Assembly: GCA_014860355.1 (NCBI GenBank)
Contig: JACZJV010000179.1
Span: 1-53,249 of the forward strand
DNA length: 53,249 bases
Source of the DNA: Burkholderiales bacterium
GTDB taxonomy: Bacteria > Pseudomonadota > Gammaproteobacteria > Burkholderiales > SG8-39
Direction: 5' to 3'
Below the pieces are notes generated by a model. It ran no database searches. It had not been told where the DNA came from and saw only the letters and a list, made by a program, of their open reading frames with translations. Below are positions 1 through 53,249 of the stretch, piece by piece. Numbering within the stretch: the stretch's first letter is position 1; each line of letters opens with the position of its first letter. The position numbers and the translations under genes are program-made.

Positions 1-85
1 AAATCCAAGCCCGCACCGGCGCCGCGACCCGGGGCGCCGGCAGCGCTTTGCGCCTGGCCTTGGGCGCCGGTGCGGGCTTGGATTT
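1..85. repeat. Perfect 23-bp inverted repeat touching the window edge
   Basis: Bases 1-23 are the exact reverse complement of bases 63-85, separated by 39 bases. The repeat runs to base 1, so it may continue beyond the window. It lies in the proline-rich part of the tonB-like gene. Such a repeat exactly at a sequence end is often a fold-back or assembly artefact, but a true hairpin cannot be excluded. Confidence 0.85.
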
Positions 86-310
86 GACCGCCTTGGGCAG
101 CGCAGGCGCAGCTTGGGGCATGGGCGGCTCGGCCACTGGCAACTGCACCGGCTTTTCGATCTGCGGCCGCTCCACGATCAGGCGCAAATCCAGACTGGAA
201 ACCACGCTCTTCGTTCCGGGTTTGGCCGCAGGCTGGGCCAATGCAGCGATGAGCACCAGGTGCAGCCCGACCACGAGCGCAAGCTTCAAGCCGCCTTCGA
301 GTTGTGTCAT
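1..310 (-). CDS. TonB-like energy transducer, N-terminal part (cut by window edge)
   Basis: Reading leftward from an ATG at 308-310 gives MTQLEGGLKLALVVGLHLVL, a short cytoplasmic start followed by one hydrophobic segment (about residues 8-25). A proline/alanine/lysine-rich stretch with repeated PAP and KP motifs follows (about residues 50-95). That layout is typical of TonB, which spans the inner membrane and couples the proton motive force to outer-membrane receptors. The C-terminal receptor-contact domain lies beyond the window. The gene is last in the receptor cassette (2001-4118, 814-2004, 320-817), which supports the call. The last eight or so codons at the edge fall in a 23-base inverted repeat and may not be genuine. 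TonB identity is inferred from architecture and context only. Confidence 0.65.
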   Translation of the reverse strand, partial: MTQLEGGLKLALVVGLHLVLIAALAQPAAKPGTKSVVSSLDLRLIVERPQIEKPVQLPVAEPPMPQAAPALPKAVKSKPAPAPKARRKALPAPRVAAPVRAWI

Positions 311-319
311 GCCCGGCAT

Positions 320-817
320 CTAGCGCGTCCCTTTTCCGCCCGCATGCCTGCGGAACCAGTTTTCGACCCAGGCCTTGTCGGGCAGTCCGCTGCGCGCCTC
401 GTAGCGATGTGCCGCATCGAAGAAATAGGTGCGCGGCAGCTCACCGCGCCAGCTGCGATCCACGGCATAGCGCAAGGGATCGGCGTAGTCGTCGGCAAAA
501 GCCCACAGTTCGGCAGCGCCGGGCGGATTTCCCTGCAGAAATTTCAGCACCAGATCGCGTTCGCCGGGCGCGTCGGTGGCGACCAGGATCACATCGATTT
601 GCGGGTGCTCGCCTACCATACGCTCCCACAAGGGCATTTCCTTGCGGCAGGGCTCGCAGTAGACCGACCAGAATGCAAGCACAAACGGCCGGCCGGCGCG
701 AGACGCTTTGATCGCCTCGAAGCTGTGCGCATCGAACGCGCGCAGCCCGGCGGCGTTGGCCGCGGCCAGCGCAGTCCAGAGCGCCAGTCCCAGCGCAATT
801 TTGCCCAGAGCACTCAT
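320..817 (-). CDS. TlpA/ResA-like periplasmic thioredoxin-fold protein
   Basis: 165 residues. A Sec-type signal peptide (about 1-23, ending ANAA) precedes a thioredoxin fold. The redox motif is C54-E-P-C57 in the context FWSVYCEPCRKEM, as in TlpA/ResA-type thiol oxidoreductases that act in the periplasm. The usual cis-proline is visible in ELPRTYFFD. Its ATG overlaps the TGA of the upstream BNR gene (ATGA at 814-817), so the two are probably translationally coupled. In this cassette it may reduce cysteines or handle a metal for the receptor system, which is inference. The fold call is secure; the substrate is not known. Confidence 0.88.
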   Translation of the reverse strand: MSALGKIALGLALWTALAAANAAGLRAFDAHSFEAIKASRAGRPFVLAFWSVYCEPCRKEMPLWERMVGEHPQIDVILVATDAPGERDLVLKFLQGNPPGAAELWAFADDYADPLRYAVDRSWRGELPRTYFFDAAHRYEARSGLPDKAWVENWFRRHAGGKGTR

Positions 818-2004
818 GTCAGCTGCACCAGGGACAAGGGCTCGTGCAGCCTGTTCCAGAATGCGTAGAACCGGTCGTGCGCCAGCAGCAGCTGCGGGCG
901 GCCGGAGGGCCCGGCTGTGCTATCGAGCCGCAGCAAGCGAAAGCGCTCGCCGCCGTCTTCCGACAGCAGTGCGCATAGCTGCGATTGCCGGCCGTCGAAC
1001 TCCTTCCACGCAAGCGCGACCCGCGCGCCGCTGACAGCAATATCGGCATGCGCGGCGGTTTCAGCGCCTATCCTGCGCAGCGCCTCGACTTCAGCTCCGC
1101 GCAGGCGGGCGTAATAGACGCCGGCCCTGCCTTCGGCGCCGGTGAACCAGGCGCAGTGCAAGCGCCCCGCCGCGTCGGTCGCCAGCGCCGGCCCGTGATG
1201 CGGGCAGGCATCGGAGCGCCAATCGTCGAAGCTGACGCGCTGCAGTTCGCCGGCGCGGCCGTCCGGATACATCTGCGCCACGGCGTGATCGCGCACATTG
1301 GGATCGAACACATGCCGCCACATCGCACGCACGCCGCCATCCTGGCCCAGCGCCAGGGCTATGCGGCAGCATTCGCAGCTGTGTTCGGCCAGTCTGTAGT
1401 CGCCGCCGAAGCTCGCGCCGCGGTCGCCCGACACGGCGAAATACACCGCCGCGCCGCGGTGCGCAGTCAGTCCCGCGACCATGGCCGCGGCGACCTCGCG
1501 CTTGTCTATCCAGGCGACAAATACCCGGCCCTCGCGATCCACGACCATGGAGTCGAAGCGGTGCGCTATCAACTGCCGGTCCTTGTGCACCGTGACCGGC
1601 GCGCTGAACGAGCGCCCGCCATCGAGCGAACGCGAGAAGCGGATCTCGCCGGTGTAGGGCTGATCCAATGCACGGGTCCAGCTGACATAGATTTCGCCCT
1701 CCGTGCCCAGCGCGATCTTCGGCCTGGCATCGCCGCCGGGATCGGTCGCCTCGGGGCTGGGGTTCACCCTGGTGCCTGCCGACCAGGTCCGACCCAGGTC
1801 CGTGGAGCGCGCAAGCAGCACCTGCGCACCCTCGGTGTAGGCGGACCACAGCACGCCGCTGCGGTCGTACACTGCGGTGGCGCCCAGCGCCGGTGCACCC
1901 GGCGCGGCCATCCGGTGATGCTGGTGCTGCGCGCGCGCCAGCAGCGGCGCCGCCATGGCGGCGCCCATCCAGGCAAGCGCGAGGCGGCGGCTGCGATCGA
2001 TCAC
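814..2004 (-). CDS. Secreted BNR/Asp-box (sialidase-like) beta-propeller protein
   Basis: About 396 residues from a GTG at 2002-2004 that overlaps the TGA of the receptor gene (GTGA), which is why I prefer this start to the longer open frame. A signal peptide (LALAWMGAAMAAPLLARA) is followed by a His-rich mature start (QHQHH). Four Asp-box-like motifs, STDLGRTW, SLDGGRSF, SGDRGASF and SEDGGERF, mark a sialidase-type propeller. A CECC motif (EHSCECCRI) could bind metal. True sialidase catalytic residues are not evident, so the enzyme name should not be taken literally. Its place between a TonB receptor and a TlpA-like protein suggests a periplasmic or surface accessory role in uptake. Confidence 0.75.
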   Translation of the reverse strand: MIDRSRRLALAWMGAAMAAPLLARAQHQHHRMAAPGAPALGATAVYDRSGVLWSAYTEGAQVLLARSTDLGRTWSAGTRVNPSPEATDPGGDARPKIALGTEGEIYVSWTRALDQPYTGEIRFSRSLDGGRSFSAPVTVHKDRQLIAHRFDSMVVDREGRVFVAWIDKREVAAAMVAGLTAHRGAAVYFAVSGDRGASFGGDYRLAEHSCECCRIALALGQDGGVRAMWRHVFDPNVRDHAVAQMYPDGRAGELQRVSFDDWRSDACPHHGPALATDAAGRLHCAWFTGAEGRAGVYYARLRGAEVEALRRIGAETAAHADIAVSGARVALAWKEFDGRQSQLCALLSEDGGERFRLLRLDSTAGPSGRPQLLLAHDRFYAFWNRLHEPLSLVQLT

Positions 2005-4118
2005 CACTTGGCCTCCAGTCCAAGGAACAGTGCGCGCGTGAGCCCCGGCGAATACACCGGGGTATTCGACGAAATCGAAGCGCTGTCGGCATAGCGCTCG
2101 TCGAGCAGGTTGTTGATGCTGCCGAACGCGCTGACATCGCGGGAAATGGGCCAGTTGCCGCGCAGATTGAACAGATCGTGTCCCGGGTACTTGACCGTAT
2201 TGGCCGCGTTCATCCAGTAGGACCCGATGCTCACCCATTCGAGCTGGATCCGCGCATCCTTGATGGGTGTCCAGGTCAGGCGCGTATTGGCGAGTATGCG
2301 CGGCGCGGACTCGATTTCCTTGCCGCTGAAATCGCCGCCCGAGGTATTCCAGTCGGTATAGCGGTGCACCGCGTAGGAATACGCCACATCGACGCGAAAC
2401 TTCGGCGCCAGCTGCATGCCCGCGCCCAGTTCCACGCCGCGGTGCGAGGTCTTGCCCGCGTTGACCGCCTGGGTGAAATTGGTGCTCGTATTGCGAAACG
2501 TCAGGATGTCGTCGCGCTTCTCGAGATTGTAGAGCGAGAGATCGTAATTCACCGCTGTCCCGAACTGCCCCTTGACGCCGACTTCGAACTGGTCGGCCTT
2601 GATCGGCTGCAGATCGCGCGCCGCCTGGACCAGCGCATCCGCCGCGGCCGCGTTGCTGGCCGAGGACGGCCTGAACAGCTGGCCTTCCGAGGGCGCGCGG
2701 AAACCGTGGTTGTATGCGGCGAACAGGTGGGTGTCGGCTGCGAGCGCGTAGGTGGCGCCCAGTTTCGGACTGACATGGTTGAAGCTCACCGAGCCGTCCG
2801 CGCTCTGTCCGTACACCCGCGTACCGGAACTCACGCTGCCCGACAGGTGATTGCTGAAGTCGTAGCTCAGGTGATCGTAGCGCAGCCCGCCGCTCAGACG
2901 CACGCGTTCGCTCGGCGATATCTCCCCGTGCACATAGGGCGAAATACCCTTGAAGCTCACGTCATAGTCGTAGACGCGCGGCCCCGTGGTATAGGCGCTG
3001 AACAGCCGCGAGGCCCCGGAGCCGCTGGTGGTGACCTTCAGGCTGTCTTCCTTGCGTCCGCCCGGACTGACGTCGATGTCGGCGCCCGCGATCAGACGCG
3101 CCCGGGTCGCTCCCGGGAAATCCGTGCGCCACTTCGCCATGAGGCCCAGCGACTGGTTTTCCACCGTGTAGACCGTCGGGTCGAAGCTGAGCGAAAACGA
3201 CGCGAGCAGGTTCATGCTGTCGTCACGCACATAAGGCGTGATGCTCAGCAAGGAGGCGCCGATCTCCTTTTCATAGCTGCTCGACAGCCGCATGGCCGAG
3301 ACCTTGCGAAATGCAATCGGAAAATTGTTCTTGGTCGGATTGTCTTGGTAGTCTTCGTAGATCAGGGGCGCGTTGGCGCCTGTTTCCTGGTCTATCTCGG
3401 AGAACGCGAGCACGGTTTTCAGCGTCGCATCCGCACCTATTGCACGGTCCCAGCGCAAGGTGCCGCTTTGACGGTCATATGCGGTGGTGTCGCGCCAGCC
3501 ATCGGTGTGGGTCAGATTGAGATCCGCACGCCATGCGTCATCGCCGCTGGTGCTGCCCCCGCTCACCAGCGCGCGGCGCCAGCCGAAGCTGCCCAATTCG
3601 CCCGAAAGCGATATTTCCCGCTTTGCCGGCGGCGTCCTGGTCAGCACATTGATCACGCCGCCGACCGCGTCCGAACCATATAGCGCAGTACCCGGCCCGC
3701 GCGTAATCTCGATGCCTCCCGATTGGGGGATGTTGATCTCGTACAGTCCGTTGTGGTTGAAAAATCCGGTGGAGCGGATAGGGATGCCATCCTCGAGAAA
3801 CAGATAGACCGGATTGGTGGTGAATGGCTGGCGTATGGCCGTCGTATGGCCCTCGCCGTTTGTGACTGCCACTGCTGCCCCCGGGACCTGGCTGATGATT
3901 TGCGACGGGTGCGTGGGATGGTCCAGTTCCACGGTCCCGCCCTTGATGATGCCGACCGATGCCGGCGTTTCGGTCAGCAGAACACCCTCCCTGGTGCCGG
4001 TAACCGAAACTTCGGGCAAGGTCGTCGCGGTCGCGGACGACTGCCCCCAAGTGGGGCCGCTCAACGCGAGCGCGATTGCGGCGGCCATGAGCTGGCGCCT
4101 TTGAGCAAACATATTCAT
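2001..4118 (-). CDS. TonB-dependent outer-membrane receptor
   Basis: 705 residues from the ATG at 4116-4118, chosen because GGAG lies just upstream and the signal peptide (AAAIALALSGPTWGQ) then starts normally. A TonB-box-like LPEVSVTGTRE (about residues 33-43) leads into a plug domain with GGIEITRGPGTALYGSDAVG, the usual plug signature. A long beta-barrel ends in an aromatic terminal residue (GLEAKW), typical of outer-membrane proteins. Ligand class cannot be read from sequence. The adjoining DUF2946 gene, TlpA-like protein and TonB gene resemble cassettes I associate with metal (for example copper) or cofactor acquisition, which is inference. Confidence 0.92.
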   Translation of the reverse strand: MNMFAQRRQLMAAAIALALSGPTWGQSSATATTLPEVSVTGTREGVLLTETPASVGIIKGGTVELDHPTHPSQIISQVPGAAVAVTNGEGHTTAIRQPFTTNPVYLFLEDGIPIRSTGFFNHNGLYEINIPQSGGIEITRGPGTALYGSDAVGGVINVLTRTPPAKREISLSGELGSFGWRRALVSGGSTSGDDAWRADLNLTHTDGWRDTTAYDRQSGTLRWDRAIGADATLKTVLAFSEIDQETGANAPLIYEDYQDNPTKNNFPIAFRKVSAMRLSSSYEKEIGASLLSITPYVRDDSMNLLASFSLSFDPTVYTVENQSLGLMAKWRTDFPGATRARLIAGADIDVSPGGRKEDSLKVTTSGSGASRLFSAYTTGPRVYDYDVSFKGISPYVHGEISPSERVRLSGGLRYDHLSYDFSNHLSGSVSSGTRVYGQSADGSVSFNHVSPKLGATYALAADTHLFAAYNHGFRAPSEGQLFRPSSASNAAAADALVQAARDLQPIKADQFEVGVKGQFGTAVNYDLSLYNLEKRDDILTFRNTSTNFTQAVNAGKTSHRGVELGAGMQLAPKFRVDVAYSYAVHRYTDWNTSGGDFSGKEIESAPRILANTRLTWTPIKDARIQLEWVSIGSYWMNAANTVKYPGHDLFNLRGNWPISRDVSAFGSINNLLDERYADSASISSNTPVYSPGLTRALFLGLEAKW

Positions 4119-4220
4119 TTCGTTCTCCAATTTTCCTGTGCATGACACCCGCGGCGCTTCGTCGATGAAGCGGCCATGGGCAGGCGCGCGGTATAGGCCG
4201 CGCCTAGTCGGTACTGCGGC

Positions 4221-4622
4221 TCAGGAAAAAGCGGGAGGTGCGCGCGGATGCGCGAGTGAATAGGGGAAGAAGGAAGCGTGCTGCGTTTGCGGCGCAGCGG
4301 GCGGGGGCGCGTGCGTGCCGACCACCAGCGGAACGACGTCTATGCGTGCGGCCACCAATACCGTGAAGCCGCCTGCGACCAGGGTACAGAAGGAGCAGTT
4401 AGGCGTCAGCGGCGAAGGTTCGGCAGGTGCGCCTGCGGTTTCCTCGTGCTGGTGGGGATGCATGCCGAGCTCGGTGCAGTCGGCCAGATGCGTGGCCGCC
4501 GTCGCCGGATTGAGCTGGGCGATCAGCGGCCACAGCGCATTCAGCGCCACCGCTACGGCGGCGACCCACGCGGCAAATCGAATAGTGGCTCTGGAAGGCA
4601 GGCAAAGCATGCCGCCGAACAT
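4221..4622 (-). CDS. DUF2946-like small membrane/periplasmic protein
   Basis: 133 residues. An N-terminal hydrophobic segment (about 12-34) is followed by a His/Cys-containing region (DCTELGMHPHQHEE and NCSFCTLVAGG) and a second hydrophobic stretch. The CxxC plus His pattern fits the DUF2946 family, often found beside TonB receptors and copper genes and of unknown biochemical function. The start could instead be the ATG four codons downstream. The gene is separated by about 100 bases from the receptor and points the same way, so it may head the cassette. Family call is from pattern only. Confidence 0.6.
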   Translation of the reverse strand: MFGGMLCLPSRATIRFAAWVAAVAVALNALWPLIAQLNPATAATHLADCTELGMHPHQHEETAGAPAEPSPLTPNCSFCTLVAGGFTVLVAARIDVVPLVVGTHAPPPAAPQTQHASFFPYSLAHPRAPPAFS

Positions 4623-4747
4623 ACGGCACGGGTAGTTCGCCGTGAACTAGCAATACTATGTATCTGCCGGCGGTGCGGCACCTACTCTTGGACGGAACTG
4701 CGCACGCCGATTGAACTATTGCCGGTCCCGCTGGCGACGAGCCGCGT

Positions 4748-4761
4748 TTGACGCAGATCAA
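4748..4761. promoter_or_regulatory. FNR-like box, one mismatch
   Basis: TTGACGCAGATCAA matches the FNR/ANR consensus TTGAT-N4-ATCAA at nine of ten fixed positions. It ends 80 bases before the ATG of the adhesin-E-like gene (4842), a plausible activator distance. An FNR gene is present in this window at 39574-40317. Confidence 0.4.
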
Positions 4762-4841
4762 GCGCGCCTGTGTTAGTACCTATTTTGCACCCTTTGAACT
4801 ATTGACCAGCGAACGGATGGAGTGCAGGGTAGACGATTGCT

Positions 4842-5234
4842 ATGCGCAAAATTATCTTGATGCTGTTGCTGGCTTTCGTGAGCAGCGGAGCGGCGGCGGA
4901 ATGGGTTCCGATCAGCCGCGATGGGCGCATTACCTTTTACATCGATCCCGCCACCACTATCAGGGCGGGCGAGCGGGTGAGGATGTGGAATTTGTTCAAC
5001 TTCGAGACTGCGCAAGCAGTGCCAGGAAATGAGAACGCCGGATTCCTGTCGTCGATGACGCAACAGGAATTCGACTGCAGGGACATGCGCTATCGAATAC
5101 TTTACGTCCATTTCCACGCGGAAAAGATGGGCTTGGGCAAGCTCGTCCATAGCCAGTCCGGCAATGCCGCGTGGGAGCCGGTTCCGGGTGATGGCGTATT
5201 GGCTATCCTGTGGAAGTTCGCCTGTCGAAATTGA
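4842..5234 (+). CDS. Surface-adhesin E-like secreted protein
   Basis: 130 residues with a clear signal peptide (MRKIILMLLLAFVSSGAAA). The mature part, starting EWVPISRDGRITFYIDPATT and carrying a QEFDCRDMRYRIL segment and a C-terminal Cys, fits the adhesin E fold family (PF16747-like), small exported beta-rich proteins of betaproteobacteria. The two mature cysteines (in FDCRD and FACRN) are placed to form a disulfide. It is monocistronic. An FNR-like site lies upstream. Actual adhesion is not demonstrated by the sequence. Confidence 0.7.
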   Translation: MRKIILMLLLAFVSSGAAAEWVPISRDGRITFYIDPATTIRAGERVRMWNLFNFETAQAVPGNENAGFLSSMTQQEFDCRDMRYRILYVHFHAEKMGLGKLVHSQSGNAAWEPVPGDGVLAILWKFACRN

Positions 5235-5565
5235 GCGCTTGTGCGGCGTGAGCGCTGCGCGCGCGCGGGTCTACGCCATCTGGCTTCTGCGAGAGCGCTG
5301 ACAAATTCCGGGGCAGGCTTATTCCGGCCCTGATTGTGCCGGGACGTAGCCGAGCATCGTCGAGCGGAGCCGATATGCGCAGCACAAACACCGGGGGCGC
5401 CGGCGCGCCATTCTGACTTCGCCTCCCGATTTGTTCGCTTTACTTTTGGCCGGAAGGCGACCGTCCGCCGTTGCCCGGTCCGCGCACCACGGTGCCAGCC
5501 AATCGGATCTATACTGAGCGCGCTTTCGCGGTACGACATCAATCATTGACATGGGAGGATGGGCG
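5235..5565. other. Intergenic region without a supportable gene
   Basis: About 330 bases between two plus-strand genes. Short open frames here on both strands have no signal peptide, ribosome site or recognisable motif. Only the ribosome site GGGAGG (5553-5558) for the next gene is evident. I see no strong terminator or repeat. Confidence 0.5.
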
Positions 5566-6750
5566 ATGACGAATATGCGCGTTTCGGTTGCGGCAATAAG
5601 TTTGGCGGTACTCGCGGGCTGTGCCGGCATGCAGCAATCCGGCGGCAAACCCGAACTGATGATTGTGGGCAACGACGACAAGGTATCCTGGAATGAGGCT
5701 GGAAAGACCGTGTTTCTCCCCCCGGGCAAGGACATGGTGTCGGTGATCGATATCGGCACCGATCCGCTTTCGCCGAGAATCGTGGCGAATCTGCCGTTGA
5801 TGAATTCCATCTTCGGGCCGCCTGTAAACCTGGCGATCACGCCGGACGAGGGCCTCGCGCTGGTTGCAAACTCGATGGATTGGACCAGGGACGGCGCGGG
5901 CTGGAAGCCGGTGCCGGACAACAAGCTCTACGTCATCGACCTTAGGGCGAATCCGCCGAAGCTGATCGATACGGTGACGGTCGGCAAGCAACCTTCCGGC
6001 ATGTCGATCAACCGCGCCGGGAGTCTCGCGCTCATTGCCAACCGCAGCGACAATTCGATCAGCGTGCTGCGCATCGCGGGCAACAAGGTCACGCTGATCG
6101 ATACGGTGGCTATGGGCGAGCAGGTAGCACATGTGGTATTCACGCCAGACGGCAAGCGCGCGCTCGCAGGCAAGTTTCCCGGCCACAAGGTCGCGCTGTT
6201 GGAGGTAAACGGCGAAAAGGTGACTTACGCCAAGCACGACATTCCGGTCGGTCTGTGGCCGTACAATCTCGATGTCACGCCCGACGGAAAGCTTGCACTC
6301 ACCGCGGACAATGGCAATTCCGGCTCGGCCGACGGGCATGTAGACACGGTGACGGTAATTGATCTCGAGGCGGTACCGGCGCGCGTGATCGACAAGGTGG
6401 TCGTGGGAGACGCGCCGGAAGGCTTTGCCATCAGCCCGACTGGCAAGCTCGCGGTAGCGCTGCTGTTGAAGGGCACCAACGCGGCCAAGTCGGCGTGGTT
6501 CCATCACCGCAACGCCACAGTGGTCGCGCTGAAGATAGACGGCAAAAAGGTGACACGCACGAACGAAGTAGACGTGCGCGGTCTGCCCGAGGGCGTCGTG
6601 TTCAGCAACGACGGTCGCTACATTTACGTCGGCAACTTCATGGACAGCGACATATCCATCCTGCGCGTGGATGGAGACCAGATCGTCAACACAGGCAAAT
6701 CGCTCGCATTGCCTGGCCACCCCGCTTCGATGCGCGGGCGTACACGCTAA
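5566..6750 (+). CDS. YVTN-type beta-propeller lipoprotein
   Basis: 394 residues from the ATG at 5566, picked because GGGAGG at 5553-5558 is spaced seven bases away and a lipobox (LAVLAGC) then falls near residue 20. The body is built of repeated blades with motifs such as LYVIDL, VTPDGKLALTADN, ISPTGKLAVALL and FSNDGRYIYVGNFMDSDISIL. This is the YVTN/LpqB-like propeller pattern of surface or periplasmic proteins. It is probably lipid-anchored at the outer membrane. The ligand and function are unknown. No partner gene is obvious: the neighbour downstream is convergent. Confidence 0.82.
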   Translation: MTNMRVSVAAISLAVLAGCAGMQQSGGKPELMIVGNDDKVSWNEAGKTVFLPPGKDMVSVIDIGTDPLSPRIVANLPLMNSIFGPPVNLAITPDEGLALVANSMDWTRDGAGWKPVPDNKLYVIDLRANPPKLIDTVTVGKQPSGMSINRAGSLALIANRSDNSISVLRIAGNKVTLIDTVAMGEQVAHVVFTPDGKRALAGKFPGHKVALLEVNGEKVTYAKHDIPVGLWPYNLDVTPDGKLALTADNGNSGSADGHVDTVTVIDLEAVPARVIDKVVVGDAPEGFAISPTGKLAVALLLKGTNAAKSAWFHHRNATVVALKIDGKKVTRTNEVDVRGLPEGVVFSNDGRYIYVGNFMDSDISILRVDGDQIVNTGKSLALPGHPASMRGRTR

Positions 6751-6922
6751 TTCCAGGACCACGAGCCGAGGCCGCACAGTGGCGTTTGCAAAGTCGCAGG
6801 GTAGGCGGCGCCAATGGCGGGATTTATAGAGGATTTTAGGACGCTCGCCCTGAGGCGGAGCTGATGATGCGAAGTGGGCGGGCGTCCTACAAGAAAAGCG
6901 CTATTCGCGGTGATTGCCCCAA

Positions 6923-8311
6923 TCATCGTTCTATCCCCCAATTCGCGTAACGCACGGCGATGACTGAGGCGACACCATAGGCCGCCATCCCGAGCGCAAC
7001 AAGCGCGAATATCGTCCACGAGGGCGCGTTCGCGGCGGCGAGCGCCCAACCTCCCAGTGCAATCACGACCAGCCTCAGGGTGCCGGCAAGGACCGGGCCG
7101 CCGACCTTGCCGGCGCCGAGCGCCGAGAAATACAGGCAGAGCCCCAGACCAAACAGCCCATAGCAAGGGCCCGCCCAGTGAAAGTAGACGGCGGCCGAAG
7201 CGAGCACCTCCGGGTCTTGCGTGTACAGGCGGGTCCACAGGTCGGGAGCGATGGCCACCGCAAGCCCCAGCGCACCGAGTAGCGCGCTTGCAAGAGCCGC
7301 TGCGACCCAGGTCGCGCGTCGGGCGCGCGCGATCTTGCCGGCGCCCATTGCCATGCCCACGAGCGGCACCGATGCCACGCCAATGGCGAATCCGATGGGG
7401 ATCAGCAGGAATTCGAGCCGGGTGCCGATGCCGTATCCGGCGAGCGCGGTGGTGCCGAATTGCGCGACCAGCCAGGTGAGGATCAATATAGTCAGCACCG
7501 TCTGCAACGGTGAGATGCTGGCGAGCGCGCCCACTTTCAGGATGTCGCGCAGCAGCTCCCACCGCAGCGGCGTCGCGATCGCCGATAGCCGGACCCGCGA
7601 GCGGCTCGAACTCAGATAGGTGTACAAATACATCGCGCCCATTGCGTAGGCGATCACCTGTCCGGCCGCGACGCCAGCCATGCCCAGCCGGGGAAACGGT
7701 CCCCAGCCAAGGCCAAGCACGCCGCCAAACAGGACCTGCAGCACGGAGACCGCAAGGAAGGTGGCCGAGGGCACTGGCATGTTCCCTGAGCCGCGGATCA
7801 CCGATGCGAAGGTGTTCATGAGCCAGACCCCGACCGACCCGGCGAACGCGACATTCGAGTATGCGATCGCCTGCGCCAGCGCCTCGTTGCGGCCGCCAAG
7901 CGCCGCATACACGGCGGGGCCGAAGGCGAGCATCAGCGTGGTGTACAGCGCTCCCGCCGACAACCCTATCCACATCGCGTGCACGGCAAGCGCGTTCGCG
8001 CGCGCTCGATGCCCGGCGCCAAGCGCGCGGCTCACGGCGGACGAAACGCCGCCGCCCATCGAGCCGCCCGACAGCATCAACTGCAGCATGACCATCGGAA
8101 ATACGAGTGCCATCCCGGCCAGCGAGGCCACGCCGAGTTGGCCGACATAGATCGTCTCGGCGATTGCCGCCAGCGCTGTGGCCAGCATCGCGCTCATGTT
8201 TGGAAGCGCAAATCGCACGAGCGTCGACAGGATCGGCACCGTGAGCAGTGGGTCGGCGACGCGGTCCGCTACGGGCTGTGCCATTTGACCATGGAAGCGA
8301 GGCGGCTTCAT
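6923..8311 (-). CDS. MATE-family multidrug/cation antiporter
   Basis: 462 residues with about twelve hydrophobic segments arranged as two homologous halves. The segment FALPNMSAMLATALAAIAET and the SGGSMGGGVSSAVSRALGAG motif near residue 85 are typical of MATE transporters, which export drugs or metabolites in exchange for Na+ or H+ across the inner membrane. The ATG overlaps the TGA of the upstream MDR gene (ATGA at 8308-8311). An internal ATG at 8284 is an alternative start. It is the last gene of the TetR-flanked SDR-MDR-MATE operon, which suggests joint induction by a toxic small molecule. Confidence 0.9.
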   Translation of the reverse strand: MKPPRFHGQMAQPVADRVADPLLTVPILSTLVRFALPNMSAMLATALAAIAETIYVGQLGVASLAGMALVFPMVMLQLMLSGGSMGGGVSSAVSRALGAGHRARANALAVHAMWIGLSAGALYTTLMLAFGPAVYAALGGRNEALAQAIAYSNVAFAGSVGVWLMNTFASVIRGSGNMPVPSATFLAVSVLQVLFGGVLGLGWGPFPRLGMAGVAAGQVIAYAMGAMYLYTYLSSSRSRVRLSAIATPLRWELLRDILKVGALASISPLQTVLTILILTWLVAQFGTTALAGYGIGTRLEFLLIPIGFAIGVASVPLVGMAMGAGKIARARRATWVAAALASALLGALGLAVAIAPDLWTRLYTQDPEVLASAAVYFHWAGPCYGLFGLGLCLYFSALGAGKVGGPVLAGTLRLVVIALGGWALAAANAPSWTIFALVALGMAAYGVASVIAVRYANWGIER

Positions 8312-9309
8312 CTTACTTTGACGACGATCTTGCCCTTAGCACGGCCTGCTTCGACGTAGGCCATGGCCTCGTTGGTGGACTCGAACGGGAAGACCCTGTC
8401 GATCACGGGGCGGATCGCGCCTGCTTCGATGAGACGGGTGATCAGCCGTAGTTGGACCCCGTTCGCTTTCATGAAGAGGAATGAGTAGCCTATGCCCAGG
8501 CCTTGCGCTTTTCGCCTGACGCCTGAGCTCAGCAGCCGCATGACCAGTTTCACGAACCCGGGCGCCGCGATCTGCCTGCCGAATTCGGGGTCCGGCGGCC
8601 CGGAGATGGAAATGAGCTTTCCTCCGCTCTTGAGTACGCGAAGCGATTTTTCGAGCGTCTTGCCATCCTGGCTGTTCAGGACCACGTCGTAGTCGCGCAA
8701 TACTTTTTCGAAGTCCTGCGTCTTGTAGTCGATGACGACATCCGCGCCCAGGCTCTTCACGAGCGCGGCATTGGCCGTGCTCGTCGTCGTGGCGACAGTG
8801 GCGCCCAGGTGTTTGGCCAGCTGGATGGCGAAAGTGCCGACGCCGCCGGAGCCGGCCTGAATGAAGACTTTCTGCCCTTTTTTCAGATTGGCCTTCTCGA
8901 CCAGCGCCTGCCATGCCGTCAAGCCCACCAGGGGAATGGAAGCGGCTTCTTCCATTGTCAAGCCCTTGGGCTTGAGTGCCAGCGATGCCTCTTTGACCGG
9001 GACGAATTCGGCGAACGTGCCGATCCGGAAATCATCTGGCCGCGCATAGACTTCATCGCCCGGCTTGAACTGCTGCACGCGCGCGCCGACCTTGACCACC
9101 ACCCCGGCCACGTCGTGACCCAGGACGAGGGGCAGGCGATAGGGCAGGATGAGCTTGAACTCTCCGTCCCTGATCTTGGAGTCGAGCAGGTTCACACCGG
9201 CCGCGTGGACCCGGACCAGGACTTCGTCCTCCCGCAGCTCCGGGTCTGGCATTTCGCCAATCCGTACGCCCCCCGTCTTTCCATAGCGATCGACGATGAA
9301 GGCCTTCAC
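8308..9309 (-). CDS. Zinc-independent MDR (quinone-oxidoreductase-like) NADP enzyme
   Basis: 333 residues. The N-terminal GroES-like domain carries AGVNLLDSKIRDG and LGHDVAGVVVKVG. The Rossmann domain shows QAGSGGVGTFAIQLAKHLGA, the NADP-binding signature of quinone-oxidoreductase-like MDR proteins. Catalytic-zinc cysteines are absent, so it is likely an NADPH-dependent reductase of enones, quinones or aldehydes in the cytoplasm. It overlaps the genes on both sides by four bases, so it is the middle gene of a tightly coupled three-gene operon. Confidence 0.9.
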   Translation of the reverse strand: MKAFIVDRYGKTGGVRIGEMPDPELREDEVLVRVHAAGVNLLDSKIRDGEFKLILPYRLPLVLGHDVAGVVVKVGARVQQFKPGDEVYARPDDFRIGTFAEFVPVKEASLALKPKGLTMEEAASIPLVGLTAWQALVEKANLKKGQKVFIQAGSGGVGTFAIQLAKHLGATVATTTSTANAALVKSLGADVVIDYKTQDFEKVLRDYDVVLNSQDGKTLEKSLRVLKSGGKLISISGPPDPEFGRQIAAPGFVKLVMRLLSSGVRRKAQGLGIGYSFLFMKANGVQLRLITRLIEAGAIRPVIDRVFPFESTNEAMAYVEAGRAKGKIVVKVR

Positions 9310-10136
9310 GATGTTCTCGCCAGCGCGTCGAGCCGCAGATCCTTTCGAATGCCGGCGTCCACCAATCCCGCCGGCGCAAATCTGCGCAGCAAGCGCAGAC
9401 GATTTGCGAGCCCGCCGGCCGCGTAGCGGAGTTTTGGGCGGTCGGCGATGGCCGCTTCCAGCACCACGTCGGCCACGACGGTTGGTTCGTCGGAAGTTGC
9501 CATTACCTCCTTGAGCACCTTGTCCAGGAGCGCGCGAACTTCGCGATACTCATCGAGCGTCGAATCGGGGGCCAGAAAGTTCGCGTCGAACTGCGTCTTC
9601 GTGTAGGCGGGCTCGATGACCGAAACCCGGATGCCTCTTGTGCGCAACTCGTGATCGAGCGACTCCGAATAGCCTTCAATCGCATGCTTGGTTGCGGCAT
9701 AGAGAGCCCCGAAAGGCATCGGAAGGAAACCGAGCACCGAGCCGATGTTGATGATGCGACCGTTTCCCTGGCGTCGCATGTGCGGCACGACGGCACGAGT
9801 CATGCGGATGAGCCCAAAGAAGTTAGTCTCAAAAATCGCCTTTGCCTGGTCGATCGAACTCTCTTCTGCTCCAGCGGGCGCGACGCCGAAGCCGGCGTTG
9901 TTCACGAGCAGGTCGATGCGGCCTTCCTGGCGTATGAGTTCCTTCACGGCGGCTTCGACCGATTCATCGCTGGTCACGTCGAGCGGCAGCATTGCGAAAG
10001 ACCGCTCGCCTGACCGGGCGCCGCGTCTGCTGGTGCCGTAGACCTTGTAGCCCGCCGTTGCGAGCCGCTGCGCAGTTGCTTCGCCGATACCTGATGAAGC
10101 GCCAGTTACGAGGGCGATGGATCCTTTGATCTTCAT
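9306..10136 (-). CDS. Short-chain dehydrogenase/reductase
   Basis: 276 residues from the ATG at 10134-10136, preceded by an AAAGG-type ribosome site. Classical SDR motifs are present: VTGASSGIGEA near the N-terminus, LLVNNAGFG, the catalytic Ser in GSVLGF, and YAATKHA giving the Tyr-x3-Lys pair. C-terminal features resemble oxidoreductases that reduce carbonyl groups with NADPH. The first gene of the SDR-MDR-MATE operon, it has a palindromic operator about 85 bases upstream identical in core to the one over the tetR start. Confidence 0.92.
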   Translation of the reverse strand: MKIKGSIALVTGASSGIGEATAQRLATAGYKVYGTSRRGARSGERSFAMLPLDVTSDESVEAAVKELIRQEGRIDLLVNNAGFGVAPAGAEESSIDQAKAIFETNFFGLIRMTRAVVPHMRRQGNGRIINIGSVLGFLPMPFGALYAATKHAIEGYSESLDHELRTRGIRVSVIEPAYTKTQFDANFLAPDSTLDEYREVRALLDKVLKEVMATSDEPTVVADVVLEAAIADRPKLRYAAGGLANRLRLLRRFAPAGLVDAGIRKDLRLDALARTS

Positions 10137-10220
10137 GGGAGTGCCTTTCAGTGGGGTTGGGGACGAACGCAACTGCGGTGGCGACCGTCGGGTCGGAGAG
10201 GAGATAGGTTCATGGGAGGC

Positions 10221-10238
10221 ATATGATGCGCGTCATAT
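10221..10238. promoter_or_regulatory. Probable TetR operator before the SDR operon
   Basis: ATATGATGCGCGTCATAT is an 18-base dyad with one mismatched pair. It differs by one base from the perfect palindrome at 10858-10875 that overlaps the tetR start codon. It sits between tetR and the SDR gene, upstream of the latter. The pair strongly suggests that the TetR protein represses both transcripts. Confidence 0.75.
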
Positions 10239-10277
10239 TTAAGATCGAACGCGTGCAGACGCGGGTTCCAAATGGCG

Positions 10278-10859
10278 TCAGTTCTGCGTCAGAGCGAGAT
10301 GCTGCAGCGCTGCTTTGCGTAGTGCGTCGGAAAGCCTGGGGTCGTCGACGGCACGCGCCAGCACCAGTGTGCCGACCATCGTCGCGACGGTGACGAGGGC
10401 GCGCTCGTGTGCGCCTGGCTGCCCCCAGTCGGGCGACTGGCGGGCGACGAGGTCGATCATCTCCTTGATGCGGCGCGTGGCGGCGTGGCGGACCTCTGGC
10501 GCCTGGCGTGGCATCTCCGAGCCGAGCGCGGCAATTGCGCAGCCGGTCTCAACCCCTTCGACGTGCGCCTTCGAAAGATAGGCCCGCATCATGGCCTGGA
10601 GCGCCTGCGACGGCGGCGATGTGGCGGCGATGCGCTCCATCATTGCCACGCCTTCACTGCCGGCGCGGTCGGCGGCCTCGGCGAGCATCGCCTCGCGCGA
10701 CGGGAAGTGGGCGTAGAAGCCGCCGTGTGTCAGGCCTGCGTCCTTCATGATGTCGGCAACACCCGTGCCGTTGTAGCCACTGCGCCGGATGGCACGCGCG
10801 GCGGCCTCGACGATGCGGTCGTGCGTAGCTTCCTTCGACTTGGTGGCGGCTCGTTTCAT
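10278..10859 (-). CDS. TetR/AcrR-family repressor
   Basis: 193 residues. The N-terminal helix-turn-helix reads IMKDAGLTHGGFYAHFPSRE (about residues 38-57), a textbook TetR motif. The C-terminal ligand-binding part includes GCAIAALGSEMPRQ, common in regulators of SDR or efflux operons. An 18-base perfect palindrome covers its start codon, so autorepression is likely. A second near-copy precedes the downstream SDR-MDR-MATE operon. The inducer is unknown; an electrophile or quinone would fit the enzymes, which is inference. Confidence 0.93.
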   Translation of the reverse strand: MKRAATKSKEATHDRIVEAAARAIRRSGYNGTGVADIMKDAGLTHGGFYAHFPSREAMLAEAADRAGSEGVAMMERIAATSPPSQALQAMMRAYLSKAHVEGVETGCAIAALGSEMPRQAPEVRHAATRRIKEMIDLVARQSPDWGQPGAHERALVTVATMVGTLVLARAVDDPRLSDALRKAALQHLALTQN

Positions 10860-10875
10860 ATGATGCGCATCATAT
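10858..10875. promoter_or_regulatory. Perfect palindromic TetR operator over the tetR start
   Basis: ATATGATGCGCATCATAT is a perfect 18-base palindrome that includes part of the tetR ATG (10857-10859). Its near-copy at 10221-10238 supports operator function and autoregulation. Confidence 0.8.
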
Positions 10876-11354
10876 CGTATTCCGGCGCACGGCGCAAGCG
10901 GTTTTTCTGCTGCGGGTTGCTATTCTAAGGTTCGTGACCTGAAGCAGGACAGGTATCGAGCGTCAACACGACCAATTCAATGACTTCAGCGCTCTCCACG
11001 GTGGCGCGCGGCGTTTCTCTCGCACGCAGTCGCACGCCGCGGTGGGAATCGCCATGACCGTACAGGCAGAGAAGCTGCCACTCAAAGACCGTAGCCCGAC
11101 GACGGTAGACCGGCCAGTGATGATTTGCAGATTCGTCATGTCTGCTATGCGCCAATTGAAGTTTCTGCACCTTGCTCCACCGCGTAGACTATGCGGAATG
11201 TCGCTCGTGGAAAGAACACCTGCAACCGATGACGATGAGTCAAACTGATCTCGACGGTTTCTCTTGAATGAGCTCGATGGCGGTGGTTCTAGGCCGTAGA
11301 ACGGACCGAACACGGCGATGAACCGGACATTTCTCGATTCTTGGAGGGCGTAGC
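10876..11354. other. Intergenic region, no supportable gene
   Basis: About 480 bases between the tetR promoter and the DUF1254 gene. Open frames of up to 139 codons exist on the minus strand, but they overlap one another, lack ribosome sites and have no recognisable domain. Only the ribosome site GGAGG at 11343-11347 is clear. It could be a decayed gene, but I cannot identify one. Confidence 0.45.
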
Positions 11355-12608
11355 GTGTACGACCTAGAGTTGCGAGCGTCACGTAAGGCGGTGATTGAGA
11401 CGCTGCCGTTGTTTGAAATGGCGCGCATGCGGGCGGCCACCACCGCGCGCCGCCACCCCGTGCAAGGCTACGCGGGCGGCGATCCGAAGTCGACGATGCG
11501 CTGGGTAAACCAGTTCACGCATACACACCGCTTGCTCGGCCCGAACGACAAAGAGGTGGTGACGCCGAACAACGACACGCTGTTCAGCAACACTTGGCTG
11601 GACTTGTCGCACGGGCCCGTGATAATCGACGTTCCCGAGATGGGCGACCGCTATTGGACGCTGGGGTTCCTAGACGCCTGGACCAACCCCTGGGCCTATG
11701 CTGGCAGGCGAACGACTGGTGGCAAGGCGCAGCGCCTTTTTGTCCACGGCCCGGGCTGGCAGGGTGAGGTGCCAGCAGAAGCACACCTCATAAGCGCGCC
11801 CGGTGACGACGTGTGGATCATCGGTCGCATCCTCGTCGACAACGACGCGGCAGATATTGCGGCCGTATGCCGTCTGCAGGAACGGTTCGCGATCAGGCGG
11901 CCGAACGGTACCGAAGCGCTATCGCGCTTGGATACCCTCCTCGACGGCCGGGAGCGGGGCGTTCCGGATGCGGCAGAATATCTCCGGATCCTTGGCGCCA
12001 TGATGAAGCGCAACCCGGCGGTGCACGGCGTCGAGCAGTGGCCGCCGCCGGCCGATACACTGCCCAAGGCGCTCGATCAGATCTACACCGAGTTGCGTGC
12101 AGACCCTAAACCCTCCAGCGTGGGCGGAGGTTGGTACGTCGCGGTGATGGTGCGAACTGATTTCGGTGATGACTACCTCACGCGCGCTCGTGTCGCGCGC
12201 AACTGGATCGGCACGCTCGGGATTGAAGAAGCCATGTACGTCATGGCGGAAGTCGACGCCGACGGCGACGCGCTCGACGGATCGCATCGCTACCAGCTGC
12301 GCTTTGCGCCCGGAGAGGAGCTTCAGGTGGATTCCTTCTGGTCGATCACGCTGTATGGCAGCGTCGAACGACTGCTGGTCGCCAACCCGATAGGCAGGCA
12401 CTCGATCGGTGATCGCACGCGCGGCATACGGCGCGACGCCGACGGCGGTCTGACCTTGCGTATCCAGGCTGACGATCCGGGAACCAGCGCCAACTGGCTT
12501 CCCGCCCCGCGTGACGAACCTTTTTACCTCACACTGCGGCTCTATCAGCCGCGATCGGTGCACCTGGACGGAACTTACCGCTACCCCCCGGTAATGCGTC
12601 TTGACTGA
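11355..12608 (+). CDS. DUF1254/DUF1214 two-domain protein
   Basis: 417 residues from a GTG start at 11355 with GGAGG at 11343-11347. The N-terminal part (LFEMARMRAATTARR, VTPNNDTLFSNTWLDLSHGP, YWTLGFLDAWTNPWAY) matches DUF1254. The C-terminal part (YQLRFAPGEELQVDSFWSIT, LVANPIGRHSIGDRT, NWLPAPRDEPFYLTLRLYQP) matches DUF1214. These two domains usually occur together. The biochemical function is unknown. No signal peptide is visible here, whereas many relatives are exported. It stands alone between the TetR region and a degenerate transporter region. Confidence 0.88.
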   Translation: MYDLELRASRKAVIETLPLFEMARMRAATTARRHPVQGYAGGDPKSTMRWVNQFTHTHRLLGPNDKEVVTPNNDTLFSNTWLDLSHGPVIIDVPEMGDRYWTLGFLDAWTNPWAYAGRRTTGGKAQRLFVHGPGWQGEVPAEAHLISAPGDDVWIIGRILVDNDAADIAAVCRLQERFAIRRPNGTEALSRLDTLLDGRERGVPDAAEYLRILGAMMKRNPAVHGVEQWPPPADTLPKALDQIYTELRADPKPSSVGGGWYVAVMVRTDFGDDYLTRARVARNWIGTLGIEEAMYVMAEVDADGDALDGSHRYQLRFAPGEELQVDSFWSITLYGSVERLLVANPIGRHSIGDRTRGIRRDADGGLTLRIQADDPGTSANWLPAPRDEPFYLTLRLYQPRSVHLDGTYRYPPVMRLD

Positions 12609-12654
12609 CGAGTAACAAATCCGCCGGGAGAATTGTCCATGAACACTACGTGTC

Positions 12655-12747
12655 AACGCTTCGGCGCCGAACAACGGCAGCCAGGCGGTCGACCGGCTGA
12701 ATTTCGCCTGGGTAATCCCCTGCCACGACAGCGCGACAGTGGTGACG
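12655..12747 (+). pseudogene. Relic fragment of a TAXI receptor gene
   Basis: In one frame these bases encode NASAPNNGSQAVDRLNFAWV followed by IPCHD. This closely matches NSAPGNSGWAVDRQNFAWV-IPFHEG near the C-terminus of the intact TAXI receptor at 13051-14229. The fragment has no start, no flanking homology that I can see and cannot make a receptor. It is best explained as the remainder of a second TAXI gene, or a partial duplication, now decayed. Confidence 0.7.
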
Positions 12748-12987
12748 CCCGGCGGCGACGAACTTGGGCTGAACCGCATTGAAATTGCGCTGTGCGGCAT
12801 CCGTCTAGGGTTACAGGAGTCGTGGTCGCGACAGCGACCCGGCGTAGCGCGAGCGAGTTTGAATAAAGACAACGCGTTTTGCATCACTCGGCTGTGCGGC
12901 GGCGCGACGCCCCTTGCGGAAAAGGACGCCAGTCGTATTGGGGCGGAACGCGGGCAGGTCATAGTCCTAGTACAGCGGCAATAGTCG

Positions 12988-13059
12988 TTTTACCTGATGG
13001 AGGAGCACATAATGCAAATTTCTTCGCTTCACCTGATAGAGGAGAATCCAATGCAAGAT
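12988..13059 (+). repeat. 39-bp-offset duplication of a ribosome-site/start region
   Basis: Bases 12988-13020 and 13027-13059 align with about 24 of 33 positions identical. Each copy contains ACCTGAT, GAGGAG and AATGCAA. The offset is 39 bases, thirteen codons, so the two ATGs (13012 and 13051) are in the same frame. The second copy leads into the true signal peptide. The first may be a vestigial or upstream start. Confidence 0.7.
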
Positions 13060-14229
13060 ACGAGAAAACTGGTTCGTAGGGCCTTTGCCGCGGCATTCTT
13101 CGCCGTATCAGCGTCGGCCGGTGTGCAGTCCTTCGCCGCGGATGCAAAGCTGCCTGCGACCCTGGCCTGGAGCGCGTACGACGTCGGCTCTGCCGGCTAC
13201 AATCAGGCGGTCGGTATCGGTAACGCGCTGAAGCAGAAATACAACGTCAGCCTGCGCGTGCTGCCGGGAAAGAACGATGTTTCGCGCGACCTGCCTCTGC
13301 GGAACGGACAGGTGCAGTTCACCGCCAACGGCGTCGGCGGCGCGTATTTTGCGCAGGAAGGTACGTACGATTTTGGCGCGAAATCCTGGGGACCGCAGCC
13401 GGTGCGCGCGCTGTTGCTCAACACCTCGGATCAGCTCACGACGGTGGTCGCCGCCAAGGACACCGGCGTCAAGACCATCGCCGACCTTAAAGGTAAGCGC
13501 GTCGCCTGGGTAATAGGTGCACCTTCGCTCAACCAGAACGTCTCCGCAATCCTGGCGTTCGCTAACCTCGGCTGGAACGATGTGCAGAAAGTCGAGTTCG
13601 GCGGCTACGGACCGGCGATGGACGGCATCGTCAACAACCAAGTCGATGCGGCTTTCACTACCTCGGTTTCCGGCAAGGTGTACGCGATCGCCAAGTCCCC
13701 GCGGGGATTGGTTTACCCGTCGATATCGCACAAGGACAAAGAGGGGTGGAAGCGGCTTAATGCGATCGGACCGTACTTCGTACCTTTCATGGGCACCGAG
13801 GGCGCCGAGTTGTCCAAAGATCACCCGGCCGAGTCCTCTGCTTTTCCGTATCCTGTCCTAATGGCTTACGCTACGCAGAATGCGGACCTGGTGTACAACA
13901 TGACCAAGGCGATGGTCGAGAGCTTCGATTTGTACAAGAACTCGGCGCCAGGCAACAGCGGCTGGGCTGTGGACCGGCAGAATTTCGCCTGGGTGATTCC
14001 GTTTCACGAGGGCGCGATCAAGTACTGGAAGGAAAAAGGCCTGTGGAAGCCCGAGCATCAGGCGCACAACGACATGCTGATCAAGCGCCAGAAAGTACTC
14101 GCGACTGCCTGGGCGGCGATGAACAGGGACAGCGGCGCCGACGACAAGGCGTTCGAGAAGGCCTGGATGAAAGTGCGCGCCGATGCGCTCACCAGGGCCG
14201 GCATGGAACCGATATACACCAGTTGGTGA
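13051..14229 (+). CDS. TAXI-family TRAP solute-binding receptor
   Basis: 392 residues from the ATG at 13051 with GAGGAG at 13040-13045. A signal peptide (about residues 8-30, ending SFAA) is followed by a periplasmic binding domain with the TAXI features WSAYDVGSAGYNQAVGIGNAL, IADLKGKRVAWVIGAPSLNQ and a C-terminal WAVDRQNFAWVIPFHEGAIK. Such receptors deliver small carboxylates to a fused TRAP permease. No permease is adjacent on this strand: the next gene is a LysR regulator. It could share the permease at 15712-17676 or be an orphan receptor. An in-frame upstream ATG at 13012 is less likely because it would bury the signal peptide. Confidence 0.88.
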   Translation: MQDTRKLVRRAFAAAFFAVSASAGVQSFAADAKLPATLAWSAYDVGSAGYNQAVGIGNALKQKYNVSLRVLPGKNDVSRDLPLRNGQVQFTANGVGGAYFAQEGTYDFGAKSWGPQPVRALLLNTSDQLTTVVAAKDTGVKTIADLKGKRVAWVIGAPSLNQNVSAILAFANLGWNDVQKVEFGGYGPAMDGIVNNQVDAAFTTSVSGKVYAIAKSPRGLVYPSISHKDKEGWKRLNAIGPYFVPFMGTEGAELSKDHPAESSAFPYPVLMAYATQNADLVYNMTKAMVESFDLYKNSAPGNSGWAVDRQNFAWVIPFHEGAIKYWKEKGLWKPEHQAHNDMLIKRQKVLATAWAAMNRDSGADDKAFEKAWMKVRADALTRAGMEPIYTSW

Positions 14230-14422
14230 TCGATTGCCTTGCACGGCGGTTTCTTTCGCCGTGCGCAGGTCTGAATCTGGGCGGAACCGGTGGGCGCAGC
14301 AGCGGAATCCGAATGTCCCTCCTCATGGAGAGCCGACAATCGCCAATGGCCCCTTTGTAGCGAGATCGGCGTTCATCCGGACGCAACTTACGCGGCGAAG
14401 CGAGTTGCAGTAATATCAATCG

Positions 14423-15364
14423 GTGCAAACCAGACCTGACGGATTCGAAAATCAGCATCGCCAGACCGGCGGCGTGCACTTGCGCCAGCTTAGGGCTTTC
14501 GGCGTTATCGCCGTACACGGCAGTTTTTCACGCGCGGCAGCGGTGCTGGGGCTTGACGCCTCGGCGCTAAGCCGACAGGTGGCAACGCTAGAACGCGAGC
14601 TCGGCGTGCGCCTGTTCCACCGCACTGGCCGCGGCGCCCCGCTCACCGAGCTTGGCGAGCGCCTCGCGCCGCTGGCGCGTGCGCTACTTGACGACATGGC
14701 CGCGTTCGCCGAGGCCGCGCGCGGCGAACGCGGTCGCCCGAGCGGCCAGGTCGCGCTCGGTGTGGTGCCGGTCGCGGCGCGCGGCCTGGTGGCGAAGCTC
14801 GCCGGCTACCTGCGGCGCGACTATCCTGGTATCCGCTTGCGTGCGTTCGAAGGTTACAGCGGCGCCGTCGAAGAATGGCTCGCGGCTGGTCGCGTCGACA
14901 TCGGCCTGTTCAACCGGTACCGAAGCGGCAGAGTGCGCGACGCCGAGCCACTGCTGCACGCCGACGTGTACCTGATTGGCGCGCGAGGCAACCCGGCGCT
15001 GCGCGCCGAGCAGATTCCGCTACGCGCGCTTCAAGATGTACCGCTCGCGCTACCGGCGAGTCCCAACAGCATGGCAAGCCTGCTCACCACGCTCGCCATG
15101 CAGCAGCACTTCGACCTCAACATCGCGCTCGAGGCGGGCTCAACCTCGCTGATCGCGGACGCGATCGCCGGCTCGGAACTGTGTACGATCTCGCCGTGCC
15201 CACCCTTTTCCCGAGAGCTGGCGAGCGGCGAGTTCGCGGCAGCACGCCTGGTCCGGCCGGTGCTGCAGCAGACCACATGGATGGCACTGTCCTCCGCCCA
15301 TCCGCTGCCGCGCGCGGCGCAGGTCGTGGCGCGAGCGATCCGCGAGCTCGCGCGACGCGAATAG
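14423..15364 (+). CDS. LysR-family transcriptional regulator
   Basis: 313 residues from a GTG at 14423; a second GTG at 14474 would give the more usual LysR N-terminus (HLRQLRAFGVIAVHGSFSRA). The winged HTH includes SRAAAVLGLDASALSRQVAT and LERELGVRLFHRTGRGAPLT. The C-terminal effector domain is of normal length. It follows the TAXI receptor by about 190 bases in the same direction and probably regulates that receptor or the adjoining CoA-transferase region. Its effector is unknown. Confidence 0.92.
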   Translation: MQTRPDGFENQHRQTGGVHLRQLRAFGVIAVHGSFSRAAAVLGLDASALSRQVATLERELGVRLFHRTGRGAPLTELGERLAPLARALLDDMAAFAEAARGERGRPSGQVALGVVPVAARGLVAKLAGYLRRDYPGIRLRAFEGYSGAVEEWLAAGRVDIGLFNRYRSGRVRDAEPLLHADVYLIGARGNPALRAEQIPLRALQDVPLALPASPNSMASLLTTLAMQQHFDLNIALEAGSTSLIADAIAGSELCTISPCPPFSRELASGEFAAARLVRPVLQQTTWMALSSAHPLPRAAQVVARAIRELARRE

Positions 15365-15449
15365 TGCAGGAACCGCTTGCAGAATCAAAAGTGATTTGAA
15401 ATACCGGCCCCGCCTATTCGATATAAGTCGCTCTTAGGGCGGTAAACCG

Positions 15450-15677
15450 TTGGTTGGAAATACTCCGATGCTTGAAGATTTGAACGAACGCGGTCCACTT
15501 CAGGGACTCAAAGTCCTCGACATCTCCAATGTCATCGCCGGGCCCTTCGCGACGGCGATGCTCGGGGATTTCGGTGCCGAGATTGTCAAGGTCGAAATGC
15601 CTGGGACTGGCGACACACTGCGTCGCGATTGCCGGCATCTGCCACTGACTGCCGGCGCGCAGCCGGTTGATCCTTAG
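15450..15677 (+). pseudogene. Truncated class III CoA-transferase (CaiB/BaiF), N-terminal stub
   Basis: The frame encodes an N-terminal CaiB/BaiF segment: PLQGLKVLDISNVIAGPFA, then TAMLGDFGAEIVKVEMP and GTGDTLR. It then runs into unrelated residues and stops after 75 codons, against roughly 400 in intact family members. The likely start is the ATG at 15468. The catalytic Asp region is absent, so it cannot be active. It abuts the 3' end of the convergent TRAP permease gene, so a deletion or rearrangement probably removed the rest. Confidence 0.8.
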
Positions 15678-15711
15678 ACTGGCAGCTCCATCGCCTGGCG
15701 TTTTGCGCCGC

Positions 15712-17676
15712 TCATCCGTGCGCGGACCCGGGCGCCGCAGACTGCCGTCGATGCAGCATTAGCACCAGCAGGACAATTCCCGCACCCACCGCAGTCGACA
15801 CCCATTCAGGGAAACCGATCAGCAAGCCGGCGACGAACAGGACGAGTCGCGCCCAAGTGCGCAGCCGCCCGAATCCCGTGAGAAAGCCCTCCGATGCGCC
15901 CGCGATGATGACGATCGCGATGATGTTAAACGTCACCCAAATCGCAGTCCTGTAAAGCGGCCCCTGCAGGATGAGCGCAGGCTCGAACAGGAAGAAGATT
16001 GGAATGAAATATATTACCACGCCGAGCCGCGCCGCAGTCACGCTGGTATGGATCGGATCCGAGCCGCTGATGCGCGACGCGAGGAAGGCCGCCAGCGCCA
16101 CCGGCGGGGTGATGGCAGCCAAGGTCGAGTAGTAGGCGATGAACAGATGCACTGCAAGGGTGTTCAGCCCCGCCGCCTGCTGGATCGCCGGGGCGAACGT
16201 GAGCGCCAGCATCAGGTAGGCCGCAACGATCATGCCGAGCATGCCGAAAATCATGCATACGGCGATGCCGATCGCGAGAATCGGAATCACGCTGCCGCCG
16301 CCCATCTGCACCAGCGCACCGGTAATCGACGGCGCGACGCCGGTCGCCATCAATCCGCCGAGGATGAAGCTCGTCGGCAGCAGCAGTGCCGTGGTCTCGG
16401 CGAGCAGTTTGCCGGTCTCGAACACGATGTCCTTCGCCCGTCGCCAGCTGATGCGCAGTTCCTTCTTAATGAACGTGAGCGCGATCAGCAGCCCGGACGC
16501 ATAGAACGGCGCGAGCCGCTCCCAACTCATGTACACCAAGCCCCACACCAGGAAGATCAGTACGGCCAGGAAGGGCCAGCCTTCGGTCAGCGCTTCTTTC
16601 ACGGACGGCAGCTGCTCTTGCGCCTTGCCAACCATTTTGTTTCGCGCGGCGTAGCCATCGACGTGGCAGTACAGCCCGAAATAGAACAGCAGGCTAGGGA
16701 TGATCGCGGCCTTCACGATCACCCCGTATTCCGTGCTGGTGAAATCAGCCATGATGAATGCGACCGCACCCATCACCGGAGGCATCAGCATCCCGCCGGT
16801 CGAGGCGCACGCCTCCAGCGCCGCCGCATAGTGCGCGGGGAAGCCGGCCCGCATCATGCTCGGGATGGTCACCGAGCCGGTGCTGACGACATTGCCGAAG
16901 ATACTTCCGCTCAGGCTGCCGAAGAAGCCGCTCGCGAGCACCGCGACTTTAGCCGGACCGCCGCGCGCCTTGCCCATTATCGCCATCGCAAGTTTGAGGA
17001 AGAAGTCCGCTGCGCCGGTGGCCACGAGCAGCGCCGCAAGGATCAAAAACCCGATGATGACTTCGCCCACCACCCGCGTGACTACACCGAGCAATGCATC
17101 GCTCGAGTACACATTGAAGGCGAGCGTGCGCGACAGCGTCGTCGGTGGCCCCCAGAACACCCCCGGCATGTACTGCGCGAACACCGGGTACAGCCCCAGC
17201 ACCAGCACGATGGCGAGGAAAATGTAGCCGCCGGAACGGCGCGCCGCCTCAAGAATCACGAAGAAGAGCATTGCGGCGACCACCAGCTGCCAGGTCTCCG
17301 TGACGGGGACCCAGGTCTCGTAGACTAGGGCGCGGGATTTGTACGCGAGGAATAGTGTAGTACCGAGCGCAATCAGCGCAGGGCCATAGCTCAGCCAGGT
17401 GGCGCCCTTTTCGTGCTTGTGCGCCGGCAGGAACAGCAAGGCGAGCGGCAGGTAGAACGCCATCAGCAAAAAGTAATAGGTGACGTCGAGCAAAGGCGCC
17501 ACGCCGAAGATATAGACAACCGCAAGAACCACTCCGGATGCCGACATGGCAAGCACTAGCGCGCGCATTGCCGCGGGCATGCCGGCGTAGCGCGTGGAAG
17601 CGCCGGAGACGTACTTCTCCGACAGCGTATCTACGATCTGCGGCTCGGGCGCCGTGGATCGGTTTGTGGCATTCAA
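15712..17676 (-). CDS. TAXI-type fused TRAP transporter permease (DctQM-like)
   Basis: About 654 residues with many hydrophobic segments: an N-terminal four-helix DctQ-like part (about 30-170), then a DctM-like part with GSLSGSIFGNVVSTGSVTIP and ASTGGMLMPPVMGAVAFIMA, the hallmark of TRAP large subunits. Such permeases use Na+ gradients to import small organic acids. The start is uncertain. I favour a TTG at 17674-17676 overlapping the TGA of the TAXI receptor (TTGA), but a downstream ATG at 17583 would still give the whole first helix. It is cotranscribed with the TAXI receptor at 17673-18932. Confidence 0.9.
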   Translation of the reverse strand: MNATNRSTAPEPQIVDTLSEKYVSGASTRYAGMPAAMRALVLAMSASGVVLAVVYIFGVAPLLDVTYYFLLMAFYLPLALLFLPAHKHEKGATWLSYGPALIALGTTLFLAYKSRALVYETWVPVTETWQLVVAAMLFFVILEAARRSGGYIFLAIVLVLGLYPVFAQYMPGVFWGPPTTLSRTLAFNVYSSDALLGVVTRVVGEVIIGFLILAALLVATGAADFFLKLAMAIMGKARGGPAKVAVLASGFFGSLSGSIFGNVVSTGSVTIPSMMRAGFPAHYAAALEACASTGGMLMPPVMGAVAFIMADFTSTEYGVIVKAAIIPSLLFYFGLYCHVDGYAARNKMVGKAQEQLPSVKEALTEGWPFLAVLIFLVWGLVYMSWERLAPFYASGLLIALTFIKKELRISWRRAKDIVFETGKLLAETTALLLPTSFILGGLMATGVAPSITGALVQMGGGSVIPILAIGIAVCMIFGMLGMIVAAYLMLALTFAPAIQQAAGLNTLAVHLFIAYYSTLAAITPPVALAAFLASRISGSDPIHTSVTAARLGVVIYFIPIFFLFEPALILQGPLYRTAIWVTFNIIAIVIIAGASEGFLTGFGRLRTWARLVLFVAGLLIGFPEWVSTAVGAGIVLLVLMLHRRQSAAPGSAHG

Positions 17677-18932
17677 TTGAGGGCCAGCACTTCCTCGGCG
17701 AAAGGCTTGCTGATACCGTTCGCCGGGCGGAATTCCGTCCAGAACGAGGCCCACTGCGCGTTGCTCGCTTCGATCGCGATGCCTTTCTTATCGGCCGCGG
17801 CCATGGCATCCCTGTAGGTCTTCTCGTATTTTTGCGCGAGCTGCACGAGCTGGTCCTGACGCTTTTGGTAGGAATCCTTCCATTTCCCTTTTTCCTTCAA
17901 GTACCGGATCGAGCCCTCGTGCAGCGGCTGCAGCGCCCCGGTGTCCAGGAAAAGTACCAGGTTGGCGATGCTCAGCATGTTGGCGTGGGTGAAGTCGCCC
18001 TTGTAGCTGGCATGGTTCTCATCGAGCCACTTGATGAGTTGGTAGACGAACTCGGGGTCTTCGTTCGCCCTCACGTGGTTGGCTTGGAAGGCGTGATCCA
18101 TGGGAACGCCGATGGCCGACTTGACGCCCGCGACGGTCTCCTGCGGAACGTAGCCGGCCATGAACTTCCGGTAGCGGTCGTAGGCCGCGGGGTCCTGCTG
18201 ACGCTGCGGCACCGCGAGCCAGCGCAGCCCCTTCGGCGTCGCCTCGGCTTTATACGAGGGCCCCGAAATCGGGGAGGTGAAGGTAACCTCGACCCTGCCC
18301 TCCGCCAGCACCGCCGTATTGGCGCCGTAGCTGCCGATGGACACCAGGTCGACGTCGTTGTGGCTGAGGTTGCGATAGGCGAGTAGCGCCTCGATCCCGG
18401 CGACGAGAAAGGAAGAACTCTTCGCCAGCGCAATCCGCGTTCCCTTGCCAATGTCGTTAATGGACTTGATCCTAGAGTCGCCTTGAACCGCGTAGCCCCA
18501 GGGCGTGACCATGTTCATGTGGATCAGGCGCGTGTCGGTCGGCCCGGCCGTTTTGGTCGCGTATCCCTGCACCGCGTCCATCTGGTCGAAATAATCCGAT
18601 GCCTGTACCATCGCCAATCGCCCCTCGCCGCTATTGAGCCACGCGGCGCGAGCAAATCCGTTCGGGGCCGGAAGCACGGCGACCTTCACCCCGGTCGCAG
18701 CCTGGAACTTCGACGACCACGCGACGGCCAGCGAGTGGTTCGCCGTGCCGACCACCGGCGTCACGACATTGAAGGTTTTCGGCCACTGGTACTTACCCGA
18801 CTGCGCAAGCGCGCGCGGGCTCATACCTGCGACAAGCAAACCGCTCCCCAGCGCCGCGGCGACCATAAAACGCAGACTCTCGCGCTTTTTGAAATTGAAC
18901 TCTTCGTCGCGCCTTTCGAAAATGGAATTCAT
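17673..18932 (-). CDS. TAXI-family TRAP solute-binding receptor
   Basis: 419 residues from the ATG at 18930-18932, which has a strong GGAGG ribosome site. After a charged N-terminus (about 22 residues) comes a signal segment (MVAAALGSGLLVAGMSPRALA) and a binding domain with PVVGTANHSLAVAWSSKFQA, GRLAMVQASDYFDQMDAVQG and IGKGTRIALAKSSSF. It binds its ligand in the periplasm and hands it to the fused permease encoded just downstream. A 15-base element shared with the AcnX/IclR promoter lies 64 bases upstream, so it probably belongs to the IclR regulon. The ligand is unknown; a hydroxy- or keto-acid processed by AcnX is a reasonable guess. Confidence 0.88.
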   Translation of the reverse strand: MNSIFERRDEEFNFKKRESLRFMVAAALGSGLLVAGMSPRALAQSGKYQWPKTFNVVTPVVGTANHSLAVAWSSKFQAATGVKVAVLPAPNGFARAAWLNSGEGRLAMVQASDYFDQMDAVQGYATKTAGPTDTRLIHMNMVTPWGYAVQGDSRIKSINDIGKGTRIALAKSSSFLVAGIEALLAYRNLSHNDVDLVSIGSYGANTAVLAEGRVEVTFTSPISGPSYKAEATPKGLRWLAVPQRQQDPAAYDRYRKFMAGYVPQETVAGVKSAIGVPMDHAFQANHVRANEDPEFVYQLIKWLDENHASYKGDFTHANMLSIANLVLFLDTGALQPLHEGSIRYLKEKGKWKDSYQKRQDQLVQLAQKYEKTYRDAMAAADKKGIAIEASNAQWASFWTEFRPANGISKPFAEEVLALN

Positions 18933-18995
18933 ATGCCGCTCCTCCTTCCGGTGGTGTAGCCGTGCACCCGAGCTAAATTCGGTGGGCAAGGGTCC

Positions 18996-19010
18996 TTGAA
19001 ACAATATTTC
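18996..19010. promoter_or_regulatory. Putative IclR operator upstream of the TRAP-TAXI operon
   Basis: TTGAAACAATATTTC matches TTGAAACAGTATTTC at 28118-28132 in 14 of 15 bases. Each contains the dyad GAAA-N5-TTTC. It sits 64 bases before the TAXI start. The rest of the 326-base gap 18933-19258 shows nothing else I can name. Confidence 0.6.
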
Positions 19011-19258
19011 CCCGCGATCCGGTAGCTAAGGCTACACTTGTTGCGAGCGTGGGGCTGATGTCTTCTTCTTGAGCGTCTATTGTTACGATGGCAGAGTACC
19101 GTGCCATATCAGGTGGGTCAAGGGAAACGTCAATCGAAACAGGACAGCGGCGCGTGTTACAAGCAACAAAGAACAAGCGCGGCGGTCATGTCCGTCGTAG
19201 CGTAGCCGGCCAGAACTTTGAGAGCGCCCGTGCGACCGAGTCCAACAACGGTACTCGT

Positions 19259-20695
19259 TCAAAAATAAGGCACCGTCCATTCCAGGTCCTTGGGCACAAT
19301 CGCCTGCTCGACCGACCGGGCCGCCGCATAGCCCGCAATTTCCCCCGTTTGCGTGCACCACGGAAAATTTCTCATCACCATGAATATCGTTTCGAAGGCA
19401 AAAGACAGGGACGCGCCCGTGAGCAATAGATTGTCGATCTTCTTGGGCAGGAAGCATCGGTAAGGGACCTCGAAGGTATAGGGTCTATAGGCGTCCCAGA
19501 AGAACGTCTTCGTCATCGGCTTCGTGACCGCATCCGGGAATCTGCGACCGGCTCGCGCATCCTCTATCGAAAATACATACTCTCCGATCGGATGGCGACC
19601 GTCGCGTATTCCGACATAACGGCCAACGTTGGTAACAAAAGCATGCTCAAACCCGGGAACATATTTTTTCAGGAATCTCGTCTCGGCGTCTATGAGTCCC
19701 CGCATCGCCTTCTTTGCGCGCGCGTGGTCTTCGGCGTCGTCGTCCATGTGCAGCCCCCATTCATACGGGACGTTTTGCCACAATACAAATGTTCCGGGAC
19801 CCTGGATCGGACTCATGTCCAGGGTGGGATGGCCAATATAGGCATTGCCATAAACACCCGCTCCCTCCAGCCTCGGTCGGTAGAGCTCGGGAGGAATGTC
19901 CCCGGCGCCCCTCGCAGCAGCGATGAGTTTGGCCAGCGTGGGATCGTTCTCGCCTGTCTGGTAAGCCAGCACGCGCGCGAAGTCGATCCCGCTCATGATC
20001 CACAGCTGTGCGCCGGGAATGGGTCGGTTCTGTGCGTCCCAGGCAACACTAGCATGCTGCGGCCCGCCGCCTCGCACAAAGGGGGCGCCAGCTCGCGCCA
20101 CAACTTCCGCGGTTCCCGACCCGTCGATAAAAACCTTGCCCCTGATCGCCTGCCGGCCGGACGCATTCTCAACGATCACTTCCGTAATCGAGTCCCTTCC
20201 CGCATGGCTTTTCACTACCACATCCACGAATGCGCTGCCGTATTGCGCCCTCACCCCGGCCTCCTCCAGCATGCGCACCATGATGCATCCGGCCGCCTCT
20301 GGGTTGAACGAGCTCCTCGAGAAAGCGCTGCCGGGTTTAAGGTGCGCCTCATAGTGCGACAGGGGATTCCCCGCCCAGCCCGAAAGTGTGTCTTGCGTTG
20401 CCGTATAGATGCACCCTTCATCAGCGAACCTTTGCATCAGTTCCGTATGAATTCCGCCGACCCCCGGCCCGGCTGCGCCCTGCAATCCGCACGTATGTAC
20501 CCCTCCAGGCATGTCGTACTTTTCCAGGAGGATCGTGCTGGCGCCCATTCGAGCCGCGCGCAACGCGGCCGCAAAACCTCCAGGCCCGCCCCCGACCACG
20601 ACGACATCGGCCTCAGCCACCACCGGGATGGGTTTGCGTTCCGACTCAACCTCGACTATTTGTACATCCAAGCCCTGCGCAAATCCCTTAGCCAT
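19259..20695 (-). CDS. FAD-dependent oxidoreductase (FAD_oxidored family)
   Basis: 478 residues from the ATG at 20693-20695. The longer open frame upstream has no ribosome site. The N-terminus shows a dinucleotide-binding fold, ADVVVVGGGPGGFAAALRAA (about residues 28-47), followed by LLEKYDMPGGVHTCGLQGA, characteristic of the PF12831-type FAD proteins. C-terminal motifs IDNLLLTGASLSFAFETIFM and GEIAGYAA close the FAD site. It likely oxidises or reduces a small organic acid in the cytoplasm; the substrate is unknown. It is upstream of the TRAP-TAXI genes on the same strand but separated by 326 bases. A paralogue of the same family lies at 29135-30601. Confidence 0.85.
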   Translation of the reverse strand: MAKGFAQGLDVQIVEVESERKPIPVVAEADVVVVGGGPGGFAAALRAARMGASTILLEKYDMPGGVHTCGLQGAAGPGVGGIHTELMQRFADEGCIYTATQDTLSGWAGNPLSHYEAHLKPGSAFSRSSFNPEAAGCIMVRMLEEAGVRAQYGSAFVDVVVKSHAGRDSITEVIVENASGRQAIRGKVFIDGSGTAEVVARAGAPFVRGGGPQHASVAWDAQNRPIPGAQLWIMSGIDFARVLAYQTGENDPTLAKLIAAARGAGDIPPELYRPRLEGAGVYGNAYIGHPTLDMSPIQGPGTFVLWQNVPYEWGLHMDDDAEDHARAKKAMRGLIDAETRFLKKYVPGFEHAFVTNVGRYVGIRDGRHPIGEYVFSIEDARAGRRFPDAVTKPMTKTFFWDAYRPYTFEVPYRCFLPKKIDNLLLTGASLSFAFETIFMVMRNFPWCTQTGEIAGYAAARSVEQAIVPKDLEWTVPYF

Positions 20696-20940
20696 TCTTG
20701 CTATACCCTCTTCTAGCCTATGCGATTGGCGTACCACAACGATTAGCCCGGCAACTCCCAATCTCCCTTGTCGTCCAGGCGCCCTCCCACAGCGTACCAC
20801 CGCTCGATCGACTAACCCTACACCCCCATTTGACGCTGGCTCCGGTTTCGTGTTGTGATCGATCTGCCTTCGCCGAAATTATGGCCTGCGCCTGCTCGCT
20901 ATGCGCCCGACGCAGTTTACACAAAGAGCATTGCCCGATA

Positions 20941-21035
20941 GGAAGAGAATCGCTCCCGGTGGGGCGGCCGGACTTCAAATCCGGTAGGGGTCGCTTGCGA
21001 TCCTCCGTGGGTTCGACTCCCACTCTCTTCCGCCA
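20941..21035 (+). tRNA. selC: tRNA-Sec (selenocysteine, anticodon TCA)
   Basis: A 95-base tRNA with the bacterial Sec architecture. An 8-bp acceptor stem (GGAAGAGA 20941-20948 with TCTCTTCC 21024-21031) is followed by discriminator G and an encoded CCA (21033-21035). The anticodon TCA is at 20975-20977, in loop CTTCAAA on a 5-bp stem (20968-20972 with 20980-20984). The T arm is GTGGG-TTCGACT-CCCAC. The long variable arm (about 20985-21006) pairs GGGTCGC with GCGATCC. The 8+5 acceptor/T-arm helix distinguishes it from normal tRNAs. It faces the 3' end of selB and completes part of the Sec decoding set in this window. Confidence 0.97.
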
Positions 21036-21114
21036 GCAAAACCAGTCGATGCCCGAAGTTGATCGAGGCGGATCGATTCCGGCGTGAGGGCTTCGAGCCT
21101 ACTGCGCTCATCCG

Positions 21115-23118
21115 CTAACTCCTCGGTTTCGGACCTGCTCGCTTCAGCGCAGCGCCCGCTCGATGCGCCGAATGTTGCGCGCCGCTCGCCTGCAGCGGCG
21201 CCACCGGGCCGAGTATGGGTTCAAAATCCTGGCGCATCTTACGCGCTTCCCCAACGCGTTGGGTGATCCCGAGCGAATCAAACAATTCCAGGATCTGAAT
21301 CGCGAGCTTTCTGGCGATGGCGCTCGCATCGCGAAACTGCGCAGCGGTGAACATTCCTCCCGGGCTCGAACGCGCCAGCTCAGCGGCGGTGGCGGCGAGC
21401 CTTGCCAGGGTCGCCCTGGGATAAAAGCGGTAATCGCTGACGCGCATCACCTCGCCGGTCCTGCTCTTGCGGTGAAGAAAGTCCTTCAGGAGATCCTCGC
21501 TCAGACCCAGATTTGCGGCGAGTTCGGCGGTTTGTGGCGGCACGTAGTCAGCACGCAGCATGGCCGGCAACACCAATCGCCAGATCTTTTCGTCCATGGC
21601 ATTGGCCGTCGCGTTATGCCCGGGTAGCCGCAGGATCGAGCCAGCGATTTCGAGTTTGCGCGCGTCGACCAGTTCGTGCAGTAGAGGCAAGAACGCTTCC
21701 GGCTTGAGATAGGGTGCGAGTTCGATTCGGAGCGCTTCTACCTTCAATCCCGGAGCCTGCGGGTCCGCCCGGTGGAATTCGGCGAGTCGAGCAAGGATTT
21801 GTTGGCGCAGTGCTGCGGCGCTGGTGCGCGCTATTGCCACGCGCTGCTCGCGGCCCAGCACCTCGACATCGGCCGATCGGTAGAGCGAAGCCGCGCGCTC
21901 GGCGGTGAGGTTGAATGTGGTTTCGAAGCGCGCCAGATCGACGCTTTGATGCGGGATCTTCAGCAGTTCGGCTAAAGCCGCCAGTGGTGTGCTCTGTTCG
22001 AGAGCCGCAAGTGTGGCCAGCCGTTCCGGGGTGGCGCGACGCGTCGCCGGAGCGAAAGGATCGAGCACCACGCCCCCACCCAAGGTACGTCCTGCGGACT
22101 GGTCGCGCAGAATGAATCGGTCGCCGTGGATGGCGGAGACCGGACTATCGAGCACGAGTTGCATCCGCATTGACTCTCCCGGCGCGACCGCCACAGCCCG
22201 AAGGGTGGCCACCCGCGCCAATACGTCGGCTGTCGCCAGATGCAGGTGGACTGGCGTCCAGTGCGCCAGCGGCTGTTGCTCCTGGGCGAGCAGGGTGAAG
22301 TTGGCCTCCAAGCGCCGGCTCGGCGCGTGGATCGCATGGTGCAGCACCCAGTCGCCGCGCGCAACGGCACCGACATCGATGCCGGAAAGATTGAGCGCGC
22401 AGCGCTCCCCAGCGCCGGCACAGTTCGAATCGACGCCGCGAATCTGCATGCCGCGCACTCGAACCGGCACGCCCGTAGGCGAAACCACGAGCCGATCGCC
22501 GGGCTTTACCTCGCCGTTGAACACCGTGCCGGTCACTACCGTGCCGCTGCCCACCACGGTGAACGCGCGGTCGATCGCGAAGCGAAAGTGCTGTCCTTCG
22601 CGCAGCCGTGCCCGCATCCCATGGGCCGCGGCAAGCAGCGCCTGCCGCAGGTCGTCGATGCCTCTGCCGCTGACCGCGGACACCGGCAACAGCGGCACAC
22701 CGGCAAGCGCGGTCTCGGCGACCAAAGCCCGGACTTCTGCTGCCACCTTGGCGACTTGCTCGGGCGCCGCGCGGTCAGTCTTGGTAATGACTGCGATGCC
22801 CTGACGGATATCCAGCAGGTCGAGGATACGCAAGTGCTCTACGGTTTGCGGCATCACACCGTCATCGGCCGCAACCACCAGCAGGGCGAAATCGATGCCG
22901 CATACGCCGGCAAGCATGTTGCGTATGAATCGCTCATGTCCGGGAACATCCACGAACCCGATCAGCGCACCGTCGGCAAGAGGCAAGTAGGCAAAACCCA
23001 GGTCGATCGAGATGCCGCGCGCTTTCTCCTCCGGCAGACGGTCGGTATCCACGCCCGTCAGCGCCTTTACGAGCAGCGTCTTGCCGTGATCTATGTGACC
23101 TGCGGTAGCGACGATCAT
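21115..23118 (-). CDS. selB: Selenocysteine-specific elongation factor SelB
   Basis: 667 residues. The N-terminal GTPase has all G motifs: [22 protein letters not shown] and TKTD. EF-Tu-like domains II and III follow, then a long C-terminal extension of winged-helix repeats (about residues 380-640) that binds the SECIS hairpin in the mRNA. Length is normal for bacterial SelB. Its ATG overlaps the stop of a selA remnant (ATGA at 23115-23118). It delivers Sec-tRNA (selC, 20941) to UGA codons with a SECIS, for which the gene at 24444-26093 is a visible client. Confidence 0.97.
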
Positions 23119-23333
23119 ATGCAGCGATCGATGCGCTTACCGCGTTTCGATTGCCAGATGACCGAGTTGACCGAGAAACTGCACGCCGCCTCGGTCACCG
23201 GCGGCCGCCCGTAGCCGGCCACGAGTTCGCCGAGCGCATCGGGCCCAAGCAAGCGGTCGAGCGCAGGAATCATGGCTCGCGCATCAGGCTGCGGCGCGGC
23301 GCTAGGCACTGAGGAGCGTGTCGGTGATGTCAT
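23115..23333 (-). pseudogene. selA: selA remnant (selenocysteine synthase, only the N-terminal end left)
   Basis: The 72-codon frame begins like SelA: IPALDRLLGPDALGELVAGYG followed by RPPVTEA, matching the N-terminal helix of L-seryl-tRNA(Sec) selenium transferase, which is about 460 residues long. Only 292 bases separate the neighbouring genes, so the PLP-binding core cannot be here. After VTEA the frame continues into unrelated residues. A different frame then reads FLGQLGHLAIETR and stops at 23137-23139, which resembles the SelA C-terminal tail. This suggests an internal deletion of most of the gene. A working selA would have to be elsewhere in the genome. Confidence 0.75.
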
Positions 23334-23410
23334 AGTGTGATCGACGGATCAATGCTGCGACGTGCCTGCCGGCACTGCCCTACAAGGTACAAGGTGGCAA
23401 ATCGAAACTG

Positions 23411-24340
23411 CTAAACCTCCTGTTTCATTTCCTGCAACAGCCGTTGCGCGGCAATCGCGGCGCCGGCCCCGTCGCTCACGGCGGCTGCCACCCGGCGCGG
23501 TGATCCACGCCTGATATCGCCCGCGGCAATGATTCCGGAAACTTCGGTCTCAAACTGCTCGTTCGCCACGACATAATCCAGATCGTCCAGCGCAAGCACG
23601 GTCCGCAGATAATTACTCGCCGGCGCAAAACCCACGCGAGCCAAAACCCCTTCCACCGCGAGCAACTCCTTGCGGCCGCTGGCGGCGTTCACGACCTGCA
23701 GGCCGGTGACAAACTTCTCGCCGACGATTTCCACGGCCTTTTCCCCGCAACGGATCTCAATCTTCGGTTGCGCGCGCGCGCGCGCCCGCAACGCTGGCTT
23801 GGCGCTCAACTCGGCTTCTGCTTCGATGACCAGCACCTTAGCCGCGTAATTCGCCACCAATAGCGCCTCGATAATGCCCGCATCGCCTCCGCCGCAGACT
23901 GCCACTACTTGATTCGAAAACAGGCTAGCGTCGCACAAGGCGCAATGAATCATGCCTTTCCCTTGAAATTCTTCCTCCCCGGGCACCGCCAGCTTCTTCG
24001 GTATCAACCCGCCAGCCAGGATCAGCACCGAACACGTATAGGCTTTGCCGTCGGCGCAAACAACCGATTTGCAGGCGGAGTAGCATTCAATGTCGACGAC
24101 CTCCCGCTGCTCCATTCGCACGCCTGCGCTCGCCGCTGCGTCGACCATCTCTGAGGCCAGCGTGGCGCCTGCTATCCGCTCCCCGGTGCCCGGATAGTCT
24201 ACGACCCATTCCAGGTTCATCATCTGGCCGCCAAAGGATTCCTTGTCCAACAGCAAGGCGCGAAATCCCGCTTGTGCCAGATGCCTGCCTGCCGTCAGTC
24301 CGGCCGGCCCACCGCCAACGATGATTGCATCGTAATCCAA
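23411..24340 (-). CDS. Thioredoxin-reductase-like FAD/NAD(P)H flavoprotein
   Basis: About 309 residues. I place the start at a TTG (24338-24340) because AAGGAGG lies seven bases before it; the earlier in-frame TTG at 24346 is too close to that site. Motifs: DAIIVGGGPAGLTAGRHLAQ for FAD, a redox CxxC in HCALCDASLF (TrxB-type CATC position), VVAVCGGGDAGIIEALLVAN for NAD(P)H, and AGDIRRGSPRRVAAAVSDGA near the end. This is the low-molecular-weight TrxR fold. It lies 103 bases downstream of the UGSC selenoprotein on the same strand. I infer that it reduces the selenoprotein's selenenylsulfide or disulfide, directly or through a thioredoxin. Confidence 0.88.
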   Translation of the reverse strand: MDYDAIIVGGGPAGLTAGRHLAQAGFRALLLDKESFGGQMMNLEWVVDYPGTGERIAGATLASEMVDAAASAGVRMEQREVVDIECYSACKSVVCADGKAYTCSVLILAGGLIPKKLAVPGEEEFQGKGMIHCALCDASLFSNQVVAVCGGGDAGIIEALLVANYAAKVLVIEAEAELSAKPALRARARAQPKIEIRCGEKAVEIVGEKFVTGLQVVNAASGRKELLAVEGVLARVGFAPASNYLRTVLALDDLDYVVANEQFETEVSGIIAAGDIRRGSPRRVAAAVSDGAGAAIAAQRLLQEMKQEV

Positions 24341-24443
24341 GTGCAAACCTCCTTGGCCCGCTATGCGTCTTGTCCGCTAGAACTGCGAATTCCTCTCGAC
24401 TGCGAAGCGCGGTGCCATGTCCGCTGCCGCAATCAACGCCAGG

Positions 24444-26093
24444 CTATTGCCATTTGTCGAAGAGTACCGGGGTAGGCCGCGCCAATTGCCAAGCCTGGGT
24501 AAACGTGTTGGTCTCTCCGCCCACGACCACGATTCTTACCGAACCGACAGGAAAAACCGGCAGCAATTCGTCGGGGCGAAGCTCAAGGAAACTGGCCGGC
24601 CATTGCGCCCTCTTCCCGTACCACTCTTTTCCCTTGAGGACCGGCTCGATGAACCAAGAATAGAACGGATCAGCCTGGAAGTCTGCTAGGGTTCTTGTCG
24701 CGCGCGACCAGACATACTCCTCGGCTGCCTGTTTGGTATAGCCTTGCGCTGCGATTTTCCTAGCCGACATCGGATCCATGAGCAGCAGACAACCGTTGGG
24801 CAATTCATAGTTGGCGATCGTCCGGGCAATTGAGTCGAGACCGCGTAGCGCGTCGTGCTCGACCTTACCGAAGGGCGAGTTATGACTCCATCCTCCGGTC
24901 AATACGGTTACGACGTTCTGCTCTGCGCCAAATCCCAGGGAAACGTGATACGGCTCCCACGGACTCTTGGCTTCGTTTTCGGCGAAGGCAAAGCTGTACT
25001 TGCTCGGATTGCCCATGCTGCTCATATCGTTGATGCTGCTCCTGGAGCCGCCCAGGCAGATGAGCGCCAGCCTCAGGAAACGCCCTATGGTCGCGTTGGC
25101 TTTGTTCCCGGTACCGGAACCGAGCGCATTGACGCCGGCATTCATTCCGATCTTCTTCGCCCCCGGACCGTTCACCACGATGGCAAACGAAAACGAGGTG
25201 GTGGAGCGAACGGTGGACGAAAACCATTCGTTGTCGAAGGCTTCTATGATGCCCAAGAGCAGCGGCATATACCTGGATTCGCATCCGGCCATCACCGCGA
25301 CCGTTGCCACCTGTTCAACCGTTACCGTCATGCTCTCCGGCAGCATATTCGTGGTCACGATCTCCTCGGCCGGATGGCGCGTTCCCTTCAACATCTGCGC
25401 AACCGCCTTCTGCGTCGGAGGAATGAGCGGCAGTCCATCGGACCAGCCGCGCTTGTAGAAGAACTGGTTCACCTCGTCCAATGTGCCCTTGAATGCGATT
25501 CTCGCGGCGGTCTCCATCTTCTTCGCCGGGGGAGATCGCTCCTCCTCGCTCAAGGGCGAGGTCAAAGCGGCGACGAATTGCGGCATAAAGACCGGCAGCT
25601 GTTCATCGCTCACGTCCCCGCAGGGGTGAGGCACGACAACCCGGCGAAGCCGCGACATTCCTTCCTTGTCGCAGGTTATCTGCGTATCGGCTTCGAACGG
25701 CGCGTCAACGATGAACACGCCCGGTATGCCTTTTTTTTCCAGCTCCATGGTCCAGTGGGAACCCCACATGGTGCAGGAGCCTCAGGCACCGCAGCCGTAA
25801 ATGACGGCGTGCCCCTTGCTGACTATTTCGTCCCACAATTCCGGGTCGTCCGACATGTACGGGGTGCTCTTGTGCACAAACACCGTCTTCACTCCCGGCG
25901 CATAGTGGGGCAAAAGGTCCGCGATCTTCTTCAGAAAGACGTCTGCGCCGCCGACAATCTGGCTTACGCAATAGATGACCTTGCCGCTGAGGTCCGGAAT
26001 CCGTTCTGCCATGGGCGCAGATGCCACCTCGTGCTCCGTTCCACACGGATTCAGTACGGTGAATGTCGCTTCTTTGTCCGATTGACTGTTCAT
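24444..26093 (-). CDS. UGSC-family selenoprotein with in-frame UGA (Sec104), fused to an unknown C-terminal domain
   Basis: 549 residues if the TGA at 25782-25784 is read as selenocysteine; otherwise the frame splits into 103 and 441 codons. The ATG at 26091-26093 has an AGGAACG ribosome site. The join reads Y-G-C-G-A-U-G-S-C: Cys101, Sec104 and Cys107, the UGSC signature, flanked by conserved-looking sequence on both sides (VIYGCGA before, TMWGSHWTMELEKKGIP after). A SECIS hairpin follows the UGA directly. Residues 20-170 form the UGSC domain. Residues 194-549 are a separate domain I do not recognise (KRGWSDGLPLIPPTQKAV, GGSRSSINDMSSMG). No signal peptide, so it is cytoplasmic. A thioredoxin-reductase-like gene, selB and selC are neighbours. 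The redox role is likely, the substrate unknown. Confidence 0.92.
25752..25784 (-). promoter_or_regulatory. SECIS element with its UGA selenocysteine codon
   Basis: On the minus strand the UGA is 25784-25782. Ten bases later CCA (25771-25769) pairs with UGG (25754-25752), with a bulged U (25768). GUGGG (25767-25763) pairs with CCCAC (25759-25755), and the loop is GUU (25762-25760). Counting U of UGA as 1, the bulged U is 17 and the loop G and U are 23 and 24, the same offsets as the E. coli fdhF SECIS as I know it. An outer pairing of GGCUCC after the UGA with GGAGCU (25747-25742) may extend the stem. SelB is encoded nearby. Confidence 0.9.
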
Positions 26094-26363
26094 TGTCGTT
26101 CCTTCATTTCTGAATAACTGGATGTTGCTGCCGGATTTCTCCCACCTCAAGTTGCCGTTGCCAACATAGCATAGCAGAGTCGACGTCATCCCGGAGTGCG
26201 CCGCCGACTCTGCGCCGGAGAATCGAAGGTGCGACAATAGTTGCAGCTTGCTGGAGCGTCCGCCGAACGGAGAGTTTGAAAATGTGCGCTCAGCGTGGAA
26301 CCACCAGCACCGCGCCCTTGGCATCCAGGCGGAGCTTGCGGCTCAGGCTCATTTCCCCGCCAC

Positions 26364-26777
26364 CTACTTCTTGGTGACTTCGACGATACCTTGATCCGCG
26401 TCTACGCGGACCCAGTCGCCGGTCTCGATGACTTGCAGCGGATCCTGGTCGAAATCCGTCATGGCAGGCGCGTGCGTTACTACCGCGCCCAGTGCGATCT
26501 TGGTCGTCATTTCGTTGAATAGCATCGCGGCGGGCGCTACGCCGGAGAGGCGGGCAACGTGAAACTGACTCGACCAGCCGGACGACCCCTTTGCACCCGG
26601 AAACACCAGCACCCTGCCTTTGAAGCTCCTGCCGCGCAGTTCGTGCCGGGTCTCGATGATTGTTCCGGTCCTGGGGTCGATTCCGCCCCAGCCTGAGATT
26701 CTGTCGGTGGTAACTAGCGCCTCGCCTTCGGCCGCGCCGCCCACTACTTTCCTGCCGTGCAGCACGATCTTGGTCAT
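26364..26777 (-). CDS. Aconitase X small subunit (swivel domain, DUF126)
   Basis: 137 residues from the ATG at 26775-26777, overlapping the TGA of the large-subunit gene (ATGA). Motifs GEALVTTDRISGWGGIDPRTG and GRVLVFPGAKGSSGWSS fit the AcnX swivel domain, which carries the active-site serine loop. It forms a heterodimer with the product of 26774-28060. Known AcnX enzymes dehydrate cis-3-hydroxy-L-proline or mevalonate 5-phosphate; which reaction applies here is not determined. The residue HAPAMTDFDQDPLQVIETGD region closes the swivel fold. Confidence 0.88.
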   Translation of the reverse strand: MTKIVLHGRKVVGGAAEGEALVTTDRISGWGGIDPRTGTIIETRHELRGRSFKGRVLVFPGAKGSSGWSSQFHVARLSGVAPAAMLFNEMTTKIALGAVVTHAPAMTDFDQDPLQVIETGDWVRVDADQGIVEVTKK

Positions 26778-28060
26778 GCGAGGCGCCCCGACCAGCGCCC
26801 GGTGATCGCCGCCTGTATGCAGTCGGCGGTTGTGCCGAACCAGGCCTGCACGCCCATGATGGCTGGCAGGTAATGCGCCTGCTTGGCCGAGTCCACCGCG
26901 GCGACCTGCACGCCCTTGGGCATCACCCGGCCGAAGGCCGAACAGGTATCGGTCATCAGGTGTCCGCCGGCATCGGTAATGATTTTGGTATAGCCGTTTC
27001 GGTCCGCGATTTGCTTGATTGTGCTCGGCGTGAAAATCCACAGGCTGGTGTCGGCGTGTATGCGCTGGCCTTCGAGCAGTTGGCATACTTCCCAGATCTG
27101 CTCGATCGAGTAATGCGGACAGCCGAGCATGACGTAGTCAACGTGCGCATCCCGTCCGGTCGAGTTGACCTGTTCGTAAGCCCGCTTTCGCTCCGCAGGA
27201 CCGTATCTGAACGTCGCCAGCGGCTTGCCCGCGCCGAAGGCCTCCTTCATGTTGCGAGCCTCCGGGGTCACGCCGATCACGTGGTACATCTCCACCCCGC
27301 CCGAGGAAGAAGCGGCCGCGCCGAAATGCTTGAGCCGCGCCAGGTTGGGCACGTTCCTGACGCCGTTGATCACAGGAATCCGCTCCTGCACCATCTCGCC
27401 CACGTAATAGCCTAGCAGCCCCCAGTCTGCGGTGTCCTTGACTTCGAGTTCAAGCTCGATCAGGTGGGTGCCGAGACGGTTCTCATCCAGGTGGTACCCC
27501 CAGTAGGGGATCTTGCCGGTGAGCATCGCAGCGCCGGCGCTCTCGCGCCCCTCCGCATTGGTGCGCCCACCGAGCACGGAATTGCAGTAGATGACGGCGG
27601 AAGATTCCATCCAGGCGCAATGCTCGCCTTTCACGGGCACGTTGCCCACCTGGTACGGGGTGCAGGTATTGAGCAGTTGGACTCCCAGGCCACCGAGATA
27701 GGTTTCGCCCATGCGGTAGATCTTCACCAGTTCAGCGGAAACACCCTGCAACTGCGCATTCAGCGGGTCTATGCCCTGCTGCAGATGCGAGGTATAGACC
27801 TTTACCTTGGGAATTTTCACCACGTCGGCGCAATCCAGACTGAATTCCGAGAACACCGCATCCATCCCGCCCGCATGCTGAGCGGCAAAGTCGCGTACGA
27901 AAGGTGTGGTCGCGCCCACCGTCGCGCAGACATTGTTCGTGTCCACCAGCCGTTCGGCGTCGAGCGCTTCGCCGTAGCGAACCAGCAGGTCCATGGCTTT
28001 TTGCACTGCCGGGCCGTGCTCGCCGTCTAGCATGCGCCGTTCGTCGTCAGCCAGTCTCAC
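26774..28060 (-). CDS. Aconitase X large (catalytic) subunit (DUF521)
   Basis: 428 residues from a GTG at 28058-28060. The family features include an N-terminal LADDERRMLDGEHGPAVQKA, the Cys-bearing segments LLNTCTPYQ (Cys133), MLGCPHYS (Cys314) and TDTCSAFG (Cys373), which are placed to ligate an Fe-S cluster, and the substrate loop GGRTNAEG. AcnX proteins are dehydratases in the cytoplasm. The two-subunit arrangement is the usual bacterial one. No proline-catabolism gene is nearby, so a hydroxyproline role is not supported by context. Transcription is divergent from the IclR regulator, with a shared operator candidate between them. Confidence 0.92.
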   Translation of the reverse strand: MRLADDERRMLDGEHGPAVQKAMDLLVRYGEALDAERLVDTNNVCATVGATTPFVRDFAAQHAGGMDAVFSEFSLDCADVVKIPKVKVYTSHLQQGIDPLNAQLQGVSAELVKIYRMGETYLGGLGVQLLNTCTPYQVGNVPVKGEHCAWMESSAVIYCNSVLGGRTNAEGRESAGAAMLTGKIPYWGYHLDENRLGTHLIELELEVKDTADWGLLGYYVGEMVQERIPVINGVRNVPNLARLKHFGAAASSSGGVEMYHVIGVTPEARNMKEAFGAGKPLATFRYGPAERKRAYEQVNSTGRDAHVDYVMLGCPHYSIEQIWEVCQLLEGQRIHADTSLWIFTPSTIKQIADRNGYTKIITDAGGHLMTDTCSAFGRVMPKGVQVAAVDSAKQAHYLPAIMGVQAWFGTTADCIQAAITGRWSGRLA

Positions 28061-28117
28061 CGGATCACCTTGGTCGTGCCAGCCATCGCTTTGCCTCCGG
28101 AACCGGGTACACGTATT

Positions 28118-28132
28118 TTGAAACAGTATTTC
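28118..28132. promoter_or_regulatory. Putative IclR operator in the acnX/iclR divergent region
   Basis: TTGAAACAGTATTTC lies 58 bases before the AcnX start and 60 bases before the IclR start. It has the GAAA-N5-TTTC dyad and merges into a second palindrome, ATTTCGAAAT (28128-28137). It is repeated with one mismatch before the TAXI receptor at 18996-19010. Confidence 0.65.
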
Positions 28133-28191
28133 GAAATGTTGACGAAGTTCGCCCCTGCTGTCAACATACTAGCGTTGTGCGGAGTCAAATC

Positions 28192-29073
28192 ATGCCCACA
28201 GGCAGTGAAAAAGCTAGGCGTTCCGACGGACAACGGCCGGACCAGGTGTCTGCGCTCGTGCGCGGCATCGAAGTGCTGCGCTGTTTCCAGGCAGGAGCGC
28301 GCGCGCTGAGCAACGGCGAGATTGCGCGACGCACCGGAATTCCGAAGCCGACCGTGACGCGGCTAGCGGCCACGCTGGTGTCGCTCGGCTACCTGAAGCA
28401 GATGCCTGATACCGACAAGTATGCCATGAGCGCCGGCGTGCTCTCGCTCGCCCAGGCTTTTCTGTCCGGGCTTGACGTGCGCGCCAGTGCCCGGCCCCAT
28501 ATGCTCGAACTCGCCGAGTCGGTGGACGCGGCGGTCTACCTCGCGGCGCGCGACGGACTCAACATGGTCCTGATTGAAGCCTGCCGCTCGCAGTCGACTA
28601 TGATCCATTCGCGCGTCGGCGTCGGGTCGCAGCTTGATCTGGTCACCGCGGCCGCTGGCCGCGCGTACCTGAGCGCGCTGGGAACCGCGGAGCGCGATAC
28701 GCTGATCGCGCAAATGCGCAAGGCGCACGGAGCGCGCTGGAGCCGCTATTCGGCGGGTCTGGAGCGCGCGCTCAGGGATGCTGCTGCACGCGGCTACGCC
28801 ATGTCGGCCGGCGAGTGGCATCCCGACATCAATACTGTAGCGGTTGCGCTGCATCCTGCGGAAGGCGAATTGCTGGCGCTCACCTGTGGCGGCCCCGCGT
28901 TTGCGTTTCCTGCGAATTACCTGCGCAAATCGATCGCACCGCGCCTGCTCGAAACGGCGATTGCGATCGCGCGCGAAATCGGCGGCGGCGTTCCGGTGGA
29001 GGCGCCGGCGCGCACACCGATGCGGCGCGCAGCCGGTAGGACACCGACAGCAAGGGACAATGCGGGGCCTTGA
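28192..29073 (+). CDS. IclR-family transcriptional regulator
   Basis: 293 residues from the ATG at 28192 with GGAG at 28181. The N-terminal winged helix has LSNGEIARRTGIPKPTVTRL followed by YLKQMPDTDKYAMS, typical of IclR proteins. The C-terminal effector domain includes DAAVYLAARDGLNMVLIEAC and GYAMSAGEWHPDINTVAVAL. It is divergent from the acnX pair and followed, 61 bases later, by an FAD oxidoreductase. Regulation of acnX and the TRAP-TAXI operon is suggested by the shared 15-base element. The inducer is probably the imported substrate or an intermediate. Confidence 0.94.
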   Translation: MPTGSEKARRSDGQRPDQVSALVRGIEVLRCFQAGARALSNGEIARRTGIPKPTVTRLAATLVSLGYLKQMPDTDKYAMSAGVLSLAQAFLSGLDVRASARPHMLELAESVDAAVYLAARDGLNMVLIEACRSQSTMIHSRVGVGSQLDLVTAAAGRAYLSALGTAERDTLIAQMRKAHGARWSRYSAGLERALRDAAARGYAMSAGEWHPDINTVAVALHPAEGELLALTCGGPAFAFPANYLRKSIAPRLLETAIAIAREIGGGVPVEAPARTPMRRAAGRTPTARDNAGP

Positions 29074-29134
29074 TGAGTCACGTACTGCAATGACGACGGC
29101 GGAAACAACGGCTGAACAATAAGGCGAGGCTGGT

Positions 29135-30601
29135 ATGTCGACCTACAAATCCACTGAGCGCGGCGACGAGCGGATCCTCGCCTCCGACATTTTCGAGGGC
29201 GAACGCACGCGCGGCGCGCGCGCGCAACTCGGCACCTGGCGCGAGGAGGCGCGCGATATTCCGGTGTTCCGACAGTGCGACGTGCTCGTCGTCGGCGGCG
29301 GGCCTTCGGGGACTGCGGCCGCGGTCGCCGCTGCTCGCGTCGGCGCGGATGTCGTTTTGCTCGAGCGCTACAACCATCTCGGCGGCCTGTCCACCGGCGG
29401 GCTGGTCATCTGGATCGATCGGATGACGGATTGGGAAGGCCGCCACGTGATCCGCGGATTCGCCGAAGAGTTGCTCGACCGGCTTCCGCGCGACGCGGTT
29501 GCCGGCCCCGCCCGGCGCGAATGGGGTTCGCGCGATCCCGGGCGGGCTGCGCACTGGTCGCAGCGTACCGCCGCCTATCACGGCGTCGTCACCTGGTCTC
29601 CGACGGTGGATCCGGAACGCCTCAAGCTCGCCTCTCAGGACATGGTGGTGGGGGAAAAGGTGCACCTCGTATTCCACTGCTGGGCGGCGTCGCCGCTCCT
29701 GGAAGGCGGCGCGGTGCGCGGCGCGATTTTCGAGAGCAAGGCCGGCCGGCAGGCGCTGCGGGCAAAGGTGGTGGTGGACGCGACCGGTGACGGTGATCTG
29801 TTTGCCCGTGCCGGCGCTTCCTTCGAATCCAACGTCGAGAAGGACGACATTCACCACTGCATGAACACCGCCTGGCTGTTCGGCGGAGTCGATATGGAGC
29901 GCTGGATCGAATTCAAGGCCGGACTACCCGACGAATTCGCGGCATTCATGGCGCGCGGGCGCGAAACGCTGCGCCTGTTCGAGCGCCCGTTCGTTTCCTG
30001 GAGAAACGACGTTGCGTTGTTTATGGGACCGCGACAATCGGGCTTCTCCCCGCTCGATCCGGACGACCAGACCGAAGTCGAGATTCGTTCACACCAGTTG
30101 ATGGCCGGGCACCTCGATTTTTACCGCGCCCACGCCCCGGGATTCGAAAACGCGTTTCTGATGCTGAGCGCGCCCCAGCTTGGGGTGCGGCATGCGCGGC
30201 GATTGGTCGGCGTGCGCAAGATTACGCGCGCGCAGTGGCCGACCGGTGCGGTGTTCGATGACGAAATAGGCATCACGCCTGCGGTATCGCCGAAGTTCCC
30301 CAATATCTCGATCCCCTACGGCGCCCTGGTACCGGAAACGCTCGATGGATTGATCGCCTGTGGCCGCCATATCGCCTGCGATCCGAACTCGCATGGATTC
30401 ATGCGCGAAATTCCGCAATGTTGGATCACCGGGCAGGCGGCCGGGGTCGCGGCCGCGCTTGCAGCGCGCGACGGCGTCGAACCCCGCTCTGTAAACACCG
30501 GCGTACTGCAATCCATTCTGGTTAAGCAGGGCGCGCATCTGCGTCCAGACGCGCAGACTGTGGCCGAGCCACAGAACACAATTTCGGCTCCCGCGGTTTG
30601 A
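29135..30601 (+). CDS. FAD-dependent oxidoreductase (FAD_oxidored family)
   Basis: 488 residues. After an N-terminal arm of about 45 residues, a Rossmann motif reads CDVLVVGGGPSGTAAAVAAA and is followed by LLERYNHLGGLSTGGLVIWI. Further motifs are VDATGDGDLFARAGA and GLIACGRHIACDPNSHGFMR with GQAAGVAAALA at the end. It is the same family as the enzyme at 19259-20695, though the two differ greatly in sequence. It is probably cotranscribed with iclR and may act on an AcnX product. The substrate is unknown. The two FAD enzymes bracket the selenium and AcnX genes. Confidence 0.87.
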   Translation: MSTYKSTERGDERILASDIFEGERTRGARAQLGTWREEARDIPVFRQCDVLVVGGGPSGTAAAVAAARVGADVVLLERYNHLGGLSTGGLVIWIDRMTDWEGRHVIRGFAEELLDRLPRDAVAGPARREWGSRDPGRAAHWSQRTAAYHGVVTWSPTVDPERLKLASQDMVVGEKVHLVFHCWAASPLLEGGAVRGAIFESKAGRQALRAKVVVDATGDGDLFARAGASFESNVEKDDIHHCMNTAWLFGGVDMERWIEFKAGLPDEFAAFMARGRETLRLFERPFVSWRNDVALFMGPRQSGFSPLDPDDQTEVEIRSHQLMAGHLDFYRAHAPGFENAFLMLSAPQLGVRHARRLVGVRKITRAQWPTGAVFDDEIGITPAVSPKFPNISIPYGALVPETLDGLIACGRHIACDPNSHGFMREIPQCWITGQAAGVAAALAARDGVEPRSVNTGVLQSILVKQGAHLRPDAQTVAEPQNTISAPAV

Positions 30602-30797
30602 CCTGACCGGCAGCGGTCGGCAGGACGCTTTGCGCGGCAGCTGGAACTGGAAATCTATTAGCGCTCCGACTCTGGCCGCATGCCGCGCCAAAGGGGCCGG
30701 TTTCAGCCAAAAGAACCCTACGCTAACGGCTCCGCGACACTGCTGCGACACGATGCCATGAAGAGGCACGATTAACGCCGTAACGCATTGTATTTAA

Positions 30798-30873
30798 TGG
30801 CGTCCCCAGGGGGATTCGAACCCCCGTACTCACCGTGAAAGGGTGATGTCCTAGGCCTCTAGACGATGGGGAC
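30798..30873 (-). tRNA. tRNA-Glu (anticodon TTC)
   Basis: The reverse strand reads a 76-base tRNA with encoded CCA. The acceptor GTCCCCA pairs with TGGGGAC, the anticodon loop is CTTTCAC (anticodon TTC) and the T loop is TTCGAAT. It lies just before tRNA-Ala and gltX, whose product charges it. Confidence 0.97.
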
Positions 30874-30911
30874 TAAAGGGCTTGGTGATAACCGGTTGGG
30901 ACCGGTCGTAA

Positions 30912-30987
<76 letters not shown>

Positions 30988-31036
30988 ACGAAAGGCGCGA
31001 ATTATACCGTTTTGCGTCATTGCCTGTAAAGGCAGA

Positions 31037-32437
31037 TCAGCTTTCGACCAGATAGGGTTGCAGCCGCGCCAGCACGGTATCGCGCCCGAGCAATTCCAGC
31101 ACCGCGTCGATCGAGGGCGTCTGCGTCTGGCCGAGCAGCATTACCCGCAGCGGCATGGCAATCCTGGGCATTTTATAACCGAACTTCCCGACCACCGCCT
31201 TCACCGCTTCATTCAGTCTTGGCCGCTGCCACTCGATGCGTTCCAGGTTGCCGGCAAGTTCGCGCACCGCCGGCATCACGTCCGGCGTGAGATGCTCCGC
31301 AATTAGCGCCTTGCTCGGTTCTATCCGTTTGTAAAAAACCATCGCCGCCTCGGCCAGGTGCTCCAGCGTGGTGGCGCGGTCCTTGAGCAGCTTCACCAAT
31401 TCCACCAGAGCCGGTCCCTCGGCCAGCCTGCCGCCATCGCGTTCGATGCGCGGCGCCAGTAATTCGGCCAGGCGAGCCGCGTCCGCCTCCTTGATGTACT
31501 CGTGGTTGAGCCATGCGAGCTTGGCGCTGTCGAACTGCGCGGTCGATTTGCTCACGTGGGCCAGGTCGAACCATTCGACGAATTGTTCGCGGGAGAATTT
31601 CTCGGCGTCGCCATGGCTCCAGCCCAGCCGCGCGAGGTAATTGAACAGCGCCTCCGGCAGATAACCGTCCTCCGGGTACTGCAGCACGGAGACCGCACCG
31701 TGACGCTTGGACAGGCGCTCGCCATCGGCGCCGAGGATCATGGGCGCATGCGCGAACTGCGGCAGCGGCGCACCCAGAGCCTGGAAAATATTGACCTGGC
31801 GCGGCGTGTTGTTGACATGGTCGTCGCCGCGGATGACGTGCGTGATGCCCATGTCCAGATCGTCCACCACCACGCCGAAATTATAGGTGGGCACGCCGTC
31901 GGCGCGCAGGATGACCAGATCGTCGATCTCGCCGTTGGCGACGGTGATCGGCCCTTTTACCAGATCGATGAAGGTCACCGCGCCCTCGTCCGGATTGCGA
32001 AAACGCAGCACCGGCTCGACCCCTGCGGGCGGCGCGAGGCCCGCAGCCTTCGCGTTTTCCGGACGCCAGCGTCCGTCGTAGCGCGGCTTCACGCCGCGTG
32101 CGCGCTGCTGCTCGCGCATATGCTCGAGTTCGTCCTTGCTGGCGTAGCACCAGTAGGCCCTGTCGATCGCGAGCAGTTGCTCGGCCACCTCGCGATAGCG
32201 TGCCAGGCGTTCCATCTGCCGGTACGGCCCCTCGTCCCAATCCAGACCCAGCCAGTTCATGCCTTCGATGATCGCGTTCACCGAAGCTTCGGTCGAGCGC
32301 TCCAGGTCGGTATCCTCGATGCGCAGCACGAATTTGCCGCCGTGCTTGCGCGCGTACGCCCAGGAAAAAAGCGCGGTGCGCGCGCCGCCGACATGCAGAT
32401 AACCTGTGGGGCTTGGAGCGAAACGGGTGCGGATCAT
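31037..32437 (-). CDS. gltX: Glutamyl-tRNA synthetase
   Basis: 466 residues, the usual length. The class I signatures are present: the HIGH-equivalent [20 protein letters not shown] near the N-terminus and [10 protein letters not shown] for KMSKS (about residue 240). The enzyme charges tRNA-Glu in the cytoplasm for translation and for tetrapyrrole synthesis. It is followed on the same strand by tRNA-Ala and tRNA-Glu. The ATG at 32435-32437 is well placed. A housekeeping gene. Confidence 0.98.
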
Positions 32438-32531
32438 GGGGAAGGCGGCTTCCGAAAGCTCGCATTTTACTGGAATTGCCCGTTTCGAATTGACCCGGGG
32501 CGCGCCTATGTGATTAAATCCGCACTCGGCC

Positions 32532-32606
32532 GGGCGGTTAGCTCAGCGGTAGAGCACTGCCTTCACACGGCAGGGGTCACTGGTTCGAACCCAGTATCGC
32601 CCACCA
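32532..32606 (+). tRNA. tRNA-Val (anticodon CAC)
   Basis: A 75-base tRNA with encoded CCA (32604-32606). The acceptor GGGCGGT pairs with ATCGCCC, the anticodon stem-loop is CTGCC-TTCACAC-GGCAG with anticodon CAC, and the T loop is TTCGAAC. It is divergent from gltX. Confidence 0.97.
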
Positions 32607-32719
32607 GTAATTCAATTCATTGCGGATAGTCGGCCAATCCGTGCGCGAAGCGGTCTGGTTCCGCGTTATGCGTACAGCCGAGACCGCCAATTCCAGAGCT
32701 GGACTTCGGCTGTTTGAAT

Positions 32720-33079
32720 TCATGATTTCCCGCTTGCGCGCTCCAGTTCATCCAGGGCGGCGCGTGCTCGGTCGAAGATGGCGCGCGCATCGCGCCGGGC
32801 TGCAAGCGCCTGATCCCAGTCTGCGTTTGCCTGGTCGCGGGCGGCGTCTGCGCCGCGGCGGTCGGCAGCAGCTTTGCGCCGCTCGGCATAGGCTTTGCGC
32901 ACACCCGCGCCGGCACCGCGCCGGTCACCCGCTCCGTCACGGCGTTCGCCATGGGCCAGGGCCCACGCCTCGTTGGCCCTGGTGCGCTCGGCCTGGGCCT
33001 TATCCAGATGCTCGCTGGCCCTGCGCCAGTCGGCCTCCGCCTTGGCGAGCGCGGCTTCGAGTTCTGCGCGTGTACTCAT
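32720..33079 (-). CDS. Small Ala/Arg/Glu-rich coiled-coil protein
   Basis: 119 residues rich in Ala, Arg, Glu and Asp with repeated patterns (ELEAALAKAEADWRRASEHL, AYAERRKAAADRRGADAARD). This predicts a long charged helix or coiled coil. No signal peptide, cysteine or known domain. The ATG has GGAG about 8 bases upstream and overlaps the stop of a tiny upstream frame. It lies downstream of the ferritin-like gene on the same strand. Function unknown; low-complexity composition means it could also be a spurious frame. Confidence 0.5.
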   Translation of the reverse strand: MSTRAELEAALAKAEADWRRASEHLDKAQAERTRANEAWALAHGERRDGAGDRRGAGAGVRKAYAERRKAAADRRGADAARDQANADWDQALAARRDARAIFDRARAALDELERASGKS

Positions 33080-33180
33080 GCTTGATTCTCCATGCCCGCG
33101 CCAGCGCTGCCAGGTTCGATCACGCGGGCACGGTCAAACGCGATTCGCACCACGCCGGACTCGTTGCAAGCCTGCGTCAT
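33076..33180 (-). CDS. Possible 34-residue small protein
   Basis: A short frame from an ATG at 33178-33180 (MTQACNESGVVRIAFDRARV, then 14 more residues) ends with a TGA that overlaps the ATG of the coiled-coil gene (ATGA). It sits 20 bases after the ferritin-like gene. The coupling overlap is the only support; there is no recognised domain or clear ribosome site. Confidence 0.25.
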   Translation of the reverse strand: MTQACNESGVVRIAFDRARVIEPGSAGAGMENQA

Positions 33181-33200
33181 GAGGCATAAGCCGCGCACAC

Positions 33201-33488
33201 TCACTTGTGCGCAATCGGCTTCTCGGTGAACAGGTAGTCTTTGAGTTCTTTGGAGAACGCCGGGTCCTTGCGCCGGATCCACTCCAACACCATCGACGCG
33301 TGTTCTTTTTCCTCGTCGCGATTGTGCTCGAGGATCGCCTTGAGCTCCTCGTCCCTGCACGCGTCAGCGCGCTGATTGTACCAGTCGACCGCTTCCAGCT
33401 CTTCCATCAAGGACACGATTGCCCGGTGCATATCGCGCGTCTGATCCGACAACTCCTCAACCGGTTCGTGATAACCGACACTGGCCAT
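33201..33488 (-). CDS. Encapsulated-ferritin-like (EncFtn) protein
   Basis: 95 residues from the ATG at 33486-33488, which has AAGGAGA upstream; the longer open frame is less likely. The helical core MEELEAVDWYNQRADACRDE and HNRDEEKEHASMVLEWIRRK matches the two-helix ferritin-like family that oxidises iron as an annular decamer. The ferroxidase ligands, by alignment in memory to the Rhodospirillum rubrum protein, would be Glu30, Glu60 and His63. Members normally carry a C-terminal peptide that targets them into an encapsulin shell. This one ends TEKPIAHK with no such tail, and no encapsulin gene is visible in the window. It probably acts free in the cytoplasm in iron storage or detoxification. 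Confidence 0.85.
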   Translation of the reverse strand: MASVGYHEPVEELSDQTRDMHRAIVSLMEELEAVDWYNQRADACRDEELKAILEHNRDEEKEHASMVLEWIRRKDPAFSKELKDYLFTEKPIAHK

Positions 33489-33697
33489 GGTTCTCTCCTT
33501 GTTTGCGATCGATTGCTCGAGCGAATTTTCATGACGCAATCATAACCGCGGCATCACGATACGAACGCGACTGCACTTGCCGGGGGCACCACGCAGCAGC
33601 CATGCCCGTCGAAGGCGGCAAGCCGGATTTTGACCCTGTTCGAGGGAATTGTCATCCCGGGAACAGGCCGGGTCTGGCGGTCCTCTGATAGACTAGT

Positions 33698-33976
33698 ATG
33701 AATCTATCCCTGGCCCACGAGACCGGCATCGCGCAGATGGCTGCTACGCAAATCAACAATCCGCTGCACGGCATCACGCTGGAGAAGATGTTGTCCGAAC
33801 TGGTGGACGGTCTGGGCTGGGCGGAGATGGGACGGCGCGTCGGCATACGCTGCTTCACCCACGATCCCAGCATGTCGTCCAGTCTGCGCTTTCTCAGAAG
33901 AACCCCCTGGGCAAGGACCAAGGTCGAGGCCTTGTACCTGGAGCGAAGGCACAATGTCCCCGCCCCGCGGGAGTAA
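33698..33976 (+). CDS. VF530-family DNA-binding-like protein (DUF2132)
   Basis: 92 residues. The core [40 protein letters not shown] and [20 protein letters not shown] is the VF530 pattern, small proteins with a helical DNA-binding-like fold of unknown role. The N-terminus is uncertain: the ATG at 33698 has no evident ribosome site and a second ATG lies at 33737, just before the conserved core. It is a single gene between convergent and divergent neighbours. Confidence 0.85.
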
Positions 33977-34002
33977 CAAGAGCCGACAGGCGCCGGCTAT
34001 CG

Positions 34003-34674
34003 TCAATCAGCCGCGGTGAGATAGCCCGCGGTAACGTGCTCCGGTACGATGTTGCTGATGCGCCACCGGCCGGTCTGCGCTTCGAATTCGAACAGCAAAG
34101 GCGTGGCGTTGGCAATATGCTGCTCCAGCAGGTCGGCACCCAGGCTGAATACCAGTACGTAAAGCGGTCCGCCGTGCGCGACCAGCAGGGTCGGCACTTC
34201 CGTGTCCAGGGCGTCGACTAGGCCGGCCTGGGTGCGCAAAATGAAATCGCGCAGGCTCTCGCCGTTCGGCGGCTCATGGCGCCAGTCCAGGTCATGCGAG
34301 GGCGTTCCGACCAGATCGCCGAACCATCTTTCGCGCAGGCGCGGTTCCGCAATCACCGGCGCGCCCACGATTTCCGCCGCTGCATGTGCTGTCTGCCAGG
34401 CTCGCCGCATGTCGCTCGCGACGATGCGCTCGACCGGATGCGCGCGCAGATATGCGGCTGCGCGCCTGGCCTGCTCTAGCCCGGTCGGATTCAGCGGAAT
34501 CTCCGGAGTCTGATAGAGCCGCCGCGCGTTGCCCTCGGTTTCGCCATGGCGCAGGAAAATGAAACGCCGCGCGCGCGGTTGCAGTGGCCGCTTCACGGCC
34601 AGGCGCTGAACTTCATCCAGGCCGTGCTTGACCAGACGGGATCGCCATATCTGCAATGCCTGTTCTGCCGTCAT
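34003..34674 (-). CDS. Histidine phosphatase family protein
   Basis: 223 residues. After about 36 extra N-terminal residues comes FIFLRHGETEGNARRLYQTP, the RHG phosphohistidine motif. The second catalytic His is in LLVAHGGPLYVLVF, and the acidic/basic pair in ERIVASDMRRAWQTA completes the site. It removes phosphate from small molecules such as phosphoglycerate-like or alpha-ribazole phosphate substrates; the exact substrate cannot be read. Cytoplasmic; apparently monocistronic. Confidence 0.9.
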   Translation of the reverse strand: MTAEQALQIWRSRLVKHGLDEVQRLAVKRPLQPRARRFIFLRHGETEGNARRLYQTPEIPLNPTGLEQARRAAAYLRAHPVERIVASDMRRAWQTAHAAAEIVGAPVIAEPRLRERWFGDLVGTPSHDLDWRHEPPNGESLRDFILRTQAGLVDALDTEVPTLLVAHGGPLYVLVFSLGADLLEQHIANATPLLFEFEAQTGRWRISNIVPEHVTAGYLTAAD

Positions 34675-34705
34675 GTAAGCGCCTGCCTCGAGCCCGTGCA
34701 GCCTG

Positions 34706-34726
34706 CCCGCCGCCTTCCGCGGCGGG
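34706..34726. terminator. GC-rich hairpin between two minus-strand genes
   Basis: CCCGCCGC (34706-34713) pairs with GCGGCGGG (34719-34726) around a 5-base loop. It lies 15 bases past the 3' end of the NrfJ-like... gene's neighbour, between that gene start side (34742) and the phosphatase start (34674). No T-run follows, so termination is only a possibility. Confidence 0.35.
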
Positions 34727-34741
34727 GCCCGGCGCCCGCCT

Positions 34742-35107
34742 CTATTCCTTTTCTTTGGTGACGACCACGCTATTGACGAACAATACGCTGGGGAAGGTGC
34801 GGTTCAGCGTCTTGCTGTGAAAATTGGTCATCGCCATGCCGTTGTCGTAGCGGATCACGTCGCCTTTTTTCAGCGCAATGGCGTTGGCAGCCAGCCATAG
34901 CGTCTTTTTGTTCTGCGTCACCTCGATGTAAGTGTAAGGCTTCGCGTCGAGGGTGCTGAGAACCTTGGCTTTCTGCGGCAGCTGGGCCTCGGCGGCGCCC
35001 TTCCCCTCCATCTTCGCAGGCAGCGCGGGATGGCCGGCGGGAAGCGACTGGGCTGCCGCGGCTACGGGAAAAAAGGCCAGTCCAAGCAATACGGTAAGGA
35101 GTTTCAT
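34742..35107 (-). CDS. NrfJ-like small periplasmic protein
   Basis: 121 residues. A signal peptide (about 1-19, MKLLTVLLGLAFFPVAAAA) precedes a beta-rich domain with KPYTYIEVTQNKKTLWLAAN and KGDVIRYDNGMAMTNFHSKT followed by LNRTFPSVLFVNSVVV. This resembles the small NrfJ-like domain (GYTYVEV-W-A-GD-M-F-S-L-R-F) of periplasmic proteins near cytochromes. The function is not established. It is a lone gene flanked by the hairpin at 34706 and the unknown gene at 35197. Confidence 0.6.
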   Translation of the reverse strand: MKLLTVLLGLAFFPVAAAAQSLPAGHPALPAKMEGKGAAEAQLPQKAKVLSTLDAKPYTYIEVTQNKKTLWLAANAIALKKGDVIRYDNGMAMTNFHSKTLNRTFPSVLFVNSVVVTKEKE

Positions 35108-35196
35108 CGGCTGGTGGCTTCCTTGATTTGGAGACGGTCCATTATACCTCCTCTAAGGGCCAGCCGCCGTTGCACGGCCAGGCCGTTCGCGGCGAT

Positions 35197-36828
35197 TCAG
35201 GCCTTGCCCGGCTGATGCCACGCGAACGCGGCGCGCACGTAGTCTTCGCCTTCCTCGAGGAATTCCACCAGTTTGATCAGGCGGCTGTGCTCGCCCATCA
35301 TCACCTCGCACAGCTGGCCGGGAACATAGCTCTTGTTCTCGAGGATCATCACCGGATGCTCGTGCGACTTGAGCGCGTCGGGCAACATGATGGCGCGCAT
35401 GTAATCGTAGGAGAACGACCCGGTCGATGACGCCCAATTGGCCGCCTGGTGCTCGGCCGCGCCGAGCACGCGCAGCCAGACCGAAACCGGGCGCTTGGAG
35501 AAAATGCGGATGCCGCAATGCAGCCCATGGTCTGCGTTCATGCTGCGCACGATCCCGACCCACCAGCCCTTCTCAGCGCGAAGCTTGATGCCGCAGAGCT
35601 TTCCGGGCTCGGCCCACTTTCCGGTATCCGGGGGAATATCGGCGCCCAAGCCCCATTCGCTCTGGTCCTTTTGCAGCCAGGTTTCCGGAGTGGATTCGAT
35701 TTCCTCTGCGACCAGCTTCATGATGTTGGCCGTCTTCGCCTTCAGATCCAAGTCTTCGCTCAGCGCTACGCCGGAACCCAGCTCGATCCTGGTCGCGCGC
35801 TGGCAGATCGGCTTCAGGCCGTGCACCACGCTCACTTCGGCTGCCACATTCGTCCGTGCATAGCGCCGGCTCGGCGGGATCGCGCCGAGGTAGGCTTCCA
35901 GGTGCTTGATCACGGTGATGATTTGCGCAGCCGAGAACTCCTTTCCGAAGCGCTGTTCGTCGCTCAGCATGTTCTTCTCGCTCAGCACCCTTAATTCGGC
36001 GAGTTTGGCCAGCGCCTGGCCCCCGCCCAGGAAGCGCTTGCCGGCACCGGACATTTCCCTGGACGGCAGGTGCAGCGGCGCTTCGCCGGCGGCCAGATTG
36101 ATGAGGAAATTGCACCCTTCCCGCGGAACGCGCGACCATTCGGCTGAAATTGCAAATCGCGCCAGTATGTGAAACGCGAGTTCGAGCTGCACCGGAGGAA
36201 ACTCGTGCGGCGCGGCCAGGTAGAGCAGCAGTACCTTCTGCAATTCGGCGCGCACCGTGGTATGCACTTCGCGCGCATAGGCGACGACCGGCACGGTGTC
36301 GAACTGTTTGAGCTCGGCGAACGCATACATGCGGTAAAGGGGCATCCACGCCCTGGCTTCGACGCCGACAAAGCGCAAATAGCGCAGCTTGAATTGCAGG
36401 CTGAACGCGCGCAGCGCGCGCGCCAGCGCGAGCGGCATTTCCTCTTCGACGTTTTTCGCGCCCTTCTCGCCGTGTTCGAAATCGGCGACGCATTGTGCGT
36501 AGCCCTCGCCCAGCCGGCCCCAGTACTCGCACAGCGCGTCCCAGATATTGCGCGCCGCCCGGTCCTGCTGGTGAATTTTCGAAAAGAACTGCTGGAACAG
36601 GATTGCGGCCTGGGGTCCCGCCTTCTGGTCGAGCAGGCGCATCACCGCCAGGCGGTCGTCGCAGGCGAAGCCCGGTGTTTCCTTGACCGAAGCGACCCAG
36701 TGCGAGAGCTGCTGCAGCGTTTCGAGCGTAGCGCCTTCGGGCAGGCCTGCAAGTACCTCCTGCGCCGCTTCCAAATCGCGCAGCGGATGATCCGGCTTGC
36801 CGCTAAAGTGCTTGATCCAGTCGAGCAT
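35197..36828 (-). CDS. Conserved protein of unknown function (about 543 residues)
   Basis: I do not recognise this family. The N-terminal two thirds look helical and TPR-like (LRDLEAAQEVLAGLPEGATL, LARALRAFSLQFKLRYLRFV). The C-terminal part (about 410-470) reads CGIKLRAEKGWWVGIVRSMN and then HCGIRIFSKRPVSVWLRVLG. That W-x-G-I-V-R to G-I-x-x-x-S-x-x-P-V pattern is reminiscent of PilZ-like cyclic-di-GMP domains but lacks an evident RxxxR box. There is no signal peptide. It lies between the NrfJ-like gene and a universal stress gene on the same strand. The open frame, start and length are well supported. Confidence 0.75.
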   Translation of the reverse strand: MLDWIKHFSGKPDHPLRDLEAAQEVLAGLPEGATLETLQQLSHWVASVKETPGFACDDRLAVMRLLDQKAGPQAAILFQQFFSKIHQQDRAARNIWDALCEYWGRLGEGYAQCVADFEHGEKGAKNVEEEMPLALARALRAFSLQFKLRYLRFVGVEARAWMPLYRMYAFAELKQFDTVPVVAYAREVHTTVRAELQKVLLLYLAAPHEFPPVQLELAFHILARFAISAEWSRVPREGCNFLINLAAGEAPLHLPSREMSGAGKRFLGGGQALAKLAELRVLSEKNMLSDEQRFGKEFSAAQIITVIKHLEAYLGAIPPSRRYARTNVAAEVSVVHGLKPICQRATRIELGSGVALSEDLDLKAKTANIMKLVAEEIESTPETWLQKDQSEWGLGADIPPDTGKWAEPGKLCGIKLRAEKGWWVGIVRSMNADHGLHCGIRIFSKRPVSVWLRVLGAAEHQAANWASSTGSFSYDYMRAIMLPDALKSHEHPVMILENKSYVPGQLCEVMMGEHSRLIKLVEFLEEGEDYVRAAFAWHQPGKA

Positions 36829-36909
36829 GCGATCTTCCAGAGCCTGCCTGTATACGCCGGACCAGACGCAAAGTATCCTGGCGCAAACGGGTGCAACGCG
36901 CGCGGGCGG

Positions 36910-37344
36910 TCAATCCCGGATCAGGACCACCGGGCAAGGAGCCAGGTGCACGGTCTTGGCGGCGACCGAGCCCAGCATCAATCCCGACATCGCGCCGACG
37001 CCGTGGGTACCCATGATGATCATGTCGCATTTCAGCTTTTTCGCCTCGCTCGCCAGGCTCTTCGCAATCGGCCCCACCAGGATATGGGTGGTGCAGGGCA
37101 ATACAGCGCGATCGAGCATCGCCTTCGCGCGCCGCAGGGCGTCCTCGCCCTCCTCGCGGTAGTAGCGCTGCAATGCCTCGTGGCCTATGGACTTTATCAC
37201 GCCGCCCAGGGTCGGAAGCGGCAGATGCACATAGACCAAATGCAGCTCGGGTTTGTGCTTGTACGCCGCCGCCTGGCGTATCGCCGCCCTCGCCACTTTG
37301 GCCGAATGCGACGATCCGTCGACCGCGATCAGGATTCTGTTCAC
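36910..37344 (-). CDS. Universal stress protein (UspA family)
   Basis: 144 residues from a GTG at 37342-37344 with GGGAGAA upstream. The UspA fold shows ILIAVDGSSHSAKVARAAIR at the start, and the ATP-binding motif MGTHGVGAMSGLMLGSVA near the end, followed by CPVVLIRD. ATP-binding Usp proteins respond to respiration and stress. It lies just downstream of the SafE-like gene and hemN on the same strand, in the microaerobic block, so FNR control is plausible. Confidence 0.93.
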   Translation of the reverse strand: MNRILIAVDGSSHSAKVARAAIRQAAAYKHKPELHLVYVHLPLPTLGGVIKSIGHEALQRYYREEGEDALRRAKAMLDRAVLPCTTHILVGPIAKSLASEAKKLKCDMIIMGTHGVGAMSGLMLGSVAAKTVHLAPCPVVLIRD

Positions 37345-37378
37345 GTAATTCTCCCGGTTGATGACGATTTCGCTGCTG

Positions 37379-38080
37379 TCAAATGATGCACAGCAGGCCT
37401 TGCCGGATATGCTCGCCCAGATTGGCTGCCCGGGCGAGGCCGACGATGCCGAATGCGGCTACCAGCGCACCGGCCGCCAGCCTGAGGCCTCGGTTGGAAG
37501 CAAGGTCGCGCAGGCGTTTGAACGCCATTCCCGCCAGCAGCAGGTTGGGCAGGGTTCCCAGCCCGAACGCCAGCATCACGGCTGCGCCGCTGGCGGCTCC
37601 GCCGCTCAGCAACGCGGTTGCCAGCAGGCTGTACACCAGGCCGCAGGGCAGCCAGCCCCACAATGTACCGAGCAGGAAAGCCTTGCCCGCGGTATCGGCG
37701 GGCAGGAATCTGGCGCTGTAGGGCTGAACGCGGCGCCACAGGGAGGCGCCCAGCGACTCGAGCCGGGTCAGCTGCTTGGCGAGGCCCGCCAGATACAGGC
37801 CCAGGCCGATCAGAACCAGATTGGCGAGCACATAGAGCAGCATTTGCACCGGGAGGACCTGGTTGAACATGAGCCCGGCCCCGCCGATCATGCCCATGAC
37901 CGCCCCGGCGACGGCATAGCTGGAGATGCGCCCCGCGCTGTAGGCCAGATGCAGGTTCCATGCGCGCCCGCGGCGCGGCGTCTGCACGCTCAGGGCACCG
38001 ACTATTCCGCCGCACATGCCGACGCAATGCACGCCGCCCAGTAGCCCGATCAGGAAGGCGGCTGCGAACCCCGCCTCCAC
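37379..38080 (-). CDS. SafE/TauE-like (DsbD_2-type) six-helix membrane protein
   Basis: 233 residues from a GTG at 38078-38080, three bases after the hemN stop. It has about six hydrophobic segments. GLLGGVHCVGMCGGIVGALS near residue 12 and LGTLWGWLPCGLVYSLLATA (about 133) are two Cys-bearing helices typical of the sulfite-exporter SafE/DsbD_2-like family found in cytochrome oxidase neighbourhoods. I infer a role in copper or redox handling for cbb3 oxidase assembly. It is coupled to hemN in one transcript. Confidence 0.85.
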   Translation of the reverse strand: MEAGFAAAFLIGLLGGVHCVGMCGGIVGALSVQTPRRGRAWNLHLAYSAGRISSYAVAGAVMGMIGGAGLMFNQVLPVQMLLYVLANLVLIGLGLYLAGLAKQLTRLESLGASLWRRVQPYSARFLPADTAGKAFLLGTLWGWLPCGLVYSLLATALLSGGAASGAAVMLAFGLGTLPNLLLAGMAFKRLRDLASNRGLRLAAGALVAAFGIVGLARAANLGEHIRQGLLCII

Positions 38081-38083
38081 GGC

Positions 38084-39499
38084 CTAGATCACTTTGGAAT
38101 AACTCGCGCGCCTGCTCGCCTGGCGCAGGTATTTGTCGAATACCATGCACAGGATGCGCACCAGCAGCCGGCCCCTGGGAGTCACCACGATCCAGTCGCC
38201 GTCCAGCTCGACCAGCCCGTCCTTGGCGTAATCGCGCAACTCCGCCAGCTCGGCGGCAAAATAGCTCGGAAAATCGATAAGGTGCGCGATTCCGATCGCT
38301 TCCATCGACAGTTCGAAATGGCAGGACAGCGCCTGGATCACCGCGCGCCGCACCAGGTCGTCGGCGGTGACTTCGATGCCGCGCATCACCGGCAGCAAGC
38401 CGTTGTCCAGGCGGTCGTAGTATTCCTCCAGCGTGCGCACATTCTGGCTGTAGGTCGGACCGATTTTTCCGATCGAGGAGACACCCAGTCCGATCAGATC
38501 GCAATCGCCGTAAGTCGAGTAGCCCTGGAAATTGCGGTACAAGCGCCCCTGGCGCTGGGCCACGGCGAGGTCATCGTCCGGCTTGGAGAAATGGTCCATG
38601 CCGATATAGACGTAGCCTGCGCCTAGCAGCGTCTCGATGGCACCGATCATGAGCTGCAGCTTGACTTCGGGCTGCGGCATGTCGGCGTCGAGTATGCGCC
38701 GCTGCGGCTTGAACACCGCCGGCAAATGCGCATAGTTGTAAAGTGCGATGCGATCGGGCGAGCACGAGATCACCTGGGCCAGCGTGTCGCTGAAACCGGC
38801 CAGGGTCTGCTTGGGCAAACCGTAAATCAGATCGATGTTGACCGATTTGAAGCCGTGCTTGCGTGCGGCCTCGATCACTTCGACGGTTTCTTCTACGCTC
38901 TGGATGCGGTTGACCGCGCGCTGGACCTCGGGGTTGAAGTCCTGCACGCCGACGCTGATGCGGTTCATGCCCAGCGAGCCCAGCAGCGCCACCTTCTTCT
39001 CGCCGACCTTGCGCGGGTCCACTTCGATCGAATATTCGCCGTGCGGGTCCAGTTCGAAGCTTTCGCGCAGCATCTGCATCAATTCGCCGAGTTCGGCTTC
39101 GCTCAGAAACGTGGGCGTGCCCCCGCCCCAGTGCATCTGCGTCACGCGCCGCCTGCCGCCCAGCTCGGCGCTCTGCATGCGGATCTCGCGGCCCAGGTAT
39201 TTCAAATACTTGGCGGAACGTCCATGATCCTTGGTGACGATCTTGTTACAGCCGCAGTAGTAGCAAATGGTGTCGCAAAACGGCAAGTGGACGTATAATG
39301 CAAGCGATCTGGTCATCCCACCGACGTTGCGTTTTGCCAGCCAGCTGCGATAAGCGGCTTCGTCAAAGGCCTCGACAAATCGGTCTGCGGTCGGATACGA
39401 GGTATAGCGCGGACCGCTGATGTTGAATTTTCTCAGCAGCCCGGCGTCAACCTGGAGGTTGTCCTGGGAAGGGTTGGTGCGTAAGGCGGTAACTGTCAT
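38084..39499 (-). CDS. hemN: Oxygen-independent coproporphyrinogen III oxidase
   Basis: 471 residues. The radical-SAM cluster motif is at Cys75-x3-Cys79-x2-Cys82 (VHLPFCDTICYYCGC), with MHWGGGTPTFLSEAEL for SAM binding, and YIGMDHFSKPDDDLA and YSTYGDCDLIGLGVSSIG further on. It decarboxylates coproporphyrinogen III without oxygen, giving heme for the cbb3 oxidase. A perfect FNR box lies 34 bases before its start, shared with the divergent fnr gene. Confidence 0.97.
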   Translation of the reverse strand: MTVTALRTNPSQDNLQVDAGLLRKFNISGPRYTSYPTADRFVEAFDEAAYRSWLAKRNVGGMTRSLALYVHLPFCDTICYYCGCNKIVTKDHGRSAKYLKYLGREIRMQSAELGGRRRVTQMHWGGGTPTFLSEAELGELMQMLRESFELDPHGEYSIEVDPRKVGEKKVALLGSLGMNRISVGVQDFNPEVQRAVNRIQSVEETVEVIEAARKHGFKSVNIDLIYGLPKQTLAGFSDTLAQVISCSPDRIALYNYAHLPAVFKPQRRILDADMPQPEVKLQLMIGAIETLLGAGYVYIGMDHFSKPDDDLAVAQRQGRLYRNFQGYSTYGDCDLIGLGVSSIGKIGPTYSQNVRTLEEYYDRLDNGLLPVMRGIEVTADDLVRRAVIQALSCHFELSMEAIGIAHLIDFPSYFAAELAELRDYAKDGLVELDGDWIVVTPRGRLLVRILCMVFDKYLRQASRRASYSKVI

Positions 39500-39532
39500 C
39501 GGTCAAGTCTGCCTACTTTCGAAACGGAAATG

Positions 39533-39546
39533 TTGATGTGGATCAA
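39533..39546. promoter_or_regulatory. Perfect FNR/ANR box between hemN and fnr
   Basis: TTGATGTGGATCAA is an exact TTGAT-N4-ATCAA site. It lies between the divergent hemN (starts at 39499) and fnr (39574). It overlaps an upstream in-frame GTG at 39538, which is one reason to start fnr at the ATG 39574. It implies FNR autoregulation and control of hemN. Confidence 0.85.
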
Positions 39547-39573
39547 ACCAATTACCCTCTGCAAAGACACGAG

Positions 39574-40317
39574 ATGAGCGCACCCAAGCTCGCGCGGGTC
39601 ATCGATATCCATGCCCTCAAGAATGCCTGCTCGAGCTGCAGCTTGCGCGAGATGTGCCTTCCGATCGGCCTCAGCCAGGACGAGATCGACAAACTCGACC
39701 AGATGGTCTATACCCGCAAACGGGTCAAGCGCGGCGACAGCGTATACCGTTCCGAGGAGAAATTCGGGTCCCTCTACGCCGTGCGCAGCGGCTTCTTCAA
39801 GACTACCCTGGTGATGGAGGACGGCCGCGACCAGGTTACCGGATTTCATATGGCCGGCGACATGCTCGGCATGGACGGCATCGGTGCCGACCAGCACTCC
39901 TGCAACGCCGTCGCCCTGGAGGACAGCGAGGTATGCGTCATCCCCTACGGCCGGCTGGAAGAGTTGTCGCGTGAAGTGTACGTGCTGCAGCAGCACTTTC
40001 ACAAGGTGATGAGCCGCGAAATCGTGCGCGAGCACGGCGTGATGCTGCTGCTGGGCAGCATGCGCGCCGAGGAACGGCTGGCCGCATTCCTGCTCAACCT
40101 TTCCCAGCGTTTCACCTCGCGCGGATATTCGGCATCGGAATTCAATCTGCGCATGACGCGCGAAGAGATCGGCAGCTACCTCGGTCTGAAACTGGAGACG
40201 GTCAGCCGCACCTTCTCCAAGTTCCAGGAGGACGGCCTGATCGGCGTGCAGCAAAAGAACATACGCATCGTCGACAGCGAGGGCCTGAAGAGCGTCCTCG
40301 GCCGGGACCCCAGCTAG
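39574..40317 (+). CDS. fnr: FNR/ANR-type oxygen-sensing regulator
   Basis: 247 residues from the ATG at 39574. A GTG at 39538 lies inside the FNR box and is less likely. The [4Fe-4S] ligands are visible as Cys19, Cys22 and Cys28 (NACSSCSLREMC) and Cys110 (QHSCNAV). A cAMP-receptor-like beta-roll spans about 30-130, and the winged HTH contains EEIGSYLGLKLETVSRTFSK. Under low oxygen it dimerises and activates TTGAT-N4-ATCAA sites, three of which I see in the window (one imperfect). Confidence 0.95.
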   Translation: MSAPKLARVIDIHALKNACSSCSLREMCLPIGLSQDEIDKLDQMVYTRKRVKRGDSVYRSEEKFGSLYAVRSGFFKTTLVMEDGRDQVTGFHMAGDMLGMDGIGADQHSCNAVALEDSEVCVIPYGRLEELSREVYVLQQHFHKVMSREIVREHGVMLLLGSMRAEERLAAFLLNLSQRFTSRGYSASEFNLRMTREEIGSYLGLKLETVSRTFSKFQEDGLIGVQQKNIRIVDSEGLKSVLGRDPS

Positions 40318-40418
40318 CGGGTCGCGCGCAGACGGGGGGAGTGACGCCTTCGGCAATTTTCTGCATCAGGGCCGGGAAACTTCGCTTCCGATTGAACCAA
40401 CCCGACCCCTTTAGCGCT

Positions 40419-40862
40419 TTAGCGGTATACGAGCACCGGTATCTTGCTGTGGGTCAGTACCTTGTGGGTTTCGCTGCCCAGCAGCAAGCCTGACAGGCCG
40501 CTGCGCCCGTGCGATGCCATGAATATCAGGTCGCAGCGTCCCTTCCTGGCCGCGTTGATGATGCCTGCGTACGGGGTGTCGGCGCTCAGCACTGCGCCGC
40601 TGTACTTCACCCCCGCGGCACGCGCCAGCGCCTCCATCTGCGCCAGATATTTTTCGCCGGCTTCGCGCGCGTGGCGCTCGAATTCCTTGGGCGTGGGCAT
40701 ATCCGGCGGAATGTAATCGCCGAAATAGTAAGGCTGGAACGGCTCGACCACGTAGCAGCCCGTGACCTGCGCCTTGATACCTTTCGCAAAAGCCAGTCCG
40801 GATTTGATCGCCTTCGCCGACAATTTCGAGCCATCCGTCGGAATCAGTATGTTCTTGAACAT
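40419..40862 (-). CDS. Universal stress protein (UspA family)
   Basis: 147 residues. UspA motifs: NILIPTDGSKLSAKAIKSGL at the start and MASHGRSGLSGLLLGSETHK for nucleotide binding, ending KIPVLVYR. A MPTPKEFERHAREAGEKYLA segment forms the middle helix. It is paralogous to 36910-37344. It lies between fnr (convergent) and the ccoH block (same strand), where usp genes are often FNR-regulated. Confidence 0.94.
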   Translation of the reverse strand: MFKNILIPTDGSKLSAKAIKSGLAFAKGIKAQVTGCYVVEPFQPYYFGDYIPPDMPTPKEFERHAREAGEKYLAQMEALARAAGVKYSGAVLSADTPYAGIINAARKGRCDLIFMASHGRSGLSGLLLGSETHKVLTHSKIPVLVYR

Positions 40863-40884
40863 GATACCTCCCTCGCAGTATTGA

Positions 40885-41184
40885 TCAGCAGCATTCGTCG
40901 GTTTGGCCGCGCTTGGGACAGTCCGTCGGCCGCGCCGATTCCGGCAGCGGGCAGCGGTTCACCTCGAACGGCGAACGCTGCAGGAAACAGGTCAGCGCGC
41001 TGGAGGCCGCGGCGAAACCCCAAAACAGAAAGAAGCCCAGGGAGTAGATCGCCGTCCGGCCCAGATCCACGGGTTCGCCGAAAAATTGCATGTCCTGCGG
41101 GTCGAACAGGCTGAACGTGATCCCCTCGGCAATGCCTGCGACCAGAAATGCCGGCCACAGTATCCACATCAATCTGCGCGTCAT
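40885..41184 (-). CDS. Small two-helix membrane protein with Cys-rich tail in the cco cluster
   Basis: 99 residues. Two hydrophobic segments (about 7-24 and 44-66) are followed by a C-terminal tail containing CPLPESARPTDCPKRGQTDE and ending CC. Four Cys in the tail could bind copper or another metal. Its ATG overlaps the ccoH stop (ATGA at 41181-41184), so the two are translationally coupled. I know conserved unnamed membrane proteins at this position in betaproteobacterial cco clusters, but not their function. Confidence 0.75.
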   Translation of the reverse strand: MTRRLMWILWPAFLVAGIAEGITFSLFDPQDMQFFGEPVDLGRTAIYSLGFFLFWGFAAASSALTCFLQRSPFEVNRCPLPESARPTDCPKRGQTDECC

Positions 41185-41720
41185 CGTTTGCCCTCCTTGG
41201 ACTCCTGGGAATGTCCTGCGCCCGCCGGCGGCGGCGCATGCCCGCCTAGCGTCAAGGCGCCCGCCGCCGGGACTATCCAGTCTCCTGCGAGGCGCCAGTC
41301 GCGCTGCTCCAGAACGACATGCCAGCGCCCCGCCCGCAGGGGCTGCAGCCGCCCCTCGTAGATCCCCTGCCCGACCTTGCTAAGCTCAAGGCTCTGATCC
41401 ATCCCGGCACGGGTCGGATGCGCCAGCCGCAGGGTCAGCGCGCCCGGTGCAGCAGCAGCGAGCAGCACCCGCACGCGGCCGTCGACGAGATAGAGCTCTG
41501 CTACGATGCCGAGGCGCGCGGCGGCATCGGCGCGGTCGAGGGTCTGATTGATCGCCAGGCCCTGCTTGTAATAGTCATCGAGCACCAGCCCGTCGTCGCT
41601 GCGCACGGCCAGCCAGAAGGTGACCAGCCCCGCTACGACGACTATCGCCGGACCGGCCATCAGGATCCAGGGCCAGGGCTCGCGGTACCAGGGCTGGGCG
41701 CGCACGCCGTTCGAATTCAT
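41181..41720 (-). CDS. ccoH: cbb3 oxidase assembly protein CcoH/FixH
   Basis: 179 residues. One transmembrane segment near the N-terminus (PWILMAGPAIVVVAGLVTFW, about 17-36) is followed by DDGLVLDDYYKQGLAINQTL, the CcoH/FixH signature, and an exposed beta-rich domain. A C-terminal His/Gly/Pro-rich tail is present. It helps assemble the cbb3 oxidase. Seven bases separate it from ccoG upstream. Confidence 0.88.
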   Translation of the reverse strand: MNSNGVRAQPWYREPWPWILMAGPAIVVVAGLVTFWLAVRSDDGLVLDDYYKQGLAINQTLDRADAAARLGIVAELYLVDGRVRVLLAAAAPGALTLRLAHPTRAGMDQSLELSKVGQGIYEGRLQPLRAGRWHVVLEQRDWRLAGDWIVPAAGALTLGGHAPPPAGAGHSQESKEGKR

Positions 41721-41727
41721 GGCTGCA

Positions 41728-43179
41728 TCACCTCACCAGGAATATGGAACGTTCGCGCGCGACAATGGCGGCATCGTCGGCCGCCGCCACCTCGAACTCG
41801 ATTTTATGCGACCCGGCCGGCAGCCTTCCTTTGTCCACGCGCAGCCGCACCGGCACCATGCGCGTGGCCGCGCCGTCTATGTCGACCGCGTCCGCGCCCA
41901 CCAGCTGCAGCGTCTGCGCGCCGCTGGCGCGGATGACAAATCGGTGCGGCGCTTCCTGCGTGTTCATGATCTGCAGCTGGTAGATGTTCTCCACCCAGCG
42001 TCCGTCGACCTCGCGCGACAGGCTCGCCCGGTCGCGGATCACGTCGACCTTCAGCGGCACGCGCATGTAAAGGGTGACGCCGATCGCAACGATCACGGTC
42101 CACAGGATCGCGGTATAGACGAGCACGCGCGGCCGCAGCGAGCGCGCCAGGATCTGGCGCGGGCTCAGTTTCTGCCGCAACGCGTTCTCGGTGGTGTAGC
42201 GGATCAGCCCCTTCGGCAGCCCCATTCTCGCCATCACCTTATTGCAGCCGTCGATGCAGGCGGCGCAGCCTATGCACTCGTACTGCAGGCCGTCGCGGAT
42301 GTCGATGCCCGTGGGACAGACCTGAACGCAGACGCCGCAGTCGACGCAATGCCCCAGCCCCAGCGACTTCGCGTCGGCGTTGCGCGCGCGCGGACCGCGC
42401 GGCTCGCCGCGCTCCGGATCGTAGGTGATGATGAGCGTGTCCGGGTCGAACATCGCGCTCTGGAAGCGCGCATAGGGGCACATGTACTTGCACACCTGCT
42501 CGCGCATCCAGCCGGCATTGCCGTAGGTGGCAAAACCGTAAAACAGGACCCAGAAGATTTCCCAGGCGCCCAGCGCGGGGGCTGCGCCCGCTGCCGCCGG
42601 CGCAAACACGGCCGCGACTTCGGCGCCGAGCTGGTGTATCGGCGTGAAATAGCCGACGAAGGTGAACCCGGTCCACAGCGATAGCGCGATCCACAGTCCG
42701 TGTTTTGCCGACTTGAGCCCGAATTTGCGCGCAGACATGGCCTGCATATCGAGGCGCATGCGCGCCGAGCGGTCGCCTTCGATCTTGCGCTCGATCCACA
42801 TGAAGATTTCGGTATACACCGTTTGCGGGCAGGCGTAGCCGCACCACAGCCGCCCGGCCACGGCGGTAAACAAAAACAGCGACAGCGCCGAAATCACCAG
42901 GAGGCCGGTGAGATAGATGAAGTCCTGCGGCCAGAAGACGATGCCGAAAATGTAGAACTTGCGCGCCACCAGGTCGAACAGCACCGCCTGGCGCCCGTTC
43001 CAGATCAGCCAGGGGCCGCCGTAGTACACAAGTTGCGTGAAAATCACCAGCGCCCAGCGCCAGCGCGCGAACCAGCCGCTCACCGCGCGCGAGTAGATTT
43101 CCTTGCGGACTTCGTAAAGCGGTTGCTCGAGCGCCTCCCCGGCTTGGGCCAGGTCCGCAGGTCTGGGACTGTCATTCAC
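41728..43179 (-). CDS. ccoG: Cytochrome c oxidase accessory protein CcoG (polyferredoxin)
   Basis: 483 residues from a GTG at 43177-43179. Several membrane segments (for example WALVIFTQLVYYGGPWLIW and a loop with LWCGYACPQTVYTEIFMWIE) surround a double [4Fe-4S] ferredoxin domain, CVDCGVCVQVCPTGIDIRDG then CIGCAACIDGCNKVM. A C-terminal immunoglobulin-like domain lies outside. CcoG reduces copper for cbb3 oxidase assembly. It follows ccoP after 114 bases. Confidence 0.95.
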   Translation of the reverse strand: MNDSPRPADLAQAGEALEQPLYEVRKEIYSRAVSGWFARWRWALVIFTQLVYYGGPWLIWNGRQAVLFDLVARKFYIFGIVFWPQDFIYLTGLLVISALSLFLFTAVAGRLWCGYACPQTVYTEIFMWIERKIEGDRSARMRLDMQAMSARKFGLKSAKHGLWIALSLWTGFTFVGYFTPIHQLGAEVAAVFAPAAAGAAPALGAWEIFWVLFYGFATYGNAGWMREQVCKYMCPYARFQSAMFDPDTLIITYDPERGEPRGPRARNADAKSLGLGHCVDCGVCVQVCPTGIDIRDGLQYECIGCAACIDGCNKVMARMGLPKGLIRYTTENALRQKLSPRQILARSLRPRVLVYTAILWTVIVAIGVTLYMRVPLKVDVIRDRASLSREVDGRWVENIYQLQIMNTQEAPHRFVIRASGAQTLQLVGADAVDIDGAATRMVPVRLRVDKGRLPAGSHKIEFEVAAADDAAIVARERSIFLVR

Positions 43180-43293
43180 CGATGCCCTGCCTCAGAGAAC
43201 TGCAGACTGCATGCACCCCGCTCCGATACGGGGGCGACCAGCGCGGGATTCACGTCCGCCCGATGGCGCGAACTGCCGGCAGTTGCACAGCGC

Positions 43294-44232
43294 TCACTTC
43301 GCGCCTGGCTTCGCCGCGGCCGCGGCCGCGCCCGGCGAGTTTGACAGACTCCACACGTAAGCGGCGAGTATGTGCACCCTGGCTTCTCCCAGCAGATCCT
43401 TCTGCGCCGGCATGACGCTCGTGCGGCCCTTGCTGATGGTTTCCATGAGCGCGGGTTCGTCTGCGCCGTGCAGCAGATTCGTCTTGGTCAGGTTCGCCGC
43501 GCCGATGGCCGTATTGCCCTTGCCTTCGGGGCCGTGACAGGCAACGCAGATGGTCATGAATTTTTCCTTGCCGCGCGCCGCGCGCAGCGAATCGAAGGTC
43601 ATGCCGTTGAGCGACATCACGTAGTGGGCCACGTCTTTCACGCCGTCATCGCCCAGCATCGCGCCCCAGGGCGGCATCACGCCCTTGCGCCCGTCCATAA
43701 TGGACGCCTTGATGGTTTCCGGCTCGCCGCCGTAGATCCAGTCGCGGTCGGTCAGGTTCGGATAGCCCTTGCCGCCGCGCGCGTCCGAGGAATGGCATTG
43801 CGCGCAATTGTTCAGGAACAGCTTCTGCCCGATTGCGAGCGCATCGGGGTCGGTCGCCAGCTGCTTCAGGTCGATTTTCGAGTACTTTTCATAGATAGGC
43901 GCCGATTGCGCCTCCGCCAGCGCCACCTCGTCCTCGTATTGCTTTATCGATGTCCACTGATACGAGCCGCTGAATGTACCCAGACCGGGATACAGGACGA
44001 GATAGGCGAGGCCGAACAATATGGTTATGTAGAACAGCCAGATCCACCAGCGCGGCAGCGGGTTGTTCAATTCGACCAGATCCTCGTCCCATGAATGCCC
44101 CGTCGTCTCCGCCTGCGCGCCGGACACCTTGCGCGTGCTCATCGCCTGCAGCAGCACGGCGCAGGCGATGATGCTCGCAATCGTAATGATGCTGATATAG
44201 AAGCTCCAGAAACCGCCGGTGAAATCGCTCAT
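43294..44232 (-). CDS. ccoP: cbb3-type cytochrome c oxidase diheme subunit III
   Basis: 312 residues from the ATG at 44230-44232 with GGAGAACGG upstream. Two membrane segments at about 11-31 and 62-82 precede two c-type heme motifs, Cys143-A-Q-C146-H147 and Cys229-V-A-C232-H233. It passes electrons to the binuclear centre of CcoN. The start ATG overlaps the stop of ccoQ (ATGA). A proline/alanine-rich C-terminus ends the protein. Confidence 0.96.
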   Translation of the reverse strand: MSDFTGGFWSFYISIITIASIIACAVLLQAMSTRKVSGAQAETTGHSWDEDLVELNNPLPRWWIWLFYITILFGLAYLVLYPGLGTFSGSYQWTSIKQYEDEVALAEAQSAPIYEKYSKIDLKQLATDPDALAIGQKLFLNNCAQCHSSDARGGKGYPNLTDRDWIYGGEPETIKASIMDGRKGVMPPWGAMLGDDGVKDVAHYVMSLNGMTFDSLRAARGKEKFMTICVACHGPEGKGNTAIGAANLTKTNLLHGADEPALMETISKGRTSVMPAQKDLLGEARVHILAAYVWSLSNSPGAAAAAAKPGAK

Positions 44233-44402
44233 TTCCGTTCTCCGTATCCGATTCCGTCTTCGCCTTCGTCTTCGTCGAAGGGCAGGCGCGCGGCCTGATC
44301 GAAGCCGGCTTTGCTGCGGTCGCTGTATGCCCACAGGACTATGGCTATGAATGCCGCAAACGCGACCACCGTGACTATCGAGCGCACTGTGTTGATGTCC
44401 AT
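44229..44402 (-). CDS. ccoQ: cbb3-type cytochrome c oxidase small subunit
   Basis: 57 residues, easily missed because of its size. It starts MDINTVRSIVTVVAFAAFIA with one transmembrane helix (about 8-25), and ends in an acidic tail (PFDEDEGEDGIGYGERK). The position between ccoO and ccoP, the length and the helix-plus-acidic-tail shape fit CcoQ, which stabilises the complex. It overlaps ccoP by four bases and follows ccoO after two bases. Confidence 0.9.
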   Translation of the reverse strand: MDINTVRSIVTVVAFAAFIAIVLWAYSDRSKAGFDQAARLPFDEDEGEDGIGYGERK

Positions 44403-44404
44403 GG

Positions 44405-45019
44405 CTACCTCACTGCCTTGAGCGCGGTGCCAAGCACCTGCAGATAGGCGACCAGCGCGTCCTGCTCGGTCTTGCCGGCAAGCTGCTTGCGCGCGCCGGC
44501 TATGTCTGCGTCGCTGTAGGGCACGCCGACGCTGCGCATCGCGCGCATCCTGGTCTCGATGTCAGCGCTAGCTGCCGCGGTTTTCGCCAGCCACGGATAG
44601 CCCGGCATGTTCGATTCCGGCACCAGGTCGCGCGGGTTGTTCAGGTGGGTGCGGTGCCAGTCGTCGCTGTATTTGCCGCCGACGCGCTGCAGGTCCGGTC
44701 CGGTGCGCTTGCTGCCCCACTGGAACGGATGGTCGTAGACGAACTCCCCCGCGACCGAGTAGTGGCCGTAGCGCTCGGTCTCGGCGCGAAACGGCCGGAT
44801 CATCTGCGAATGGCAGTTGTAGCAGCCTTCGCGCAGGTAGATGTCGCGCCCGAGCAGCTGCACCGGCGTGTAGGGCTTCAATCCGGCTACCGGCGTCGTC
44901 GTCGATTTCTGGAAGTACAGGGGCACGATTTCCACCAGGCCGCCGACCGCCACCACCAGGATGATCAGGACGATCATCAGGGCGTTGTTTTTCTCGATCA
45001 TTTCGTGACTGAAATTCAT
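44405..45019 (-). CDS. ccoO: cbb3-type cytochrome c oxidase monoheme subunit II
   Basis: 204 residues. An N-terminal transmembrane anchor ([20 protein letters not shown]) is followed by a heme motif Cys66-Y-N-C69-H70 and the conserved [21 protein letters not shown] Met axial ligand region lies in SNMPGYPWL. It carries electrons from CcoP to CcoN in the membrane. It sits 15 bases after ccoN. Confidence 0.97.
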
Positions 45020-45034
45020 GGCATTTTTCTCCGT

Positions 45035-46462
45035 TCAGGCGTGCGCTGCGGCAACCGCCGGGATGGGTGCGTTGACACCTACCTGCCCGGCCACCGTCTT
45101 CCATACGTTGTAGGCCATGACGAACATGCCCGCGAGGTACAGCAAGCCGCCGAGCAGGCGGATGGTGTAGAACGGATAGGTGTATTTGACGACCTCGACG
45201 AAGCTGTAGGTCAGCGTGCCGTCCGAACTGACCGCGCGCCACAGCAGCCCCTGCATCACCCCGGCGATCCACATCGCGGCGATATAGAGCACGATGCCTA
45301 TCGTGGCCATCCAGAAATGCATGTTGATCAGCGGCACGCTGTACATCGTGGCGCGACCGTAGAGGCGCGGAATCAGGTAGTAGATCGAGCCCATCGCGAC
45401 CAGCCCCACCCAGCCGAGCGCGCCCGAGTGCACGTGTCCGATGGTCCAGTCGGTGTAGTGCGACAGCGCATTGACCGTCTTGATCGACATCATCGGCCCC
45501 TCGAACGTCGACATGCCGTAGAAGGACAGGGACACGATCAGGAACTTGAGTATCGGATCCTGCCGCAGTTTGTGCCATGCACCGGACAGGGTCATCATGC
45601 CGTTGATCATGCCGCCCCAGGAGGGCGCGAGCAGAATAAGGGAAAAGACCATGCCCAGGGACTGCGCCCAGTCGGGCAAGGCGGTGTAGTGCAGGTGGTG
45701 CGGGCCGGCCCACATATAGGTGAATATCAGCGCCCAGAAGTGCACCACCGACAGGCGATAGGAATACACCGGGCGGCCGGCCTGCTTGGGAATGAAGTAA
45801 TACATCATGCCGAGAAATCCGGCGGTAAGGAAAAAACCCACCGCGTTGTGTCCATACCACCATTGCACCATTGCGTCCTGCACCCCGGCATAGGCGGAAT
45901 ACGATTTCCAGAACGAGACCGGCACTGCGGCGCTGTTGACCAGGTGCAGAATCGCGACGGTGAGGATAAACGCACCGAAAAACCAGTTTGCCACATAGAT
46001 GTGCGGCGTCTTGCGCTTGGCGATGGTGCCGAAGAACACGATCGCATAGGAGACCCACACCAGGGTGATGAGTATGTCGATCGGCCACTCGAGCTCGGCG
46101 TATTCCTTGCCCGAGGTCAGGCCCAGGGGCAGGGTCACCGCGGCGAGCACGATCACCGCCTGCCAGCCCCAGAAGGTGAATGCCGCAAGTCCGCCGGCGT
46201 ACAGCCGCGTGTGGCAGGTGCGCTGCACTACGTAGTAGGAGGTGGCGAACAGCGAGGAGCCGCCGAAGGCGAAGATCACCGCGTTGGTATGCAGTGGCCG
46301 CAGTCGTCCGTAGCTGAGCCAGGGAATGTCGAAATTGAGTTCGGGCCAGCGCAGCTGCGCGGCGATCAGCACGCCGACCAGCATGCCGACTATGCCCCAC
46401 ACCACTGTCATCAGCGCGAACTGCCTGACTACCGTGTAGTTGTATATTTTTGCCTTGTCCAT
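45035..46462 (-). CDS. ccoN: cbb3-type cytochrome c oxidase catalytic subunit I
   Basis: 475 residues with about twelve transmembrane helices. Conserved His-bearing motifs are visible: [20 protein letters not shown] (low-spin heme side), [20 protein letters not shown] (CuB ligand side) and [20 protein letters not shown]. It binds heme b, heme b3 and CuB and reduces oxygen at high affinity. A perfect FNR box at 46551-46564 lies upstream. The protein is normal length. Confidence 0.97.
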
Positions 46463-46550
46463 GCCCGTCTCGCTCCCCTCAATGATCAGCTACCTGGCGG
46501 CACCCCAATTTGCCCCAGTCAGAATGGTATCGGCGCGATCGCCTACGCGT

Positions 46551-46564
46551 TTGATGTGTATCAA
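46551..46564. promoter_or_regulatory. Perfect FNR/ANR box upstream of ccoN
   Basis: TTGATGTGTATCAA exactly matches TTGAT-N4-ATCAA. It lies 88 bases before the ccoN start and is extended by flanking T and A into TTTGAT/ATCAAA. It is the expected low-oxygen activation site of the cco operon. Confidence 0.85.
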
Positions 46565-46654
46565 ATGCCGGTTGGACTCGGGCATTTTTTTTTGATCCGA
46601 AGTCGCCCCCGGCAGCGAGAGCCGTTCCATCACCCCGCCAGGGCGCCCCTGGGC

Positions 46655-48310
46655 TCATGCCATGCGCCACCCTGCCGCGGTTTCCTGCGCCCGGCCTTCG
46701 CTTTCGAGCTTGAGCAGATGCGCGAGCAGGGATCGGCTCGCCACGGCGTATAGACGTGGCGACACGTCGTCGTAGACCGCCGGCACCAGCTCATCCAGCG
46801 TGGCCGTGCCGGCTTCGCGCAATGCCTTGAGCACCTTGTTTTCGCGCCCGAGGCGGTGTATCAGCAGGCGTTCGAGCACTTCCTGCGTCTTGTCCATGAG
46901 GAAGCCATGCCCGGGCGCAAACCAGTCGATGTCCTCGCCCTGCAGCTGGCGCAGCGAATCCAGATAGACGCGCATGTCGCCGTCGGGCGGATTGATGACC
47001 ACGGTCGAGCCCTGCATGATGTGGTCGCCCGTGAACAGCAGCTTCTCTTCCTCGAGGAGATAGCAAAGCTGGTTCGATGCGTGCCCGGGCGCGTGGATCA
47101 CGCGCAGCGCGCAGCCGCCCACTTCGATGCGTTCGCCGTGGGCGGGCACGCGCCCGGGGCGAAAGCTCTGGTCCTGGCGCTCGTAGGGCGGCGGCGGCAT
47201 GCCCATGAGTTGCGCCCCGGTCTTCGCCTGCAGCAGGGCGGCCGCGGGCGAATGGTCGAGGTGGGTATGGGTGACGAGGATCCAGCGTATGCGCGCCCCG
47301 GCCGCCTTGATCACTGCCTCGACGTGTGCATCGATGGCCGGACCGGGGTCGATCACCGCGACCCCCTCGCCCGCACCGAGCAGATAGGTGTTGGTGCCCG
47401 GACCGGTCATGTATCCCGGATTGGGCGCGGTGATGCGCCGCACCCCGGGCGAGAGCTGCACGAGCACGCCCGGTATGATTTCGCAGGACGCCGTGCCCTC
47501 GCCCTGCGGGTCCAGCCTGCCGACCTCGGCATAGGCGTAATCGCCAGGCACCAGCAGTTTCCTGCCTTCGCGGCTGCTGGCACTGCGCGGCGACATGGTG
47601 GGCATGCTGCGGGGCGATCGCGCAAACTCCATCAGCGCGGCGGCGCTATCGTAGCGGGCGATGCCCTCCAGCGTCTTGATCGTCGGAAACACCAGCTGCA
47701 TTTCCCCGCGCCGATGCCGCTCCAGCGCTTCGGCGGGGCGGATCCAGATATGGTCCACCGTTTCGCTGTTGTCGTGAGACGCGGTCTGCGCCGACGGTGT
47801 CTCGGCGACGAAAAAGCGCGTGTCGTAGCGGCGCGGGCGCCCGGGCTGGGTAATCCAGTGGCTGTAGTACGCCAGCCGTCCCGCCGCGAGGCGCAGGCCG
47901 TGTTCGCGGCACAGGTCGCCCAGCGTCGCGCGCCCCGCGCGTATCGACTCGCGCCACTCATCGAACACATGCCGATGCTGCGTGTGGTTCAAATCGGCAT
48001 AGCAGCCCAGCGCATCGTGCGCGAGCAGCAGCCCTGCTTCCTCGAAGCATTCGCGCAGGGCCGCGGTCCAATAGGCCAGTCCGCCCCGCTCCACGCCGAG
48101 CAGCCGGCTCGCCTCGGCGTCGTCCAGGCCTTCGCAATGCGCCGCGAGTTCAGCAGACGCATCGGCTGCATCCACTCCGCCGCCGGGAAACACATGCGCT
48201 CCGCCCACGAACGCGGCCGATTGCGTGCGCCGGATCATGAGCACCTCCATGCCGGAATCCTGGTTGCGCACCAGCACCAGGGTCGCGGCGGGACGCGGAA
48301 CCATGCTCAT
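46655..48310 (-). CDS. Nudix hydrolase fused to metallo-beta-lactamase-fold hydrolase
   Basis: 551 residues from the ATG at 48308-48310, overlapping the aldehyde dehydrogenase stop (ATGA). The N-terminal Nudix half has VFPGGGVDAADASAE and the catalytic ALRECFEEAGLLLAHD. The C-terminal half has the metal site THTHLDHSPAAALL, then HAPGHASNQLCYL and LFTGDHIMQGSTVVINPPDG, the MBL fold. Such Nudix-MBL fusions are common in betaproteobacteria; the substrates are not known. It may act on a nucleotide-linked acyl or thioester compound, which is inference from the neighbouring ACAD, CoA-transferase and ALDH genes. Confidence 0.9.
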   Translation of the reverse strand: MSMVPRPAATLVLVRNQDSGMEVLMIRRTQSAAFVGGAHVFPGGGVDAADASAELAAHCEGLDDAEASRLLGVERGGLAYWTAALRECFEEAGLLLAHDALGCYADLNHTQHRHVFDEWRESIRAGRATLGDLCREHGLRLAAGRLAYYSHWITQPGRPRRYDTRFFVAETPSAQTASHDNSETVDHIWIRPAEALERHRRGEMQLVFPTIKTLEGIARYDSAAALMEFARSPRSMPTMSPRSASSREGRKLLVPGDYAYAEVGRLDPQGEGTASCEIIPGVLVQLSPGVRRITAPNPGYMTGPGTNTYLLGAGEGVAVIDPGPAIDAHVEAVIKAAGARIRWILVTHTHLDHSPAAALLQAKTGAQLMGMPPPPYERQDQSFRPGRVPAHGERIEVGGCALRVIHAPGHASNQLCYLLEEEKLLFTGDHIMQGSTVVINPPDGDMRVYLDSLRQLQGEDIDWFAPGHGFLMDKTQEVLERLLIHRLGRENKVLKALREAGTATLDELVPAVYDDVSPRLYAVASRSLLAHLLKLESEGRAQETAAGWRMA

Positions 48311-49785
48311 CGCAGCACGAACGGGTTGCCGGTAGGCGCACCGGTGTTGATCCAGACGCTCTTCACCTGCAGGTATTCGCGCACCGCGTCCATGCCGTTC
48401 TCGCGCCCCAGGCCGGAATCCTTGTAGCCGCCGAAGGGAGACAGATAACTGACTGCGCGATAGGTGTTGACCCATACGGTGCCGGCCTGGATGCGTTCGG
48501 ACATGCGCATGGCGCGGCCGATGTCGCTGGTCCATACCCCCGAACCCAGGCCGAAGCGCACGTCGTTGGCGATCGCCAGCGCCTCCGCCTCGTCCTTGAA
48601 CTTGATCACCGACAGCACCGGACCGAACACTTCCTCCTGCGCGATGCGCATCTTGTTGTTCACTCCGGCAAACACGGTGGGCTCGACGAACCAGCCCTTG
48701 CCGCATTCGGGGCGCCTTGCCGCCGCGCCCCCGAGCAGGAGCCTGGCGCCCTCCTGTTTCGCGATGTCGATGTAGCCGAGCACTTTTTCGTACTGCGGCC
48801 GCGTGGTCACCGGACCGACCTGGGTGTCCATGCTCATCGGGTCGCCCATGCGCGCGGTTCTCGCCAGCGCCAGCAGCTTGTCCACGAAGGCATCGTGGAT
48901 GCTCTCCTGCAGCAACAGGCGCGATCCGGCGATGCAGGTCTGGCCGGTGGCGGCGAATATTCCGGACACGGCGCCGTTGACCGCCTCCTCCAGATTGGCG
49001 TCGGCAAACACGATGTTCGGGGATTTTCCGCCCAGTTCCAGACTCACGCGCTTGAACGTCTTCGCCGCCGTCTCGTTGATCAGCCGGCCGGTCGCGTCCG
49101 AACCCGTGAACGCGATTTTCCTGACCAGCGGATGTTCGACCAGCGGCATGCCCGCTTCCCTGCCGAAGCCGGTGACCACATTGACTACGCCGGGCTGAAA
49201 GCCCGCTTCCGCGAGCAGCTGCACGAATTCCAGCGTCGATGCCGAAGTGAACTCGGAGGGCTTGATCACCACCGTGTTGCCCGCGGCCAGCGCCGGTGCG
49301 AGCTTCCACGCGGTGAGCAACAGCGGCGAATTCCAGGGGGTGATCGCCGCCACCACCCCCAGGGGCTCGTGCCGGGTGAAATTGAAAAAGCCTTTCTTGT
49401 CCAGCGGGATCACCGCGCCCTGGATTTTGTCGGCGAGGCCGCCGAAGTAGTAGTACCACTGCGGAAGGTAGTCGAGCTGCGCCTGCATTTCGGCGATCAG
49501 CTTGCCGTTGTCGCGCACTTCCGTCTCGGCGAGTTTTTTCGCGTCGCGCGCCACCAGATCGCCCAGCCTGTGCAGCAGCAGACCGCGCTGGCTGGCGCTC
49601 AGTTGCGGCCACGGACCTTCGGTAAGCGCCCGCTGCGCCGCGCGCACGGCGCGGTCCGCGTCCGCCGCGCCGCCCTGCGCGATCTGCGCCCAAACCTCGC
49701 CGGTATAGGGATTGTAGCTGTCAATCCACTTGCCCGAGGCCGGCGCTGCATAGTCGCCGTCTATGTACAGCTGATATTTTTTCAT
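48307..49785 (-). CDS. Aldehyde dehydrogenase (NAD(P)-dependent)
   Basis: 492 residues. The catalytic Cys284 (FAATGQTCIAGSRL) and the general-base Glu250 (RVSLELGGKSPN) are both in place, together with the NAD-binding FTGSDATGRLINETAAKTFK and PWNSPLLLTAWKLAPALAAG. It oxidises an aldehyde to an acid in the cytoplasm. Substrate unknown. Its stop overlaps the Nudix-MBL start, so the two form one operon, downstream of the MFS transporter. Confidence 0.96.
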   Translation of the reverse strand: MKKYQLYIDGDYAAPASGKWIDSYNPYTGEVWAQIAQGGAADADRAVRAAQRALTEGPWPQLSASQRGLLLHRLGDLVARDAKKLAETEVRDNGKLIAEMQAQLDYLPQWYYYFGGLADKIQGAVIPLDKKGFFNFTRHEPLGVVAAITPWNSPLLLTAWKLAPALAAGNTVVIKPSEFTSASTLEFVQLLAEAGFQPGVVNVVTGFGREAGMPLVEHPLVRKIAFTGSDATGRLINETAAKTFKRVSLELGGKSPNIVFADANLEEAVNGAVSGIFAATGQTCIAGSRLLLQESIHDAFVDKLLALARTARMGDPMSMDTQVGPVTTRPQYEKVLGYIDIAKQEGARLLLGGAAARRPECGKGWFVEPTVFAGVNNKMRIAQEEVFGPVLSVIKFKDEAEALAIANDVRFGLGSGVWTSDIGRAMRMSERIQAGTVWVNTYRAVSYLSPFGGYKDSGLGRENGMDAVREYLQVKSVWINTGAPTGNPFVLR

Positions 49786-49844
49786 GATGATCTCCTCTCC
49801 CGGGATAGCGTCGAATGTTAGCGCAAAGCCCCCGCCCGCGCCTG

Positions 49845-51101
49845 CTAAGGCTTGGACCGGCGCATGCCGAAATCGCGCAATTCAGGCACGCGCCAGAACG
49901 GCAATCCGGCGATGAACAGCGCGCACACCGAAAACACGAAGCTCGGCCGGTAGCTGCCGCTCAGGTCGTGCAGCAGCCCGGCCATGAGGGCGCCCAGCCC
50001 GGCGCCCACGGCGTTGCTCGCATAGATCAGACCGTAGATGCCGGCCACATGGCTGCCTGCAAACAGGCGCGTGCTGATCGACGAAATGATGGGGCCGCGC
50101 GCGCCCTGGCAGATGCCGAAAGCGATGACGAACGCAGCGAGCAGGCCCTGCAGCGGAAACCAGGTCATCAGCAGCAGGACGAACACGCCGATGATGCTGC
50201 CGGCGAAGGTAAGGCTGACGATGTTGCGCGGGCCGACGCGGTCGGCAATGGCGCCGGTGCCGACCACGCCGATGACCGAGAGCATGGAGGAAAAGCCGAA
50301 AGCGGTGGCGGCAACGATAGGGGAAAAGCCCTGCTCCACCAGATAGGCCACCGTCTGCACCATGATGGTGAACATGCCCATGGCGGTGAAGAAGAACACC
50401 CAGACCAGGCCCCAGAACGCTCGCGTGCGCATGGCCGCGCGCACGGTCCAGTCGCGCTCGGACGCGGCGCTGCTTTTCTTGAACTGCACATAGTCCGGGC
50501 GGCCTTCGGCGTAGCGCTTCCAGGGCAGGAAGAACACCAGCGGCACCAGGGCCAGAAGCACGACACCCATGATCTGGTAGCTTGCGCGCCAGTCGTAAGT
50601 CTGCAGCAGGTACTGCGCACCGGGCACGATGAGCAGCGCACCCAGGCCCAGGCCGGCGAAGGCCGCCGAAATCGCCGTGCCCAGCCGCTCGCGAAACCAG
50701 CGGCTGATCAGGCTGGACGAAGGCACCATGCCCAGGGAGGCGGACGCGATGCCGGTCATCGCGCCGATCGTGGCGTAGAACTGCCACAAGGACTGCACCT
50801 GCGGCGCGAGCAGATAGGCGCCTGCGAGCGAGGCCATGCCGCAGGTATAGAGCGCGCGCGGCCCCCAGCGGTCGAACAGCATGCCGACGATGGGCGAACT
50901 CAGACCGGTGACCAGCAGGTAGATCGAATACACGCTGGTCGTCTGCGAGCGCGTCCAGCCCTGGTCGTGCTCCAGGGGCAGCAGGAACACGACATAGGTG
51001 TCGGCGGTGCCGCGCCCGATCATGTTCAGCAGCACGCAAACGCCGAGTACTGTCAGCGCGGTGCGCGCATGCGATGGTTCGAGTTGCGAGTCTGGCTTCA
51101 A
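49845..51101 (-). CDS. MFS transporter
   Basis: 418 residues from a TTG at 51099-51101, the only start I see before the first helix; an ATG 26 codons later would remove part of it. About twelve hydrophobic segments occur in two halves, with the loop motif GMLFDRWGPRALYTC after helix 2, typical of the major facilitator family. The C-terminal half has GTGAIADRVGPRNIVSLTF. It probably imports a carboxylate for the acyl-CoA genes around it. A perfect 16-base palindrome lies 10 bases before the start. Confidence 0.88.
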   Translation of the reverse strand: MKPDSQLEPSHARTALTVLGVCVLLNMIGRGTADTYVVFLLPLEHDQGWTRSQTTSVYSIYLLVTGLSSPIVGMLFDRWGPRALYTCGMASLAGAYLLAPQVQSLWQFYATIGAMTGIASASLGMVPSSSLISRWFRERLGTAISAAFAGLGLGALLIVPGAQYLLQTYDWRASYQIMGVVLLALVPLVFFLPWKRYAEGRPDYVQFKKSSAASERDWTVRAAMRTRAFWGLVWVFFFTAMGMFTIMVQTVAYLVEQGFSPIVAATAFGFSSMLSVIGVVGTGAIADRVGPRNIVSLTFAGSIIGVFVLLLMTWFPLQGLLAAFVIAFGICQGARGPIISSISTRLFAGSHVAGIYGLIYASNAVGAGLGALMAGLLHDLSGSYRPSFVFSVCALFIAGLPFWRVPELRDFGMRRSKP

Positions 51102-51110
51102 TCTTCAAAT

Positions 51111-51126
51111 CGCGACTTAAGTCGCG
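51111..51126. promoter_or_regulatory. Perfect 16-bp palindrome before the MFS gene
   Basis: CGCGACTTAAGTCGCG is perfectly self-complementary. It ends 9 bases before the TTG start of the transporter, so it could be an operator or overlap the ribosome site. No matching copy is visible elsewhere in the window. Confidence 0.5.
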
Positions 51127-51156
51127 CCCCCGTTATGGCAGTGTTGGGCCCTTGCA

Positions 51157-51174
51157 CGGACGAAAAACCGTCCG
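51157..51174. repeat. Short hairpin, intergenic
   Basis: CGGACG (51157-51162) pairs with CGTCCG (51169-51174) around a six-base A-rich loop. It is the shortest of the hairpins in the 310-base gap between the MFS and acyl-CoA dehydrogenase genes. Confidence 0.5.
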
Positions 51175-51185
51175 CGCGGATCGCC

Positions 51186-51222
51186 GATTGCGTACGGATG
51201 ATGAAGCTATCCGTACGCAATC
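51186..51222. repeat. 14-bp perfect inverted repeat, intergenic
   Basis: GATTGCGTACGGAT (51186-51199) and its exact complement at 51209-51222 flank a nine-base loop. The arms near the loop, TACGGAT and ATCCGTA, are shared with the hairpin at 51269-51313. Confidence 0.8.
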
Positions 51223-51268
51223 GACGATCTTGGATAAAGCCCGGTGCCGTGTTTGGTGTTTACCATAA

Positions 51269-51313
51269 CCGTGCTTTCTGTACGGATGGTTCTTATCCGT
51301 ACAGAAAGCACGG
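51269..51313. repeat. 19-bp perfect inverted repeat, intergenic
   Basis: CCGTGCTTTCTGTACGGAT (51269-51287) is exactly complementary to 51295-51313, with a seven-base loop. Arm ends match the hairpin at 51186-51222 around the loop. No T-run adjoins it, so a simple terminator is not supported. The repeat may be a REP-like element. Confidence 0.85.
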
Positions 51314-51411
51314 TAGTCGCGCGCAGCGCGCAATTGCGCTCGCGACAGGGCGCCGTATTTGAGACGCAGCATATGGAGCCCTGGCCCTGACTGCGTTCAT
51401 CTGCATGTGCC

Positions 51412-52578
51412 TCAATACGACTTGGGCAGGCCGAGGACTTTCTCGGCGATGAAGCACAGGATCAGCTGCGGCGAAATCGGCGCGATGCGCCCGACCAGGC
51501 TTTCGCGCAGGTAGCGCTCGACGTGATACTCCTTGGCGTAGCCGAAGCCGCCGTGGGTCATCAGCGCCTGCTGGCAGGTGTTGAAGCAGGCCTCGCCCGC
51601 CAGGTACTTGGCCGCGTTGGCCTCGGCGCCGCAGGACTGGCCGCCGTCGTAAAGACTCGCCGCCTTGAACACCATCAGGTTGGCCGCCTCCAGTTCCATC
51701 CAGCACGCCGCGAGCGGATGCTGAATGCCCTGGTTCTGCCCTATGGGCCGGTCGAACACGATGCGCTCTTTGGCGTACTGCGTCGCACGCGCGAGCGCCG
51801 CGCGCCCGAGGCCTACCGATTCGGACGCGATGAGTATGCGCTCCGGGTTCATGCCGTGCAGTATGTATTCGAAGCCCTTGCCTTCCTCGCCAAGGCGGTC
51901 TTCCTGCGGCACCGGCAGCCCGTCGATGAACACCTGGTTGGAATCAACGGCAGCGCGGCCCATCTTGTCGATCTCGTGCACTTCGATGTAGCGCCGGTCG
52001 AGGTCGGTGTAAAACAGCGACAGACCCTCGGCCGGCTTGCGGCACGCTTCGATCGGCGTGGTGCGCGCGAGGATCAGCATTTTCTCGGCGACCTGGGCGG
52101 TCGAAATCCACACCTTTTGCCCCGACAGGATATAGCGCCCGCCTTCGCGCACCGCGCGGGTCTTGAGCCGGGTGGTGTTGAGGCCGGTATTGGGTTCGGT
52201 CACGGCGAAACAGGCTTTCTGCGTGCCCGCGATCAGCGGCGGCAGCATGCGCCGCTTCTGCTCCTCGCTGCCGAACACCACCACCGGATTGAGGCCGAAG
52301 ATGTTCATGTGCACGGCGGAAGCGCCGGAAAATCCCGCGCCCGAGGCCGCGATGGTCTGCAACATCACCGCCGCTTCAGTGATTCCGAGGCCGGCCCCGC
52401 CGTATTCCTCCGGCATCGCGATGCCCAGCCAGCCGTCGCGCGCCAGGGCCTGGTGCAATTCGTGCGGGAACTCGTGCGCGCGGTCTTTTTCGAGCCAGTA
52501 GTCGTCGCTGAAGCGGGAACAGATCCGCTCGATCGCCTCGCGTATCGCCTGCTGCTCTTCGGACAAAGAGAAATCCAT
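51412..52578 (-). CDS. Acyl-CoA dehydrogenase
   Basis: 388 residues from the ATG at 52576-52578; a much longer upstream frame overlaps the CoA-transferase and is not used. Family motifs: MPEEYGGAGLGITEAAV, CFAVTEPNTGLNTTRLKTRA, YILSGQKVWISTAQVAEKML and MTHGGFGYAKEYHVERYLRE. It oxidises an acyl-CoA using FAD and feeds electrons to electron-transfer flavoprotein. The catalytic Glu is not assigned by eye. It starts two bases after the CoA-transferase stop, so they are cotranscribed. Confidence 0.96.
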   Translation of the reverse strand: MDFSLSEEQQAIREAIERICSRFSDDYWLEKDRAHEFPHELHQALARDGWLGIAMPEEYGGAGLGITEAAVMLQTIAASGAGFSGASAVHMNIFGLNPVVVFGSEEQKRRMLPPLIAGTQKACFAVTEPNTGLNTTRLKTRAVREGGRYILSGQKVWISTAQVAEKMLILARTTPIEACRKPAEGLSLFYTDLDRRYIEVHEIDKMGRAAVDSNQVFIDGLPVPQEDRLGEEGKGFEYILHGMNPERILIASESVGLGRAALARATQYAKERIVFDRPIGQNQGIQHPLAACWMELEAANLMVFKAASLYDGGQSCGAEANAAKYLAGEACFNTCQQALMTHGGFGYAKEYHVERYLRESLVGRIAPISPQLILCFIAEKVLGLPKSY

Positions 52579-52580
52579 CT

Positions 52581-53249
52581 TCAGCTCTTTACCCCGGCTG
52601 AACCAAGGATGCGCTCGACCTCGTCCGGCGCGAAACCGAGTTCCTGCAATATTGCGCGGCCGTCGGCGTTGAGCGCCGGCGTGCCGCGCCTGAGTTTGCC
52701 GCCGCGGCGGCCATTCGCCCAGAGCGGAAACAGCGCGTGGCGCTCGCCCTCGAACTCGACCACGGCCGCGCGCACTTGGGCGTAGCCGGTGCGGCTCGCT
52801 TCGGTGGGCGTCAGCGGCAGTTCGGCTGGTACGTCCAGCGGCTCGAGCAGCGCATGCCATTGCCGCGCGGTCTTCTTCAGGAACAGCTTTTTCAGCAGGC
52901 GCGACAGTTCGTCGCCGTGCCTGCGCCGGCTTGGGTCGGTGTCGAACTTCGCATCCAGGAGCGCGGGCTCCAGATCCTTCACCGCGCTGCGAAAATTCTC
53001 CCAGAAATGCTGCTCGACGATGCCGAGGATGAGCATGCTGCCGTCCGCGGTTTCGAATAAATCGTTCACCGGCCAGATATGCGCGCGCGGGTCGGTATGC
53101 TCCTCGATGCCGTGGCGCAGCGCGGCGCAGAATAGACCGGCCTCGTACAGGCTCAGGTCGAGCTCGGCGCCGCGGCCGCTCGTGCCGCGCTCGTGCAGCG
53201 CCGCCAGTATGGCGATGGTGCCGAAGCTGCCGCCCTGCATGTCGGCGAT
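52581..53249 (-). CDS. Class III CoA-transferase (CaiB/BaiF), C-terminal part (cut by window edge)
   Basis: About 222 residues are visible; the N-terminal half lies past base 53249, and the frame stays open to the edge (IADMQGGSFGTIAILAALHE). Motifs GRGAELDLSLYEAGLFCAAL, ADGSMLILGIVEQHFWENFR and LPLTPTEASRTGYAQVR fit the C-terminal half of CaiB/BaiF enzymes, which move CoA between carboxylic acids. It is cotranscribed with the acyl-CoA dehydrogenase, as in many acid-activation operons. Confidence 0.92.
   Translation of the reverse strand: MADMQGGSFGTIAILAALHERGTSGRGAELDLSLYEAGLFCAALRHGIEEHTDPRAHIWPVNDLFETADGSMLILGIVEQHFWENFRSAVKDLEPALLDAKFDTDPSRRRHGDELSRLLKKLFLKKTARQWHALLEPLDVPAELPLTPTEASRTGYAQVRAAVVEFEGERHALFPLWANGRRGGKLRRGTPALNADGRAILQELGFAPDEVERILGSAGVKS

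Follow-up and report, generated by a model that had tools for sequence, protein, structure and literature searches.

In the aquatic samples of the GOS survey, UGSC ranks as one of the major selenoprotein families. Both the family and its fusion with a domain called 'Unknown_1' have been in print since that survey appeared in 2008 (PMC2398784). In 2016, a survey covering over 5200 organisms recorded 33 UGSC selenoproteins, found in 26 of them (PMC5029168, Table 3), and a 2026 review places UGSC among the families with largely uncharacterised functions (PMC13188914). Here we describe a UGSC gene within a 53,249-nucleotide stretch of DNA (the window) from a Burkholderiales bacterium (contig JACZJV010000179.1 of assembly GCA_014860355.1, genome G000 in our set). 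Judged from its sequence, the encoded protein is a diverged new member of this known family, and its branch in the UGSC tree is long (1.17).

Sec decoding of the UGSC gene

The gene, for which an earlier note on this DNA had given no strand, lies on the minus strand, and AAGGA precedes its start ATG at position 26093 (Table 1). Translation of this strand with TGA read as selenocysteine (Sec, U) yields a 549-residue frame with a single recoded codon, U104, in the context YGCGA-U-GSCTMW. The protein comprises a UGSC domain (residues 12–174), a second domain that we call U1 (about residues 203–474) and a C-terminal tail. The Pfam model PF24696 matches the joined protein across the UGA codon, with 93.9 bits over residues 12–174 and a cut-off of 25, and the separate halves score 28.3 and 35.0 bits, each above the same cut-off. 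This profile search, which the earlier note had proposed, upholds its reading of both sides of the TGA as one UGSC-family selenoprotein. Its description of the TGA as in frame likewise stands, although the downstream stretch runs for 445 codons to the stop rather than the 441 that it had counted, a figure that holds only from the first ATG. PF24696 is the only Pfam family matched, and the only NCBIfam match is the NCBI equivalog NF041046, at 75.9 bits against a cut-off of 125. The window protein is thus a UGSC member by Pfam and not by the NCBI equivalog model.

Table 1. Features of the window discussed in the text, with positions counted from its first nucleotide
Feature	Positions	Strand	Basis or remark
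selC, tRNA-Sec, tca anticodon	20941–21035	+	ARAGORN; RF01852, 79.6 bits
selB, Sec-specific elongation factor	21115–23118	−	TIGR00475, 433.5 bits, cut-off 242.25
TrxB-like flavoenzyme, HCALCDA motif, proposed electron donor	23411–24340	−	TIGR01292, E 3.8e-77, 259.1 bits, below cut-off 343.45
UGSC–U1 fusion selenoprotein, 549 aa, Sec104	24444–26093	−	translation with TGA as U, Pfam, models
U1 partner domain, 275-position model	24672–25487	−	domain profile; residues about 203–474 match no Pfam family at E 0.001
bSECIS-like hairpin directly after UGA, three-base apical loop starting with G	25741–25781	−	folding tests
Codon of the invariant Cys107	25773–25775	−	aligned homologues
UGA codon, Sec104	25782–25784	−	translation, aligned homologues
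Aconitase X pair: small subunit 26364–26777, large subunit 26774–28033	26364–28033	−	upstream of UGSC–U1; possible pathway partner
IclR-type regulator, beyond the aconitase X pair	28258–29073	+	opposite strand to the UGSC gene

Homologues were sought with PF24696 in 299 genomes of the phylum and in 60 relatives, of which 4 and 19, respectively, were positive, each count including the window's own genome. The matched places of both searches, together with four further loci, gave 105 domains collected by an iterated HMM. Two rows were set aside: L008, because it and L109 are one contig of G304, a member of the window's genus, and L010, in which the site is not covered. This left 103 distinct rows. 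In these, the window included, the codon at position 104 is TGA in 96 and TGC in 7, and nothing else occurs, which is the exchange of Sec for Cys that the earlier note had named as proof of the site. Sec and Cys are accordingly the only residues in this column of the aligned rows, and the Cys at +3 is invariant. The 96 TGA rows are spread over 19 genomes plus a single Chloroflexi MAG, and the seven Cys rows over seven genomes, four of which also carry Sec copies. A tree of 101 rows, 95 with Sec and 6 with Cys, shows at least two changes between these labels.

Among all 105 rows, with the duplicate counted, the motif reads UGSC in 73, UGGC and UGTC in six each, CSTC and UGAC in five each, USTC and CGSC in three each, UGRC in two and UGNC in one, and is not covered in one. 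The column at −3, which holds Cys101 in the window, is mostly M, I, V, L, S or N across the same rows and is not conserved. Of the signature Cys101-x2-Sec104-x2-Cys107 put forward earlier, only Sec104-x2-Cys107 therefore remains, and Cys101 was rejected as a signature residue. The UGSC match of genome G277 falls into two pieces with a TGA outside the site, and this copy may be decayed.

These sequence comparisons confirm the window gene as a genuine Sec-decoded UGSC selenoprotein, one protein and not two. Gene callers that treat TGA as a stop split such genes, and the active site is lost.

The hairpin directly after the UGA codon has a predicted free energy of −22.6 kcal/mol, with z of −2.18 against dinucleotide shuffles, −2.81 against synonymous codons and −2.2 in a local test of nucleotides 12–35. 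When this local test was applied to all genes against synonymous-codon nulls, Sec genes had a mean z of −2.13, with 68 of 96 at p ≤ 0.05, and Cys genes a mean z of −0.96, with 2 of 7 at p ≤ 0.05; the interval was picked after hairpins had been seen in a 54-nucleotide test from the UGA, in which the Sec genes (mean z −0.56, n = 96) were not distinguishable from the Cys genes (−0.67, n = 7). For the serine at +7, which lies in the loop, 46 of 48 Sec genes use AGT, whereas the background over all serines of the UGSC and U1 domains is 212 of 2442; the p-value of 1e-48 overstates independence because the rows are paralogues. Together, these data support a bSECIS-like hairpin that is favoured at synonymous sites. 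The local hairpin is weak (z above −0.5) in 12 of the 96 Sec genes. Four of these, two at L091 and one each at L110 and L111, belong to loci with a TrxB-like/selB cassette of the window type, and these loci may carry the Sec signal in another register.

Both selB and selC lie within 5 kb of the window gene, as the earlier note had it. The window genome holds selA on contig C40, selB in the window and two selC genes (79.6 and 79.8 bits). The second selC accompanies a SelB-like frame at C40:43194–50283 (L118 in part), an island in which selA, selB, a TrxB-like flavoenzyme, selC, CaiB, U1 and UGSC all lie on one strand. Across the 19 genomes with Sec-type UGSC, most of them in many contigs, SelA is present in 17 and missing in G321 (73% complete) and G325, and a tRNA-Sec of at least 60 bits is present in 14 and missing in G304, G311, G318, G321 and G332. 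Only matches of at least 60 bits were counted as tRNA-Sec; all 14 control genomes gave matches at E 0.001, and matches of about 37–55 bits were taken for other long tRNAs. Three genomes have only Cys forms, and one of these (G335) carries SelA and selC while G143 and G277 carry neither. Among six UGSC-negative genomes, G309 and G320 have both and four have neither. The link between UGSC and the Sec machinery is therefore strong but not perfect, given these gaps and the UGSC-negative genomes that hold both components.

A near-constant partner domain and a variable neighbourhood

Fusion of U1 to UGSC was scored for 59 of the 105 domains (the duplicate counted). Among the 104 distinct domains, 100 have U1 either fused or at most 600 nucleotides away on the same strand. 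Three of the four exceptions, L077, the second domain of L091 and L110, lie at contig ends, and the fourth, L059, has a U1 3.7 kb upstream. Among 60 fused frames, 54 contain exactly one TGA, at the UxxC site, and four Cys forms contain none. The remaining two are the L101 entry, which spans two adjacent UGSC genes with three TGA codons, and L092 (3305–4975, minus strand), a Cys-type fusion whose one in-frame TGA lies away from the UGSC site and could reflect error, decay or other recoding.

When the U1 profile was run on 21 genomes, it was present in all seven that were UGSC-positive and in none of the 14 that were UGSC-negative, in numbers nearly equal to those of UGSC (36 in G316, 20 in G338, 8 in G343, 3 in G139, 2 each in G000 and G335, and 1 in G143). 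Cys is the leading residue in none of the U1 columns conserved at 85%. D219, R338, N346 and E372 are nearly invariant, with the window itself having Cys at 346, and this pattern would suit a role in substrate binding. The distribution supports U1 as a near-constant, apparently obligate, partner of the UGSC domain, a relationship that we did not find stated in the literature searched.

On the minus strand of the window, the aconitase X pair is followed by UGSC–U1, the TrxB-like flavoenzyme and selB, with selC on the plus strand. A gene of the flavoenzyme cluster occurs within 4.5 kb in 20 of 95 UGSC loci with called genes, on the UGSC strand in 12 of the 20. The motif C-x2-C-D is present in 18 of these, and the genes at L079 and L105 are other enzymes, so that 77 of the 95 loci have no TrxB-like CxxCD gene within this distance. 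SelB lies within 4.5 kb in 9 of the 95 loci. A TrxB-like gene next to SelB, together with UGSC, is found in the window and at L091, L108, L110, L111 and L118; the literature searched yielded no description of a TrxB-like/selB/selC cassette with UGSC.

To place these neighbours against background, 46 UGSC loci were compared with 20 control stretches, both drawn from G316 and G338. TctC-like binding proteins occur at 38 of 46 loci versus 7 of 20 controls (Fisher p 3e-4), at densities of 19.4 versus 6.3 per 100 kb, in genomes where TctC genes are abundant. Other families differ little between loci and controls: TrxB-like (4/46 versus 0/20), SelB (1/46 versus 0/20), SDR (4/46 versus 1/20), ECH (8/46 versus 2/20), CaiB (3/46 versus 1/20), MmgE (3/46 versus 2/20) and ACAD (5/46 versus 2/20). 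Over all UGSC loci, CaiB, enoyl-CoA hydratase and MmgE/PrpD lie near 10, 10 and 7, respectively, and no aconitase X cluster appears among the neighbour families of at least three genes.

The window also carries a TRAP transporter of the DctM plus NMT1-like type (15712–19004, minus strand) and FAD-dependent oxidoreductases at 19259–20695 (minus) and 29135–30601 (plus), which may belong to the same catabolic region as UGSC. By eye, the genes at 41728–46462 on the minus strand look like an operon for a cbb3 cytochrome oxidase and would point to a host living under microaerobic conditions.

Many diverged copies in related genomes

Genome G316, from the family of the window genome, gave 34 UGSC matches. 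After three short matches without the site were dropped, 31 UGSC genes remained (L031–L057), all of them Sec forms, with pairwise domain identities of at most 74.1% and a median of 26.5%. In G338, from the window's order, 19 UGSC genes (L058–L076) are likewise all Sec forms, with identities of at most 63.3%. The stated contamination is 2% for each genome, and the low identity between copies speaks against a strain mixture.

The 31 Sec genes of G316 alone nearly equal the total of the 2016 survey (PMC5029168, Table 3), and the largest whole bacterial selenoproteomes number 57 and 63 genes in the 2026 review (PMC13188914). The literature searched contained no report of a 31-copy Sec-UGSC genome, of Burkholderiales selenoproteins with UGA-decoded selenocysteine, or of paralogous selenoproteins in conjunction with glycine reductase, PrdB or GrdB.

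Predicted fold and remote kinship

AlphaFold2 models have a pLDDT of 88.5 for the UGSC–U1 fusion and 95.2 for the UGSC domain alone. The domain is predicted to be alpha/beta, with Sec104 following a strand and lying just before a helix, and with Cys107 in the first turn of that helix. Among the 50 Foldseek matches listed of 1592 for this domain, the best are flavodoxin-like and weak (best E 5.8e-4), with TM scores to the query of 0.27–0.51; the same 50 also include GTPases and other alpha/beta proteins, and no thioredoxin. The models therefore suggest a flavodoxin-like alpha/beta fold for the UGSC domain rather than a thioredoxin-like one, and a thioredoxin fold was rejected on the AlphaFold2 models and the Foldseek matches. 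The fusion model gave no convincing Foldseek match (best E 4.4e-4, TM 0.18), and sequence searches of the PDB gave nothing clear. A flavodoxin-like model of UGSC was not found in the literature searched.

A profile of 102 UGSC domains was compared with one of 11 PrdB-like PF07355 proteins from genomes of the phylum, two of which have TGA at the site. The comparison returned a probability of 92.6% (E 4.7e-7) over 71 columns, in which the Sec columns of the two profiles are aligned with each other. As controls, the reversed alignment reached 0.2 and the highest of 50 column shuffles reached 5.6. Furthermore, when 23 neighbour-family alignments were run against UGSC, c20, which is UGSC itself, scored 99.1 and the other 22 scored at most 14.7. 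Subsets of the PrdB-like rows scored 24.1 (the two TGA rows), 92.1 (nine Cys rows) and 75.9 (the first four Cys rows). Three of the 11 proteins were scanned, and their best match is TIGR04483 PrdB (5e-32 to 6e-24, under its cut-off).

When the 102 UGSC members were compared with family profiles, PF07355 did not appear among the 25 families listed, and PF09338, a PrdA/GrdE-type subunit family, is touched weakly by 6 of the 102 (best E 0.019). PF09338 was found in 0 of 100 genomes of the order, in a search that gave no match in any control either. On the profile evidence, UGSC looks remotely homologous to PrdB/GrdB of the proline and glycine reductases. This kinship is not stated in the available passages on UGSC and on Grd or proline reductase in the literature searched.

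PrdB-like proteins with an in-frame TGA at the catalytic site occur in another order (L128:730–1950 and L129:739–1983, both minus strand), and at L129 a SelA-like frame, recognised by eye, adjoins the PrdB-like gene.

Proposed function and its alternatives

Beyond Sec decoding, the U1 partner and the cassette, which computation supports, we infer a substrate, a chemistry and a donor. On the reading that we hold most likely, and to which we give an even chance, UGSC–U1 would reduce a small organic substrate through its selenol, as a two-part enzyme recycled by the TrxB-like flavoenzyme. U1 would bind the substrate, which the Sec104 selenolate would attack as in the Sec-bearing subunits of D-proline reductase and glycine reductase. 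Cys107 would then release the product with formation of a Sec–Cys selenenylsulfide, and the CALC flavoenzyme encoded next door, or thioredoxin, would reduce this bond again. The various UGSC paralogues would act on different substrates, with imported carboxylates making up many of them.

A broader form of this proposal, which we hold tentatively and with somewhat less assurance, makes UGSC–U1 a third branch of the PrdB/GrdB superfamily. It would be a modular Sec substrate reductase with its own U1 subunit and a TrxB-like donor, present in one Burkholderiales genome as 31 diverged catabolic Sec copies of different specificities, and with parts of the Sec machinery in its own cassette.

The usual interpretation of a UxxC motif is a general thiol or selenol redox protein, such as a disulfide, peroxide or methionine-sulfoxide reductase, for which U1 would serve as a scaffold. 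The motif itself and the adjoining TrxB-like gene agree with such a protein. However, the domain is modelled as alpha/beta, with flavodoxin-like proteins as the best Foldseek matches and no thioredoxin among the 50 listed of 1592, and the 31 diverged paralogues, together with the excess of solute-binding genes over controls, fit substrate diversity better than a housekeeping role; we consider this reading unlikely. Less probable still is a lyase, isomerase or hydratase that works in pathways like that of the aconitase X pair and carries out no net redox reaction, with Sec104 serving as nucleophile or metal ligand. The position of the aconitase X genes upstream on the same strand would accord with it, as would the presence, close to some UGSC loci, of CaiB, enoyl-CoA hydratase and MmgE/PrpD genes, and the near-invariance of D219, R338 and E372 in U1. 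Yet the +3 Cys never varies and seven rows have Cys in place of Sec, as in redox pairs, and the CaiB, ECH and MmgE genes occur at much the same frequency as in controls.

Finally, the TGA could be a true stop or a sequence error, leaving two proteins or a broken gene, as the default genetic code taken alone would have it. Against this, TGA stands at the same codon in 96 of the 103 distinct domains, a single profile is matched by both halves, and Sec machinery adjoins the gene. A chance or erroneous TGA was rejected on the profile match, the Sec/Cys-only column and the apparent selection on the hairpin, and its probability is close to nil. If the PrdB/GrdB link, the U1 partner and the TrxB-like donor of the preferred reductase reading are true, UGSC gains an enzymatic hypothesis that can be tested, and Burkholderiales would include a group rich in selenoproteins.

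Relation to known systems

The window protein shares with described UGSC selenoproteins (PF24696, NF041046) the Sec-containing UGSC motif and a PF24696 score above the cut-off, but the residue preceding its Sec is A, whereas 55 of the 105 rows carry D there. Its domain layout matches that described for the UGSC/Unknown_1 fusion in the GOS survey (PMC2398784), and U1 may be the same domain as Unknown_1. With thioredoxin-like UxxC selenoproteins it has in common the UxxC pair and a TrxB-like gene nearby, and it differs from them in its UGSC model and the flavodoxin-like alpha/beta folds returned by Foldseek. PrdB and GrdB (PF07355, TIGR04483) resemble UGSC in placing a UxxC Sec/Cys site after a beta strand, followed by a conserved E and G-I-x-T/G-V. 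They differ in that no direct HMM match to the UGSC protein was seen, and in that the partner of UGSC is U1.
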